In this document: positions 1 through 46,746 of the stretch, piece by piece | Numbering within the stretch: the first letter of the stretch is position 1 | Layout of the letters: each line of letters opens with the position of its first letter | Origin: Cytophagaceae bacterium | GTDB lineage: Bacteria; Bacteroidota; Bacteroidia; Cytophagales; Spirosomataceae | DNA: 46,746 nt | Reading direction: 5' to 3' | Assembly (NCBI GenBank): GCA_024642485.1 | Contig: JAHEAY010000007.1 | Span: forward strand, 1-46,746 | The notes under the pieces: generated by a model | What the model was told of the DNA's origin: nothing | The model's input: the letters and a program-made list of their open reading frames with translations, nothing else | Database searches by the model: none | Translations under genes and position numbers: made by a program

Positions 1-1846
1 TTTTAGGAATCTGCGTCCGCGGAATTTTGAACTCAAACCACTCCTGCAAAGGCATGTCTAAACCAATGCCATGCATATAATTAAACAAGGATTTCTTTAA
101 GCCCTCACTAAATTGTGCATGATCAGCACCCTTTGGATCGGCATGTTCCAAATCATTATTGGCAAAGCTTCCCGGTTCCGGATTCAATATTTTTATGTGA
201 TAAGCATCCGGATTCAAGCCCACCGGACTGTGCGCCGTCAACGCAAATTGATGCCAAAAACCGGAGTGCATCACCCCATTTTCGACGAGTTGGCGTACAA
301 CTTCCAGTGAATCCACCGTCTCCTGCGCGGTCTGCGTCGGGAATCCATACATCAAATAGGCATGGACCAAAATGCCAGCCTGCGTAAAATGATCCGCGAC
401 TTGGGCTACTTGGGCCACCGTAACTCCTTTATCAATTAAGTCCAATAAACGATCCGATGCTACTTCCAATCCACCCGAAACAGCAATGCAGCCTGAGCGC
501 ACCAATAATTGGCATAAATCCTTCGTGAAACTTTTCTCAAATCGAATATTTGTCCACCACACCACCGTCAAATCCCTGCGAATGATTTCCAATGCCACAT
601 CGCGCATCAAGGCCGGTGGCGCGGCTTCATCTACAAAATGGAAGCCATTGTTTCCAGTTTGGGCAATCATCGCCTCCATGCGGTCGACCAACATAGGTGC
701 GGTCGTGGATTCGTAGTTTTTGATGTAGTCCAAAGAAATGTCGCAGAAAGTACATTTACCCCAATAACAACCATGGGCCAGCGTCAACTTATTCCAGCGG
801 CCATCACTCCAAAGGCGATGCATCGGATTGGCGATTTCGATGACAGATAAATAGGAATCCAAGGGTAAATCCGAATAATCCGGTACTCCCACGTCTTTCT
901 GCTTGACATCTGAATCTTTGGAGCCATTGATGTACGTAACCGTTCCATCGATGCAGCAAAATGTGCGTTTCAAGTCGCTTAATGCTCGTTCGCCTTGTAA
1001 ATGCTCCAGCAAATTCATCAGGGGTGTTTCCCCGTCATCCAAAGTGATAAAGTCGACGAATTCAAACACGCGGGGATCTTGTAAAGATCGTAATTCCGTA
1101 TTCGCATATCCACCACCAAAGGCGACTTTGATTTTCGGATGGTGTTTTTTGATCCATTGCCCGCAACGCAAGGCACTGTATAAATTGCCCGGAAACGGTG
1201 CTGTGATGGCAACCAAATCGGGCTTTTCGGTTTGAATTTTGGCAGCTAATAATTCTACCAAAATATCATCAATGTAAGTTAGTGGGGCTTCTAATGCCTG
1301 GTTTAATTCATGAAAACTCGATGCCGATCGCCCGAGCCGCTCCGCGTAGCGACTGAACCCAAAATGGGGGTCAACGGCATCTATGATTAAATCCGAAATA
1401 TCTTCTAAATAAAGTGTAGCCAAATGTCGCGCTTTATCGCGCACGCCCATGCTACCAAAGGCCCATTCCAAATCCGTTACTTGCTGAAAACGTGACGCTT
1501 CCGGCAGGTAATTTTGCTCGGCAATGACATGCGCCATGGTGGGGTTTTTGTCATGCAAAAAGGAAATAACAGGGTCAATGGTGCGAATGTAGGACTGTTT
1601 CAGTCGGAGCGTGCGCTGCCCGTTTTCATTCAGTTTTTTGCCGGATGCTTCAATGTGAGCGAATAATCGTTGGAGTCCTCTTTTCGAAAACAGTTGGAGA
1701 ATAACTTCCAAACCTAAGTCGGCCTGATACGACTCCATCCCCTTCGTATTCAAGAAACCCTTCAAATAAGCCGTCGCAGGGTATGGCGTATTTAATTGGG
1801 TAAACGGCGGGGTAATGAAAAATACCTTGGGAATCTTTATGTTCAT
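1..1846 (-). CDS. B12-binding-type radical SAM protein (3' end outside window)
   Basis: The reading frame is open from the ATG at 1846 to the window edge (615 codons), so the C-terminus is missing. An Rossmann-like N-terminal region (about residues 200-300, with AFGGGYANTE) is typical of the B12-binding domain, although I see no DxHxxG base-off cobalamin motif. The radical SAM motif is at residues 360-368 (CYWGKCTFC). Its spacing is CX4CX2C, one residue longer than the canonical CX3CX2C. The family uses a 4Fe-4S cluster and S-adenosylmethionine for radical chemistry; the substrate cannot be told from the sequence. The gene is divergent from the hydrolase at 2102, and the shared upstream region holds one complete composite stem-loop module. 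The protein looks cytoplasmic. Confidence 0.85.
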   Translation of the reverse strand, partial: MNIKIPKVFFITPPFTQLNTPYPATAYLKGFLNTKGMESYQADLGLEVILQLFSKRGLQRLFAHIEASGKKLNENGQRTLRLKQSYIRTIDPVISFLHDKNPTMAHVIAEQNYLPEASRFQQVTDLEWAFGSMGVRDKARHLATLYLEDISDLIIDAVDPHFGFSRYAERLGRSASSFHELNQALEAPLTYIDDILVELLAAKIQTEKPDLVAITAPFPGNLYSALRCGQWIKKHHPKIKVAFGGGYANTELRSLQDPRVFEFVDFITLDDGETPLMNLLEHLQGERALSDLKRTFCCIDGTVTYINGSKDSDVKQKDVGVPDYSDLPLDSYLSVIEIANPMHRLWSDGRWNKLTLAHGCYWGKCTFCDISLDYIKNYESTTAPMLVDRMEAMIAQTGNNGFHFVDEAAPPALMRDVALEIIRRDLTVVWWTNIRFEKSFTKDLCQLLVRSGCIAVSGGLEVASDRLLDLIDKGVTVAQVAQVADHFTQAGILVHAYLMYGFPTQTAQETVDSLEVVRQLVENGVMHSGFWHQFALTAHSPVGLNPDAYHIKILNPEPGSFANNDLEHADPKGADHAQFSEGLKKSLFNYMHGIGLDMPLQEWFEFKIPRTQIPK

Positions 1847-1890
1847 CGACGTCAAAAGTACTCCAAAAGCTTTTAAAACAAAAACACTTA

Positions 1891-1924
1891 ACCTTTGGCA
1901 ATCCTCCTCAGGTTTGCCAAAGGT
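1891..1924 (-). repeat. Stem-loop repeat, copy 1 (reverse orientation)
   Basis: Arms ACCTTTGGCAA and TTGCCAAAGGT, 11 bp perfect, then a T.T mismatch, a CCT/AGG inner stem and loop CCTC. It is the left end of composite module 1 and lies 44 bp upstream of the radical SAM start codon. Confidence 0.9.
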
Positions 1925-2016
1925 AGTTCGCTGGACTTTGCTTTCGATTAAACCAACTGATAAAAATTATCAACAAGCTGATTTTTTTGACCTTAGTATT
2001 TTCCCCTGAAAAAACT

Positions 2017-2050
2017 ACCTTTGGCAAACCTGGGGAGGATTGCCAAAGGT
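2017..2050 (+). repeat. Stem-loop repeat, copy 2
   Basis: Arms ACCTTTGGCAA and TTGCCAAAGGT, an A.A mismatch, inner CCT/AGG and loop GGGG. It is the right end of module 1, 51 bp upstream of the hydrolase ATG at 2102. Confidence 0.9.
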
Positions 2051-2101
2051 TAAGAGGGAGGTACCTGATTTTTGTATATTTCTAAAATAAAACCTATCAC
2101 G

Positions 2102-3112
2102 ATGAAAAAAATATTCCTTCTATTCGCTAGTCTTTGGCTATTACAATCTTGTGGAATAAAAGAAACGAGCGTTTCCTCGTACTTCAATTATGGAGACAGT
2201 CTCGAATCCGCAGGTGTCCGGATGATCCCCATTCAAACACCGAAGGGAACGTTCAAGGTTTGGACAAAACGATTTGGCAATAATCCCAAAATCAAAATCT
2301 TATTGCTCCATGGCGGTCCTGCCATGACGCATGAATACATGGAATGTTTCGAGACCTTTTTCCAACGAGAGGGTTTTGAGTTTTATGAATATGACCAATT
2401 GGGGTCTTATTATAGCGACCAGCCGAAGGATACGACTTTATGGACCAACGAGCGTTTTGTCGAAGAAGTCGAGCAAGTTCGCAAGGCAATCGGGGCGGAT
2501 GCATCTAATTTCTACATTATAGGAAATTCTTGGGGTGGCATTTTAGGGATGGAATATGCGCTGAAATACCAGAAAAATCTGAAAGGTTTGTTGATTTCCA
2601 ACATGGTCGCTAGCGCACCCGAATATGGAAAATACGCGGATGAGGTTTTGGCCAAACAAATGGATCCACAAATTTTAAAAGAAATCCGTGCAATTGAGGC
2701 CAAAAAGGATTTTGCCAATCCCCGCTACATGGAATTGCTAATTCCGAATTTTTACCATGAACATATTTGTCGTTTACAGGAATGGCCAGATGCCCTAAAT
2801 CGCTCCTTGAAACACGCAAACGGGGTCATCTATACACAAATGCAAGGCCCAAGTGAATTTGGTATTGGAGGTTCTTTGGCAACATGGAACATCAAAAACC
2901 GCTTGAAAGAAATCTCCGTTCCTACCTTGATGATTGGAGGAAAATATGACACCATGGATCCAAAAGCCATGGAGGAACAAAGTAAAATGGTTCAAAAAGG
3001 CTCCTATTTATATTGTCCAAACGGAAGTCACCTTTCCATGTGGGATGACCAAAAGGTCTACATGAAAGGGGTTATCGATTTCATCCACAAAGTGGATGAG
3101 GGCGCCAATTAA
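2102..3112 (+). CDS. Proline iminopeptidase-like alpha/beta hydrolase lipoprotein
   Basis: A 336-residue alpha/beta hydrolase of the proline iminopeptidase (S33) type. The oxyanion motif HGGP is at residues 70-73 and the nucleophile elbow GNSWGG puts the catalytic serine at 143. A likely acid lies in GGKYDTMDP and the histidine in NGSHLSMW. The lipobox LQSC (Cys17) after a hydrophobic stretch indicates a membrane-anchored lipoprotein. Family members release N-terminal proline or other residues from short peptides; the substrate here is not known. I start at the ATG at 2102 because it begins the signal peptide; an in-frame ATG at 2072 would put ten extra residues before it. The gene is tail to tail with the metalloprotease gene, with 2 bp between the stop codons. 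Confidence 0.85.
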   Translation: MKKIFLLFASLWLLQSCGIKETSVSSYFNYGDSLESAGVRMIPIQTPKGTFKVWTKRFGNNPKIKILLLHGGPAMTHEYMECFETFFQREGFEFYEYDQLGSYYSDQPKDTTLWTNERFVEEVEQVRKAIGADASNFYIIGNSWGGILGMEYALKYQKNLKGLLISNMVASAPEYGKYADEVLAKQMDPQILKEIRAIEAKKDFANPRYMELLIPNFYHEHICRLQEWPDALNRSLKHANGVIYTQMQGPSEFGIGGSLATWNIKNRLKEISVPTLMIGGKYDTMDPKAMEEQSKMVQKGSYLYCPNGSHLSMWDDQKVYMKGVIDFIHKVDEGAN

Positions 3113-3114
3113 AA

Positions 3115-5493
3115 TCAATCCAAGCAGTCCATCCCAATAGGTGCCCCATCTGGAATATTGGGCGTTTGCATCGGTTTCCAATCGTTCGGATTCGCCTTAA
3201 ATTGGTCAATCGTCTGAACGATGTATTTTGCCATGGCGGTTGGTTTAAGGCTATAATTTGCCCGAATCTTCTGTACTGATGCTTGCACCTGCGCCGCCGC
3301 TAGGGGAGAAATGCTAGGTGCATTCAATGCGTTCAATAAGGCCGAAACGACTTTAAAATTGATGGTTTCTTGCGTGGCATGCAGATAAGAATCTGTATGT
3401 GATTTATTAATCGTTGCTTGCATCAGCCTATCCAAAGTTTCTTCCACGCCCAATTGTTTCGAATCTACAGATTTGTTTCCAGCCAAGCGGGATAGTCGAT
3501 CCGGATGCAATAAAAAGTCTAAGGTGAAATCAGCTGCCGACTCCACCGCTCCCATGGGATCAAAAGTGATGCCCGTTTTCCCTTTGAATGATTCACGCGT
3601 CCGATCGTAATTGAAGGCGCGCGGTGGGAATAATGCGAGTTTGTCCTTTGGTATGGCGAGGGTTTGTGCATCCAAGGTAGTTGTCAGCGCTTGCAATGCA
3701 TCGAGCTGTAAAGCAAGAGGTGCTGGCGACAAGACCAGCTCTTTTCCGCCCCGCACGGCATAGTTATATTCCGAACCTCCGATGATTTTGGAAACCGCCT
3801 CCGTTTGGTAACGATGTAAGAAATACAAGGGAACAAATACATCCTCCAAATGCGAATACGCTTCATTGGGGCGAATATTGTTTACTGAAAAGTTCGCAAT
3901 GGCTTGTTGGCGAACCTTCAAAATCTTCTGTAACTCATCCACAATGGTTGTTCCATTGTCCCAAAGGTGGGCATAAATGTGCGCGCCACCCGGATTTCTT
4001 GCGTCCGCGTCCGTAATGAAACGCATTCCTTTTTCGTAAGCATTGTCCAATACTTGATTCAGCGCTGCCTGGGTTTTATGTTCTCCATAGGCATAATCGA
4101 CCGAAACCTTATCCCAATCCCCTATTTTCGTATCATAGGCATGGCTGAAATCCATTTGATTGTTTTTGAACTCGATTTGCGGATGAGGGTAATCCATCAC
4201 ACTGCTATTGTTGCGCGCACTCGCCGCATAATTATGGGCAAATCCGAGCGTATGGCCGATTTCATGTGCAGCTAATTGTCGAATTCTTGCCAAAGCCATC
4301 GCCATCATCGGACCATTGTTGGATCCATCCACGGCAAATGGGGCATTCATCAAGGCTTGGGCAATTAAGAAATCTTGGCGAATGCGAAGACTACCTAAGC
4401 TCACATGGCCTTTCATGATTTCTCCCGTACGCGGGTCGGCGATGCTCGCACCATACGACCAGCCGCGTGTCGAGCGATGTACCCATTGAATGACATGGTA
4501 GCGCACGTCCATGGGATCTGCATCTTCCGGTAATAATTTGATTTGAAAGGCATCTTTGTATCCGATGGCTTCGAATGCTTGGTTCCACCAGCGGCCTCCC
4601 TCCATCAGCGCAGAACGGATGGGTTCAGGGGTACCATTGTCCAAATAGTAAATGATGGGTTTGACTGCTTCACTCACAGCGGCTTTTGGGTCTTTTTTCT
4701 CCAAACGATGCCGCGTAATCCACTTTTTTTCAATCACTTCTTGAACCGGCGAAGCATAATCTTGAAAGGTGATCGCATTAGCCCCAGAACGTGGGTCAAA
4801 AAGGCGAGGTTGATAATTGTTGTCGGGAAGTTCAATGAACGAATGGTGTTCCACCACGGTCACATTATCGGCATTCGGAGCCACAGAACGTATTTCGGAT
4901 CCCGTTCCATTGCCAGCAAAGGTTAGTCGCGCTTCGAATTCCGTGTTTTTGGGAAACGATTTGGTTCGTTCTAATGCTAAAGAGCTTTTTGATTTATCTA
5001 GGCTATAAGTACCTTGTTTCGCTTGCGCTAAGCGTTTCAAAACTCCATGCGCATCTTGCATCAGGAAGTCCGTTAAATCGATAAAATAGGATCCATTGCG
5101 GGTATATTCGATTTTAAAACCAAACAAGACCGATTTCGCGAAAGCTTGTTGGACCGATAATTTTTCCAACGCATTCGTCGTATTCGCTCGGTAACGCGTG
5201 TTAGGCTGAACGAGGAAAATTTTATTTCCCTGCTTCTCGAAAAACACAACTTGCTCATTACCTAATTGGCCGCGGTCTAAGCCGAGGTCATTATTCCCTA
5301 CGCCCTGGGCGAGTGAATAGGCATACAAAAATTCCTCGTTGAGTTTGTTGACTTCGAGGTAGATTTTGTCGGCAGTATCATCGTAATAAAAATTGAAATA
5401 GCCCGGATGGGCTTTCATGGACTGGATTTTATCGGCGATTTGTGCTTGCGCACCTAGACTTAAAAGGACAAAAAGAAGGACTAATTTTTTCAT
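3115..5493 (-). CDS. Secreted zinc-dependent metalloprotease (DUF5117/DUF4953 type)
   Basis: A 792-residue protein with a signal peptide ending near AQAQ (residues 15-18). Residues 410-420 read HEIGHTLGFAH, the HExxHxxGxxH zinc site of metzincins. The N-terminal half (GYFNFYYDDTADKIYLEVN and the following region) and the overall length match the DUF5117/DUF4953 proteases that are common in Bacteroidota. The protein probably acts in the periplasm or outside the cell; its substrate is unknown. The gene is divergent from the PIG-L gene, with 80 bp between start codons, and convergent with the iminopeptidase-like gene. I see no frameshift or missing zinc ligand. Confidence 0.9.
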   Translation of the reverse strand: MKKLVLLFVLLSLGAQAQIADKIQSMKAHPGYFNFYYDDTADKIYLEVNKLNEEFLYAYSLAQGVGNNDLGLDRGQLGNEQVVFFEKQGNKIFLVQPNTRYRANTTNALEKLSVQQAFAKSVLFGFKIEYTRNGSYFIDLTDFLMQDAHGVLKRLAQAKQGTYSLDKSKSSLALERTKSFPKNTEFEARLTFAGNGTGSEIRSVAPNADNVTVVEHHSFIELPDNNYQPRLFDPRSGANAITFQDYASPVQEVIEKKWITRHRLEKKDPKAAVSEAVKPIIYYLDNGTPEPIRSALMEGGRWWNQAFEAIGYKDAFQIKLLPEDADPMDVRYHVIQWVHRSTRGWSYGASIADPRTGEIMKGHVSLGSLRIRQDFLIAQALMNAPFAVDGSNNGPMMAMALARIRQLAAHEIGHTLGFAHNYAASARNNSSVMDYPHPQIEFKNNQMDFSHAYDTKIGDWDKVSVDYAYGEHKTQAALNQVLDNAYEKGMRFITDADARNPGGAHIYAHLWDNGTTIVDELQKILKVRQQAIANFSVNNIRPNEAYSHLEDVFVPLYFLHRYQTEAVSKIIGGSEYNYAVRGGKELVLSPAPLALQLDALQALTTTLDAQTLAIPKDKLALFPPRAFNYDRTRESFKGKTGITFDPMGAVESAADFTLDFLLHPDRLSRLAGNKSVDSKQLGVEETLDRLMQATINKSHTDSYLHATQETINFKVVSALLNALNAPSISPLAAAQVQASVQKIRANYSLKPTAMAKYIVQTIDQFKANPNDWKPMQTPNIPDGAPIGMDCLD

Positions 5494-5523
5494 TTTCGTT
5501 TGTTGTTACTCCGGATAGACCGG

Positions 5524-5554
5524 TTTGATTTCTTGGCCAATTTGTCTATCATTG
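5524..5554 (+). promoter_or_regulatory. Putative Bacteroidota promoter for the PIG-L operon
   Basis: TTTG at 5524-5527, a 19-nt spacer and TATCATTG at 5547-5554. This matches the -33 TTTG / -7 TAnnTTTG consensus with one mismatch. The predicted start of transcription leaves a short leader before the ATG at 5574. Confidence 0.5.
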
Positions 5555-5573
5555 GCATGTAATTTCTAAACTT

Positions 5574-6434
5574 ATGAAAAATATTCTATTGTTGCTTCTT
5601 TTGGCGTTTACGAGTGTAGGCCAAACGAAACCTTTGCGAATCATTTTTATTGGTGCGCACCCAGATGATTGTGATATTAAAGGCGGAGGAACGGCTGCCT
5701 TATTTGTGGAAATGGGGCATCAAGTTAAATTTCTTTCCGTCACCAATGGGGATGCCGGTCATCAAACGCAGGGAGGCGGGATGCTTGCTAAACGGCGCAT
5801 CGCGGAAACGCGCGAAGTGGCGAAGCGTTTAGGCGTTTCCTACGATGTTTTGGATAATCATGATGGCGAATTGTTACCTACCTTGGAAATTCGCTTACAA
5901 ATCATTCGAAAAATTCGGGAATGGAAAGCGGATGTCGTGATTGCGCCTAGGTCAAATGATTACCACCCGGATCATCGTTATACGGGAATATTGGTTCAAG
6001 ATGCTGCGTTTATGGTGGGTGTTCCCAATGTCGCTCCGGATGTAGAACCGCTCCGCAAAAACCCGGTATTTCTCTATTATCAAGATAATTTCAAGAAACC
6101 CAATCCCTTCCAACCCGACATCGCCGTGGATATCACGCCGGTGATTGCTAAGAAGTTGGCCGGCCTCGATGCCCATCAATCGCAGTTTTATGAGTGGTTG
6201 CCTTGGATCGGGAATTATGAATCCGAGGTGCCCAAGGATCCAGCTAAATACAAAGATTGGTTATTGCAAAAACGTGTGTTGAAACCCAATCCCGAAGTAC
6301 AAAAGAGCCTCGTCAAATGGTATGGGGAAACGCGTGCTGCCAAAGCGCTCTATGCGGAAGCCTTTGAAATCTGTGAATATGGCACACAGCCAAGTGAAGC
6401 GGAAATTCGGAACTTGTTTCCCATGTTGAAATAA
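5574..6434 (+). CDS. PIG-L family deacetylase, exported
   Basis: A 286-residue LmbE/PIG-L protein. After a signal peptide (residues 1-17) comes the zinc motif AHPDD at 28-32, and the second metal-binding motif HPDH lies near residue 130. The family hydrolyses N-acetyl groups from N-acetylglucosamine-type sugars and conjugates. It is the first gene of a tight run: DUF1080 follows after 11 bp and the oxidoreductase overlaps that gene by 4 bp, so the three are probably co-transcribed and work on a sugar derivative in the periplasm. The exact substrate is not visible in the sequence. Confidence 0.9.
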   Translation: MKNILLLLLLAFTSVGQTKPLRIIFIGAHPDDCDIKGGGTAALFVEMGHQVKFLSVTNGDAGHQTQGGGMLAKRRIAETREVAKRLGVSYDVLDNHDGELLPTLEIRLQIIRKIREWKADVVIAPRSNDYHPDHRYTGILVQDAAFMVGVPNVAPDVEPLRKNPVFLYYQDNFKKPNPFQPDIAVDITPVIAKKLAGLDAHQSQFYEWLPWIGNYESEVPKDPAKYKDWLLQKRVLKPNPEVQKSLVKWYGETRAAKALYAEAFEICEYGTQPSEAEIRNLFPMLK

Positions 6435-6445
6435 ATCAGATACAA

Positions 6446-7093
6446 ATGAAAAATACCCTATTATTCGTTGCGCTTCTGTTGACATTTAGCTTGAATGCTC
6501 AAAACTGGAAACCACTTTTCAACGGCAAAGATTTGACCGGTTGGAAGCACGTAGGCGGCGGCTCCCGTTTCGTTGAGAATGGCTTGCTCGCTAGCAAAGG
6601 TGGCATGGGGCTCTTGTATTGGACTGGCGGAAAACTGGGCAATTGCCAAATCAAAGTCGTCTACAAAATGCAGAAATTCAATAGCAATGCCGGCATTTTT
6701 GTGAAAGTTCCTATCGAGCCCAAAGAGGAATGGATGCCCGTATTCTATGGCTATGAAGTACAAATCGATAACCACCCAGAAACCTCCGGCGAAGATGAAT
6801 ATCACATCAGTGGGACACTTTATGCTTTTACCAAACCCAAAAGCAAACCCGGGAAACCAGGTCCCGAGTGGAATACCATGTTGATCACCTTAGACGGTCC
6901 GCGGACGATTGTGCACCTCAACGATGAACTCGTGACGGATTACCGAGAAGGGGAACCTGTGCCGGCAAGGAAATTTGATTTTGAACCTTACCCAGGACGC
7001 CGACCGGATTCCGGGTATTTTGGCTTGCAAAATCATGGAGATGAAGATGTCGTGTATTTCAAAGAAGTTTCCGTTAGACCCCTCAAAAAATGA
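6446..7093 (+). CDS. DUF1080 (3-keto-disaccharide hydrolase-type) protein
   Basis: A 215-residue exported protein with a cleavable signal peptide (residues 1-18). It opens with the DUF1080 signature NWKPLFNGKDLTGWKHVGGG and has the concanavalin-like beta-sandwich pattern, ending in GYFGLQNHGDEDVVYFKEV. DUF1080 members have been linked to cleavage of 3-keto-glycosides. The very next gene is a Gfo/Idh/MocA oxidoreductase, the class that makes 3-keto sugars, so a linked oxidise-then-cleave role is likely but inferred. Its TGA overlaps the next ATG (ATGA at 7090-7093), which suggests translational coupling. Confidence 0.9.
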   Translation: MKNTLLFVALLLTFSLNAQNWKPLFNGKDLTGWKHVGGGSRFVENGLLASKGGMGLLYWTGGKLGNCQIKVVYKMQKFNSNAGIFVKVPIEPKEEWMPVFYGYEVQIDNHPETSGEDEYHISGTLYAFTKPKSKPGKPGPEWNTMLITLDGPRTIVHLNDELVTDYREGEPVPARKFDFEPYPGRRPDSGYFGLQNHGDEDVVYFKEVSVRPLKK

Positions 7094-8580
7094 AGCGTTC
7101 CGAATTTATCAAGAAAAGCACCTTAGCTTCAGCGGGGTTTTTTATCGTGCCCCGACATGTCTTAGGGGGTAAAGGTTTTGTCGCACCCAGTGATAAATTG
7201 GTCATCGCGGCGATTGGTTGTGGAGGTGAGGGGGATAATGATATCCAACATTTGGCTAAAACACCCAATAACAATTCGACCATCGGTTTTCTATGCGATG
7301 TGGATCAGCGTCAAGCCGCTCCGAAAAGAAAGCAATTTCCGAAGGCCAAATTTTACGAAGATTGGCGGGAATTGTTCGACAAAGAAGGTCAGCATTTTGA
7401 TGCGGTAACCGTTGCCATTCCAGATCATAATCATGCTTTAGTGGGTCTGCGCGCGATGCAGATGAAAAAGCATTTGTATTTGCAGAAGCCTTTGACCCAT
7501 GACATTCATGAGGCTCGAATCATTACGCAGGCGGCTTCGAAATACAAAGTCGTTACCCAAATGGGAGACCAAGGTGCTTCTTGTGAGGGCTTGCAAACGA
7601 TGCGCGAATGGATCGAAGCGGATTTGATTGGCGAGATTTCCAAAGTCTATTGCTGGACCGATCGTCCCGTTTGGCCACAAGGTATTGCCTGGCCGAAAAC
7701 CCCGAGTCGAATTCCGAAAGAACTGAACTGGGATTTATGGTTGGGGACCGCCCCCAAAACCAATTACATCGAGAACCTCGTACCCTTCAATTGGCGCGGT
7801 TGGTGGGAATTTGGTACGGGAGCACTTGGAGACATGGGTTGCCACATCATGGGGCCACCGTTTAAATTATTGAATTTGGGCTATCCGCATGAGGTGTCGG
7901 GGAGTGCTTCGACAACCTACAGCGGGGTCTTTAAGGAATCGGCCTATCCGGAAAGCGGACCCATTTCGAGTTCCTTGAAATATCGGTTTACGATGAACAA
8001 TGGCAAGGATTTGGATTTGTATTGGATGGATGGTGGCATTACTCCGGAGCGTTTGCAGGCTTTGGCGCCCGATGTGAATATGAATGATGCGCTTGGTGAT
8101 TATCCGGGGGAAAATGATTTTGAGGGTTCTACATTATTTGTGGGGACCAAAGGGGTGATAGCCTGTGGTTGGGGTGGTTCGCATCCGCGCCTGTTTTCGA
8201 AGGAATTGCAAGAGGCGGCCCAACATATCCCACAAAAATATGCCCGCGTGAAAGGTGGGATGGATGGCCATTGGTGGCAGTGGATTGATGCGAGTATTGC
8301 AGGCTATGGCAACATGGAGGTGAGTTCTCCTTTTGAGGGCTATGGCGGACCGTTGACCGAAACCGTGTTATTAGGTAATTTATTGTTGAGGAGTTTTAAT
8401 ATTCGAGAGAAGGTTAAAAAGATGGATCCCGTTTACGGAGCCATGGAAGGTTATGCCTATAGCGGAAGGTACAAGGCACTGAAATGGGATGGTGCAAATA
8501 TGCGTGTGACCAATTACGAACCAGCGAATCAGTTTTTACGTAGAACTTATCGAAAAGGCTGGGGGGATTTGGTGCTTTAA
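7090..8580 (+). CDS. Gfo/Idh/MocA family oxidoreductase, exported
   Basis: A 496-residue NAD(P)-dependent oxidoreductase. The N-terminus (KRSEFIKKSTLASAG) looks like a twin-arginine-type leader, though the arginine pair is a KR. The Rossmann motif is IAAIGCGGEGD. The usual EKP signature reads QKP (residues 132-134): the lysine remains but the glutamate is glutamine. GALGDMGCHIM is the conserved substrate-side motif. It is the third gene of the PIG-L/DUF1080 run, with a 4-bp overlap upstream. It ends tail to tail with the MFS gene, where the two stop codons share TTAA. The substrate is probably a sugar or cyclitol. Confidence 0.9.
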   Translation: MKRSEFIKKSTLASAGFFIVPRHVLGGKGFVAPSDKLVIAAIGCGGEGDNDIQHLAKTPNNNSTIGFLCDVDQRQAAPKRKQFPKAKFYEDWRELFDKEGQHFDAVTVAIPDHNHALVGLRAMQMKKHLYLQKPLTHDIHEARIITQAASKYKVVTQMGDQGASCEGLQTMREWIEADLIGEISKVYCWTDRPVWPQGIAWPKTPSRIPKELNWDLWLGTAPKTNYIENLVPFNWRGWWEFGTGALGDMGCHIMGPPFKLLNLGYPHEVSGSASTTYSGVFKESAYPESGPISSSLKYRFTMNNGKDLDLYWMDGGITPERLQALAPDVNMNDALGDYPGENDFEGSTLFVGTKGVIACGWGGSHPRLFSKELQEAAQHIPQKYARVKGGMDGHWWQWIDASIAGYGNMEVSSPFEGYGGPLTETVLLGNLLLRSFNIREKVKKMDPVYGAMEGYAYSGRYKALKWDGANMRVTNYEPANQFLRRTYRKGWGDLVL

Positions 8581-9749
8581 TCGAAGATACGCTTATTGGA
8601 TATCAAAGGTTTGGCCCAAAAACCAATACTGAAAATATAGCCCATGCTCAGAAACAGGATACTCATGCCTGTTTTTAGGCCAAAAATATCGCCAATTCCA
8701 CCGACGATGAAGGGGAAAATGGCGCCACCCACGATGCCGGTAACGATGATGCCGGCGAAGGATCCATGGTGTTCGGTGACAGAATTTAAGGCCAACGAAA
8801 AAATGATGGGGTACATGACGGATGCGAAAAAGCCAACGAGCGGGAAGGCGATTAAGGCCGCATCTGCGTTTCCGTATAAGCCAAAAGCCAAGGCAATCAT
8901 CGCTAAAAATGTAAAGGTTATCAGGATAATTCGGCTATCCAATAATTTCAATAAGACGATCCCTAAGACTCCTCCGGCCGTCATCAGTCCCCAATAATAA
9001 GCGATGGTGTTCGCGCCATCTGTTTGTGGATTGAGGCCATGGTAGGTTTGTAAAAATTGCGATATCCATGTCGCAATCCCTTGTTCGGTTCCTACATAAC
9101 AGAGCATGGCGATGAAATATAAAATGACTTGTTTGTTATTGAATAGTTCCAGATGAATGGCGATAGCGCCAGGTTTTTCCTCTTCCGATAATTTCACTTG
9201 GGGAAAATGGGTGCTCTGGGTTATGAGCATCATGATGACTGAGATTCCAATAAAAAGGATGTATAGACTTAGCCAAGGTAAATGTATACCAATGAAAAAT
9301 TGATAGACCAAAGGGCTTAAAAACGACGCAAAACCAAAGATCAATTGGGCCCAAACTGAGTAATTCGCATAATTTTCCTCACCTCCAGCGGTTCTTAGTA
9401 AAGGATTAATGACCACTTGCAACATGGCCATGCCGCTACCAATCAGGAATAAGGATAAGAGGGCTGTTACGTAATGTGGCGATAAAACAATAAGTAGTGA
9501 CCCTAGGGTTGCTAGAAAAAAAGCCATCATCATCACTTTCTTCTCATGGAATGTTTCAAGCAAAATTCCCGCCGGAATGGATGTAAAACCATAGGCAATA
9601 AAAAACGCGAAGGGTAGGAGAGAAACTAAGGTAAGACTCAAGTGAAAGGTTCGAATCAAGTCGGGGATAATAGGCCCAATGATGTTCGAAATGAATGAAA
9701 TGACGAAGAAGGTCAATAAGATGACTGAGACGAGTTTTGTGTTTTTCAT
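8577..9749 (-). CDS. MFS sugar-type transporter
   Basis: A 390-residue integral membrane protein with about 12 hydrophobic segments and no signal peptide. The pattern, including the helix with GSGMAMLQVVINPLLR, resembles FucP-type sugar/H+ symporters. Placed beside the PIG-L/DUF1080/oxidoreductase operon, it may import the sugar product, though it is on the opposite strand and separately expressed. Its ATG lies only 6 bp from a stem-loop repeat (9756-9791), so that hairpin would sit in its 5' leader and could affect translation. An efflux role cannot be ruled out. Confidence 0.82.
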   Translation of the reverse strand: MKNTKLVSVILLTFFVISFISNIIGPIIPDLIRTFHLSLTLVSLLPFAFFIAYGFTSIPAGILLETFHEKKVMMMAFFLATLGSLLIVLSPHYVTALLSLFLIGSGMAMLQVVINPLLRTAGGEENYANYSVWAQLIFGFASFLSPLVYQFFIGIHLPWLSLYILFIGISVIMMLITQSTHFPQVKLSEEEKPGAIAIHLELFNNKQVILYFIAMLCYVGTEQGIATWISQFLQTYHGLNPQTDGANTIAYYWGLMTAGGVLGIVLLKLLDSRIILITFTFLAMIALAFGLYGNADAALIAFPLVGFFASVMYPIIFSLALNSVTEHHGSFAGIIVTGIVGGAIFPFIVGGIGDIFGLKTGMSILFLSMGYIFSIGFWAKPLISNKRIFD

Positions 9750-9755
9750 ATCCTT

Positions 9756-9791
9756 ACCTTTGGCAATCCTCCAACCAGGTTTGCCAAAGGT
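9756..9791 (-). repeat. Stem-loop repeat, copy 3 (reverse orientation)
   Basis: Arms ACCTTTGGCAA and TTGCCAAAGGT, T.T mismatch, CCT/AGG, loop CCAACC. It is the left end of module 2 and is identical over 36 nt to copy 4. It sits directly upstream of the MFS start codon. Confidence 0.9.
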
Positions 9792-9824
9792 ACAGGGGTA
9801 TTTTGATTTTTGATGGGTGCCAAC

Positions 9825-9839
9825 TGATAATTATTATCA
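9825..9839. promoter_or_regulatory. Exact 7-1-7 Fur-family box inside module 2
   Basis: TGATAATTATTATCA matches the known Fur/PerR/Zur box TGATAATnATTATCA at every position. It lies 75 bp upstream of the MFS start and about 190 bp upstream of the siderophore receptor. It is also part of a repeated element, so it may be structural rather than an operator. Confidence 0.4.
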
Positions 9840-9889
9840 AGAATCTGATTGTTTGGTTTCTAAGCCTAATTTTTTGATTCCGCAAAGCT

Positions 9890-9925
9890 ACCTTTGGCAA
9901 TCCTCCAACCAGGTTTGCCAAAGGT
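9890..9925 (-). repeat. Stem-loop repeat, copy 4 (reverse orientation)
   Basis: Identical to copy 3 (arms ACCTTTGGCAA/TTGCCAAAGGT, loop CCAACC). Right end of module 2, ending 12 bp before the first receptor operator. Confidence 0.9.
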
Positions 9926-9937
9926 AAGAGCTTTAGC

Positions 9938-9960
9938 TTATTTAAAATAATTCTAAATAA
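9938..9960. promoter_or_regulatory. Palindromic operator 1 of the siderophore receptor
   Basis: A 23-bp near-perfect palindrome with TTATTTA and TAAATAA arms; only two symmetric pairs break across the centre. The outer arms extend to AGCTTATTTA/TAAATAAGCT (9935-9963). It abuts the -33 box at 9963. A second copy matching at 19 of 23 bases starts exactly 60 bp downstream. The position before a siderophore receptor suggests an iron regulator such as Fur. Confidence 0.65.
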
Positions 9961-9962
9961 GC

Positions 9963-9993
9963 TTGCATTTGTAATTCGTTGCATGTAGTTTTG
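9963..9993 (+). promoter_or_regulatory. Putative promoter of the siderophore receptor
   Basis: TTG at 9963-9965, a 20-nt spacer and TAGTTTTG at 9986-9993, a perfect TAnnTTTG -7 box. Transcription would start near 10000, inside operator 2, leaving about 30 nt of leader. Confidence 0.6.
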
Positions 9994-9997
9994 GTCA

Positions 9998-10020
9998 TTA
10001 TTTATAATTAGTCTAAACAA
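9998..10020. promoter_or_regulatory. Palindromic operator 2 of the siderophore receptor
   Basis: Begins TTATTTATAATTAG and ends TCTAAACAA; 19 of 23 positions match operator 1, at a spacing of exactly 60 bp. It covers the predicted transcription start, the usual site for a repressor. Confidence 0.6.
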
Positions 10021-10030
10021 ATATAAGTAT

Positions 10031-12361
10031 ATGATCCGCCTAATAATTCTTTTAATTTTTTCGTTCACAGTGGTTTATGGTCAGCAGGCCTCTTTGGAAG
10101 GTGTTGTTCGAGATGCGAAACAGCAAGTTGTGCCAGGTGTTTCTATTCGTCTAATTGAGTTGAAACGCGGAAAGCCATCGGATGCTGAAGGAAAATTCAC
10201 TTTTCAAGGCTTGAAGCCGGGTATGTATAACTTGCAAGCTTCTTTTGTAGGTTATAAAACCTTGCAAGAAAAAGTAAATCTGGTTGCAGATAAAACTCTT
10301 CATTTGGACTTGGAATTGGTTGAAGCCAGCAATGATTTGAAAGAAATTGTTGTCGTAGGCTATGTGAGTCAAAACGAGAAGCCAATTACCATCGGAAAAT
10401 TGCCTATCAAACCCATGGATTTGCCACAAAGTGTCGTGACGCTGGATAAAAGTTTGTTGGAGGCCCAGCAGGTCAACCGGATGAGTGATGTTTTAATGAA
10501 TACGAATGGCGTTTATATTTTTGGTGCAACGGGTGGCTATCAAGAGGAAATTGCTGCGCGTGGTTTTTCGATGGCGAGCTCAAATACCTTCAAGAATGGA
10601 ATGCGCTATGCGAACGGAATGATTTCGGAACTGAGTGGGGTGGAGAAGGTGGAGATTTTGAAAGGTAGTGCCGCGATTTTGTATGGCAATGTGGCTGCTG
10701 GTGGGGTGCTGAATTTGGTGACCAAGAAACCTAAATTCAATTTCGGTGGTGAATTAAGTCTTCGTACGGGTTCATGGGGGATGTACAAACCTTCGGTCGA
10801 CGTATATGGTGGACTTTCCAAAAACATCGCCGTCCGCTTAAATGCGAGTGCCGAGCAGGCCAAAAGTTTCCGTGTAGGGGTTTCCTCAGAACGCGTATAT
10901 GTGAATCCGTCGATCTTGTTCAAGCTTGGTAAAAAGACCGAATTGATTTTAGAAGGAGATTATTTGGCCGACCAAAGAACGCCTGATTTCGGTGCTGGAA
11001 TCATTAATTATCAAATTGTTGATATTCCCCGGGAACGATTTTTAGGCGTATATTGGTCGAATATTAAATCTTCTCAAAGTTCTGTTACGACTACTTTGAC
11101 ACAACAAATCAATGAAAATTGGACACTAAAATGGATGAATGGCTGGCGCCAAAATGCCAGTAATCTTTTCTCCAACACGCGTCCGAATGCTGGTACCTTA
11201 ATCTCTGCAAACGGCCAATGGATTCGAAATTTACAGAAATCTGAGGTAGAGGAAAGCTATGGAATAACCCAATTGGATTTAATTGGCTCTTTGAATTTGG
11301 CCGGGATGAAACATCAAGTATTAGTAGGGCTAGATTCGGATTTTTATAACACGGATACCTATGCTTATAATCAGTTTAATCGCTACGATACGGTCAACGT
11401 ATATATTAATGCGTTGAAGTCAGCACGTAGTGACCAACCGGCTATGATACCTTTTACGAAAACCATGGCCCCGATTCGCCGCTTGGGTATATATGCACAG
11501 GATTTGATACATCTCAATGAGCAGTGGAAGGTTTTGGCGGGAATTCGGTATTCATACCAACAAACTTTGAGTGATGTTTATGCCTATGCGACTGGCCAAA
11601 CTGCATCGACGTCTAATTTTGATGGGGCATTTTCACCTCGTTTGGGAATCGTATATAAACCTTCGTTGGATCATGCTTTGTTTGCCAGTTATTCGAATTC
11701 TTTTGCTTTGAATACGGGAGTTGACATCAATAACCAGGCCTTACCTCCCTCGTTGATCGATCAATACGAAATGGGGGTTAAGAATGACATTTGGGATGGT
11801 TTATTTTCGGTAAATGTTACTGCGTATCGGATTTTGAATAATAATTTGGCCCAAAATTCTTTGGTCAATGCCACGACCTATTCCTATGTCAAAGAAATGG
11901 CGGGTTCTGTGCAAAGTGAGGGGATTGAATTGGATGTGATGTCAAAACCCATGGCAGGTTTTACGATATCAGGTGGATATAGTTTCAATGAAACGAAATA
12001 TGTCAAAAGTAATACCTATATCGAAGGAAGCTTATTAAAATACAACCCGCGGCATACTGCAAATTTAAGCGTTCAATATCGACATCAAGGCTTTCAATTA
12101 GGATTGACGTCGGTGTATATCGGCGAACGGTTTGCGGGGCGGTCGACGCGTGTGCTGGTGGCGAATGATGCCTACCGACTCATTGCGCTTCCAGCTTATG
12201 TGCAAGCAGATTTAACAGCGGGCTATACGTTCAAGAAAATGTCCTTGCGGGCTCGCGTGGCGAATTTGGGAGATGTGTTGAGCTACAATGTTCACGATGA
12301 TAATTCCGTGAATCCCATTGCCCCTCGGAATTATAGTTTGACCCTGACCTATGGGTGGTAA
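10031..12361 (+). CDS. TonB-dependent siderophore receptor
   Basis: A 776-residue outer-membrane receptor. After the signal peptide (to about residue 17) there is a carboxypeptidase-D-like regulatory domain (about 20-100, GVVRDAKQQVVPGVSIRL), then the plug (about 125-240, with DLPQSVVTLD and VEKVEILKGSAAILYG, as in siderophore receptors), then a 22-strand-type barrel ending in an aromatic-rich segment (YSLTLTYGW). It takes up ferric siderophores with energy from TonB-ExbBD, which are not in this window. Two matching operators flank its promoter, so iron-dependent repression is likely. A stem-loop repeat lies 11 bp after the stop codon. Confidence 0.92.
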   Translation: MIRLIILLIFSFTVVYGQQASLEGVVRDAKQQVVPGVSIRLIELKRGKPSDAEGKFTFQGLKPGMYNLQASFVGYKTLQEKVNLVADKTLHLDLELVEASNDLKEIVVVGYVSQNEKPITIGKLPIKPMDLPQSVVTLDKSLLEAQQVNRMSDVLMNTNGVYIFGATGGYQEEIAARGFSMASSNTFKNGMRYANGMISELSGVEKVEILKGSAAILYGNVAAGGVLNLVTKKPKFNFGGELSLRTGSWGMYKPSVDVYGGLSKNIAVRLNASAEQAKSFRVGVSSERVYVNPSILFKLGKKTELILEGDYLADQRTPDFGAGIINYQIVDIPRERFLGVYWSNIKSSQSSVTTTLTQQINENWTLKWMNGWRQNASNLFSNTRPNAGTLISANGQWIRNLQKSEVEESYGITQLDLIGSLNLAGMKHQVLVGLDSDFYNTDTYAYNQFNRYDTVNVYINALKSARSDQPAMIPFTKTMAPIRRLGIYAQDLIHLNEQWKVLAGIRYSYQQTLSDVYAYATGQTASTSNFDGAFSPRLGIVYKPSLDHALFASYSNSFALNTGVDINNQALPPSLIDQYEMGVKNDIWDGLFSVNVTAYRILNNNLAQNSLVNATTYSYVKEMAGSVQSEGIELDVMSKPMAGFTISGGYSFNETKYVKSNTYIEGSLLKYNPRHTANLSVQYRHQGFQLGLTSVYIGERFAGRSTRVLVANDAYRLIALPAYVQADLTAGYTFKKMSLRARVANLGDVLSYNVHDDNSVNPIAPRNYSLTLTYGW

Positions 12362-12372
12362 TACCCCATCTT

Positions 12373-12408
12373 ACCTTTGGCAAACCTGGTTTGAGGATTG
12401 CCAAAGGT
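12373..12408 (+). repeat. Stem-loop repeat, copy 5
   Basis: Arms ACCTTTGGCAA/TTGCCAAAGGT, A.A mismatch, CCT/AGG, loop GGTTTG. It fills the 56-bp gap between two convergent stop codons. It has no T-run, so it would be a weak terminator at best. Confidence 0.88.
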
Positions 12409-12417
12409 AAGTGCGGG

Positions 12418-13737
12418 TTATTTTACGATACTTCCCCAAGCTAAATGGCGGAATTTTTCATTGAATCGCGTGGGTTCAGGTGCAATTTGTAGGAAAACCA
12501 TTCCAATCATGTCTTCTTTCCGATCTACCCAATATTGTGTACCAAAATATCCTTTCCAGAAATAAGTTCCTGCAGAGATCGTCTCGAATTTGGCCTGTTC
12601 CTCAGGATAAACATAAACGGTTACACCAGCTTTGAACTGTGATCTGCCCGTAACGCCTTTGGCAACTCCATCATTCGTCGACACATCGAATAAAGGTTTC
12701 TCAATCATCTCAACCGTTTTCTTGCTCAAAATGCGTGCGCCATCTAATTCTCCGTAGTTCAGGATCATTTGGAAGAAACGAGCATAATCGTCCACATTGC
12801 TAACAATGTCCGTTCCACCCATGGCCAAGGGGGTATTCGTGTTCTTGTAGTAGTCCATCGACATGTCTGCCGAGAATCCTAAAAGCCGCTTTCCTACTTC
12901 ATCTGTATAGACCGACTTTTTCCCCGACCTATCTTGAGTATATACCTGAGTCATGTTTTTCCACTCGTTTGGCGTAACACCTACAAACGTTCTTGTCATT
13001 TTTAAGGGCGTAAAGATTTCTTGACGAAGGAAGTCGGCAAAGGTGCGGCCATCTAGTACCTCAATTACTCGACCTAATACTTCGAGATTCATTCCATAGG
13101 TCCAGCTCTCACCGGGTTCGTGAACAAGCGGCAATTTTGCGGTGCTGCGAATGATTTCTGCGAGTGTTAGTTTTGTATCGCCCTTAGGAAACGCGATTGT
13201 AACGCCAGCATTTAAATAACCTTCTCGGCCCAGACTTGAGAAGGGTGGGTAGGCAATGCCCGAAGTATGTGTAAACACGTGCTTCATCAAGATTTTGTTT
13301 TTCGCTGGACGTGTGATGAATTGGTGTTTCAAGGTATCGTATCCGACCAAAATTTGCATGTTGGCAAATTCTGGCAAAATCGTTTCCAAAGGCGTATCCA
13401 TTGTGAATAGTCCTCTTTCGAATATTTTAAGTCCTGCAACGCCGGTAATAATTTTGGTCATACTCGCCATCCGGAAAAGGTGGTCGGTGCGCATCGCTTC
13501 ACCCGTTTCGAGGTTCGCTTTACCAAAAGCTTTTTTGTAAGCAATTTTCCCATGTCGGACGATCATACCGATCGACCCAGGAATGTGTTGGTTTTCTGAT
13601 TCTTTTGCCAAAAAGGCATCTACGCGTGCTAGTCCTTCTTTCGATAAACCGAGTTGTACGGGGTCGCCTCCAGGTAGATTTTGAGCAAGGCTGCCAAAGG
13701 AAATAAGGGCAACGAAAAGGAGTAAAGTGTGTTTCAT
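12418..13737 (-). CDS. Exported serine hydrolase, beta-lactamase class C family
   Basis: A 439-residue protein with a signal peptide (residues 1-18). The SxxK nucleophile motif is S92-M-T-K95 within FRMASMTKI. HTSGIAYP and the tyrosine-containing YGMNLEVLG follow, as in the beta-lactamase/DD-peptidase/esterase family (PF00144). It acts in the periplasm, and could be an esterase, a D-aminopeptidase or a peptidoglycan hydrolase. Nothing points to drug resistance in particular. It is convergent with the siderophore receptor; the gap holds stem-loop copy 5. A further stem-loop (13813-13845) lies 75 bp upstream. Confidence 0.88.
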   Translation of the reverse strand: MKHTLLLFVALISFGSLAQNLPGGDPVQLGLSKEGLARVDAFLAKESENQHIPGSIGMIVRHGKIAYKKAFGKANLETGEAMRTDHLFRMASMTKIITGVAGLKIFERGLFTMDTPLETILPEFANMQILVGYDTLKHQFITRPAKNKILMKHVFTHTSGIAYPPFSSLGREGYLNAGVTIAFPKGDTKLTLAEIIRSTAKLPLVHEPGESWTYGMNLEVLGRVIEVLDGRTFADFLRQEIFTPLKMTRTFVGVTPNEWKNMTQVYTQDRSGKKSVYTDEVGKRLLGFSADMSMDYYKNTNTPLAMGGTDIVSNVDDYARFFQMILNYGELDGARILSKKTVEMIEKPLFDVSTNDGVAKGVTGRSQFKAGVTVYVYPEEQAKFETISAGTYFWKGYFGTQYWVDRKEDMIGMVFLQIAPEPTRFNEKFRHLAWGSIVK

Positions 13738-13812
13738 CGGATGGAGTAATTTGTGTTAATCAAGATACTGATAATATAACAAAAGGAGGACTCGTTATCC
13801 TCCTTTCCCCGT

Positions 13813-13845
13813 ACCTTTGGCAAACCTTGGAGGATTGCCAAAGGT
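13813..13845 (+). repeat. Stem-loop repeat, copy 6
   Basis: Arms ACCTTTGGCAA/TTGCCAAAGGT, A.A mismatch, CCT/AGG, loop TGG. It lies 22 bp beyond the stop of the NTF2-like gene at 13868 and 75 bp before the serine hydrolase start. TGATAAT occurs at 13769-13775, but not at the spacing seen in the modules. Confidence 0.88.
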
Positions 13846-13867
13846 AAAGGAGGGGGTAAAAATAGAA

Positions 13868-14368
13868 TTATTGCATGATTTCGTTAATCTTCTTCGTATC
13901 ATAACGCAACCACTCAACCACCTGCTTGCCATCTTTAATGCCATCAACCGAGTGAATAATTACTCTGACCGATTTGTCTCCACGCGTCAAGGTAAACCAA
14001 GCATATGCGTAAACAAAATGATTCGCGCCGAAATATCCTGGTTCGTTATAAATCGTTTCCGTGATATTCGGGATGGAATCCAACTTCATCGTAATTCCTT
14101 TCGCTTTGAAAGCGGTGAACAAGGAAACGTTTTGGTCTAAAGTAATTGTATCTGCGTTGTCATAAAAGACCGCATCTTCCGAATAGGTAGCACGATAAGT
14201 TGCTGAATCCCCATCGCTTAAGGCTTGCATCGATTTCTTGGCTAAATCGATGTTGGCCGACTTGTCTATTACATAACCTACAGCACCTTCTGGTAACTTA
14301 CTTTCTTGTTTCGAACAAGACATCATTCCGCCTGCGATGACGCAAGCAATGGCTAATATTTTTTTCAT
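13868..14368 (-). CDS. NTF2-like (SnoaL-fold) lipoprotein
   Basis: A 166-residue protein. A hydrophobic leader ends in MMSCSK, a lipobox with the cysteine at residue 18. The rest fits the NTF2/SnoaL cone fold: SANIDLAKKSMQALSDGDSATYRATYSEDAVFYDNADT is the typical opening helix and first strand, here seen in pieces. No catalytic residues can be assigned, and proteins of this type are often unassigned or bind small ligands. A terminator (14382-14408) separates it from the upstream gene on the same strand, so it is probably expressed alone. It belongs to a group of four small exported proteins. Confidence 0.8.
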   Translation of the reverse strand: MKKILAIACVIAGGMMSCSKQESKLPEGAVGYVIDKSANIDLAKKSMQALSDGDSATYRATYSEDAVFYDNADTITLDQNVSLFTAFKAKGITMKLDSIPNITETIYNEPGYFGANHFVYAYAWFTLTRGDKSVRVIIHSVDGIKDGKQVVEWLRYDTKKINEIMQ

Positions 14369-14381
14369 GATCCGTTGGGTT

Positions 14382-14408
14382 AAAAAAAAGGCCGACTTGT
14401 GCCGGCCT
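14382..14408 (-). terminator. Intrinsic terminator after the 14491-15213 gene
   Basis: Read on the minus strand, the stem GGCCG/CGGCC (14403-14407 with 14390-14394) is extended by one A-T pair and followed by a run of eight T. A smaller hairpin (CGTATT/AATACG, 14442-14458) lies between it and the gene's stop codon. Confidence 0.8.
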
Positions 14409-14490
14409 GGAAAATTTAGAACTAGTTAAATGTACCCACAGCGTATTGCAATAATACGGATTGGTTGATGCTACGTAAATCCCCTACTTT

Positions 14491-15213
14491 TTAAGTGAAT
14501 TGCTCGGGACTTAAGTTCATGTATTTCTTTGCACCATTGATGTAGATGCTGCTTGAATCGAAATCCAGTTTAGAAAGATCCTTGAAGAATGTAACGGTTG
14601 TGAATTGGCCAGAACCTTCATAAGAGATAGGTGCCAAATGTTGCCAAAACGACCATTCTTGGATATTACCAGCCTTGATGCGGTCTAATTGGATAGCCTT
14701 TACTTGTTTTTCGAAATCCAAATAAGCAAAATAGTTTTGCTGCGTTACTTGCATCGTTTCCATCAAGATAATCGAGTTCAAATCATTCGAAGGACCTGTA
14801 GCCTCTAATACCTTTGTCAATTTGTTTCGAACAATCGATTGAACCTTTAACGTTTCATCCATTAAGGAATAAAAACTTGGATCTTCTTTCATCAAGGCTG
14901 TTCTCATAGCTTCTGGGTATTGCGTAAGCTTGTTTAGGTCCTCAGATGCATTTAGGGATACATAATCATAATCCACAGATTCAGATTTGTATTCATTCAT
15001 AATTGGATAAACAGCCCAGGCGCCAATGAGTCCTGCTGCCTTACGTTTCAAATGAATAACTTTCCATTTCTTTTCGAGCGCCATCGCTTCTTCAATCGTG
15101 TGGCCCGGCTTTAATTTGTGGAAAGCGATATTGATGTAAATCGGTTTGTTTTGTGCGAATGTGCTTGCTGTGATTGCAAAAATTGCAAGGAATAATAAGG
15201 TAAGTTTTTTCAT
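14491..15213 (-). CDS. Exported protein of unknown function, possibly two A/B-barrel domains
   Basis: A 240-residue protein with a clear signal peptide (KKLTLLFLAIFAITASTFAQ). Two segments, about residues 23-125 and 140-235, each begin with a beta strand ending in a helix of charged residues (YINIAFHKLKPGHTIEEA and NYFAYLDFEKQVKAI), suggesting a duplicated dimeric alpha/beta barrel like antibiotic biosynthesis monooxygenases or NIPSNAP proteins. That assignment is tentative. It lies between two NTF2-like genes on the same strand, each followed by its own terminator. The function is unknown. Confidence 0.75.
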   Translation of the reverse strand: MKKLTLLFLAIFAITASTFAQNKPIYINIAFHKLKPGHTIEEAMALEKKWKVIHLKRKAAGLIGAWAVYPIMNEYKSESVDYDYVSLNASEDLNKLTQYPEAMRTALMKEDPSFYSLMDETLKVQSIVRNKLTKVLEATGPSNDLNSIILMETMQVTQQNYFAYLDFEKQVKAIQLDRIKAGNIQEWSFWQHLAPISYEGSGQFTTVTFFKDLSKLDFDSSSIYINGAKKYMNLSPEQFT

Positions 15214-15236
15214 GGTTTTTTGGGTTTAAAAATATT

Positions 15237-15261
15237 GTCCGTGAGCGATATGCCCACGGAC
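15237..15261 (-). terminator. Hairpin terminator after the 15271-16182 gene
   Basis: Stem GTCCGTG/CACGGAC with an 11-nt loop; on the minus strand it is followed by AATATTTTT. The T-run is interrupted, so efficiency may be moderate. Confidence 0.6.
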
Positions 15262-15270
15262 TTAATCAAT

Positions 15271-16182
15271 TTAATTTTTTGTTTTTTCTCTAGAGAATTG
15301 CTTAACTGAATCTATTTTTCCAGCCAAATTGAAACCGAAAAGTTCTACTAGATTTTTATCCCAAATTTTACCATCTTTCATGACGCGTTTTTCATTTGAG
15401 AATACGATAATTCCGGAAGCCGGATCGGTGTCTTTTACTTTGAACGGAAGGATAAATCCAGGTTTCCAATCCAAAGATTGAAATTCAGCGAACAAGGCTG
15501 GAAGCATATTTTTGGTGAATGTGAATTTGTTTCCGTCGAAATCCTCAAATTGAACTTCATCTGCCAAAATAGCCTCAACCGCTTTCACATCCATCGCATT
15601 ATAGGCTTTTGCAAAATTTTCAATTGTTTCAATTTCACCTCGGTTGCTGAATTGAAGAGTGCGACCTGCTGGATCAGCCCCAGGCTTGTAAGAGATTAAT
15701 TTTCCGCCATAGGTCTTTCCATATTCATTGCTCGCTGGAATGGAATGGTATTGGGTAAATCCGGCGATTTTCCCCGACTTATCCACTTGGAACAATTCGA
15801 ATAAATTCAAATTTTGCTTTGAGCCATTTTTGAATATGCGCTCCTCGGTAGATTGCAATAGGACAACTTCTGTTTTTTGACCCTCAGCATATAAGGGAAG
15901 AATTGCCATAGGCTTGTTTACGACGGATTGATATTCCGCATGTCCTTTTTGATTCGCTTCTGCGTATTTCTTGATCATTTCATCAGACCACAAGGCAGTC
16001 TCAGCAGCAGAGTTGTTTGCATTGTAAGCTTTGACAGCTTCCAAAACAACATTGCTACTTTTTTCTGAACCAAATTTGAATGATTTACCTTGACTGTCGC
16101 CAACAAATATTTTGCCAGCTGTTTGCGCTTTTACGAAGAATGCAGAGGCTACTAATGCCCCTAATAGAACTAGTTTTTTCAT
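15271..16182 (-). CDS. Exported protein with two NTF2-like domains
   Basis: A 303-residue protein with a signal peptide (residues 1-19). Two similar halves begin with EAVKAYNANNSAAETALWSD (about residue 48) and NFAKAYNAMDVKAVEAILAD (about residue 190). Both continue to a WDKNLVELF or FKNGSKQNLNLFELF-type strand, so the gene appears to be an internal duplication of an NTF2/SnoaL fold. No active-site residues can be named. It is divergent from the SnoaL-like lipoprotein gene at 16357. The shared intergenic region carries an inverted pair of TTTGTACCC/GGGTACAAA motifs that could be a common operator. Confidence 0.8.
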   Translation of the reverse strand: MKKLVLLGALVASAFFVKAQTAGKIFVGDSQGKSFKFGSEKSSNVVLEAVKAYNANNSAAETALWSDEMIKKYAEANQKGHAEYQSVVNKPMAILPLYAEGQKTEVVLLQSTEERIFKNGSKQNLNLFELFQVDKSGKIAGFTQYHSIPASNEYGKTYGGKLISYKPGADPAGRTLQFSNRGEIETIENFAKAYNAMDVKAVEAILADEVQFEDFDGNKFTFTKNMLPALFAEFQSLDWKPGFILPFKVKDTDPASGIIVFSNEKRVMKDGKIWDKNLVELFGFNLAGKIDSVKQFSREKTKN

Positions 16183-16256
16183 GTGTTTTTTGATTATTAA
16201 TTAATGAAAGCAAGAACGAAAGTTTGATTCCCTTATCGAATAATATCAATGGGCAA

Positions 16257-16341
16257 TTTGTACCCTTTTGCATTTTTGGGAACAGATTAATTATGCCAAG
16301 TCAGGCGTTTCGGATGTGCGTTTTATACTTTTGGGTACAAA
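16257..16341. promoter_or_regulatory. Inverted TTTGTACCC / GGGTACAAA pair in a divergent promoter
   Basis: TTTGTACCC at 16257-16265 and GGGTACAAA at 16333-16341 point toward their own genes (16182 and 16357). The same 9-mer, pointing toward its gene, occurs at 23087-23095 upstream of the oxidoreductase. It may mark a regulator site or a preferred transcript start. Confidence 0.35.
16326..16333 (+). promoter_or_regulatory. -7 box TACTTTTG for the 16357 gene
   Basis: A perfect TAnnTTTG match 23 bp before the ATG. I see no good -33 TTTG at the usual distance. Confidence 0.45.
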
Positions 16342-16356
16342 CCAAACATATCAAAT

Positions 16357-16842
16357 ATGAAAAAATTAATTATGATCGTGTTTGCGGCAGGAACCTTATT
16401 TTCTTGCTCGACACAAAGTGAAAAAAATGAAAAAGTAGCTGCAGAGAATGTTGCCAATTATGGTCACGTATGGGACGTTGTCATCAATGAAGGACGTAGT
16501 AACATTTTAGATACGGCCTATGCGGAAAATGTAGTGTTGCATACCGTTCCTGAAATTAAAGGAAAGGCTGCTGCTAAAGCTTATTACGAAAACTATATCA
16601 CGGGATTTTCTGATCGTGAATTTATCGTGAAAGAATCTTTCGCAGCAGGAAATAAATTGGTTAAATACTGGCAGTTCAAAGGAAAACACACAGGTAATTT
16701 CTTTGGGATTCCTGCCACAGGAAAATCGGTGGATGTAATCGGATGTACGATTGCAACGATTATTGAAGGTAAAATTACGGAGGAACAAGACTTTTTTGAT
16801 AACCTTGAGTTTTTCAAACAGTTAGGGTTGAAAGCTCCGTAA
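16357..16842 (+). CDS. SnoaL-like ester-cyclase-type lipoprotein
   Basis: A 161-residue protein with lipobox LFSC (Cys17). The remainder follows the SnoaL polyketide-cyclase-like pattern: YAENVVLHTVPEIKGKAAAK, then WQFKGKHTGNFFGIPATGKS and VDVIGCTIATIIEGKITEEQ. Family members either act on small hydrophobic compounds or have no known role. It is the only member of the group on the plus strand, and it faces the AraC-type regulator gene, with which it shares a bidirectional terminator hairpin. Confidence 0.85.
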   Translation: MKKLIMIVFAAGTLFSCSTQSEKNEKVAAENVANYGHVWDVVINEGRSNILDTAYAENVVLHTVPEIKGKAAAKAYYENYITGFSDREFIVKESFAAGNKLVKYWQFKGKHTGNFFGIPATGKSVDVIGCTIATIIEGKITEEQDFFDNLEFFKQLGLKAP

Positions 16843-16864
16843 TTTTAGATGAAGTAGGTAGTAC

Positions 16865-16898
16865 AAAAAGCCCCTTGCTAGTTAGCAGCGGGCTTTTT
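16865..16898. terminator. Bidirectional terminator overlapping the AraC stop codon
   Basis: AAAAAGCCC at 16865-16873 pairs with GGGCTTTTT at 16890-16898, with an inner GCTA/TAGC stem. On the plus strand it ends in a run of T after the SnoaL gene; on the minus strand it ends in a T-run after the AraC gene. The AraC stop (16878-16880) and last codons lie inside the hairpin. Confidence 0.8.
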
Positions 16899-18074
16899 TG
16901 ATTTGATGAAAGCAGAAGGGGTAACGCCTTGTCGGCTTTTGAATGCATCAATGAATTTAGATCTCGACTGGAAACCCGCTTCCGCGGATAGCGCCTCGAT
17001 CGTATAGACTGCTGCGTGACCATCTTCAATCAATTTCACCACATATTCGATTCGTTGGTCATTTTTCCATTCGCCAAAAGTCTTCTGTAGATCATTGTTG
17101 AAATAGGCAGAAAGGTTTCGCTCAGGTATCTTCAGATCAAAAGACATTTGCGATAAGGTGAAATCCTTTTTGATGAAGGGTGCAGATTTTAAATAATCGA
17201 CCAATTGTAGCTCGAATTCTGGGATGTTCTCCAGGGGTTTAACTTGTTTGGCAAAACTGGATTTGATTTTCTGGAAAGTGGAGGCCTCGTCCAAATCCAA
17301 GGAATAGGAAATATTCCCGTAAAGGATATTTGGAAAGAGGAATAGGAAGAAATTTTGGATAAAAAATCCACCGCCACAAATGCGGAAGAAGTGTTCTTCA
17401 CTAAAAATTTGCAAAGAAGAGATTCCTAGAAAATATACAGGTTTGAAATACAAAGTAATCATGTGGCCTAAACTCGTGGAAGCGATGATGACTTGTAAAA
17501 TGATTAAGGTGAAAAACCAACGTTGGATGATGGGATGGTTAGACGGGATTATGCCATATTTTTTTAGCAATATCTGTTTGTTCCAAAAGAAATAGCCGAT
17601 TGAGATGAAGGCATACAAAATCACATGAATCGATCGTCCATAGAGTAATTGCTCAAAGGTTACCCAGTTGAAATTGAGTCTATAGTCCTCCGTGAAATTC
17701 ACAATTTGATGCGCCATCTGTGTTTTGATTGCCAAAGGCTGCAAGGTGAAGGGGAGGGTGGCGAGGCCAACAAATATAGCCGGGATCAGGTGTAAAGAAT
17801 CCTGCCAGGTAAATGCTTTGTTTTCGGAAACGGTGTGCTTGACGTAATAGAATAGGGTAGGGCCTAATAGGAAAGAGAGCGGTAGGAAATGCACAAAACA
17901 GATACCTTCCCAAAACTCCATCTTGCTGTAATGCAAACCGAAATAGACCATCACCACGAGGTTGCAGCACAGGAAAAAGAGTGCTAAAAAGATGTTCGAC
18001 CTGTTTAATGAACTGAGGTAATACAACAGGATGAACGAGGTAAAGATGCCAAAAACGGGCGCAAGTATTTCCAA
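16878..18074 (-). CDS. Membrane-bound AraC-family transcriptional regulator
   Basis: A 398-residue protein with about seven hydrophobic segments over residues 1-255 and a C-terminal AraC/XylS DNA-binding domain over about 300-395 (FTLSQMSFDLKIPERNLSAY, then IEALSAEAGFQSRSKFIDAF and GVTPSAF). It most likely senses a signal at or in the membrane and binds DNA from the cytoplasmic side. The start is a TTG at 18074; an in-frame stop lies four codons upstream and the next ATG is deep within a membrane segment. Its neighbours, the NTF2-like and SnoaL-like genes, are possible targets, but that is inference. Confidence 0.85.
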   Translation of the reverse strand: MEILAPVFGIFTSFILLYYLSSLNRSNIFLALFFLCCNLVVMVYFGLHYSKMEFWEGICFVHFLPLSFLLGPTLFYYVKHTVSENKAFTWQDSLHLIPAIFVGLATLPFTLQPLAIKTQMAHQIVNFTEDYRLNFNWVTFEQLLYGRSIHVILYAFISIGYFFWNKQILLKKYGIIPSNHPIIQRWFFTLIILQVIIASTSLGHMITLYFKPVYFLGISSLQIFSEEHFFRICGGGFFIQNFFLFLFPNILYGNISYSLDLDEASTFQKIKSSFAKQVKPLENIPEFELQLVDYLKSAPFIKKDFTLSQMSFDLKIPERNLSAYFNNDLQKTFGEWKNDQRIEYVVKLIEDGHAAVYTIEALSAEAGFQSRSKFIDAFKSRQGVTPSAFIKSKKPAAN

Positions 18075-18129
18075 ATGAACTAGTTAATTAACGAAAGATA
18101 ATCAAAACGAATTAAATTCTCCACCCCTT

Positions 18130-18162
18130 ACCTTTGGCAAACCTGGGAGGATTGCCAAAGGT
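18130..18162 (+). repeat. Stem-loop repeat, copy 7 (half module)
   Basis: Arms ACCTTTGGCAA/TTGCCAAAGGT, A.A mismatch, CCT/AGG, loop GGG. ACTGATA follows at 18194-18200, at the same offset from the stem-loop as in module 1, but no second stem-loop follows. It is 55 bp upstream of the AraC gene. Confidence 0.88.
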
Positions 18163-18211
18163 AGTGGGAATAGAATTATTTTTAATTGACAAAACTGATA
18201 ATTTCGCATAA

Positions 18212-18499
18212 TTACATCTTCGCGCTTAAGCAGCATTTTAATTCGAATGCCGTTCGATGACTTATGTTGGGGATCATAAAGTGTCCCCCTGTCTTCAATT
18301 GAATATGCAGCTCCGTAAAAAGATTTTTCTTTACTAAAGTGACGGAATCTATTTCCTTGTATAAAATCCGGTGCGTACACTGGCTGAATTGAAAGAGCGA
18401 TAACGTGTCGATTTCAATTTGGCTTGCCCCTACATATATTTTGTGTTTGGTGCATCCCAAAAGGGTGCTAAACCATGGACTTTGAAACGTGTGTTGCAT
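18212..18499 (-). CDS. Small protein of unknown function, possible PH-like fold
   Basis: A 95-residue protein with no signal peptide or membrane segment. The middle (ILYKEIDSVTLVKKNLFTEL) and the next strand (HIQLKTGGHFMIPN) resemble the strand pattern of bacterial PH-like domains, but this is only a look-alike. Support for a real gene is a well-formed promoter just upstream (18517-18549) that leaves a leader of roughly 10 nt before the ATG. It lies between the AraC gene and another small gene on the same strand. Confidence 0.6.
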   Translation of the reverse strand: MQHTFQSPWFSTLLGCTKHKIYVGASQIEIDTLSLFQFSQCTHRILYKEIDSVTLVKKNLFTELHIQLKTGGHFMIPNISHRTAFELKCCLSAKM

Positions 18500-18516
18500 G
18501 GGAAAATCGATTTGCT

Positions 18517-18549
18517 CAAATATAGGTCAAAACCGTTTAATCAGCAAAA
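18517..18549 (-). promoter_or_regulatory. Consensus Bacteroidota promoter for the 18212-18499 gene
   Basis: On the minus strand, TTTTG (18545-18549) is followed by a 20-nt spacer and TATATTTG (18517-18524), a perfect TAnnTTTG -7 box. Confidence 0.65.
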
Positions 18550-18640
18550 TCCAAATGTGTTCAAATACTTTATAGCCAATGACTTAGGTTTTTTTGCCAA
18601 CGATTTGAGTTCGAAGTGCAACGTATTACAGCGTGTAGAC

Positions 18641-18955
18641 TTAAGTTATGGTTGCATAACATGTACTGTTCTCGAAACCTATCCAATCCACCTCCCACAA
18701 AGCTCCTTTCAAAGAGCTGATCACCACGAAATCTTTTGTTTCTTGATCTTTGTATTCCAAACCTTTTGCTACAATGATGTCCGTGAAATGTTCCAAGTCA
18801 TTCCAATTCATACAGCCGAATCGGACTAAGTCCTCATCTTCGCGTAATGACCGATTCGGTAGGTCCTTGCGAAATTGTTCAATACCGCCCTGGTATTTTT
18901 CCTCCAAGGTGCTTTTGCGTATCACCAAATTGATAAATTCTAGTTCTATTGCCAT
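18641..18955 (-). CDS. Conserved-looking hypothetical protein
   Basis: A 104-residue protein, probably cytoplasmic, starting MAIELEFINLVIRKSTLEEK. The balanced charge, the FRKDLPNRSLREDEDLVRFG segment and the lack of low-complexity sequence suggest a folded protein; similar openings occur in unassigned bacterial proteins. I cannot name a function. TAGTTTTG lies just upstream of the ATG on the minus strand, but it leaves almost no leader. The next gene on this strand has its own promoter, so the two need not be co-transcribed. Confidence 0.6.
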   Translation of the reverse strand: MAIELEFINLVIRKSTLEEKYQGGIEQFRKDLPNRSLREDEDLVRFGCMNWNDLEHFTDIIVAKGLEYKDQETKDFVVISSLKGALWEVDWIGFENSTCYATIT

Positions 18956-19100
18956 GCCGCAAAACTACGCAGGTTTTGTGTAGGAAATATCGGTTTGGTG
19001 TTTTTCGAATTGTCAATTTTGAATGCGTTTAATCCGTTTATTTTCAGCACGTTGGCAATCATTTTATTTCGTAATGTGCGTAAAAATTGTCACAGTATTT

Positions 19101-19133
19101 TTTGGGAAAATTCGTATTCGTAAAATGAATTTG
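19101..19133 (+). promoter_or_regulatory. Possible promoter of the FtsW/RodA gene
   Basis: TTTG at 19101-19104, a 21-nt spacer and TGAATTTG at 19126-19133, one mismatch from TAnnTTTG. Supports the ATG at 19163 as the start. Confidence 0.35.
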
Positions 19134-19162
19134 CAGCTTTGCATCTCGCAAAAGTAGAATCC

Positions 19163-20335
19163 ATGAACACTATTTCGGAACGCATCAAAAAACATTTTGA
19201 CGGGGATGTACACATCCTTTTAATTGTTATTCTTCTCAGTATCGTTGGCGTTATTATTCAATTCTCCGCCAAAGGGCGATTAACGATGGGCGGTCCTTTT
19301 GTTCCGCTCCAACATCTCGTCAAGTCACTCGTTATCTTGGTGGGGGGATTTTATGCGATGGGGGTATTTTCGCGAAAGGATTATTTGAAATCAACGAAAT
19401 ATGTGGATTTAGCCCTCTACGGATCGTGGTTCCTCATCGGACTCGCGTATCTATACGGAAAGGAAGCGGGCGGCGCAAGTCGGTGGTTGCAATTAGGCCC
19501 CTTGAGTTTTATGCCTTCTGATATGGCCAAATTGTGTTTGACGATTTCTTTGTCGAAGATGTTTGCTGCCCGACAAGCCGATCCGGAGGCCTATGATCCC
19601 GCCGTATTATTCGTTATTTGTTTTAAACTAGGGGTGACCTGTTTTCTGATTTTTTTGTCCAATTTTTCCACGAGTGTGATTGTCTTCGTGACCTCGATCG
19701 TCTTAATGATTTTCGGTCGGGTGCCCTACAAGGCCATTGCCATTGTACTAGGAATTTTCATATCCACGGGTATAGGATTGATTGTGGGTGGTGTAGGCCA
19801 AAGGGCTGAAACGATTAAACATCGAATTGAAGTGTATGTGAAACGTATGTTTGGGCATCCTTCCAAAGAGGAAATTGAGCTGGATGATCAAGGAACGAAT
19901 TATCAATTGAAACAAAGCCTTTATGCCATTGCTACAGGTGGTTTGCAGCCCAAAGGTCCGGGAAATAGCCAATTTCGCTTTCATTTATCGCAGGCGGAAT
20001 CTGATTTTGTATATGCCATCATCGTGGAAGAATGGGGGATTGTTGCTGGATTTTTATTGCCTGTAATGTTTATGTGGTTGTTTTGGCGTGGCGCTCTGGC
20101 AATTTCGTATAGCTCCAAACCGCTCGGCGGACTGATGTCGGCCGGCTTAACTTTCTCCATTGTCAGCCAAGCATTTTTAAATATGTTCGTGGCTGTAGGG
20201 GCGATTCCGGTGACAGGTCAGCCGATTCCCTTGGTCTCAGCAGGAGGGACCTCGTTGATCTTTACGATGATTAGTATCGGTTATATTCTTTCGGTTACGC
20301 GTGATAAAGCTAAAACGCAACTAGCGCGCGCTTAG
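19163..20335 (+). CDS. FtsW/RodA/SpoVE-family peptidoglycan glycosyltransferase
   Basis: A 390-residue polytopic protein of the SEDS family, which polymerises lipid II glycan strands together with a class B penicillin-binding protein. The motifs are SRWLQLGPLSFMPSDMAKL (glutamate of the usual PSE replaced by Asp), GLQPKGPGNSQ, ESDFVYAIIVEEWG and PVTGQPIPLVSAGGTSLI. About ten membrane segments are visible. I start at the ATG at 19163; an upstream in-frame TTG is less likely. No partner PBP or other division gene is nearby, so I cannot tell FtsW from RodA by context. The next gene, an L,D-transpeptidase, also acts on peptidoglycan. Confidence 0.88.
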   Translation: MNTISERIKKHFDGDVHILLIVILLSIVGVIIQFSAKGRLTMGGPFVPLQHLVKSLVILVGGFYAMGVFSRKDYLKSTKYVDLALYGSWFLIGLAYLYGKEAGGASRWLQLGPLSFMPSDMAKLCLTISLSKMFAARQADPEAYDPAVLFVICFKLGVTCFLIFLSNFSTSVIVFVTSIVLMIFGRVPYKAIAIVLGIFISTGIGLIVGGVGQRAETIKHRIEVYVKRMFGHPSKEEIELDDQGTNYQLKQSLYAIATGGLQPKGPGNSQFRFHLSQAESDFVYAIIVEEWGIVAGFLLPVMFMWLFWRGALAISYSSKPLGGLMSAGLTFSIVSQAFLNMFVAVGAIPVTGQPIPLVSAGGTSLIFTMISIGYILSVTRDKAKTQLARA

Positions 20336-20346
20336 CTTCCTAGCTC

Positions 20347-20379
20347 AGCTTTGGCAAACCTTGGAGGATTGCCAAAGCT
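20347..20379 (+). repeat. Stem-loop repeat, copy 8 (compensated stem)
   Basis: Arms AGCTTTGGCAA/TTGCCAAAGCT. Relative to the other copies the second base is C to G and its pairing partner G to C, so the stem is intact. Loop TGG between CCT and AGG. Left end of module 3. Confidence 0.9.
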
Positions 20380-20477
20380 AAGGGTTTTAAGGGGCAATAT
20401 TTGTAGGCCAACTGATATTCGATTTCAGTTAATTGATATTCTGTTTCTGGCTCCCAAAAATCTCCCTCAAAACCACT

Positions 20478-20510
20478 ACCTTTGGCAAACCTCGGAGGAT
20501 TGCCAAAGGT
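20478..20510 (+). repeat. Stem-loop repeat, copy 9
   Basis: Arms ACCTTTGGCAA/TTGCCAAAGGT, A.A mismatch, CCT/AGG, loop CGG. Right end of module 3. Two direct copies of CCAAGGTAAAG follow at 20523-20533 and 20542-20552, like decayed stem-loop ends. Confidence 0.9.
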
Positions 20511-20548
20511 AAGGGTGACTAGCCAAGGTAAAGCAAACAACCCAAGGT

Positions 20549-20555
20549 AAAGGAG
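20549..20555 (+). promoter_or_regulatory. Shine-Dalgarno-like AAAGGAG supporting a TTG start
   Basis: AAAGGAG lies 10 nt before the TTG at 20566. The TTG begins the signal peptide and there is no in-frame ATG until about residue 25. Confidence 0.5.
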
Positions 20556-20565
20556 CTCGAACACA

Positions 20566-21675
20566 TTGAAATACATCGTCTTTTTATTTTTACTAGTAAG
20601 CGCTTCCCTGCATGCGCAAAGCCCCCTCGATTCCTTGATGCAACAAGCCGAATCGCTCGGTCTCCGTTCTAAAGATTATCAATACACATCTCAAGATACC
20701 AGTTCGGCGAAAAAGGCAGTCCAACAGTTCATGCTCGATCTCAAGTTTGGGAATCAAGCACCTTACCTCCGATTTCAAGGCTTTGATTTTAATCTACCGC
20801 GCGATGCCTATCGTAACCGCTATGGCGAACTTTGGAATACACCTAAAATTAAAGAGTTAGCGAATCGTCTAATTAGTGAAGAAAATGAAGTCAGTCAAAT
20901 CCTTCAAGTATTAAGAGATTCTATACAATACAACCCAGAGAAAAAACAATTATTGGCAAAGGCAGCCAATGAATACCGTTGGCTCATCGCGGCGAGAGCC
21001 AATCGTTCTTTGGTTTTGGTCAATATTCCCTCGACCCAACTCAAAGCCTTCGAATCTCATAAACAGGTTATGCAAATGCGTGTTGTCCTCGGTAAACCCA
21101 CAAGACCCAGCAAAACGCTTTCCAGTAAATTGAAAAACATGATTATCACGCCCTATTGGAGCGTACCGCGTAGCATTTGCATCGAAGAACTTGTGCCAGA
21201 AATTAAGAAGAATATCCGCTATTTCTATGCAAGTCATTTGGAGATTTTCGACCAACAAAATCGAAAAGTAGAACCTGAAAAGGTGCCTTGGGGGCGTTTG
21301 AGTGCTAACTATTTCCCGTACTCCATGCGTCAGCGCACTGGCAAATGGAATACCCTCGGGATTTTGAAAATTCAATTTGATAATCCTTTTAAGATGTACC
21401 TCCATGATACATCTGAAAAGAAATTATTTAGTAAGGAAAAACGATTTTACAGCCATAGCTGCATCCGACTAGATAAGCCATTAACCTTCGGTTCTTGGTT
21501 ATTGAAACCAAATTCAACAGCCATCGATACACTCGATGCCCAAGCAGCCTATTCCGATAAAACGCCTAAATACCTGACGATTAAGCGCAATGTCCCTTTG
21601 GTTATTTGGTACAGCCAAGTGGATTTTGACGAAAACGGTCATTTGACGTTTTACCCGAATATCTACAAGCGTTAA
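20566..21675 (+). CDS. L,D-transpeptidase (YkuD-type), exported
   Basis: A 369-residue protein. The signal peptide (to about residue 18) is followed by an N-terminal domain of the kind found in YcbB-type enzymes and a C-terminal YkuD domain. The domain shows MYLHDTSEKKLF and the catalytic motif SHSCIRLDK, with the nucleophile at Cys299. The usual glycine of SHGCxR is serine here. L,D-transpeptidases make 3-3 peptidoglycan cross-links or attach proteins to the wall. The start codon is TTG, backed by an AAAGGAG. The last stop shares TTAA with the convergent oxidoreductase gene. Confidence 0.85.
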   Translation: MKYIVFLFLLVSASLHAQSPLDSLMQQAESLGLRSKDYQYTSQDTSSAKKAVQQFMLDLKFGNQAPYLRFQGFDFNLPRDAYRNRYGELWNTPKIKELANRLISEENEVSQILQVLRDSIQYNPEKKQLLAKAANEYRWLIAARANRSLVLVNIPSTQLKAFESHKQVMQMRVVLGKPTRPSKTLSSKLKNMIITPYWSVPRSICIEELVPEIKKNIRYFYASHLEIFDQQNRKVEPEKVPWGRLSANYFPYSMRQRTGKWNTLGILKIQFDNPFKMYLHDTSEKKLFSKEKRFYSHSCIRLDKPLTFGSWLLKPNSTAIDTLDAQAAYSDKTPKYLTIKRNVPLVIWYSQVDFDENGHLTFYPNIYKR

Positions 21676-23072
21676 ATCTTGTAGTATTGCTCCCAACCTT
21701 TACGTGGTGCTGGTCCTACCAATAATTGGTTCGCTAATTTGTTATTCGTGATCATTTTCGTGTCACGATCAAATACCAGGCGCGTATTTAATTTTTGAGC
21801 TAATACACCCAAAGAGAATACTTGACTCAAAGGTCCCGCAATCGCAAATGGTGAGCGCGTTTTCTCCTGACCCATACAAGCCTTTAAGAAATTCGCATAG
21901 TGATTCGATGGACTCTTAGGTACATCCGGCAATTTTAGATCTTTTCCAGCATCTCCTAAAATCGATAAAGTTGAGCCATGCGATCCTCCTTTGAAGGTCA
22001 AATCTTTGCTATAAATGATCTTTCCAGGATTCAATTTCGCCGGTTGAATTTTGCCATTGCTCGCTGCTGGAATGTTCGGATCTAATTCTGTTGTACCATA
22101 GTTGGCCGGCACCGGAGGAATATTATTCAAGCCATCATACCACGTAATATCCATTGCTGGCATGTTCTTGCGAGAAGGAAATTTAAATTGAATTGTCGAC
22201 GACATTGGATAAAAGAAATCATTGTGTCCATCCGCACGCAACATGTTAATCTCCGTCGGTAATCCTAATTCCAAAAACTCATGTGCCGTATCCATAATAT
22301 GTGCACCCCAGTCGCCCAATGCACCTAAGCCATAGTCAAACCAGCAACGCCATTGTCCATTGACAAAGTCTTTTTGGTAATCATGATTTGGCGAAACGAC
22401 GCCTTGCCAAATATCCCAATCCAAGGTACTTGGAACAGCTTCTGCAGGTGGGAAGTTCTTTATTTTAGGATCCCATCCATGCCATCTGCGAGGGGAGTTC
22501 ATGTGCGCCGTCATCGCAGTCACATCCTTGATGATACCGGCTTCTTTCCAAGCTTTGAATTGGAAATAATTCGCCTCCGAGTGACCTTGATTTCCCATTT
22601 GGGTAACCAAATTCGGATGCTTACGAGCCGCGGCCATCATCAATTCAACTTCCTGGAACGTACGCGCCATCGGTTTCTCCACAAATACGTGTTTGCCCAT
22701 TCCCAAAGCCATCATCGTGATAGGAAAGTGCGAATGATCCGGAACGCCAATCGAGACAGCTTCGAATTGATTTCCCATCTTGTCGAACATTTGTCGGAAA
22801 TCCTGAAAACGAGGAACATCTGGGAATTTTTCCAAAACCTTCAAGGTCTGTGGAGCGCCCATGTCCACGTCGCATAGTGCGACGATGTTACAAAGTCCTG
22901 TGCTATACAAAGACATGACATCCAATCCCCCTTGGTTTCCAATTCCGATACAGGCTAAATTGACTTTATCACCCGAATTTTTGGAGATAAACGCGGGAAA
23001 TGCCGCCGCGGAAGTTAATAATGCCGCATTCTTTAGAAAGGTTCTGCGGGAGGATTCATGTGCTTGATTCAT
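21672..23072 (-). CDS. Gfo/Idh/MocA family oxidoreductase, Tat-exported
   Basis: A 466-residue oxidoreductase with a twin-arginine leader (SRRTFLKNAALLTSAAAFPA). The Rossmann motif ACIGIGNQGG, the EKP motif (VFVEKPMARTF) and GALGDWGAHIMDTAHEFL are all present. Compared with the protein at 7090, the EKP glutamate is retained. It probably oxidises or reduces a sugar or cyclitol in the periplasm with a bound nicotinamide cofactor. It is not adjacent to other sugar genes. A GGGTACAAA motif lies 15 bp upstream of its ATG on its own strand (23087-23095). It is separated by 55 bp from the thioesterase gene upstream. Confidence 0.9.
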   Translation of the reverse strand: MNQAHESSRRTFLKNAALLTSAAAFPAFISKNSGDKVNLACIGIGNQGGLDVMSLYSTGLCNIVALCDVDMGAPQTLKVLEKFPDVPRFQDFRQMFDKMGNQFEAVSIGVPDHSHFPITMMALGMGKHVFVEKPMARTFQEVELMMAAARKHPNLVTQMGNQGHSEANYFQFKAWKEAGIIKDVTAMTAHMNSPRRWHGWDPKIKNFPPAEAVPSTLDWDIWQGVVSPNHDYQKDFVNGQWRCWFDYGLGALGDWGAHIMDTAHEFLELGLPTEINMLRADGHNDFFYPMSSTIQFKFPSRKNMPAMDITWYDGLNNIPPVPANYGTTELDPNIPAASNGKIQPAKLNPGKIIYSKDLTFKGGSHGSTLSILGDAGKDLKLPDVPKSPSNHYANFLKACMGQEKTRSPFAIAGPLSQVFSLGVLAQKLNTRLVFDRDTKMITNNKLANQLLVGPAPRKGWEQYYKI

Positions 23073-23086
23073 AGCTTTTTATAGGT

Positions 23087-23095
23087 TTGTACCCA
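23087..23095 (-). promoter_or_regulatory. GGGTACAAA motif upstream of the oxidoreductase
   Basis: The minus strand reads GGGTACAAACC, the same 11 bases as 16333-16343 upstream of the SnoaL-like gene. Confidence 0.3.
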
Positions 23096-23127
23096 CTAAA
23101 GACAGCATGAATCAAAATTTACTTAAA

Positions 23128-23664
23128 TTATATTTCAATCGTACAACGCTCTTCCGCGCATTGTACTCTCATTTCAGATAATTCCAAATCTGACTTTAAT
23201 ATCTCCCGTTTTTCTTGGGATAATTTTCGAATGATTTTTCCCTCACAGAAACGTCTTACTTGGGTCTCTGTTGTCAATTTAAGTCCTGGAACCTCGGTTA
23301 AATTTCCATGCTCATCTTTGGCTGCCATCGTAAAATAACAGGAATTCGTGTGGCGCACGATGCCATCCCGCGGGTTAAAAGATTCCACGCGCATACCTAC
23401 GATCATGGTCGTCCGACCGACATAATTAACGGAGGCTTTGATCTCGACCAAATCACCCACTTCCACCGGACTTTTGAACTCAACGCCTTCTACGGAAACC
23501 GTTACACAATACTGATGGCTATGTTTGGAGGCGCAAATGTAGGCTACTTTGTCTAATAAGGATAGAATAATTCCTCCGTGCACCTTCCCGCCAAAATTGG
23601 CATACGATGGAATCATCAATTCGGTATAAGTGGTCTCCGACTCGTGTACTTCTTTGTATTGCAT
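23128..23664 (-). CDS. Acyl-CoA thioesterase, hotdog fold
   Basis: A 178-residue cytoplasmic protein of the YciA/ACOT thioesterase group. ANFGGKVHGGIILSLLDKVA contains the HGG turn and the helix-borne Asp typical of the family, followed by the strands VTVSVEGVEFKSPVEVGDLV and VGRTTMIVGMRV. It hydrolyses acyl-CoA thioesters; chain-length preference cannot be read. Its start is 2 bp from the stop codon of the exchanger gene, so it is the third gene of a porin-exchanger-thioesterase operon. The cysteine-bearing tail (RVQCAEERCTIEI) extends past the usual domain. Confidence 0.85.
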   Translation of the reverse strand: MQYKEVHESETTYTELMIPSYANFGGKVHGGIILSLLDKVAYICASKHSHQYCVTVSVEGVEFKSPVEVGDLVEIKASVNYVGRTTMIVGMRVESFNPRDGIVRHTNSCYFTMAAKDEHGNLTEVPGLKLTTETQVRRFCEGKIIRKLSQEKREILKSDLELSEMRVQCAEERCTIEI

Positions 23665-23665
23665 C

Positions 23666-24697
23666 TTACATGATTAAAATTAAACCTGCTATCCCGAGCA
23701 AATAAACCCATAAAACAATAAATGAATCGATCCCCATTCGGAGGATTTGCCGATGGGAAGGAATCAGCATGCCTGTCATGTAAATGCCGGTCAAAATGAT
23801 TCCCAAGGTCGTTAAATATAAATCCGTCGGTTTTAAACTTGGCAAAATGGCATCACCGCCGATCATCGAAGCAAATAAAAACAGAATAGGTAAAAAGGCA
23901 TTTCCACCAAAAATATCACTCACGGCCATGTTGTAGTCGCGGATTTTGGCAGAAGCGATTCCCGTGGAAATTTCAGGTAATGCGGTGCAAAGTGCCAAAA
24001 TGGTTCCACCAAAAATGACGCCATTGATTTGAAATCGGGATGCAACAATTTCGCCTGAGGCTTCTAATAACCAACCCGAAAATAGAATAAGTAATGCGCC
24101 TGTGCCTAATTCAATGAATGCTTTGGTGCTACTTCCTTTGAAGCGTTTCGTTGGATGACGGGAATGGTGCAATTCCTCGGTTAGTCTTTCGCGGGCTGCA
24201 TCAGCTTTGCCTATCCGAGAAATGAAATAAATGGAGCCTAGCCAAATCCCAAAAATGATCCATTCAATGGGGCTGCTACGAAAATATTTAAAGCTTTCTG
24301 GGAATTGCTTCCCCATCAAGACAAATGTCAAAATGAAAATTAACGCAAGTCCTTCCAGAATCAGTACCCGAGCATGCCCTTTCCATGTTAATGGGGCGGT
24401 ATGACCCACCCCAAAAACATCGATTAAGACAAGAACAACCGTTTGGATGGCTATTCCGCCTAAAATATTACTGACTGCGATATCGTAATTACGGTGGGCC
24501 GCAGCCATCAACGTAATCGCAATTTCAGGCAGGTTGGTGATAATCGACAAAAAAACCATGCCGCCAAAAGCCTCCCCGAGATCAAATCGGAATGTGACAT
24601 AATCTACCACTTTGGTAATTCGAATTCCCAGCCACCAAATTATTGCTGTGGAAAGCAGGAATAAGGCCACCAAAAGGGGAGTTGATAGAGCTTGCAT
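23666..24697 (-). CDS. Na+/Ca2+ exchanger-family membrane transporter
   Basis: A 343-residue protein with ten or more membrane segments and two inverted alpha-repeats. The first repeat includes SIITNLPEIAITLMAA and SNILGGIAIQ; the second includes LALCTALPEISTGIASA and SDIFGGNAFLP. The acidic residue and the ion-binding SN/SD-x-GGN pattern of NCX/CAX proteins are present. It exchanges calcium or another cation for sodium or protons at the inner membrane. I use the ATG at 24697; the frame also opens at a TTG at 24712. It is 18 bp after the porin gene. Confidence 0.88.
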   Translation of the reverse strand: MQALSTPLLVALFLLSTAIIWWLGIRITKVVDYVTFRFDLGEAFGGMVFLSIITNLPEIAITLMAAAHRNYDIAVSNILGGIAIQTVVLVLIDVFGVGHTAPLTWKGHARVLILEGLALIFILTFVLMGKQFPESFKYFRSSPIEWIIFGIWLGSIYFISRIGKADAARERLTEELHHSRHPTKRFKGSSTKAFIELGTGALLILFSGWLLEASGEIVASRFQINGVIFGGTILALCTALPEISTGIASAKIRDYNMAVSDIFGGNAFLPILFLFASMIGGDAILPSLKPTDLYLTTLGIILTGIYMTGMLIPSHRQILRMGIDSFIVLWVYLLGIAGLILIM

Positions 24698-24715
24698 GCT
24701 CAAAGCTATCAATTT

Positions 24716-26032
24716 TTAGATAAATAATTGAAATTGAAGCGTTAATGTATTTAATCGATTACCGGCTTTTATCACATCGCCTTGCACCTGGTAACTCGGT
24801 CTGTTTTGGAAGTCCAAACTCAATTTGGATTTGTTTCCTTGGATGTAATAATTCAGTCCTAGGTTATACGTGTTCGTCGATAAACCTTGCATGCGGTCAT
24901 ATTGAGCCAATGTCGCCGTTGCATAAGGCATCCAGCGCTTAGACGGCAAAAGGTAGCCCACTTGACTGTAAATGACATGACCCGTTCCAAACATCGGATA
25001 CGAATTTCCGTAGGTAGTTCCTTGACCTGTTATCGAATTTGCAGAATTCAATGTACTTCCATTCGCTGGGTTCATAACCCCATTATAACGCAAATAATTT
25101 GTACCGTAATTCGTATTGAAATAACCTACATACGCATTGATGGCTCCTTTATTCGCTAAAGGCATATCTACAAAACTTTCCACAGCCCAGTGCATCATTG
25201 CATGGTAAGTCGTATCGCCAGTAGCTGATTTGTTCCAAAGCGCATTAGCCTGGTAAATAGCTCCCGCAGCAATATTTACAATTTTTTTAGTCCCCAAATA
25301 CGATCCCGTCATATACGGTGTCGTGTGGTTTTCATGATCAAAAAACTGATAAATTAAGTAGGCTTGCTGTTGGATCGCATGCCCCTTCGTACTAAAATTC
25401 GCCACAGAACTCAAGGCTGGTGGCGTTTGACCGTTTGAACTAATCGGGAATGGATCACTCAAAATGTAACGATAATCCCATTTGCCTATTTGCCCACGCG
25501 CATAGATGCTCAGTTTACGTGAAAATTGATCAATCTGATCCACGGTTGTTTGCGCAAAAACAGGAACGTCCATACTCGTAATAGTTCCAATGCTCGGTTG
25601 GGAAAAGCGCGATAAACCCGAAATGATGCTCAAACCACCACCCACTTTTAATTGGTTTTTGCTCGAAATTCGATATTCGCCTAAAGCATCATGAAAGAAT
25701 GGAGCAATTTTGCGATTCCCCGTGCTATTGTATTGGGCATTGAAATTGTTTTGGCCAAACTGAAAATACAAGAAGGTACGATCCGTTATTTGACCGAATA
25801 ATTGCATACGCGTTCTGCGCAAACCGATATCGAAGGTGCTTGATGCGGGATCGCCTTCTACGGTTGTTCCGGGATTGCTTTCATTCGCTCGAACCCATAC
25901 TTGGTTCAATAAGGTGGCTTGGAAATAATGACTTCCTGACTCGTTTAATTTAAATTTTAGCGCTTCATTATCTTGCGCAAAGGATTGCTGTAAGCATAAA
26001 AAGCTCACAAGCAATAAACATAAATTTTTCAT
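24716..26032 (-). CDS. Outer-membrane porin, phosphate-selective porin O/P-like
   Basis: A 438-residue protein with a signal peptide (residues 1-19) and alternating-hydrophobicity strands typical of a 16-strand porin. Features such as RTRMQLFGQITDRTFLYFQF and GGGLSIISGLSR near the start and LTLQFQLFI at the end support the OprO/OprP-like group. It passes small solutes across the outer membrane; selectivity cannot be told. It leads an operon with the cation exchanger and thioesterase, and a possible link between calcium or phosphate uptake across the two membranes is only inference. Confidence 0.85.
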   Translation of the reverse strand: MKNLCLLLVSFLCLQQSFAQDNEALKFKLNESGSHYFQATLLNQVWVRANESNPGTTVEGDPASSTFDIGLRRTRMQLFGQITDRTFLYFQFGQNNFNAQYNSTGNRKIAPFFHDALGEYRISSKNQLKVGGGLSIISGLSRFSQPSIGTITSMDVPVFAQTTVDQIDQFSRKLSIYARGQIGKWDYRYILSDPFPISSNGQTPPALSSVANFSTKGHAIQQQAYLIYQFFDHENHTTPYMTGSYLGTKKIVNIAAGAIYQANALWNKSATGDTTYHAMMHWAVESFVDMPLANKGAINAYVGYFNTNYGTNYLRYNGVMNPANGSTLNSANSITGQGTTYGNSYPMFGTGHVIYSQVGYLLPSKRWMPYATATLAQYDRMQGLSTNTYNLGLNYYIQGNKSKLSLDFQNRPSYQVQGDVIKAGNRLNTLTLQFQLFI

Positions 26033-26106
26033 ATATGGGTGATTAGGAGGCTGCCTATGAGGAAGCCTGATGAATTAATATGTGCTAATGATTGAAGTCC
26101 GGAATT

Positions 26107-26397
26107 CTACAGGCGCAGATTTTGGAATCGAATAAAAAGAGGTATTAGAACACAGATATTATGCTGAGCGCGGATTGAATGGTCAACATAGACTGGAAAT
26201 TCAACTGTTGAGAAACTCCAACTAGGCACCATAGCGGGGAGGAGGACATCATCCTCTTCCTGATCTTCTGCTGTTTGAGCTTGAAGTGTGTATTTAGCTT
26301 TGGTATTGACATCAGAAAATGCAAATATCCGATTGGCCGCTACAAAGAGCGTCAAACACAGACAAATTCGAAAAAGCCAAAGCTGCTTCATTTTCAT
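26107..26397 (-). CDS. Small exported protein of unknown function
   Basis: A 96-residue protein with an N-terminal signal peptide (KQLWLFRICLCLTLFVAANR). The mature part carries an acidic patch (AEDQEEDDV) and an aromatic/hydrophobic tail. I do not recognise it. It lies 74 bp upstream of the porin gene on the same strand and could be expressed with it. A hairpin-like AGGCT/AGCCT pair sits in the gap. Confidence 0.6.
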   Translation of the reverse strand: MKMKQLWLFRICLCLTLFVAANRIFAFSDVNTKAKYTLQAQTAEDQEEDDVLLPAMVPSWSFSTVEFPVYVDHSIRAQHNICVLIPLFIRFQNLRL

Positions 26398-26522
26398 GTT
26401 ACAAATATGAATTAAAACGTCGCATGTTAAATCGGTATTGCCCTGAATTCTTTATCAAAATCTTGATTTTCTGTTTTAAGTCCATTTAAAAATCTTGATA
26501 TTTACATTCAAACCTATTTAAC

Positions 26523-26900
26523 ATGAACAGAAGAAAATTCTTAGCAGCGACTCCTTTGATTGCTGCCTCCGCAGCAAATGCTCCAACAAAAAAACCTTTA
26601 TTACACCACGTATTTTTCTGGTTAAATAATCCGAATTCCGAAGCGGATAAAAAACAATTAATCGCTGGTTTGAAAACCTTGAAAGGGATTCCAACCATCA
26701 ATGAAATTCATATTGGTACCTTAGCTTCCACGGAAAAACGAGATGTTGTAGACACGTCTTGGGACGTTTCCGAGTTGATGTTTTTCGATAACGAAGCCGG
26801 CCAAAAAGTGTATCAAGATCATCCAATCCATCAGGAATTTGTGAAAAATAATTCCCATTTATGGAAGAAAGTGATTGTTTACGATTCGATTGACGTATAG
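26523..26900 (+). CDS. Dabb (stress-responsive A/B barrel) protein, exported
   Basis: A 125-residue protein. The start MNRRKFLAATPLIAASAAN resembles a twin-arginine leader. The rest has the Dabb pattern: LLHHVFFWLNN first strand, helix, INEIHIGTLAS second strand, DVSELMFFDNEAGQKVYQDH and a final VIVYDSIDV strand. Dabb proteins form small dimeric barrels and are often linked to stress or small-molecule binding. An exported form is less usual. A strong 34-nt hairpin begins 8 bp after its stop. Confidence 0.85.
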   Translation: MNRRKFLAATPLIAASAANAPTKKPLLHHVFFWLNNPNSEADKKQLIAGLKTLKGIPTINEIHIGTLASTEKRDVVDTSWDVSELMFFDNEAGQKVYQDHPIHQEFVKNNSHLWKKVIVYDSIDV

Positions 26901-26907
26901 CTGGGTA

Positions 26908-26941
26908 AACGCTGCCGGGGTCATCAGACCCTGGCAGCGTT
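26908..26941 (+). repeat. Strong hairpin/REP-like palindrome after the Dabb gene
   Basis: AACGCTGCC pairs with GGCAGCGTT, then a C/T-type mismatch step and GGGTC/GACCC around loop ATCA. There is no T-run. It may terminate or protect the Dabb mRNA, or be a dispersed repeat. Further palindromes follow in the 160-bp gap: ATCGC/GCGAT at 26987-27001 and GGGTG/CACCC at about 27040-27052. Confidence 0.7.
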
Positions 26942-27060
26942 AGTCAACGGCCAACTATATGAAATCGTATATCTATTACTTGATAAATCGCGAAAAGCGA
27001 TGTTTAAGTCAATGAAAATAAAGGTAAAATCAGTTTTTGGGTGGACACCCTGCCGACCTA

Positions 27061-27390
27061 TTATACGAAATCTTCCCGCATAGGCGTAAAAACATCGATT
27101 AATTCCCCTTTTTCGATACAAACTGCCCCATGAACTTCTCCACTAGGTACAAAATAAACGTCACCCGCAGCTAAACGCTGGGTTTTCCCATCAATCGTTA
27201 TATCAAATACTCCCTTGGAAACATAGGACGCCTGGGTATGTGGATGGTGGTGTAAGCTTCCAACAGCCCCAAGGTCAAAGTCCACTTTGACAATCATCAT
27301 TTGATCATCATAGGCCATCACTTTGCGACGAATACCCGCCCCTAAATCCGTCCATTCAATCGATTGATCTGCTATTAATGTCCTTGTCAT
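27061..27390 (-). CDS. Cupin protein, KdgF-like
   Basis: A 109-residue single-domain cupin. Metal-ligand candidates are in GSLHHHPHTQASYV (His47, His49, Gln53) and His87 in SGEVHGAV, and the C-terminus DVFTPMREDFV matches the KdgF family. KdgF opens the ring of 4,5-unsaturated uronates released by pectate and alginate lyases, but no such lyase is in this window. A generic small-molecule cupin is therefore possible. It follows the Rieske gene by 1 bp and the two are probably one transcript. Confidence 0.82.
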   Translation of the reverse strand: MTRTLIADQSIEWTDLGAGIRRKVMAYDDQMMIVKVDFDLGAVGSLHHHPHTQASYVSKGVFDITIDGKTQRLAAGDVYFVPSGEVHGAVCIEKGELIDVFTPMREDFV

Positions 27391-27391
27391 A

Positions 27392-27796
27392 TTACGAATA
27401 AACGCGTAAGCTAGTTCCTGTTAAGGCCGTTTTATAGACGGTTAATGATTTACTCGTTACCGATAAAGCACTCCCGGAAGTAGTAAACGAAGCGCCATGT
27501 TGCCCACAATAGAAATTCGTTCCATTGAAGGTTAGTGCCAATAAATTTTCGTGCGGACAAACTTGGCTGACAGCCACGTAACTAGTGGATGAAACTCGCG
27601 CAACAACCACTTGGCTGTTTACGACATATTTTCCCACGGCAAGACTTGAAATATCTAAAGAAAAATCAACATTGCTTGCGGGCGTTACACCTGCATCTGC
27701 TTGGCAGGCACTCGCGCCACAATAAACGGCTAATAATGCGGCCCCTTTAAGCCCCAAGGACTTTAAAAATTCATTACGTTTAATTCGCTCTTCCAT
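27392..27796 (-). CDS. Rieske-type iron-sulfur protein, exported
   Basis: A 134-residue protein. Rieske ligands are Cys80 and His82 (CPH) and Cys97 and His100 (CGQH), the CxH-x14-CxxH arrangement that binds a 2Fe-2S cluster. The leader ends at a cysteine (about residue 31, CGASAC) and may make a lipoprotein; RIKRNEFLKSLGLKG is a Tat-like region without an RR pair. It is a small electron-transfer protein whose partner is unknown. It is transcribed with the cupin gene 1 bp downstream. Confidence 0.85.
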   Translation of the reverse strand: MEERIKRNEFLKSLGLKGAALLAVYCGASACQADAGVTPASNVDFSLDISSLAVGKYVVNSQVVVARVSSTSYVAVSQVCPHENLLALTFNGTNFYCGQHGASFTTSGSALSVTSKSLTVYKTALTGTSLRVYS

Positions 27797-27905
27797 ATAA
27801 ATGATTTAAGAACACTAATTTACGGATTAGATTGGATCTATATCAAAGAATTGATAATTGCACGAATCTCGCATAGCATACACCAATTTTGGTCGATAAA
27901 AATTG

Positions 27906-27913
27906 TACATTTG
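27906..27913 (+). promoter_or_regulatory. -7 box TACATTTG for the DUF4956 operon
   Basis: A perfect TAnnTTTG match 17 bp before the ATG at 27931. A longer in-frame start at 27889 would lie upstream of it. The nearest TTTTG is too close (14 nt) to be an ideal -33 box. Confidence 0.5.
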
Positions 27914-27930
27914 AAAAATTTACACCAACC

Positions 27931-28527
27931 ATGATTGAGCTTTTTACCCTGCGATTTCTGATCAATTTGTTTTTTACCTTCTTGGTCATTCGATTTATCT
28001 ATTATCCGCAATACAAAAACAAGGATTTTGTCTTTACCTTTTTCTTGTTCAATTCAATCTTGTTTGTGCTGTGTTTTTTGTTGGCTGAGGCCGACCTGAA
28101 ATTCGGTTTTGCTTTTGGCCTTTTCGCCATGTTTTCCATGTTTCGCTATCGGACGGTTACGGTTCCCATCGGCGAAATGGGCTATTTTTTCCTTGTTGTG
28201 ACGTTAGGTATTATCAATTCGATTGCCTCTCTAGAAAATTACCCCATGCTAATCTTAGCGAATTCATTGCTCGTAGGTGTAACCTTTTTATTAGGTCGTT
28301 TTCTGACTCTAACGCATGAAAATTTCCAGGTTTTAACTTATGAGAATTTGGCTTTGATTAAACCGGACCAAAAGGCATTATTGATTCAAGATCTAATTGA
28401 TAAGACGGGCCAACCGATTCACCGCGTTCAAGTGGTGAAGGTGGATTACCAAAGAGGTGTCGCGCAATTGAAGGCCTATTACTATTCCAAAGACAACGAA
28501 ACTTTCTCTGCCGATGCAGAAGCTTAG
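27931..28527 (+). CDS. DUF4956 membrane protein
   Basis: A 198-residue protein with four hydrophobic segments in the first 130 residues, then a soluble C-terminal domain (about 130-198). FRYRTVTVPIGEMGYFFLVV is the DUF4956 signature. The family has no settled role; members sit near polyphosphate/VTC or outer-membrane genes in other genomes. I use the ATG at 27931 because a -7 box lies between it and the upstream in-frame ATG at 27889. Its last 14 bp overlap the start of the outer-membrane gene, so the two are likely coupled. Confidence 0.82.
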   Translation: MIELFTLRFLINLFFTFLVIRFIYYPQYKNKDFVFTFFLFNSILFVLCFLLAEADLKFGFAFGLFAMFSMFRYRTVTVPIGEMGYFFLVVTLGIINSIASLENYPMLILANSLLVGVTFLLGRFLTLTHENFQVLTYENLALIKPDQKALLIQDLIDKTGQPIHRVQVVKVDYQRGVAQLKAYYYSKDNETFSADAEA

Positions 28528-30610
28528 GCTACTTATTTTTTGCCTAGTTTCACTCCAAGTTGCGGCGCAGGTTGACACGCTGAATAATGTTGAGGTGAAA
28601 GCAAGCAGACCCGAATTCGGGAAACAGGTCTTTTATCCGTCGGCGAATTTGACCAATTTAGGTGGAAATCTACAAGATGTGTTAGCGAATATTCCCTCCA
28701 TCTACGTGGCTGGCGATGGTTCGATTCAATATCGGGGGAGCCAAAGTCTTACGATTTATTTTGATGGAAAACCCTCAGGAATTCTTTCTTCTTCACGGGC
28801 GAATGCGCTCAGTCTTTTTCCCGCGGATCGCATCGAATACATCGAAATCATTTCGGCACCAGGTGCAAAATATTCTGCGGAAGGGAGTTCTGGAATCTTA
28901 AATATTGTCCTGAAAAAAGGCAGTGGATTCAAACAAGCACAAGCAAATTTGCAATGGGGAACGCACGATCAGGTAGCTCTTTCTACGCGCTATGGAAACG
29001 GCTTTAAAAGATTTTCTTATTCGTTCGATTATAATTTCAAACAATCCATTCGTGATAATTTTCAGCATTTGTATCGCGAAAATGCCAGTCAATATGGTTT
29101 GTCTCAAATCGAACAAAACACCCAAGAGGTAAATCGAGATTATAATCACGCATTACAAGCACGTTTGGAATATAGCTTAAATCCGCGCTGGACCCTGGGA
29201 TTGCAGGGAATTGGTCGATATTCCAAAGATCACAACAATGAGGCCCGACTGAATTTTTCGCAATTTGTGCGCGCTCCGGATCGCTATTACATCCGGGATG
29301 CCGACAAGCAAGGAAATGATCGTGGTATGGATGTCTTGATTTCTTTGGGAACCGTGGGTAAGCAAAGAACAACAGCCCATTTGGATTTTCTATGGATTCG
29401 AAATATGGGATCGGATCAAAATGATTTCACACAACGTTATTTCTATGGGGGCTTTGATATTCCTAATTCGAATTTCCCAAATCGAATTGAACAATCTTCA
29501 GCAAGAAGCGGCAATTATACACTGCTCTTTCAAGGGGATTGGGAAACGCAGTTGTCCAAAAAACTACGTGTTGATTATGGGTTTAAGTTGACAGAACGAC
29601 TTTTTGATACCGATTTTCGGTACGAAAAATTTCAGACTATTTGGAATATAGACCCCAAACGTAGTAATGCCTTTCAATATTTAGAACGTATCCAGGCCGT
29701 ATATGGGGCAACGCATTTCAGCGGGAAAAAATGGGATGTTCAAGGGGGATTGCGCGTGGAGGCTACGCAAGCAAATTTGAATTATATTCAGCTCTTTCCT
29801 TCGTTTTCAGCGGAAAGGAAATTGACTAAAAACCAACAAGTTGGCTTTCGCTTTTCTTCACGGGTGAACCGACCATCCTACAAGGCCTTGAATCCATTCA
29901 TATCCTTTGCGGATCCGTTGAATCTGCAGTCGGGAAATCCGATGCTCCAACCCGAGCGAACCTTTTTAGGGGAAATCGAACATTCCATGGATGTGGGAAC
30001 CTTGCATACGAGCAATCAACTATTTTACCGTCGAGTCAATCAATTGGTCGGCCGGGTGCGCACCTTGCTTGAAGGCGATACGACCTTGACACGTTTTGAA
30101 AATATTGCTCGTTCGGAAACCTGGGGCTTTGAAAATATTACCACATTTAATCCAACGAAAAATTGGAAGGTCAATGTAACGAGTTCCTTGTATCAAACCG
30201 ATTTGCAAGGCCAAGTACAAGAACAATCCTTGAACATAAATCGCTGGAGTTGGAATGGCCGCTTAAGCCAAATTTGGAACTTATCATCCACCGCATCTTT
30301 TCAAATCAGCGGGATTTATCAATCGGCTCAAATTCATCCCTTGGGTATTATTCAGGGTTTTTACACCGTGGATTTAGGTTTCAAAAAGGAGCTGAAAGCT
30401 TGGGTGTTGAATGCGCGGATTAACGATGTGTTTAATACCCAACAAACCGTATATGATTCCAGGCCTTTTGGCTTTGTGAGTGATTTAACGAAGAAAAAAG
30501 AAACCCGAATTTTCTATTTGGGCCTTGCGTTTAAGCTAAGCACGAAGAAAAATTCGGGTCTTAAAAATCGGAAATCAGACAACGAGGACGAGGCAGGTGA
30601 GGAGGATTAA
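28514..30610 (+). CDS. Outer-membrane beta-barrel protein (TonB-receptor-like, OMP_b-brl_3)
   Basis: A 698-residue protein. The signal peptide (to about residue 18) leads straight into a plug-like domain (LQDVLANIPSIYVAGDGSIQ, then IEIISAPGAKYSAEGSSGIL) without the carboxypeptidase-like domain of its neighbour. The barrel has motifs such as SSRVNRPSYKALNPF and NPMLQPER. It probably moves or binds an unknown substrate at the outer membrane. It overlaps the DUF4956 gene by 14 bp and ends with a TTAA shared with the convergent homologue. Confidence 0.85.
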   Translation: MQKLRLLIFCLVSLQVAAQVDTLNNVEVKASRPEFGKQVFYPSANLTNLGGNLQDVLANIPSIYVAGDGSIQYRGSQSLTIYFDGKPSGILSSSRANALSLFPADRIEYIEIISAPGAKYSAEGSSGILNIVLKKGSGFKQAQANLQWGTHDQVALSTRYGNGFKRFSYSFDYNFKQSIRDNFQHLYRENASQYGLSQIEQNTQEVNRDYNHALQARLEYSLNPRWTLGLQGIGRYSKDHNNEARLNFSQFVRAPDRYYIRDADKQGNDRGMDVLISLGTVGKQRTTAHLDFLWIRNMGSDQNDFTQRYFYGGFDIPNSNFPNRIEQSSARSGNYTLLFQGDWETQLSKKLRVDYGFKLTERLFDTDFRYEKFQTIWNIDPKRSNAFQYLERIQAVYGATHFSGKKWDVQGGLRVEATQANLNYIQLFPSFSAERKLTKNQQVGFRFSSRVNRPSYKALNPFISFADPLNLQSGNPMLQPERTFLGEIEHSMDVGTLHTSNQLFYRRVNQLVGRVRTLLEGDTTLTRFENIARSETWGFENITTFNPTKNWKVNVTSSLYQTDLQGQVQEQSLNINRWSWNGRLSQIWNLSSTASFQISGIYQSAQIHPLGIIQGFYTVDLGFKKELKAWVLNARINDVFNTQQTVYDSRPFGFVSDLTKKKETRIFYLGLAFKLSTKKNSGLKNRKSDNEDEAGEED

Positions 30611-33036
30611 TTCGCTCCTTTGACGCGTCCTTTTTCAGCATCTAAGCCTGTAGCACGTTGGCGTGCGCCTTTGATGGATGCATTCCCAAAACGATACGTG
30701 AAGTTTAATCGAACGACACGCGAATCGTTCTTTGGCTGAACCAATACATCCAAATCAGCATATTTGATCGTCACCGGCGGATTAGACGTGTACAAGATAT
30801 CTTGCGCGTTTAAACGAATGGTTGCGCGCTTCTTCATGATGGTTTTTTGAATCCCCATGTTCAGCGATCCTCCTGATCCAAACAAGAAGGCTCCTTCCAA
30901 TCCTCCCGTGTAGTAATTTCCGCCGAATTCAATTTTAATGTCTTTCGGGAGGGTAAACGTGTGGTTTGAGGAAATGTAGAACATATTCCCAGCTGGAGTA
31001 ATTGTCGACGTAGCGATATTTCCAGTTAATTCCGCACGGTTAAAAAAGATATCGGAATTACTTGTCCACCATTTATTTACCGGGATAGGTAAGGAAATAC
31101 CCAAACTATAAGTCACGCGTTGCGCCATATTAGCCGTCGTTTGGTAGGTTTTACGTGTAGCCACATCTTGCTTCAATAATTGCGTAATAACCTGGTCAGT
31201 GTGACTATATCCCAAGGTTGTCGAAATGCCTCCCATGTAGGTGTGGCTCAATTCGAAGGAATTGGTTAGTTGGGGCATCAACATCGGATTCCCCACATTG
31301 TAAGTATAATTATCCAAGTAGAAGACGAATGGATTTAAATCAGAATAACCCGGTCGGTCGATGCGCCGACTATAAGTCATGCCAAGTGTATGTTTCTTGG
31401 ATGCTTCGTATTGCAAGAATGCACTTGGAAAAAATTGTAAGTAATCGCGATGGAAACTAATATCGGGTTCTTGAGTATAAGCAGAAGATGTTCCATCGGC
31501 AAAGGTCCATTCGCCTCTTAGGCCAATTTGGTAACTCCATTTACCTATGGCCCGCTCGGTATTCAAGTACAGGGCATGGATTTGTTCGGTATAGACGAAG
31601 CGATTGCTTTGTCCGGTTAAGAATTGATACTGTTCTCCTTGAAAAGCTTTTGCTCGGAATTGTAAATCATTATCCGTTTTCACCCAAGAGGATTTCATGC
31701 CAAGACCCCATTTGGCTTTTAAAAAGGACGGAATAATATAATCAGATTTCAAGGAATATTGATCGATGTAGGATTGTGATCCTGTTCGAAGTAATGAATC
31801 TGGACGAACAGGTAAAAATAAGGAATTCGAATAGCGCGACCGGTAGTCATTTTGGGTTTGATCGTTAAAATGCGCATGGTCAATGTCAAGCGTTAGTTCA
31901 CGGCCTGTGGAATCGTAGGAGTGTTTGAAATTGAAATTAGCTGCATAATTAAAGAAGGGATTGTTCATGGAATTATACGTATCCAAACGCGACAATACTT
32001 CATTCTGGCTGTTCATTTGCACCGTTCTATTTAGTCCGTCATTCAGGCTATTGTGATTATAGCCACCAGAAATTAGAATACCATAGGTCGTTTTTGGTGA
32101 AAAATACCAATCGACTCCCGCTTTTAATTGCGCATTTTCATTTTGATTCGCATATTGAAAGTTTTGCTCCCAATTTTCTTGTTGGGCTGTGAATTTCCGC
32201 AGCAAATAATTCCGTTCCATGTTCGGACGGCGGCCAACGGATGCATTCCCAAACCAGTTCCAGCCGTTATTGCGGTAGTTAACATTTCCTCCCAATGCTT
32301 GGCGATTAAAGTATCCTTGAGCAAGTGTGGTGTTTACCGAACCATTCATGCCGATGTTGGCATTTTTCTTCAATTTAATGTTGATGATTCCACCCGTTCC
32401 CGCAGCATCATAGCGCGAAGAGGGATTAGTCATGATTTCCAACGTTGAAATTTGATCCGCAGGAAGGTTGCGTAAGTAATTTGCCAAATCGGTTCCCGTC
32501 AAATAGGAGATTTTTCCATCGATCATGACTTTGGCACCGGATTTTCCACGAAGGGAGATGTTTCCATCCTTGTCGACAATCACACCGGGTGAGCGCTCCA
32601 AAACCTCCATGGTCGTATTGCCGGCCGCCATGGCCGAATTCTCTACATTGACGATGGTTTTATCCAGTTTTTTTTCGATGAGTGGTTTTGTGGCACGCAC
32701 TTCAACCTCCGCTAATTCTTTGGTTAAGGCCAATAGACTTATCACACCAAGGTCTATTTGAGATGTCTCTGTGATAGTAGGTAGGCTTAATTTTTGGGTG
32801 ATAAATCCCGTCGATTGGACTTGTAAAACATAATTGCCTGCCGGGATTTTTGTCAGCTTCCCTATTCCATTTTCGTCGGTCAAAAAGCCTTTGTAGAGGC
32901 TTGAATCTGGCAATTTCTTTAGGATGGCGGTGGAAAAGGGGAGGTCTTGTTTGTTCGAATCCTGCAAATGAAACTGCAAGGAATTTTGAGCAAACAATGA
33001 GGTGGAAACCAATAATAGTAATAGTAGTAAACGCAT
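30607..33036 (-). CDS. TonB-dependent-receptor-like outer-membrane protein (OMP_b-brl_3)
   Basis: An 809-residue outer-membrane protein. After the signal peptide come a carboxypeptidase-D-like domain (about 20-105), a plug (about 135-225, EVLERSPGVIVDKDGNISLR and NPSSRYDAAGTGGIINIKLK) and a beta-barrel (from about 230) with RRIDRPGYSDLNPF, the same signature as in the gene at 28514. The two are distant paralogues placed tail to tail. The substrate is unknown. The start is 3 bp before an AACGCATG-type stretch and no clear promoter is visible. Confidence 0.88.
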   Translation of the reverse strand: MRLLLLLLLVSTSLFAQNSLQFHLQDSNKQDLPFSTAILKKLPDSSLYKGFLTDENGIGKLTKIPAGNYVLQVQSTGFITQKLSLPTITETSQIDLGVISLLALTKELAEVEVRATKPLIEKKLDKTIVNVENSAMAAGNTTMEVLERSPGVIVDKDGNISLRGKSGAKVMIDGKISYLTGTDLANYLRNLPADQISTLEIMTNPSSRYDAAGTGGIINIKLKKNANIGMNGSVNTTLAQGYFNRQALGGNVNYRNNGWNWFGNASVGRRPNMERNYLLRKFTAQQENWEQNFQYANQNENAQLKAGVDWYFSPKTTYGILISGGYNHNSLNDGLNRTVQMNSQNEVLSRLDTYNSMNNPFFNYAANFNFKHSYDSTGRELTLDIDHAHFNDQTQNDYRSRYSNSLFLPVRPDSLLRTGSQSYIDQYSLKSDYIIPSFLKAKWGLGMKSSWVKTDNDLQFRAKAFQGEQYQFLTGQSNRFVYTEQIHALYLNTERAIGKWSYQIGLRGEWTFADGTSSAYTQEPDISFHRDYLQFFPSAFLQYEASKKHTLGMTYSRRIDRPGYSDLNPFVFYLDNYTYNVGNPMLMPQLTNSFELSHTYMGGISTTLGYSHTDQVITQLLKQDVATRKTYQTTANMAQRVTYSLGISLPIPVNKWWTSNSDIFFNRAELTGNIATSTITPAGNMFYISSNHTFTLPKDIKIEFGGNYYTGGLEGAFLFGSGGSLNMGIQKTIMKKRATIRLNAQDILYTSNPPVTIKYADLDVLVQPKNDSRVVRLNFTYRFGNASIKGARQRATGLDAEKGRVKGAN

Positions 33037-33133
33037 GTAGGCGGATTGAATAAGGCTGTTAATGAAAAAAAGCTAGATGCAATTTCTTACGAATGCGTTG
33101 CATGGCCAAGCAGATTGGGATGAGTGGCCAAAA

Positions 33134-33160
33134 AAAAAGCCTGAACGAATCAGGCTTTTT
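33134..33160 (-). terminator. Intrinsic terminator after the sugar dehydrogenase gene
   Basis: Stem TCAGGCTTTTT/AAAAAGCCTGA with loop of 5 nt, with a long T-run on the minus strand. It lies 8 bp beyond the stop at 33168 and insulates the next gene's promoter. Confidence 0.85.
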
Positions 33161-33167
33161 GAAAGAA

Positions 33168-34577
33168 TTATAAAGGTTTTAGTCGGAAGACCATGCCTGG
33201 GTTTTCAGTTCCCACATACAAGTATCCGTCTACTCCTTGTTCCACATTCCGCATGCGGCCGAGGTTGACGAGGACTTTTTCTTGTTTGATGACCTTATTG
33301 TCTTTGATGACACAGCGATTCAAGTAGTTGAAACGTAATGATCCCACCATCAAATTACCTTTCCAAGCGGGGTATTTGTCGCCTACGACAAAGGTCAATC
33401 CCGACGGAGCGATGGATGGAATCCAATAGGTGATCGGTTGTTCCATGCCTTCTTTTTTCGAGATGGCTGTGATGGGTTTTCCGTCGTAGTTGATGCCGTA
33501 GGAGATGACAGGCCAACCGTAGTTTTTGCCTGCTTGGATGATGTTGATTTCATCGCCACCGCGTGGACCATGTTCTGTTTCCCAGATTGCGCCGGTACTA
33601 GGGTTCAAGGTCAAACCTTGTGGGTTTCGTTGGCCATATGAATAAACCGTTGGGTGTGCGCTTTTGGCAAATGGATTATCAGCAGGGATACTACCGTCAT
33701 CTTTGATGCGGTGGATTTTGCCATTGTCATTATCCAAAGCTTGTGGAAATACTTTTTCCATGCCGCGTTCGCCTACACTAAAGAATAGGTAACCTTTTTT
33801 ATCGAATGCCAAACGAGATCCGAAGTGGTGGAACGTTTTGGTGTATGGTTTCGCTTCAAAAATTTCTTGTGACTCAACCCATTGATTGTTTTTGATTTTA
33901 CCTCGTACGATCGCTGTAGTCGTTTCTGTTTGACCCGCTTCTGTTCTGAATTTCGAATAAGACATGTAAACCCAACCGTTTTGCACATACGCAGGATGAA
34001 GGGTGATGTCTAATAAACCACCTTGGCCTTTAGCCATCACGGCAGGAGTGCCTGAAATGACTGTTTTATTTTGTTTTTGGTCGACCAAATACAATTTTCC
34101 AGCGCGGTCAGTGATTAAATAATCGTGGTTTGGTAATTGTGCAAAACCCCAAGGGCTGTCTAAACCTGTGGCGATGGTATCCAACTGAACAGTCATCCCT
34201 TCGGATTTAAAGATATTACTCGTAGGCTTGTTGGCAAATTTATATTGCTCCACACCCGCTAAATTCTCAACGATCAAGTCGGCCAATTTCTCGATTTCCT
34301 GTGCCGACAAAACTTCTTTCCAGGTAGGCATGCCTAATTCGGGATATCCTCCGGTGATGCTTGCGATGATTTGTTCTTTTTTATTGCCGTGTTTCCATTG
34401 GCGATCCACGAAAGCTTCTACTTTTTCCCCATGGCAGGAGGCGCAATATTGGGTATATGTTTTCTCTGCGGGTCCGTCGATGGCTACTTGTTTGGCGGGA
34501 CTTTTACGTAGCGACATGATGGAAATGGCACTGATGGATAGGGCCGCGAAGAGGAGTATTCTATTTTTCATAGGCAT
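33168..34577 (-). CDS. Cytochrome c-fused glucose/sorbosone dehydrogenase
   Basis: A 469-residue exported enzyme with two domains. The N-terminal class I cytochrome c (about 36-110) has CASCH at 45-49 and an axial-methionine candidate in GMPTWKE. The C-terminal domain (about 130-469) is a six-blade PQQ-type GSDH propeller (DSPWGFAQLPNHDYLI and HGPRGGDEINIIQAGKNYGW). It would oxidise a sugar and pass electrons to its haem in the periplasm. The sequence does not say which sugar. The start could be the ATG at 34577 or 34571. Downstream it ends at a clear terminator. Confidence 0.88.
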   Translation of the reverse strand: MPMKNRILLFAALSISAISIMSLRKSPAKQVAIDGPAEKTYTQYCASCHGEKVEAFVDRQWKHGNKKEQIIASITGGYPELGMPTWKEVLSAQEIEKLADLIVENLAGVEQYKFANKPTSNIFKSEGMTVQLDTIATGLDSPWGFAQLPNHDYLITDRAGKLYLVDQKQNKTVISGTPAVMAKGQGGLLDITLHPAYVQNGWVYMSYSKFRTEAGQTETTTAIVRGKIKNNQWVESQEIFEAKPYTKTFHHFGSRLAFDKKGYLFFSVGERGMEKVFPQALDNDNGKIHRIKDDGSIPADNPFAKSAHPTVYSYGQRNPQGLTLNPSTGAIWETEHGPRGGDEINIIQAGKNYGWPVISYGINYDGKPITAISKKEGMEQPITYWIPSIAPSGLTFVVGDKYPAWKGNLMVGSLRFNYLNRCVIKDNKVIKQEKVLVNLGRMRNVEQGVDGYLYVGTENPGMVFRLKPL

Positions 34578-34616
34578 GGAGTTAATGGTGCGTAAAGGTA
34601 TAAAATTTTTTATAAC

Positions 34617-34708
34617 CCTGGGCTTTAGCCTAGGGGTTCCTGTGGGGTTTACTTCGGAAGTTCCCCAGACTAAAGTCTGTAGAGCCCCAGGTTAAAACCT
34701 GGGGTTAT
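34617..34708. repeat. REP-like palindrome cluster upstream of the esterase
   Basis: It holds CCTGGGCTTTAGCCTAGG-type (from 34617), CAGACTAAAGTCTG (34666-34679) and CCCCAGGTTAAAACCTGGGG (34685-34704). The first and third types recur downstream of the esterase. Such palindromes are known as targets of REP-associated transposases; no transposase gene is nearby. Confidence 0.8.
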
Positions 34709-34770
34709 GAGATATTGCTAAAAAAGCTTATTATTGTATCAAATTATTACAATAGCTAAACCTATCAATC

Positions 34771-36363
34771 ATGAAAAAATTATTCTTAGCCTTAGGCGTT
34801 TGCCTTTTGGGCTCGTGGACTGCGCAGGCACAGATTACATTAAGTAAAGATGTGGCTGTGGTGCCTACAGAATCTGGACAAGTTCGTGGGTATGTACATG
34901 GAGGTATTTATACCTACAAGGGCATTCCTTACGCGGAGGCGAATCGTTTTGAGGCACCTCATAAACCAAAAGCGTGGACAAATGTTCGCAGTTCTTTGAC
35001 TTATGGACCAGTAGCACCTTTATTATCACCTACCACGCAAGTGCAGGATGAATCTGAATTTGTCTTCGATCACTCATGGGGATATACGAATGAGGATTGC
35101 ATGCGTGTGAATGTTTGGACACCAGGTATCAAGGATGGGAAAAAGCGTCCTGTCATGTTTTGGATTCATGGAGGTGGATTTACTGCGGGTTCTGCAGAGG
35201 AATTGAAGTCGTACGATGGAGAGAATTTAGCCAAAAAAGGGGATGTTGTTGTTGTATCGATTAATCACCGTTTGAATATTTTGGGATACTTAGATTTATC
35301 TGCCTATGGCGATAAGTACAAATATTCAGCGAATAACTCGGTGATGGATATGAAGGCCGCTTTGGAATGGGTAAAGACGAATATTAGCCAATTTGGGGGT
35401 GATCCGAATAATGTGACGATTTTCGGTCAATCTGGAGGTGGCGCGAAGGTGAATACCTTGATGGCAATGCCTTCTGCCAAAGGTTTGTTTCATAAAGCAA
35501 TTAATCAGAGTGGGGCTTTCCGTGGTTCTATGCTTGATAAGGCAACAACACAAGCGATCACTGCGGAGGTGTTGAAATCCCTAAATATCAGTGTTGATTC
35601 TTTGCAAAAAGTTCCTTTTGCGACTTTAGCAAATGCTGGAAATAAAGCGCTTCAGGTAGTAGCCGCTCAAATGAAAGCAGCTGGAAAACCTGTGGTTGGT
35701 TTTGGATTAAGTTGGGGCCCAAGCGTCGACGGCGATTTACTTCCTTATCAATTATTCTCGGATGAGGCAATGAAATTATCGAAGGATGTCCCTTTGATGA
35801 TTGGAACCGTGAAGAATGAATTTATGCCTTCGTTAATGACGAATATGTCGAATGCGACAGCGGAGGAAGTTGATGCATATATCAAAAAGACCTTTGGAGC
35901 CAAAGCGGATGCGTATAAAGCCGCAGTAAAGAAAGCATATCCTGCTGATACGAAGCCGTCAGATTTGATGGATGTGGATACGCGTTTCCGTCCAGGTGCA
36001 GTGGTTCAAGCGAATATGAAATCGGCTTTGAATGCAGCGCCGGTGTTTATGTATTTGTTTACATGGCAGTCGCCCGTGATGGATGGCAAATATAAATCGA
36101 TGCACTGCTTCGAATTGCCTTTCTGTTTCAATAACATTGCGCGTTGTGAAAACATGACGGGTGGAGGTAAAGAGGCATATGCCTTAGCGGATAAAGTGAG
36201 CCAAGCCTGGATTAATTTTGCGCGTGTAGGAAATCCGAATCACAAAGGTTTGCCAACTTGGCCGACGTATAATGCAGCTGCAACGCCAACGATGCATTTG
36301 GATAATACGTGTGAGGTCAAGCCACAAATGGATAAGGAATTGTTTGATTTGACAGCGAATTAA
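34771..36363 (+). CDS. Carboxylesterase/lipase type B, exported
   Basis: A 530-residue alpha/beta hydrolase. After a signal peptide (to about residue 20) come GIPYAEANRFEAP, the oxyanion segment WIHGGGFTAGSAEE, the nucleophile elbow FGQSGGG (Ser221) and the histidine in MHCFELPF (His445), with the acid likely between them near NEFMPSL. It hydrolyses ester bonds of unknown substrates in the periplasm. Both sides of the gene hold REP-like palindromes that are largely the same, 34617-34708 and 36377-36504. Codon and base use look like the neighbouring genes. Confidence 0.9.
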   Translation: MKKLFLALGVCLLGSWTAQAQITLSKDVAVVPTESGQVRGYVHGGIYTYKGIPYAEANRFEAPHKPKAWTNVRSSLTYGPVAPLLSPTTQVQDESEFVFDHSWGYTNEDCMRVNVWTPGIKDGKKRPVMFWIHGGGFTAGSAEELKSYDGENLAKKGDVVVVSINHRLNILGYLDLSAYGDKYKYSANNSVMDMKAALEWVKTNISQFGGDPNNVTIFGQSGGGAKVNTLMAMPSAKGLFHKAINQSGAFRGSMLDKATTQAITAEVLKSLNISVDSLQKVPFATLANAGNKALQVVAAQMKAAGKPVVGFGLSWGPSVDGDLLPYQLFSDEAMKLSKDVPLMIGTVKNEFMPSLMTNMSNATAEEVDAYIKKTFGAKADAYKAAVKKAYPADTKPSDLMDVDTRFRPGAVVQANMKSALNAAPVFMYLFTWQSPVMDGKYKSMHCFELPFCFNNIARCENMTGGGKEAYALADKVSQAWINFARVGNPNHKGLPTWPTYNAAATPTMHLDNTCEVKPQMDKELFDLTAN

Positions 36364-36376
36364 TCGATTTTTATAA

Positions 36377-36504
36377 CCCTAGGCTTCAGCCTAGGGTTTC
36401 TAATGTCCCCGGGTTAAAACCTGTAGAGCCCCAGGTTAAAACCTGGGGTTATTAATTAATAGCCCTAGGCTTCAGCCTAGGGAATCGACGCGAGGTATCG
36501 CGTC
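36377..36504. repeat. REP-like palindrome cluster downstream of the esterase
   Basis: CCCTAGGCTTCAGCCTAGGG occurs at 36377-36396 and again at 36463-36482, CCCCAGGTTAAAACCTGGGG at 36429-36448, and GACGCGA/TCGCGTC around GGTA at 36487-36504. The last is a widespread type followed by TCTACA. The cluster fills the 157-bp gap to the next gene. Confidence 0.82.
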
Positions 36505-36519
36505 TCTACAAATCACCTC

Positions 36520-38355
36520 TTAAAAATAATGAATCGCCCTTACCCGATAAACTTCATTTTTACGGGCCTCGTGGTAGGAGCCGTCGATGAATAATTGCAG
36601 CCAGGCAATGTTTTGGTCAGTGATTGTTGAACCCATGTATTCCGTGGAAGTCCAATATAAGTCCGTTTTATCGATGCCACCGATGGCGTCCGCGTGCAAA
36701 TAAATTTGATTCAATTCATCTTTGCTAGGCAAGAACCAATCACTATAACCTCCATAGGTATAATTCGCACATAATCTTGCCGCGGAATTTAAGGTGCCGC
36801 ACATCCGAATAATTTCAGCGGAATTCGATTTTCCTGCACCGATGTTTTCAGCGCGTGCTTTGATGATGGATAATCCGGGACATCCCCAATACGTTGATTT
36901 GGATATATCCTCCGGACTGACAACAAATCCATGTTGCTCACCCCGAACATAACCAGGATCCGTTTCCTTGAAGAAATAACTGATAACCCCTCCTTGATGT
37001 AAATCGCCTATTTTTAAAGAACCTTCCGTTGGGTTGGTTGGGGTCACCGGTTTTGTGGGGTCAACAATCACCGCAGGAATGCTTGAAAGCGTTTTGAAGG
37101 TCATGGGTGATCCGTAAACAACACCTTTGGCATTGATGGCATAAGCGACGACGTAATAGGTTTTGTTTTCAGATAGATTCGCCAAATAATAACTGAATGG
37201 ACCTAATCCAATAGCCACCGGGAATTTCAGGTTATTGATTGTTGGATTAGGTACAATGCTAACACAAAATCCTTTTTCTGTGACGGTGGTATTTCCTTCC
37301 GCAGTCACCGTGCCAGTGAGTACTGCTCCATGTGCTGTGATGTCGGTTACCGATACCGTTTTGACACTCGGATAAGTGTATTCACCCGTCGTGAATGGGA
37401 TGGGTGCTCCGTAGGCAGTGCCTTTTTTATTCGTGGCGAAGGCACGCATGTAATATTTTACATTTGTCTTGAGATTCGTGATGACGAGTCGGTAAGCACC
37501 AATCCCCCCTGGGATAAGGAACTTTTGGCAAGCGTTTAAGTCTTCGATATCGGGACATAATAAAAATCCGCGTTCGGTGATGTCGGAACCACCCGTATCC
37601 ATAACCTCGCCTTGGAAATTCGCGGTCGTATTCGTGATTTCGTTGACATGGATGCTTGAAACGATGGGTGGACTAAAATTAAATGTCGTAAAGCTGAGCT
37701 CATCCCCGTAGGAAATCCCGAGTTCGTTGATGGCATAGGATTTGACATAATAGGTTGTGTTTTCGTTCAGGCCATTGAGGAAATTGTCGAAGGGGCCTTC
37801 GCCTTTGCCACTGAAAACGCGGTTGTCTTGAATGGTGGGATTGGGATGGGTGCTGAAACAGAATCCCCGATCAAAAACGATTTTTCCTCCGTCATAGCCA
37901 ACGAGTCCAGCGACTTGGCAGGAGTTGATGTACACATTTTTGATTTTATCTGTGCTGACTTCGGGCAGGGTATATTCGCGCGTAGAGAAGGTTTTGATGG
38001 TCCCGAGCGATGTGGTTTCTGAATTTTTTGCGAAGGCGACGAAGGAATATAAAGTCTCCGCGGCTAATCCTGTTACGAGAACGGCGAAGTCGCCATTGCC
38101 TGCGCTGGCGCTCACTTTGTGTTTGAGCAGCTCGTCGGGTTTGTTGTGATTAGCATAAAAAAAACCTCGTTCGGTAATACCAAGCAAATCCTCTGTTGCG
38201 TTATGTCCTTGTAAGGTAACGGAGGTAGCTCTTGGATTTATAGCCTCTTTGGTCTCTACGTTTGGAGCAATAGGTAAGGTTTCCTTTTTGCACGCGACAA
38301 AAAGGAAAAGCAAGGCAAGCCAACAAAAAAAGTTTTCAGAACTAGGTTTATACAT
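36520..38355 (-). CDS. Lipoprotein with fibronectin-III-like repeats and a C-terminal Lcl/DUF1566 domain
   Basis: A 611-residue protein with a lipobox (FVAC, Cys22). Four or so repeats of 90-100 residues (each with ERGF(C/F/L) and GTAYG or GVVYG pieces such as NKKGTAYGAPIPFTTGEY) look like fibronectin type III domains. After a threonine/proline linker (PTKPVTPTNPTEGS), the last 150 residues form an Lcl-type domain (GGYSDWFLPSKDELNQIY, then YWTSTEY). Such proteins are surface adhesins or binding proteins; the ligand is unknown. It is single-gene, with REP palindromes beyond its stop. Confidence 0.82.
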   Translation of the reverse strand: MYKPSSENFFCWLALLFLFVACKKETLPIAPNVETKEAINPRATSVTLQGHNATEDLLGITERGFFYANHNKPDELLKHKVSASAGNGDFAVLVTGLAAETLYSFVAFAKNSETTSLGTIKTFSTREYTLPEVSTDKIKNVYINSCQVAGLVGYDGGKIVFDRGFCFSTHPNPTIQDNRVFSGKGEGPFDNFLNGLNENTTYYVKSYAINELGISYGDELSFTTFNFSPPIVSSIHVNEITNTTANFQGEVMDTGGSDITERGFLLCPDIEDLNACQKFLIPGGIGAYRLVITNLKTNVKYYMRAFATNKKGTAYGAPIPFTTGEYTYPSVKTVSVTDITAHGAVLTGTVTAEGNTTVTEKGFCVSIVPNPTINNLKFPVAIGLGPFSYYLANLSENKTYYVVAYAINAKGVVYGSPMTFKTLSSIPAVIVDPTKPVTPTNPTEGSLKIGDLHQGGVISYFFKETDPGYVRGEQHGFVVSPEDISKSTYWGCPGLSIIKARAENIGAGKSNSAEIIRMCGTLNSAARLCANYTYGGYSDWFLPSKDELNQIYLHADAIGGIDKTDLYWTSTEYMGSTITDQNIAWLQLFIDGSYHEARKNEVYRVRAIHYF

Positions 38356-38427
38356 GCAATCTTTGACACGAAGGCCAAGGATAATTTGCGGTAATATTAA
38401 GAATTTATATTGATAATTTGGAGGCTG

Positions 38428-38445
38428 ACCTGATGAATGTCAGGT
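38428..38445. repeat. Small perfect palindrome
   Basis: ACCTGA/TCAGGT arms with a 6-nt loop, in the upstream region of the 36520-38355 gene. It could be an operator or a hairpin. Confidence 0.5.
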
Positions 38446-38518
38446 AAGAACTAGCAAGTTTTTTGTAAATTGCGACATAATATTTCGATGTGTGCATGGA
38501 AGCAAATTTTTGAATTTG

Positions 38519-38526
38519 TACCTTTG
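38519..38526 (+). promoter_or_regulatory. -7 box TACCTTTG of a putative small RNA
   Basis: Perfect TAnnTTTG match on the plus strand with no coding sequence after it; a terminator begins 33 nt downstream. Confidence 0.4.
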
Positions 38527-38532
38527 TAACAT

Positions 38533-38591
38533 AGAAAAAATTAGAACTAGGATTGTTTAAAGCCTCCCTGAGATTCAGGGAGGCTTTTTTT
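38533..38591 (+). ncRNA. Putative small RNA ending in an intrinsic terminator
   Basis: The start is estimated as about 7 nt after TACCTTTG (38519-38526). The RNA would be near 59 nt and end at the GC-rich stem GCCTCCCTG/CAGGGAGGC followed by seven T (38559-38591). There is no open frame of note inside. The same hairpin could end transcription from the 38596 gene on the other strand, where the T-run is poor. Confidence 0.35.
38559..38591 (+). terminator. Strong intrinsic terminator (plus strand)
   Basis: Perfect AAAGCCTCCCTG/CAGGGAGGCTTT stem with loop AGATT and a T-run of 7. On the plus strand it does not follow an annotated gene. Confidence 0.8.
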
Positions 38592-38595
38592 CTTG

Positions 38596-38862
38596 TTAAG
38601 CCGTCACCTTTCCTATCGCACAACTCACATAGGATTTCGCCTCCTTCAGGAACGTATTATTCCCTTTTTCTGGATAACCCATGCCATCCATTTTTGTGAC
38701 AAAAACAGATTTATCTAAATGGTCTCCGTGAATGATGACCTTTTCCTCGTCGAGGATAATTTCAACCGATTTTACTCCGGGAAATGCTAATAGCGCATTT
38801 TTAATGCCGTTTATACAACCGCCGCATTTGATGTTTTCAACAAAAATTTCCAAGGTTTCCAT
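38596..38862 (-). CDS. Heavy-metal-associated (HMA) domain protein
   Basis: An 88-residue single HMA domain. KCGGC (Cys13, Cys16) is the metal-binding loop and the rest follows the beta-alpha-beta-beta-alpha-beta plan (LLAFPGVKSVEIILDEEKVI). Proteins of this kind chaperone copper or bind other soft metals; no copper ATPase is in this window. The first ATG is at 38862, and TATCTTTG (38884-38891) sits just upstream on the same strand, which favours this start over a TTG at 38886. Confidence 0.85.
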   Translation of the reverse strand: METLEIFVENIKCGGCINGIKNALLAFPGVKSVEIILDEEKVIIHGDHLDKSVFVTKMDGMGYPEKGNNTFLKEAKSYVSCAIGKVTA

Positions 38863-38883
38863 AAGATCTTTGTTTAATGTACA

Positions 38884-38891
38884 CAAAGATA
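38884..38891 (-). promoter_or_regulatory. -7 box TATCTTTG of the HMA gene
   Basis: Perfect TAnnTTTG on the minus strand, leaving about 14 nt of leader before the ATG. No clear -33 box. Confidence 0.45.
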
Positions 38892-38931
38892 CATTTGAAG
38901 AACGACACGGGATGTGACGAAAGTCATGCTC

Positions 38932-40257
38932 CTACAAGATGGCCTTAATCTTTTCCTTAACGCCTTTCTTCAAGCGATATGTGATTAATCGCTTATCTTC
39001 TGTAGATGCAGTTCGTTCTATGGCGTTTTTGATATTATAATAGAATGCCAACTTTTCATTTACCTGCTTAATGGTCATGAATCGAATTCTTCGCTGGTTT
39101 TCTTGTGATTTTGTACCACATTCCAAGATTTCATTCAGTTCATTCGTTGGGATAAAATTATCACCCGAATCCATCAAGGCTTTCAAAAGTTTTCGTTCAA
39201 GCGAATCAAAGGTAGGTTGTAGTTTACGCTTTCTTTGGTAAATCCAATACGCTCCCGCAGATAGAATAAGCAATATCGAGGCACCTAAATAGTAGTTGGT
39301 GTAGTCGGCTTCATAAAATTTGCCCACTAACTCCGCCTTCTTCAATAAAGCATTCACGGCTATCACAGAAAGTGGTCCGCGGTTCATGAAGTGATAATAC
39401 TTAATTGTGTCGCCGCTGAGGTAGTATTCGCCTCCTCCAGCCTCGAAATAGGTGGCATTGTCTTTATACAGGTAGACTTCGTTTTGCACGGGATCGATAA
39501 TGTAAATCCGGTCGCGTGCCATTTGAATAAAATGTGTTCCGTTCCAATAGATCGTACGATGTTCTTTCAAAGGGATAATATCCGTTATGTTGCCTAAAAC
39601 TTCCCAGGTTTTATTTTTGAAATCGAAGCGTTGGAATTCTTTTGTATATTCGATTTTTTCATCCTCAAGGTAATTTTTGTTATTGGATCCCCCGGAATAA
39701 AAGGCGTCATCTTTACTCGAGTAGCCTTGAAAGCCATCGGAAATCATTTCGGGTCCCTTGTTTTTCGGCCTTAAAATTTCCCATTCTTTGGATGATTTTT
39801 CATCAAAATACGTAATGTGTCTGTTATAAGACCAAAAGCCTTCTCCACCCACAGAATACAACAAATTATTTCGATAAAAGCGAGTGGCACTGAAATTGTA
39901 ACCACTATGTACTGTACGGTCCAAGCGTGTTAGGCTTGCTGATTTTAAATCAAAATCTAATACGATTCCTGTTCCTTGTAGGACAAATCGGATGGATTGG
40001 TTGGGAAGGTAAAAGTAGTCAGCTCGGTTAAACTTGCTAATAATGCTCGCTTGATCCTGATCTGAAAGCTTAATAGGACTAACAATCGCCCATTGGTCAA
40101 TGCTTATTTCTCTTTCCCAATTTCGCGTATCTACATTGATGCGTTGTCTTAAGTTTTGCTTGTTCGGAAGCCAATTTATGTAATGATCAAGCGCCATGCT
40201 AGGACATGCAACACTTAATAGAGCGAATAAAATGAAGTTTCGAACTAGTTTAAACAC
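38932..40257 (-). CDS. Membrane protein with a periplasmic sensor-like region and a cytoplasmic winged-helix-like tail
   Basis: A 441-residue protein starting at a GTG (40257). It has an N-terminal signal/anchor (to about residue 22), a region of about 300 residues rich in beta strands with recurring aromatic motifs (YSVGGEGFWSYNRH, YWNGTHFIQMARDRIYII) like a propeller, one membrane helix at about 322-340 (YYLGASILLILSAGAYWIYQ) and a basic cytoplasmic tail. The last 80 residues (FDSLERKLLKALMDSGDNFI, then TNELNEILECGTKSQENQRR and RIRFMTIKQVNEKLAFYYN) look like a winged helix. This is the layout of a ToxR-like one-component regulator. The assignment is tentative. It is divergent from the FG-GAP gene. 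Confidence 0.7.
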   Translation of the reverse strand: MFKLVRNFILFALLSVACPSMALDHYINWLPNKQNLRQRINVDTRNWEREISIDQWAIVSPIKLSDQDQASIISKFNRADYFYLPNQSIRFVLQGTGIVLDFDLKSASLTRLDRTVHSGYNFSATRFYRNNLLYSVGGEGFWSYNRHITYFDEKSSKEWEILRPKNKGPEMISDGFQGYSSKDDAFYSGGSNNKNYLEDEKIEYTKEFQRFDFKNKTWEVLGNITDIIPLKEHRTIYWNGTHFIQMARDRIYIIDPVQNEVYLYKDNATYFEAGGGEYYLSGDTIKYYHFMNRGPLSVIAVNALLKKAELVGKFYEADYTNYYLGASILLILSAGAYWIYQRKRKLQPTFDSLERKLLKALMDSGDNFIPTNELNEILECGTKSQENQRRIRFMTIKQVNEKLAFYYNIKNAIERTASTEDKRLITYRLKKGVKEKIKAIL

Positions 40258-40383
40258 GCTAATGAATTTTGATGCAAATTAGCTAAATCAACTAAATTAT
40301 CATGGATTTCTACCTGATGAATTTGTTATAATAACGTGAATAACGGATTTTTTAGCGGTATTCTCCGCATTAAGCAAGTATTT

Positions 40384-40391
40384 TAAATTTG
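40384..40391 (+). promoter_or_regulatory. -7 box TAAATTTG of the FG-GAP gene
   Basis: Perfect TAnnTTTG match 18 bp before the ATG at 40410. No clear -33 box at 19-21 nt. Confidence 0.5.
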
Positions 40392-40409
40392 AAAAATTCT
40401 ACTAGTTCA

Positions 40410-43400
40410 ATGAAATACTTTCTTTTATCATTATTGTCCTTATTGTGTGTCATTTCAAATTTTGGACAATCCCCGCAAATGTTAGATTTATCAGCCAAGC
40501 GTATTGCCATAAAAAACGGTTATGAAATCTATCGTGTTCCGGTACCTTATAAAGAATTTGGCTTTTCTAAATCAGCACTTCCTGTACCTTTTGATCGAGG
40601 CTTAGTGGCTGTCGATATAAATCAAGATGGTTTACAAGATTTAATCGCAAGTTATGGTCCTACCACAAACGGTGAAGAAATTGGTATGGGACATTTATCC
40701 CTGCCTCTTTATTTTCTAAATCAAGGGGGCTTTAAGTTTAAAAGTTATATCAATCCCAACTTTAAAGATTATTCTATTTTTCATGCCTTGCAAAATTACA
40801 TTTTGGAAGACATGGATGGGGATAAGAAAAGTGATATCATACTGGGAGGAGAACATTATCATTTGGAAAATGTAGTGCCAGGTATGGAGCAAAAGTCAAT
40901 ACAATGGCTTGCTAATTACGCTAATCATGTGGAGTCGCGCGATTATAGTAAATATCAATTTAAGTTGAACCGATACTATACTTTTGACAATGCTGGCTTA
41001 TTAAAAGATCAGGTTGGTAAAATAGATATTTCATCTGTAAATACAGATTGTGAGGGACAATTTAATTCCATTCAGTCGATAGGATCAGGGGATTTTGACA
41101 ACGATGGGGATGTTGATTATGTTTCTATGGCCTCTACGCACTGTCAAGGTATTGTGATGAATTACTTAAATAACGATGGGAAGGGTAATATGAAGTTGAC
41201 TCGCCAACCTTCATTATACTTTTTAAATGAGGGCCGCATGATCAGTTTTGATATCAATGGGGATGGGAATTTGGATATCATAGGGATAGGAAATCGGACA
41301 GAGACGGGCAAAACGAGTGATTTGGTCTATTTCCCAAATCGCGGAAAAGGTGTTTTTGATTTTTCAAATCCAATTGTTTTGGAGACGATTTCTAATACTA
41401 GCCAATTAAGTCAATGTTTACGATCTTTTAAAATAATTGATTTGGATAAAGACGGGAGAAAAGAAATTATCATTTACAGCACCAACATGTATTCGCCTAT
41501 TGGGAATGATGTGATGAGTGATCCAGTTAAAAGGGCAACATATGAACCTTTAAATAGAATTTATGTCTTTACACAAGAGAATGCAACCTTAAAAAATGTA
41601 ACATCTAAATACATTGGGGATTTAGGAGGTTTTGATAAATTTTATTTTAATCATAGTGGTATGCAATTTGAAGATATTAATCAAGATGGTTTTATTGATT
41701 TATATCCTTACACTACCCAACATACGGTTTCAAGTTGGAATGTAAAAGATGATATCAATTATTTCGAATGGAATCCATCAACTCAGAAATTTGAATTCAA
41801 AAATTTAAATGGATTTAATTCATTTTTTACCAATGGCATTTACCAAGGTATGTTTCAAAAAAATAGTTTTGATTTGGTTGATTTGGATAATGACGGTCGG
41901 GTAGAATTTGTTAGAACTCATGGTGACAGTTTAACCATTGTAAAAAAAATAGTTATATCAGATTTAGATAAAGATGGAATAGCTGATGAACTAGATAATT
42001 GCCCTAAATCCTATAATCCGGATCAAATGGATACGGATAAGGATGGCATTGGAGATGTGTGTGATGTGCTGAATTCTTATTTGGTCAATCCCATCAAATT
42101 GAAAAGTACTGAAACGGTAGATATCTATGCGATTAAAAATCCGTTTGCTTATGAAAATGAAAATGGTAGATTGGTGAATGGCTTGGAGGAGTTTCATCCC
42201 CCATTTGACCGGGGAAGTATTCCAATGGATTATAATCAAGATGGCAAAATGGACATCATCCATTCGAGTACTTACATTGATGGGATAAGTTCTCCCATAG
42301 CTATGGGTCATCTATCCGTACCGTTGTATTTTAAAAACAAAGGTAATTTTAGTTTTGAGGTGTATCGCAATCCGAATTACCTTGACTATTCTATTTTCCA
42401 TGCCATCCAAAATTATGAACTCGTAGATGTGAATAAGGACGGGAAATTGGAAATTTTCCCGGGTGGAGAGCATTATCATTCAGAGCAAACAGGGGTAGAT
42501 AATTACAAAAATCTGCAATTGTGGTTAGCCAAAAACAATAACCACCAAGTGGAAATAGATTATAGTAAGTCGGAATTTAAATTGAACCGCTATTATTCAT
42601 TTAAAGACCAAAATTACATAGTTGATGAAGTCGCTAAAATTGATATTTCAGCCGAAAAAGCGAAAGACCCGAGCAATATTTTTGACTCCATTCAGTCGAT
42701 TGGATCTGGGGATATTGACAATGACGGCGATGTGGATTTGGTCCAAATGGCACAAAGCACTAGTGGACGTTACTTTTCCGTGATACTGAATGATGGTAAG
42801 GGCAATTTTACGTTGACAAAAACGAAGACCGATATTACTTTTCCGGAAGGACGATTGATCTTAGACGATTTGAATCAGGATGGGAAGATGGAATTGTTGG
42901 GCGTCGGGAAAAAGGGGGATTCGAAACAATTGTATTTATACCAATACGATAATTTGGGTGGGACGAGTTTTGATTTTCAGAATCCCAAACAACTTGATTT
43001 GGTGTACAATGCCACAGATCCTATTAATCCAGGAAATCAAAGTATGCGTGCCTATAAAAAACAAGATTTGGATGGGGATGGGAACCCAGAATTCATTTGT
43101 TATTTGACGAATCAATATTCAGGGTTAGGAAACTTAGACTTTCAGCCAAGTAAATTAACGCTCATTGAACCACACAATCAGGTGCTTATTTATACCAATA
43201 CGAAAGGGGTACTAAGCAATACGACGCTTAGATTTCTTCCTGATTCAAAGAATTTAGGCAAATGGTTTAGCAATGAAAGTGGCATGTATTTCATCGATTT
43301 GGATTCAGATGGGAATCTAGATTTGGTGCCTTATGTGAATACATTGGAACCCAATTACCCTTGGAATGGCTCTTCAGAATTTCAGTATTTTGCATTTAAT

Positions 43401-44009
43401 CCTTCAACGAAAAAATTTGAATATAAATCCAAACCCAATTATTTATCACTTTTTAGTATGACAGATAAGTATTTTGGCCCATTGTCAAAAAATTTAGGTC
43501 GCTATGCTTATGATTACGCCGATTTAGACGGGGATGGGGCATTAGAGGTAATACAGCCTTCAGTCAAATTGGATTTAGATCCCAATATTAAAGGAGATGA
43601 AAATTACATGTTAATCATCAAAGATAAGTTGCTAGATAAGCGACCAGATGATGATGGCGATGGGGTGAAAAATGCAATGGATAAGTGTCCAAACACGGTT
43701 TCAGGTGCGAAGATTGATGCGAGTGGATGTGAGATTGTGCTTGCCACAGAGAAGGAAGATATCGGACTTCTCATTTCCCCAAATCCATTCGATCGGATTG
43801 TGAAAATTACGTACCCCACTAGTTTTGGTTCTTTTGTTTCGGCTGAATTGACGGATATCAAAGGGGCTTTGGTTTGGAGAAAAAATCAAGTGACGAATGA
43901 TGAGCCATTTGATCTGTCGTTCTTGTCGGCAGGAAATTATTTCATGAAAGTGTTGTCTTTGACGACGGGGCAGTCGCAGATAATTCATATGGTTAAAATG
44001 GATAGGTAA
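40410..44009 (+). CDS. FG-GAP/VCBS-repeat protein with TSP3 motifs and a T9SS sorting domain
   Basis: A 1,199-residue secreted protein. Signal peptide to about residue 20. Two large, similar halves (about 60-530 and 597-1070) carry calcium-binding FG-GAP motifs (VDINQDGLQDL, GDFDNDGDVDY, MDYNQDGKMDI, GDIDNDGDVDL). Thrombospondin-type-3-like motifs separate and follow the halves (DKDGIADELDNCP, DDDGDGVKNAMDKCP). The last 80 residues (LLISPNPFDRIVKITYP, then AGNYFMKVLS and IIHMVKMDR) are a type IX secretion type A sorting domain. The protein is exported through the outer membrane by the PorXY-era T9SS machinery, which is not in this window. The role is unknown, perhaps adhesion. Confidence 0.9.
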   Translation: MKYFLLSLLSLLCVISNFGQSPQMLDLSAKRIAIKNGYEIYRVPVPYKEFGFSKSALPVPFDRGLVAVDINQDGLQDLIASYGPTTNGEEIGMGHLSLPLYFLNQGGFKFKSYINPNFKDYSIFHALQNYILEDMDGDKKSDIILGGEHYHLENVVPGMEQKSIQWLANYANHVESRDYSKYQFKLNRYYTFDNAGLLKDQVGKIDISSVNTDCEGQFNSIQSIGSGDFDNDGDVDYVSMASTHCQGIVMNYLNNDGKGNMKLTRQPSLYFLNEGRMISFDINGDGNLDIIGIGNRTETGKTSDLVYFPNRGKGVFDFSNPIVLETISNTSQLSQCLRSFKIIDLDKDGRKEIIIYSTNMYSPIGNDVMSDPVKRATYEPLNRIYVFTQENATLKNVTSKYIGDLGGFDKFYFNHSGMQFEDINQDGFIDLYPYTTQHTVSSWNVKDDINYFEWNPSTQKFEFKNLNGFNSFFTNGIYQGMFQKNSFDLVDLDNDGRVEFVRTHGDSLTIVKKIVISDLDKDGIADELDNCPKSYNPDQMDTDKDGIGDVCDVLNSYLVNPIKLKSTETVDIYAIKNPFAYENENGRLVNGLEEFHPPFDRGSIPMDYNQDGKMDIIHSSTYIDGISSPIAMGHLSVPLYFKNKGNFSFEVYRNPNYLDYSIFHAIQNYELVDVNKDGKLEIFPGGEHYHSEQTGVDNYKNLQLWLAKNNNHQVEIDYSKSEFKLNRYYSFKDQNYIVDEVAKIDISAEKAKDPSNIFDSIQSIGSGDIDNDGDVDLVQMAQSTSGRYFSVILNDGKGNFTLTKTKTDITFPEGRLILDDLNQDGKMELLGVGKKGDSKQLYLYQYDNLGGTSFDFQNPKQLDLVYNATDPINPGNQSMRAYKKQDLDGDGNPEFICYLTNQYSGLGNLDFQPSKLTLIEPHNQVLIYTNTKGVLSNTTLRFLPDSKNLGKWFSNESGMYFIDLDSDGNLDLVPYVNTLEPNYPWNGSSEFQYFAFNPSTKKFEYKSKPNYLSLFSMTDKYFGPLSKNLGRYAYDYADLDGDGALEVIQPSVKLDLDPNIKGDENYMLIIKDKLLDKRPDDDGDGVKNAMDKCPNTVSGAKIDASGCEIVLATEKEDIGLLISPNPFDRIVKITYPTSFGSFVSAELTDIKGALVWRKNQVTNDEPFDLSFLSAGNYFMKVLSLTTGQSQIIHMVKMDR
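40590..43600 (+). repeat. Internal duplication of about 1.62 kb in the FG-GAP gene
   Basis: Matching landmarks are 1,615-1,620 bp apart, for example GGEHYH near 40848 and 42463 and ATTCAGTCGAT near 41070 and 42688. The two halves are similar but diverged. Confidence 0.85.
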
Positions 44010-44065
44010 TGCTCAAATCAAGAAAGTTAATTGAAATTTTGGGAAAAAATCTATTCATTTGAATT

Positions 44066-45292
44066 ATGAACAAACGCCAATTTCTCAAATCCACCCTCGG
44101 CCTCAGCCTCGCGCCTTCGTTGGCAAAATTACTCGCACAGCCCGCCACGGCTGACGATGAAGTTTTTTGGGCGACATTACGAAAAGCCTATCGCATCAAG
44201 CCGGATTACATTAATTTGGAAAATGGCTATTACAATATCCTACCTGAGGCCACGCTCGAAAAACACATTCAGCATATTCGAGATGTGAATTACCAGGGAG
44301 CTTATTACATGCGGACGACGCAGTTCCCCGACCGCAAAGCAATGAGTAAACTGGTCGCGGAAGTTGTACATTGTTCTCCGGATGATCTGATTTTGACCCG
44401 GAACACGACAGAATCTTTGGACATGATTATTGGTGGATTTCCGTGGCAGGCGGGCGATGAAGCTGTGTTTGCAATCCAAGATTACGGTGCGATGCAGGAT
44501 ATGTTTGAGCAGGTTGCTCGCCGTCATGCCGTCGTGTTAAAAAAGGTGTCCATACCCTTGCATCCCGCCAATGATGAGGAGATCGTCGAGCTCTATGCGA
44601 ATGCAATTACGCATAAAACCAAATTGCTCATGGTTTGCCATATGGTGAATGTGACGGGTCAAATCCTTCCCATTCGCAAAATTTGTGACATGGCTCATGC
44701 CAAAGGCGTCGAGGTTATGGTGGATGGTGCCCATGCGGTAGCACATATTGAATTCAATCTCCCGGATTTACATTGTGATTATTACGGAGCGAGTCTCCAT
44801 AAATGGTTAGCCGTTCCGCTCGGCGTCGGGATGCTCTATGTGAAACCGGAACATGTCAAAAAGATTTGGCCGGTTTTTGCTGAACATGAAAATGCCGCCA
44901 AAGGCATCGAACGCCTAAATCACCTTGGAACAAATCCCGTGCATACCCATCTGGCAATTCAGGATGCGGTGGCGTTTTATCGCCAACTAGGCCCCGCGCG
45001 GAAGGAAGCGCGTTTGCGATATCTCCAACAATACTGGACCCAGCAGGTGCGTCATGTTCCGGGCATCATCCTAAATACGCCGGAAGATCCTAAACGCCAC
45101 GGGGCGATTGCGAATGTAGGCGTCGCCAAACTGAAACCTGCGGAACTAGCCAAGCGCCTTTTAGAAGAATATAAAATCTACACAGTGGCCATTGATGGCA
45201 ATGATGTACATGGGTGTCGGATCACCCCAAATGTCTTTACGAGCACCGCGGAAATCCATCAATTGGTTCGGGCTTTGAAAGCATTGGCCTAA
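44066..45292 (+). CDS. PLP-dependent class V aminotransferase-fold enzyme, exported
   Basis: A 408-residue enzyme of the isopenicillin N epimerase/cysteine desulfurase group. The N-terminus (NKRQFLKSTLGLSLAPSLAK) resembles a Tat leader. The cofactor motifs are TRNTTESLDMI (phosphate-binding), VMVDGAHAVAHIEF (Asp that holds the pyridine nitrogen) and YGASLHKWLAVPLG (the PLP-linked lysine). The substrate is unknown. A possible promoter, TTG (44031-44033), 20 nt and TTCATTTG (44054-44061), would make the mRNA almost leaderless. It ends 28 bp before the tandem-repeat gene, which is on the other strand. Confidence 0.88.
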   Translation: MNKRQFLKSTLGLSLAPSLAKLLAQPATADDEVFWATLRKAYRIKPDYINLENGYYNILPEATLEKHIQHIRDVNYQGAYYMRTTQFPDRKAMSKLVAEVVHCSPDDLILTRNTTESLDMIIGGFPWQAGDEAVFAIQDYGAMQDMFEQVARRHAVVLKKVSIPLHPANDEEIVELYANAITHKTKLLMVCHMVNVTGQILPIRKICDMAHAKGVEVMVDGAHAVAHIEFNLPDLHCDYYGASLHKWLAVPLGVGMLYVKPEHVKKIWPVFAEHENAAKGIERLNHLGTNPVHTHLAIQDAVAFYRQLGPARKEARLRYLQQYWTQQVRHVPGIILNTPEDPKRHGAIANVGVAKLKPAELAKRLLEEYKIYTVAIDGNDVHGCRITPNVFTSTAEIHQLVRALKALA

Positions 45293-45315
45293 AAAAGCCC
45301 GCTTGCGGCAGGCTT
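45291..45315 (-). terminator. Intrinsic terminator after the tandem-repeat gene
   Basis: AAGCC/GGCTT with inner GC pairs around TTGC, and six T following on the minus strand. It serves the gene ending at 45320. Confidence 0.75.
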
Positions 45316-45319
45316 CAAT

Positions 45320-46746
45320 TTAATAAACTTGATTAATTGTAACGATCAGCGATGGTATCGATGGTCTTCTCGGAATGCTATTTGCAGGTGTGTAGGCAAG
45401 GTAAATCTGAGTATTTGTTACACTCCACATGAGTTCCACTTGATCTCCTGCGGCAAGATTTTGGAAGAAATTCCACGATGCGACAATCGCTGCGGTACTA
45501 ACGCCCCCGGAAATTATCATTTCAGTAGCTGAAGCCGGAACATCTACCCCATTTTTTCGTAACCATATTTTGATAGTTTGAGTAGTCGTTCCAGCACTTC
45601 GGTCAACTTGCGCAGAGAATTGGATATTGTAAACTCCAGCATTGGTAAATCGCAACTGCGTATTATTTTGAACACTAATGCCTGCAGCAAAATCGGTATT
45701 GCTCAACTTCATGGCTACCGCTGAATCTGCGAGGGCGGCCGTTTGATTTGTTACATCATAAAAGCTGCCATAGCTTGCTGAGCTAAAGGCTCCCGTTCCG
45801 TTACCACGAACCAAACCGGTGAGTGTACTTACACCTGTTCCGCCATTTGCCACAGGTATATTGCCTGTCAACTTAGACGCTTGCAAAGAAACGATTTTAG
45901 CATCGGTCACGTTGGCGTCAACAATCTTGCTGGTTGTTACGGTGCTATCTGCCAGATTTGAATATTTTACAGAATTCGCTGCTAATCGAGGCAGTGTTGC
46001 CGTTCCTGTCAAATCGCCAGCTAATTGAATCTTACCTAATTGACTAGCTGTAGCGTTCGGCGTAGTTTGTGCATCCACGTAGGTTTTGACAGCCTTTTGG
46101 GATGGGTAAAGTTCATCGCTAGGAGAGGAGGCACCTAAGTTGGCTGCTACCGCTTTATTCGAAAGATTTTCTTTTAATGCTAAAGCAGGTACAGTAGGAG
46201 CGGAGGCGCTACCTGCCAAATCACCCGCAAGCTGCAATTTACCTTGAATTAAAGTTGTCGCTTCAGGGGTTGTTTGGGCATCAATATAGGTTTTAACAGC
46301 CTTTTGGGATGGGTAAAGCACATCGCTAGGAGCGGAGGCACCCAAGTTGGCCGCCACCGCTTTATTCGCCAGATTTTCTTTTAATGCTAAAGCAGGTACA
46401 GTAGGAGCGGAGGCGCTACCTGCCAAATCACCCGCAAGCTGCAGTTTACCTTGAATTAAAGTTGTCGCTTCAGGAGTTGATTGTGCGTCCACGTAGGTTT
46501 TTACCGCTTTTTGCGTCGGGAATAAAACATCGCTTGGCGAAGAAGCGCCTAAATTCGTGGCTGTACTTTTGTTAATGGAGTTTTCTTTGGTGCTAAGTGC
46601 TGGCACAGTGGGTGCATAATATGGGCCAGCTAAATCTCCAGCCAAGGTAATTTTACCTGCAATGGAATTGGTTGCCGGTACCGTAGTTTGGGCATCAATG
46701 TACGTTTTAACAGCGCGTTGACTCGGATAAAATCCGTCTTGAGGAT
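45320..46746 (-). CDS. Tandem-repeat protein with a C-terminal jelly-roll-like domain (5' end outside window)
   Basis: The frame is open to the window edge, so the N-terminus is missing (about 475 codons are visible). Units of 69 residues repeat from the edge downstream: each begins LAGDLAG, continues (S/T)APTVPAL and ends (Y/F)P(S/T)QKAVKTY(I/V)DAQ(T/S)TPEATTLIQGKLQ, written here in pieces. After about three complete units the repeat decays, and the last 170 residues (from about GNGTGAFSS, then RFTNAGVYNIQFSAQVDRSA and VELMWSVTNTQIYLAY) look like a C1q/TNF-like or tail-fibre jelly roll. Proteins of this plan occur as phage tail fibres and as surface proteins of Bacteroidota. No phage genes are nearby. 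Confidence 0.82.
   Translation of the reverse strand, partial: PQDGFYPSQRAVKTYIDAQTTVPATNSIAGKITLAGDLAGPYYAPTVPALSTKENSINKSTATNLGASSPSDVLFPTQKAVKTYVDAQSTPEATTLIQGKLQLAGDLAGSASAPTVPALALKENLANKAVAANLGASAPSDVLYPSQKAVKTYIDAQTTPEATTLIQGKLQLAGDLAGSASAPTVPALALKENLSNKAVAANLGASSPSDELYPSQKAVKTYVDAQTTPNATASQLGKIQLAGDLTGTATLPRLAANSVKYSNLADSTVTTSKIVDANVTDAKIVSLQASKLTGNIPVANGGTGVSTLTGLVRGNGTGAFSSASYGSFYDVTNQTAALADSAVAMKLSNTDFAAGISVQNNTQLRFTNAGVYNIQFSAQVDRSAGTTTQTIKIWLRKNGVDVPASATEMIISGGVSTAAIVASWNFFQNLAAGDQVELMWSVTNTQIYLAYTPANSIPRRPSIPSLIVTINQVY
46025..46645 (-). repeat. Three tandem 207-bp (69-codon) repeats
   Basis: Units start at 46645, 46438 and 46231 (minus strand), with a fourth, decayed one from 46024. 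Blocks of 90 bp or more are almost identical at a 207-bp spacing; for example GATGGGTAAAG occurs at 46101 and 46308. A further unit begins upstream and runs out of the window. Confidence 0.9.

Follow-up and report, generated by a model that had tools for sequence, protein, structure and literature searches.

RIP/RIB-type BIME-1 elements consist of two REPs around an IHF site and span about 110-160 bp. RAYT/REPIN pairs are transposases that have become domesticated and continue to maintain a population of repeats. In the available part of PMC6006769, each known RAYT is described with its own repeat family, and TnpAREP subclass 2.6 (RAYT group 5) as a mostly Bacteroidetes group with flanking repeat structures that are devoid of GT[AG]G and have copies elsewhere in the genome. 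The available part of PMC8049555 presents known RAYTs as single-copy, vertically inherited genes that replicate REPINs at very low rates, with fewer REPINs in E. coli where the RAYT is missing. We describe here, in an uncultured Cytophagaceae-type bacterium, modules of paired hairpins that very probably belong to a divergent RAYT system as its non-autonomous, REPIN-like elements (REP doublets). A limited literature set, surveyed by title and beginning of abstract, contained nothing on these repeats in this group.

Paired hairpins in the window

The window is the whole 46,746-nucleotide stretch analysed here, contig C228 of a 2.54-Mb metagenome-assembled genome (MAG; G000, 238 contigs, 89% complete); incompleteness of the MAGs may depress counts and conceal genes. 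An earlier note on this stretch had delimited three modules (1891-2050, 9756-9925 and 20347-20510), each with two hairpins that enclose CCAACTGATA, 28 nt past the first of them, and a central dyad. The 28-nt spacing was reproduced in all three, with first hairpins ending at 1924, 9791 and 20379 and CCAACTGATA starting at 1953, 9820 and 20408. The 98-nt interiors of modules 2 and 3 (that of module 1 has 92 nt) and the central dyads TGATAA-N3-TTATCA (modules 1 and 2) and AACTGA-N9-TCAGTT (module 3) were likewise as described, and three single hairpins absent from that description were added:

1891-1924, no strand: left hairpin of module 1, ACCTTTGGCAA T CCT CCTC AGG T TTGCCAAAGGT
1953-1963, plus strand: CCAACTGATAA of module 1, 28 nt past the left hairpin; counterpart of nCTGATAA at the RAYT-element 3' end
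1967-1983, no strand: central palindrome of module 1, TTATCAACAAGCTGATT; corresponds to the subterminal palindrome that precedes RAYT genes
2017-2050, no strand: right hairpin of module 1
9756-9791, no strand: left hairpin of module 2, 6 nt before the start codon of an MFS gene (8577-9749, minus strand)
9820-9830, plus strand: CCAACTGATAA of module 2
9834-9850, no strand: central palindrome of module 2, TTATCAAGAATCTGATT
9890-9925, no strand: right hairpin of module 2
12373-12408, no strand: single hairpin where a TonB receptor gene and a beta-lactamase-like gene converge; the related genome G035 has a full module here
13813-13845, no strand: single hairpin
18130-18162, no strand: single hairpin of a half module
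18193-18201, plus strand: AACTGATAA of that half module, at standard spacing from its hairpin
20347-20379, no strand: left hairpin of module 3, with a compensatory outer pair (AGC...GCT replaces ACC...GGT)
20408-20417, plus strand: CCAACTGATA of module 3
20425-20438, no strand: central palindrome of module 3, TCAGTTAATTGATA
20478-20510, no strand: right hairpin of module 3

All nine window hairpins are located between long ORFs: module 1 between divergent radical SAM and alpha/beta hydrolase genes, module 2 between divergent MFS and TonB receptor genes, and module 3 between RodA/FtsW and L,D-transpeptidase genes that run in the same direction. The 20-kb part from 1891 to 20510 carries 9 of the 52 exact TTTGGCAA hairpins of the genome (50 of which have listed places) and the remaining 26 kb none; the orthologous regions of G023 and G035 likewise carry several. 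In these two relatives the start of the MFS gene (window 9749-9791) is also adjoined by a hairpin, and at the 170-bp MFS/TonB site of module 2 they have two hairpins enclosing two genes (L191:1435-4805 and L221:995-4377). Close to the contig end, window positions 45320-46645 hold a 441-aa ORF with long internal repeats (ALKENLANKAVAANLGASAPSDVLYPSQKAVKTY...).

Each module hairpin is made of an 11-12 bp lower stem (ACCTTTGGCAA/TTGCCAAAGGT), one A.A or T.T mismatch, an upper stem of three pairs and a loop of 3-6 nt. Folded as single-stranded DNA, the six module hairpins reached -13.4 to -14.3 kcal/mol (z -5.6 to -7.3), a stability attained in none of 200 shuffles, and the hairpin pattern matched nine times in the window (six module hairpins and three singles, the latter at 12375-12406, 13815-13843 and 18132-18160) and never in 100 shuffles. 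CCAACTGATA alone, with one mismatch allowed, was not significant, its five window matches being reached in 12 of 100 shuffles. Oriented by the asymmetric A.A/T.T mismatch, the REPs of module 1 are inverted and those of modules 2 and 3 are not, the hairpins being nearly symmetric. Among 122 hairpins (overlapping-locus repeats counted once) the commonest feet were CTACC and TTACC; eight of the 122 had 5' GT[AG]G 0-3 nt 5' of TTTGG on either strand, so that the canonical REP foot is not characteristic of these repeats.

We distinguished three stem types, namely type I, TTTG(G/C)CAA (TTTGGCAA/TTTGCCAA), type II, TTTGACAAC, and type III, TTTACTAAC. In 195 flanks starting with G[GC]T[AT], from 123 distinct hairpins of the window's genome, G023 and G035 (overlapping-locus repeats counted once), CTGAT occupied one offset 44 times and the next best offset five times. 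Half modules, searched with a pattern allowing 20-42 nt, were present in 10 of 10 type I genomes, and the distance from TTGCCAAAG to ACTGATAA was exactly 33 nt in 54 of 61 matches (reversed control, 0). The spacers of 40 half modules, the remainder of 83 once near-copies were removed, showed little conservation except for GTA at the start and A-rich positions at the end, and a covarying stem sought in them was not found (best mean z 1.7, a four-pair stem). Recurrence of full modules elsewhere, on which the earlier note had made its reading depend, was confirmed by 19 distinct doublets (overlapping-locus repeats counted once) with inner lengths of 84-105 nt in the loci examined. Twelve of these have AACTGATAA (at least 7 of 9 bases) in the exact half-module register, several others being shifted by one, and in 16 a loose pattern picks up a TATCAAnnnnTTGATA-like palindrome at 35-43 nt from the hairpin at the opposite end. 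A second hairpin context was seen by eye at loci L007, L009, L010, L014, L020, L023, L025, L028 and L039 of the window's genome, with a T-rich foot, then TTTGAGRCGC...GCGYCGATTC or similar, nearby palindromes TAGAGACGCGATACTTCGCGTCTCTA and CCCTAGGCTGAAGCCTAGGG, and the ACTGATAA motif absent.

A divergent RAYT gene between hairpins

The earlier note had suggested looking for a RAYT- or IS200-type transposase with matching ends, and a RAYT was found in the window's own genome (G000:C114:1560-2165), with an adjoining stem one flipped pair off. Searches with PF01797 had been negative in all 11 TTTGGCAA genomes and at first seemed to be evidence against a RAYT; they were negative because these proteins are too divergent for that model. 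The G023 protein is a 202-aa ORF (L192:1810-2418) enclosed by two inverted GAGG-loop hairpins, with the motifs YHIYNRG, NHFH and YIHVNP; that of the window's genome is 71.8% identical to it, and type I RAYTs have 202-203 aa. The catalytic motifs are an HUH of the form NH[FY]H and YIHxNP, and H62, H64 and Y133 are invariant in 26 of 26 homologues, which thus retain the HUH/Tyr signature. NCBIfam REP_Tyr_transpos (NF047646) matched all 26 at E up to 0.001, the RAYT of the window's genome scoring 27 bits and that of G023 30 bits (E 4e-7), both below the curated cut-off of 80 bits. Against Pfam the G023 protein gave no match with E up to 1, and Y1_Tnp misses the RAYTs of this group or matches them weakly, recovering 10 of the 26 homologues with E up to 0.01 (that of the window's genome not among them). 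The predicted fold (mean pLDDT 89.4) had as best PDB match 4er8_A, a RAYT bound to a REP hairpin (rank 1, E 1.7e-7, 12% identity; query TM 0.59, target TM 0.72), so that this Y1 transposase fold is closest to TnpAREP; Thg1-type enzymes also matched, from rank 5 (E 2.4e-4).

A search of the genus returned RAYT homologues in 25 of 38 genomes. In ten of the 11 type I genomes there is a single close copy, an orthologue of 67-100% identity; G012 and G023 have an additional homologue at 34%, and the G011 homologue is 32% identical. Homologues in genomes devoid of TTTGGCAA hairpins reached 54-58% (six genomes) and 49-52% (eight genomes), and more homologues at 32-43% were seen at L253 (G011:C41) and L254-L258. 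When the best homologue of each of the 25 genomes is taken, hairpins flank the gene on both sides in 24, the 25th being truncated by a contig end. In the ten orthologue-bearing type I genomes the gene occupies one chromosomal locus with inverted hairpins on either side, so that one close RAYT copy is flanked by its own repeat type. The adjoining stems are TTTG(G/C)CAA in the type I group, TTTGACAAC in six genomes and TTTACTAAC in eight, and 14 of the 27 genomes without type I hairpins thus have RAYT homologues flanked by one of the latter two. One G025 copy of the flanking stem reads TTTGACAAA, and the G011 homologue is flanked by a different, unrelated GC-rich hairpin, CGCTGCCGGGGTC.

The ends of the RAYT elements were compared with those of the modules at 23 of the 25 loci, leaving out G032 (cut) and G011 (other stem). 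In type I elements the start codon lies 121-126 nt from the 5' hairpin and the stop codon 21-24 nt ahead of the 3' hairpin. All ten type I elements have the palindrome TATCAAnnnnTTGATA, or a near variant, 41-43 nt past the 5' hairpin, its form in G035 and the window's genome being TACCAAnnnnTTGGTA. The distance of the palindrome is 41 nt in all seven type III elements and 87-89 nt in all six of type II. CTGATAA occurs in the half-module register (offset 35, inward from the 3' hairpin) in six of the ten type I elements (G000, G003, G019, G026, G035 and G036), where it falls within the final codons of the gene. The remaining four carry a degenerate version, and CTGATAA was found in that 3' register in none of six type II and none of seven type III elements. 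Because it lies inside the RAYT reading frame, this CTGATAA may in part reflect the protein sequence. By these motifs one module end resembles the 5' end of the RAYT element, and the opposite module end the 3' end, which is the expectation for elements that keep both ends without the gene.

Stem types, RAYT lineage and age of the copies

The TTTGGCAA stem pattern was detected in 10 of 59 genomes, all within the 37 of the genus, and in none of the 22 others of the order; G059, added later, also carries it, which makes 11 of 38 genus genomes, and the TTTGCCAA stem is present in the identical set. Type I copies range from 7 to 73 per genome (ten genomes counted). The TTTGACAAC stem was found in six of the 38 genomes and TTTACTAAC in 11, with one reversed-control match (G001), and ten genomes have none of the four stems and no RAYT match. 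Stem-type counts over the 38 genomes form separate blocks, with no genome in two groups. The TTTACTAAC genomes without a RAYT match (G014, G017 and G027) carry 4-6 copies versus 8-22 in the eight that have one, and G011, which has no close RAYT orthologue and a decayed module 3, has seven type I hairpins, the lowest number of the ten genomes counted. A scan of GTDB genomes for the form with a 4-nt loop returned nine stretches, all from Cytophagaceae bacterium MAGs, an undercount because that form alone was tested and one from which near relatives of the window may be excluded; viral contigs gave no match to the stem with loops of 3-6 nt. Within the assembly, contig pairs C20/C93 and C65/C203 have closely similar hairpin surroundings (L005/L022 and L018/L036) and perhaps represent two strains in one bin or duplicated regions.

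Each stem type forms one side of a branch in the RAYT tree (support 99/98, 97/97 and 93/94), and the stem labels require two changes, the minimum, a value as low being reached in 0 of 200 shuffles; the tree comes with a warning of long branches (for G011, and for type III versus type I), and of its 22 inner branches 9 are left open. In a host tree of the RodA gene (30 of 38 genomes), a branch sets apart each of type II, type III and the genomes with none of the stems. The type I rows are divided between two positions and form one side of a branch in 30% of bootstraps, perhaps through mixing of paralogues, G035, G036, G019 and G016 showing second matches. The gene before the RAYT ends in NELTK at 22 of 25 loci (by pattern), and a gene ending in NANQYL or NVNQYL, which we take to be fructose-bisphosphate aldolase, follows it at 16 of 16 loci of types I and II; since these neighbours recur, the RAYT has stayed in place. 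Compared with the window's genome, the G012 RAYT is 84.7% identical and its neighbours 84.5% and 95.6%, and the G023 neighbours are 86.5% and 98.95% identical. These values mostly fit inheritance in place, with the G023 RAYT more divergent than its neighbours suggest, owing either to replacement of the allele or to fast evolution.

TTTGCCAA and TTTGGCAA are one flipped base pair apart. The stem adjoining the RAYT is TTTGCCAA in nine of the ten type I genomes with an orthologue, including the window's, and most dispersed copies are TTTGGCAA; the window's genome has six TTTGCCAA copies, two of them beside the RAYT, versus the 52 dispersed TTTGGCAA hairpins, and in G023 the RAYT is flanked by exact TTTGGCAA stems. 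Because the RAYT-side stem differs from the dispersed one, the window modules may be partly orphaned from their own genome's RAYT.

G035 and G023 each have a full module at the module 3 site, where G011 has a decayed one (surrounding DNA 82%, 77% and 75-81% identical, respectively), and across the window, G035 and G023 the hairpin stems are near-constant while loops, mismatch orientation and spacers vary. Empty sites in related genomes, for which the earlier note had proposed to look, were sought in 792 flank pairs from 254 hairpins with usable flanks (those below 200 nt excluded). The hairpin was present in 726 pairs, and a full one was lacking from 66, none of which showed a precise insertion junction by eye, some of the 66 being flank-end or masked-N artefacts. 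The counts yield no rate, because overlapping loci recur among the pairs (repeats were removed on the query side only) and loci were mostly chosen for their hairpins, a bias towards filled sites. Modules within one genome are not near-identical inside and their closest pairs look like orthologues, so that no recent copying is seen among them. As the search gave no clean empty site, mobility is presumed from the RAYT association. We infer that the present copies are mostly old, inherited in place and rarely active, and the very low REPIN replication rates of known RAYTs would fit such place-keeping copies.

Alternative explanations and comparison with known systems

The REPIN-type reading put forward in the earlier note gained support from a RAYT flanked by the same hairpins (the exact stem in G023, one flipped pair in the own genome), from module ends that resemble the RAYT element ends and from a hairpin type that follows the RAYT lineage over 38 genomes. 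Two close REP hairpins form one unit, and a cognate RAYT, with a stem one pair different, is present in the genome. The alternative that survives best, which is improbable and in any case compatible with REPIN-like elements, holds that the modules are chromosome-architecture sites adopted by the host, like BIME-1 with IHF and whatever their origin, at which a putative nucleoid protein would use the palindromes and a bend site. Their location is kept across species, A/T-rich spacer positions recur about 10 nt apart by eye, and the central ATCAAnnnn(C/T)TG presumably resembles the IHF consensus; protein binding is hypothetical, however, and the same palindrome precedes RAYT genes, which fits a part of the element.

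Much less likely still, the hairpins and modules would be mainly transcription terminators or mRNA stabilisers made alike by homogenisation, with no transposase involved. Several single hairpins do lie a few bases past stop codons or between convergent genes (by eye), but the stems inspected are followed by no clear U-tract (by eye), the genes on either side of modules 1 and 2 diverge, and the fixed spacing to ACTGATAA and the RAYT association would be left unexplained. That the modules are a structured regulatory RNA family, the other possibility raised in the earlier note, is highly improbable, for despite stable hairpins with compensated changes (CC/GG to GC/GC inside the stem, ACC/GGT to AGC/GCT at the foot) there was no Rfam match at the gathering threshold, the spacers of the 40 half modules were neither conserved nor covarying, and the relation to gene direction was not constant by eye (divergent, tandem and convergent contexts). 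Promoter boxes in the spacer and a terminator were also considered, and spacer composition and mixed gene orientation gave them no consistent support; the same applied to a cassette boundary, considered for the two genes between the module 2 hairpins of G023 and G035.

If the modules are REPIN-like elements, the RAYT, an HUH-tyrosine single-strand nuclease, would recognise the hairpins as single-stranded DNA and would have copied or moved the doublets in the past. By analogy with TnpAREP, as described in the available parts of PMC6006769 and PMC8266576, it would bind the hairpin in single-stranded DNA and cleave near its foot, and on the same analogy a doublet with two hairpin ends would be a mobilisable unit. 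The modules would then be both ends of the RAYT element minus the gene, and single hairpins and half modules decayed or collapsed doublets. Gene-less modules retain the palindrome, which suggests a role for it in the element itself, beyond RAYT expression alone.

It is possible, if rather doubtful, that a domesticated, vertically kept RAYT repeatedly switched its hairpin specificity (TTTGGCAA, TTTGCCAA, TTTGACAAC, TTTACTAAC) at one locus while the subterminal signal stayed constant (the TATCAAnnnnTTGATA-like palindrome and, in type I, also the set-distance CTGATAA). In that case recognition would be bipartite, combining a hairpin that varies with a subterminal site that does not, and this pair would take the place that the GTAG guide has in known REPs. 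Every switch would strand a population of orphan repeats, such as the TTTGGCAA copies in the window's genome. One RAYT lineage at one genomic place with three stem types in related species offers a natural series on how enzyme and repeat change together. G023 and its nine type I relatives, which differ by a single flipped pair of the flanking stem (plus the loop) and by a RAYT more divergent than its neighbours, provide matched protein and DNA pairs for a direct comparison of specificity.

The system shares with the REPINs and BIMEs of TnpAREP in E. coli and Pseudomonas the dispersed, intergenic REP-like hairpin doublets, a RAYT flanked by repeats and a separate repeat family for each RAYT (available part of PMC6006769). 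Further shared traits are a RAYT that is single-copy and inherited vertically and lower repeat numbers in genomes that lack it, as seen in E. coli (available part of PMC8049555). It differs from them in the rarity of 5' GT[AG]G, in the internal A.A or T.T stem mismatch, in the subterminal palindrome with ACTGATAA at a set distance and in type I copy numbers of 7-73 per genome. BIME-1 has the same plan of palindrome, spacer, central site, spacer and palindrome, with different sequences. The HUH-Y1 fold is common to IS200/IS605 transposases, whose structures 2a6m, 2f4f and 2vjv rank just under 4er8, whereas type I genomes carry one close RAYT copy at one locus. With subclass 2.6 the system has in common the phylum, flanking repeats without GT[AG]G and the YIHxNP motif. 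As far as the available part of PMC6006769 describes that subclass, its HUH motif is NH[LIV]H where ours is NH[FY]H, LF[EDQ] seems to stand here (aligned by eye) where the paper's table has WQ, and its repeat structures are called weaker, whereas the present hairpins fold well. This comparison of motifs would set the system apart from subclass 2.6, and we file it as a variant of the RAYT/REPIN kind. RAYT/REPIN systems as such are known; the stem types, the rarity of 5' GT[AG]G, the strong mismatch-bearing stems and the subterminal signals are what marks this variant.
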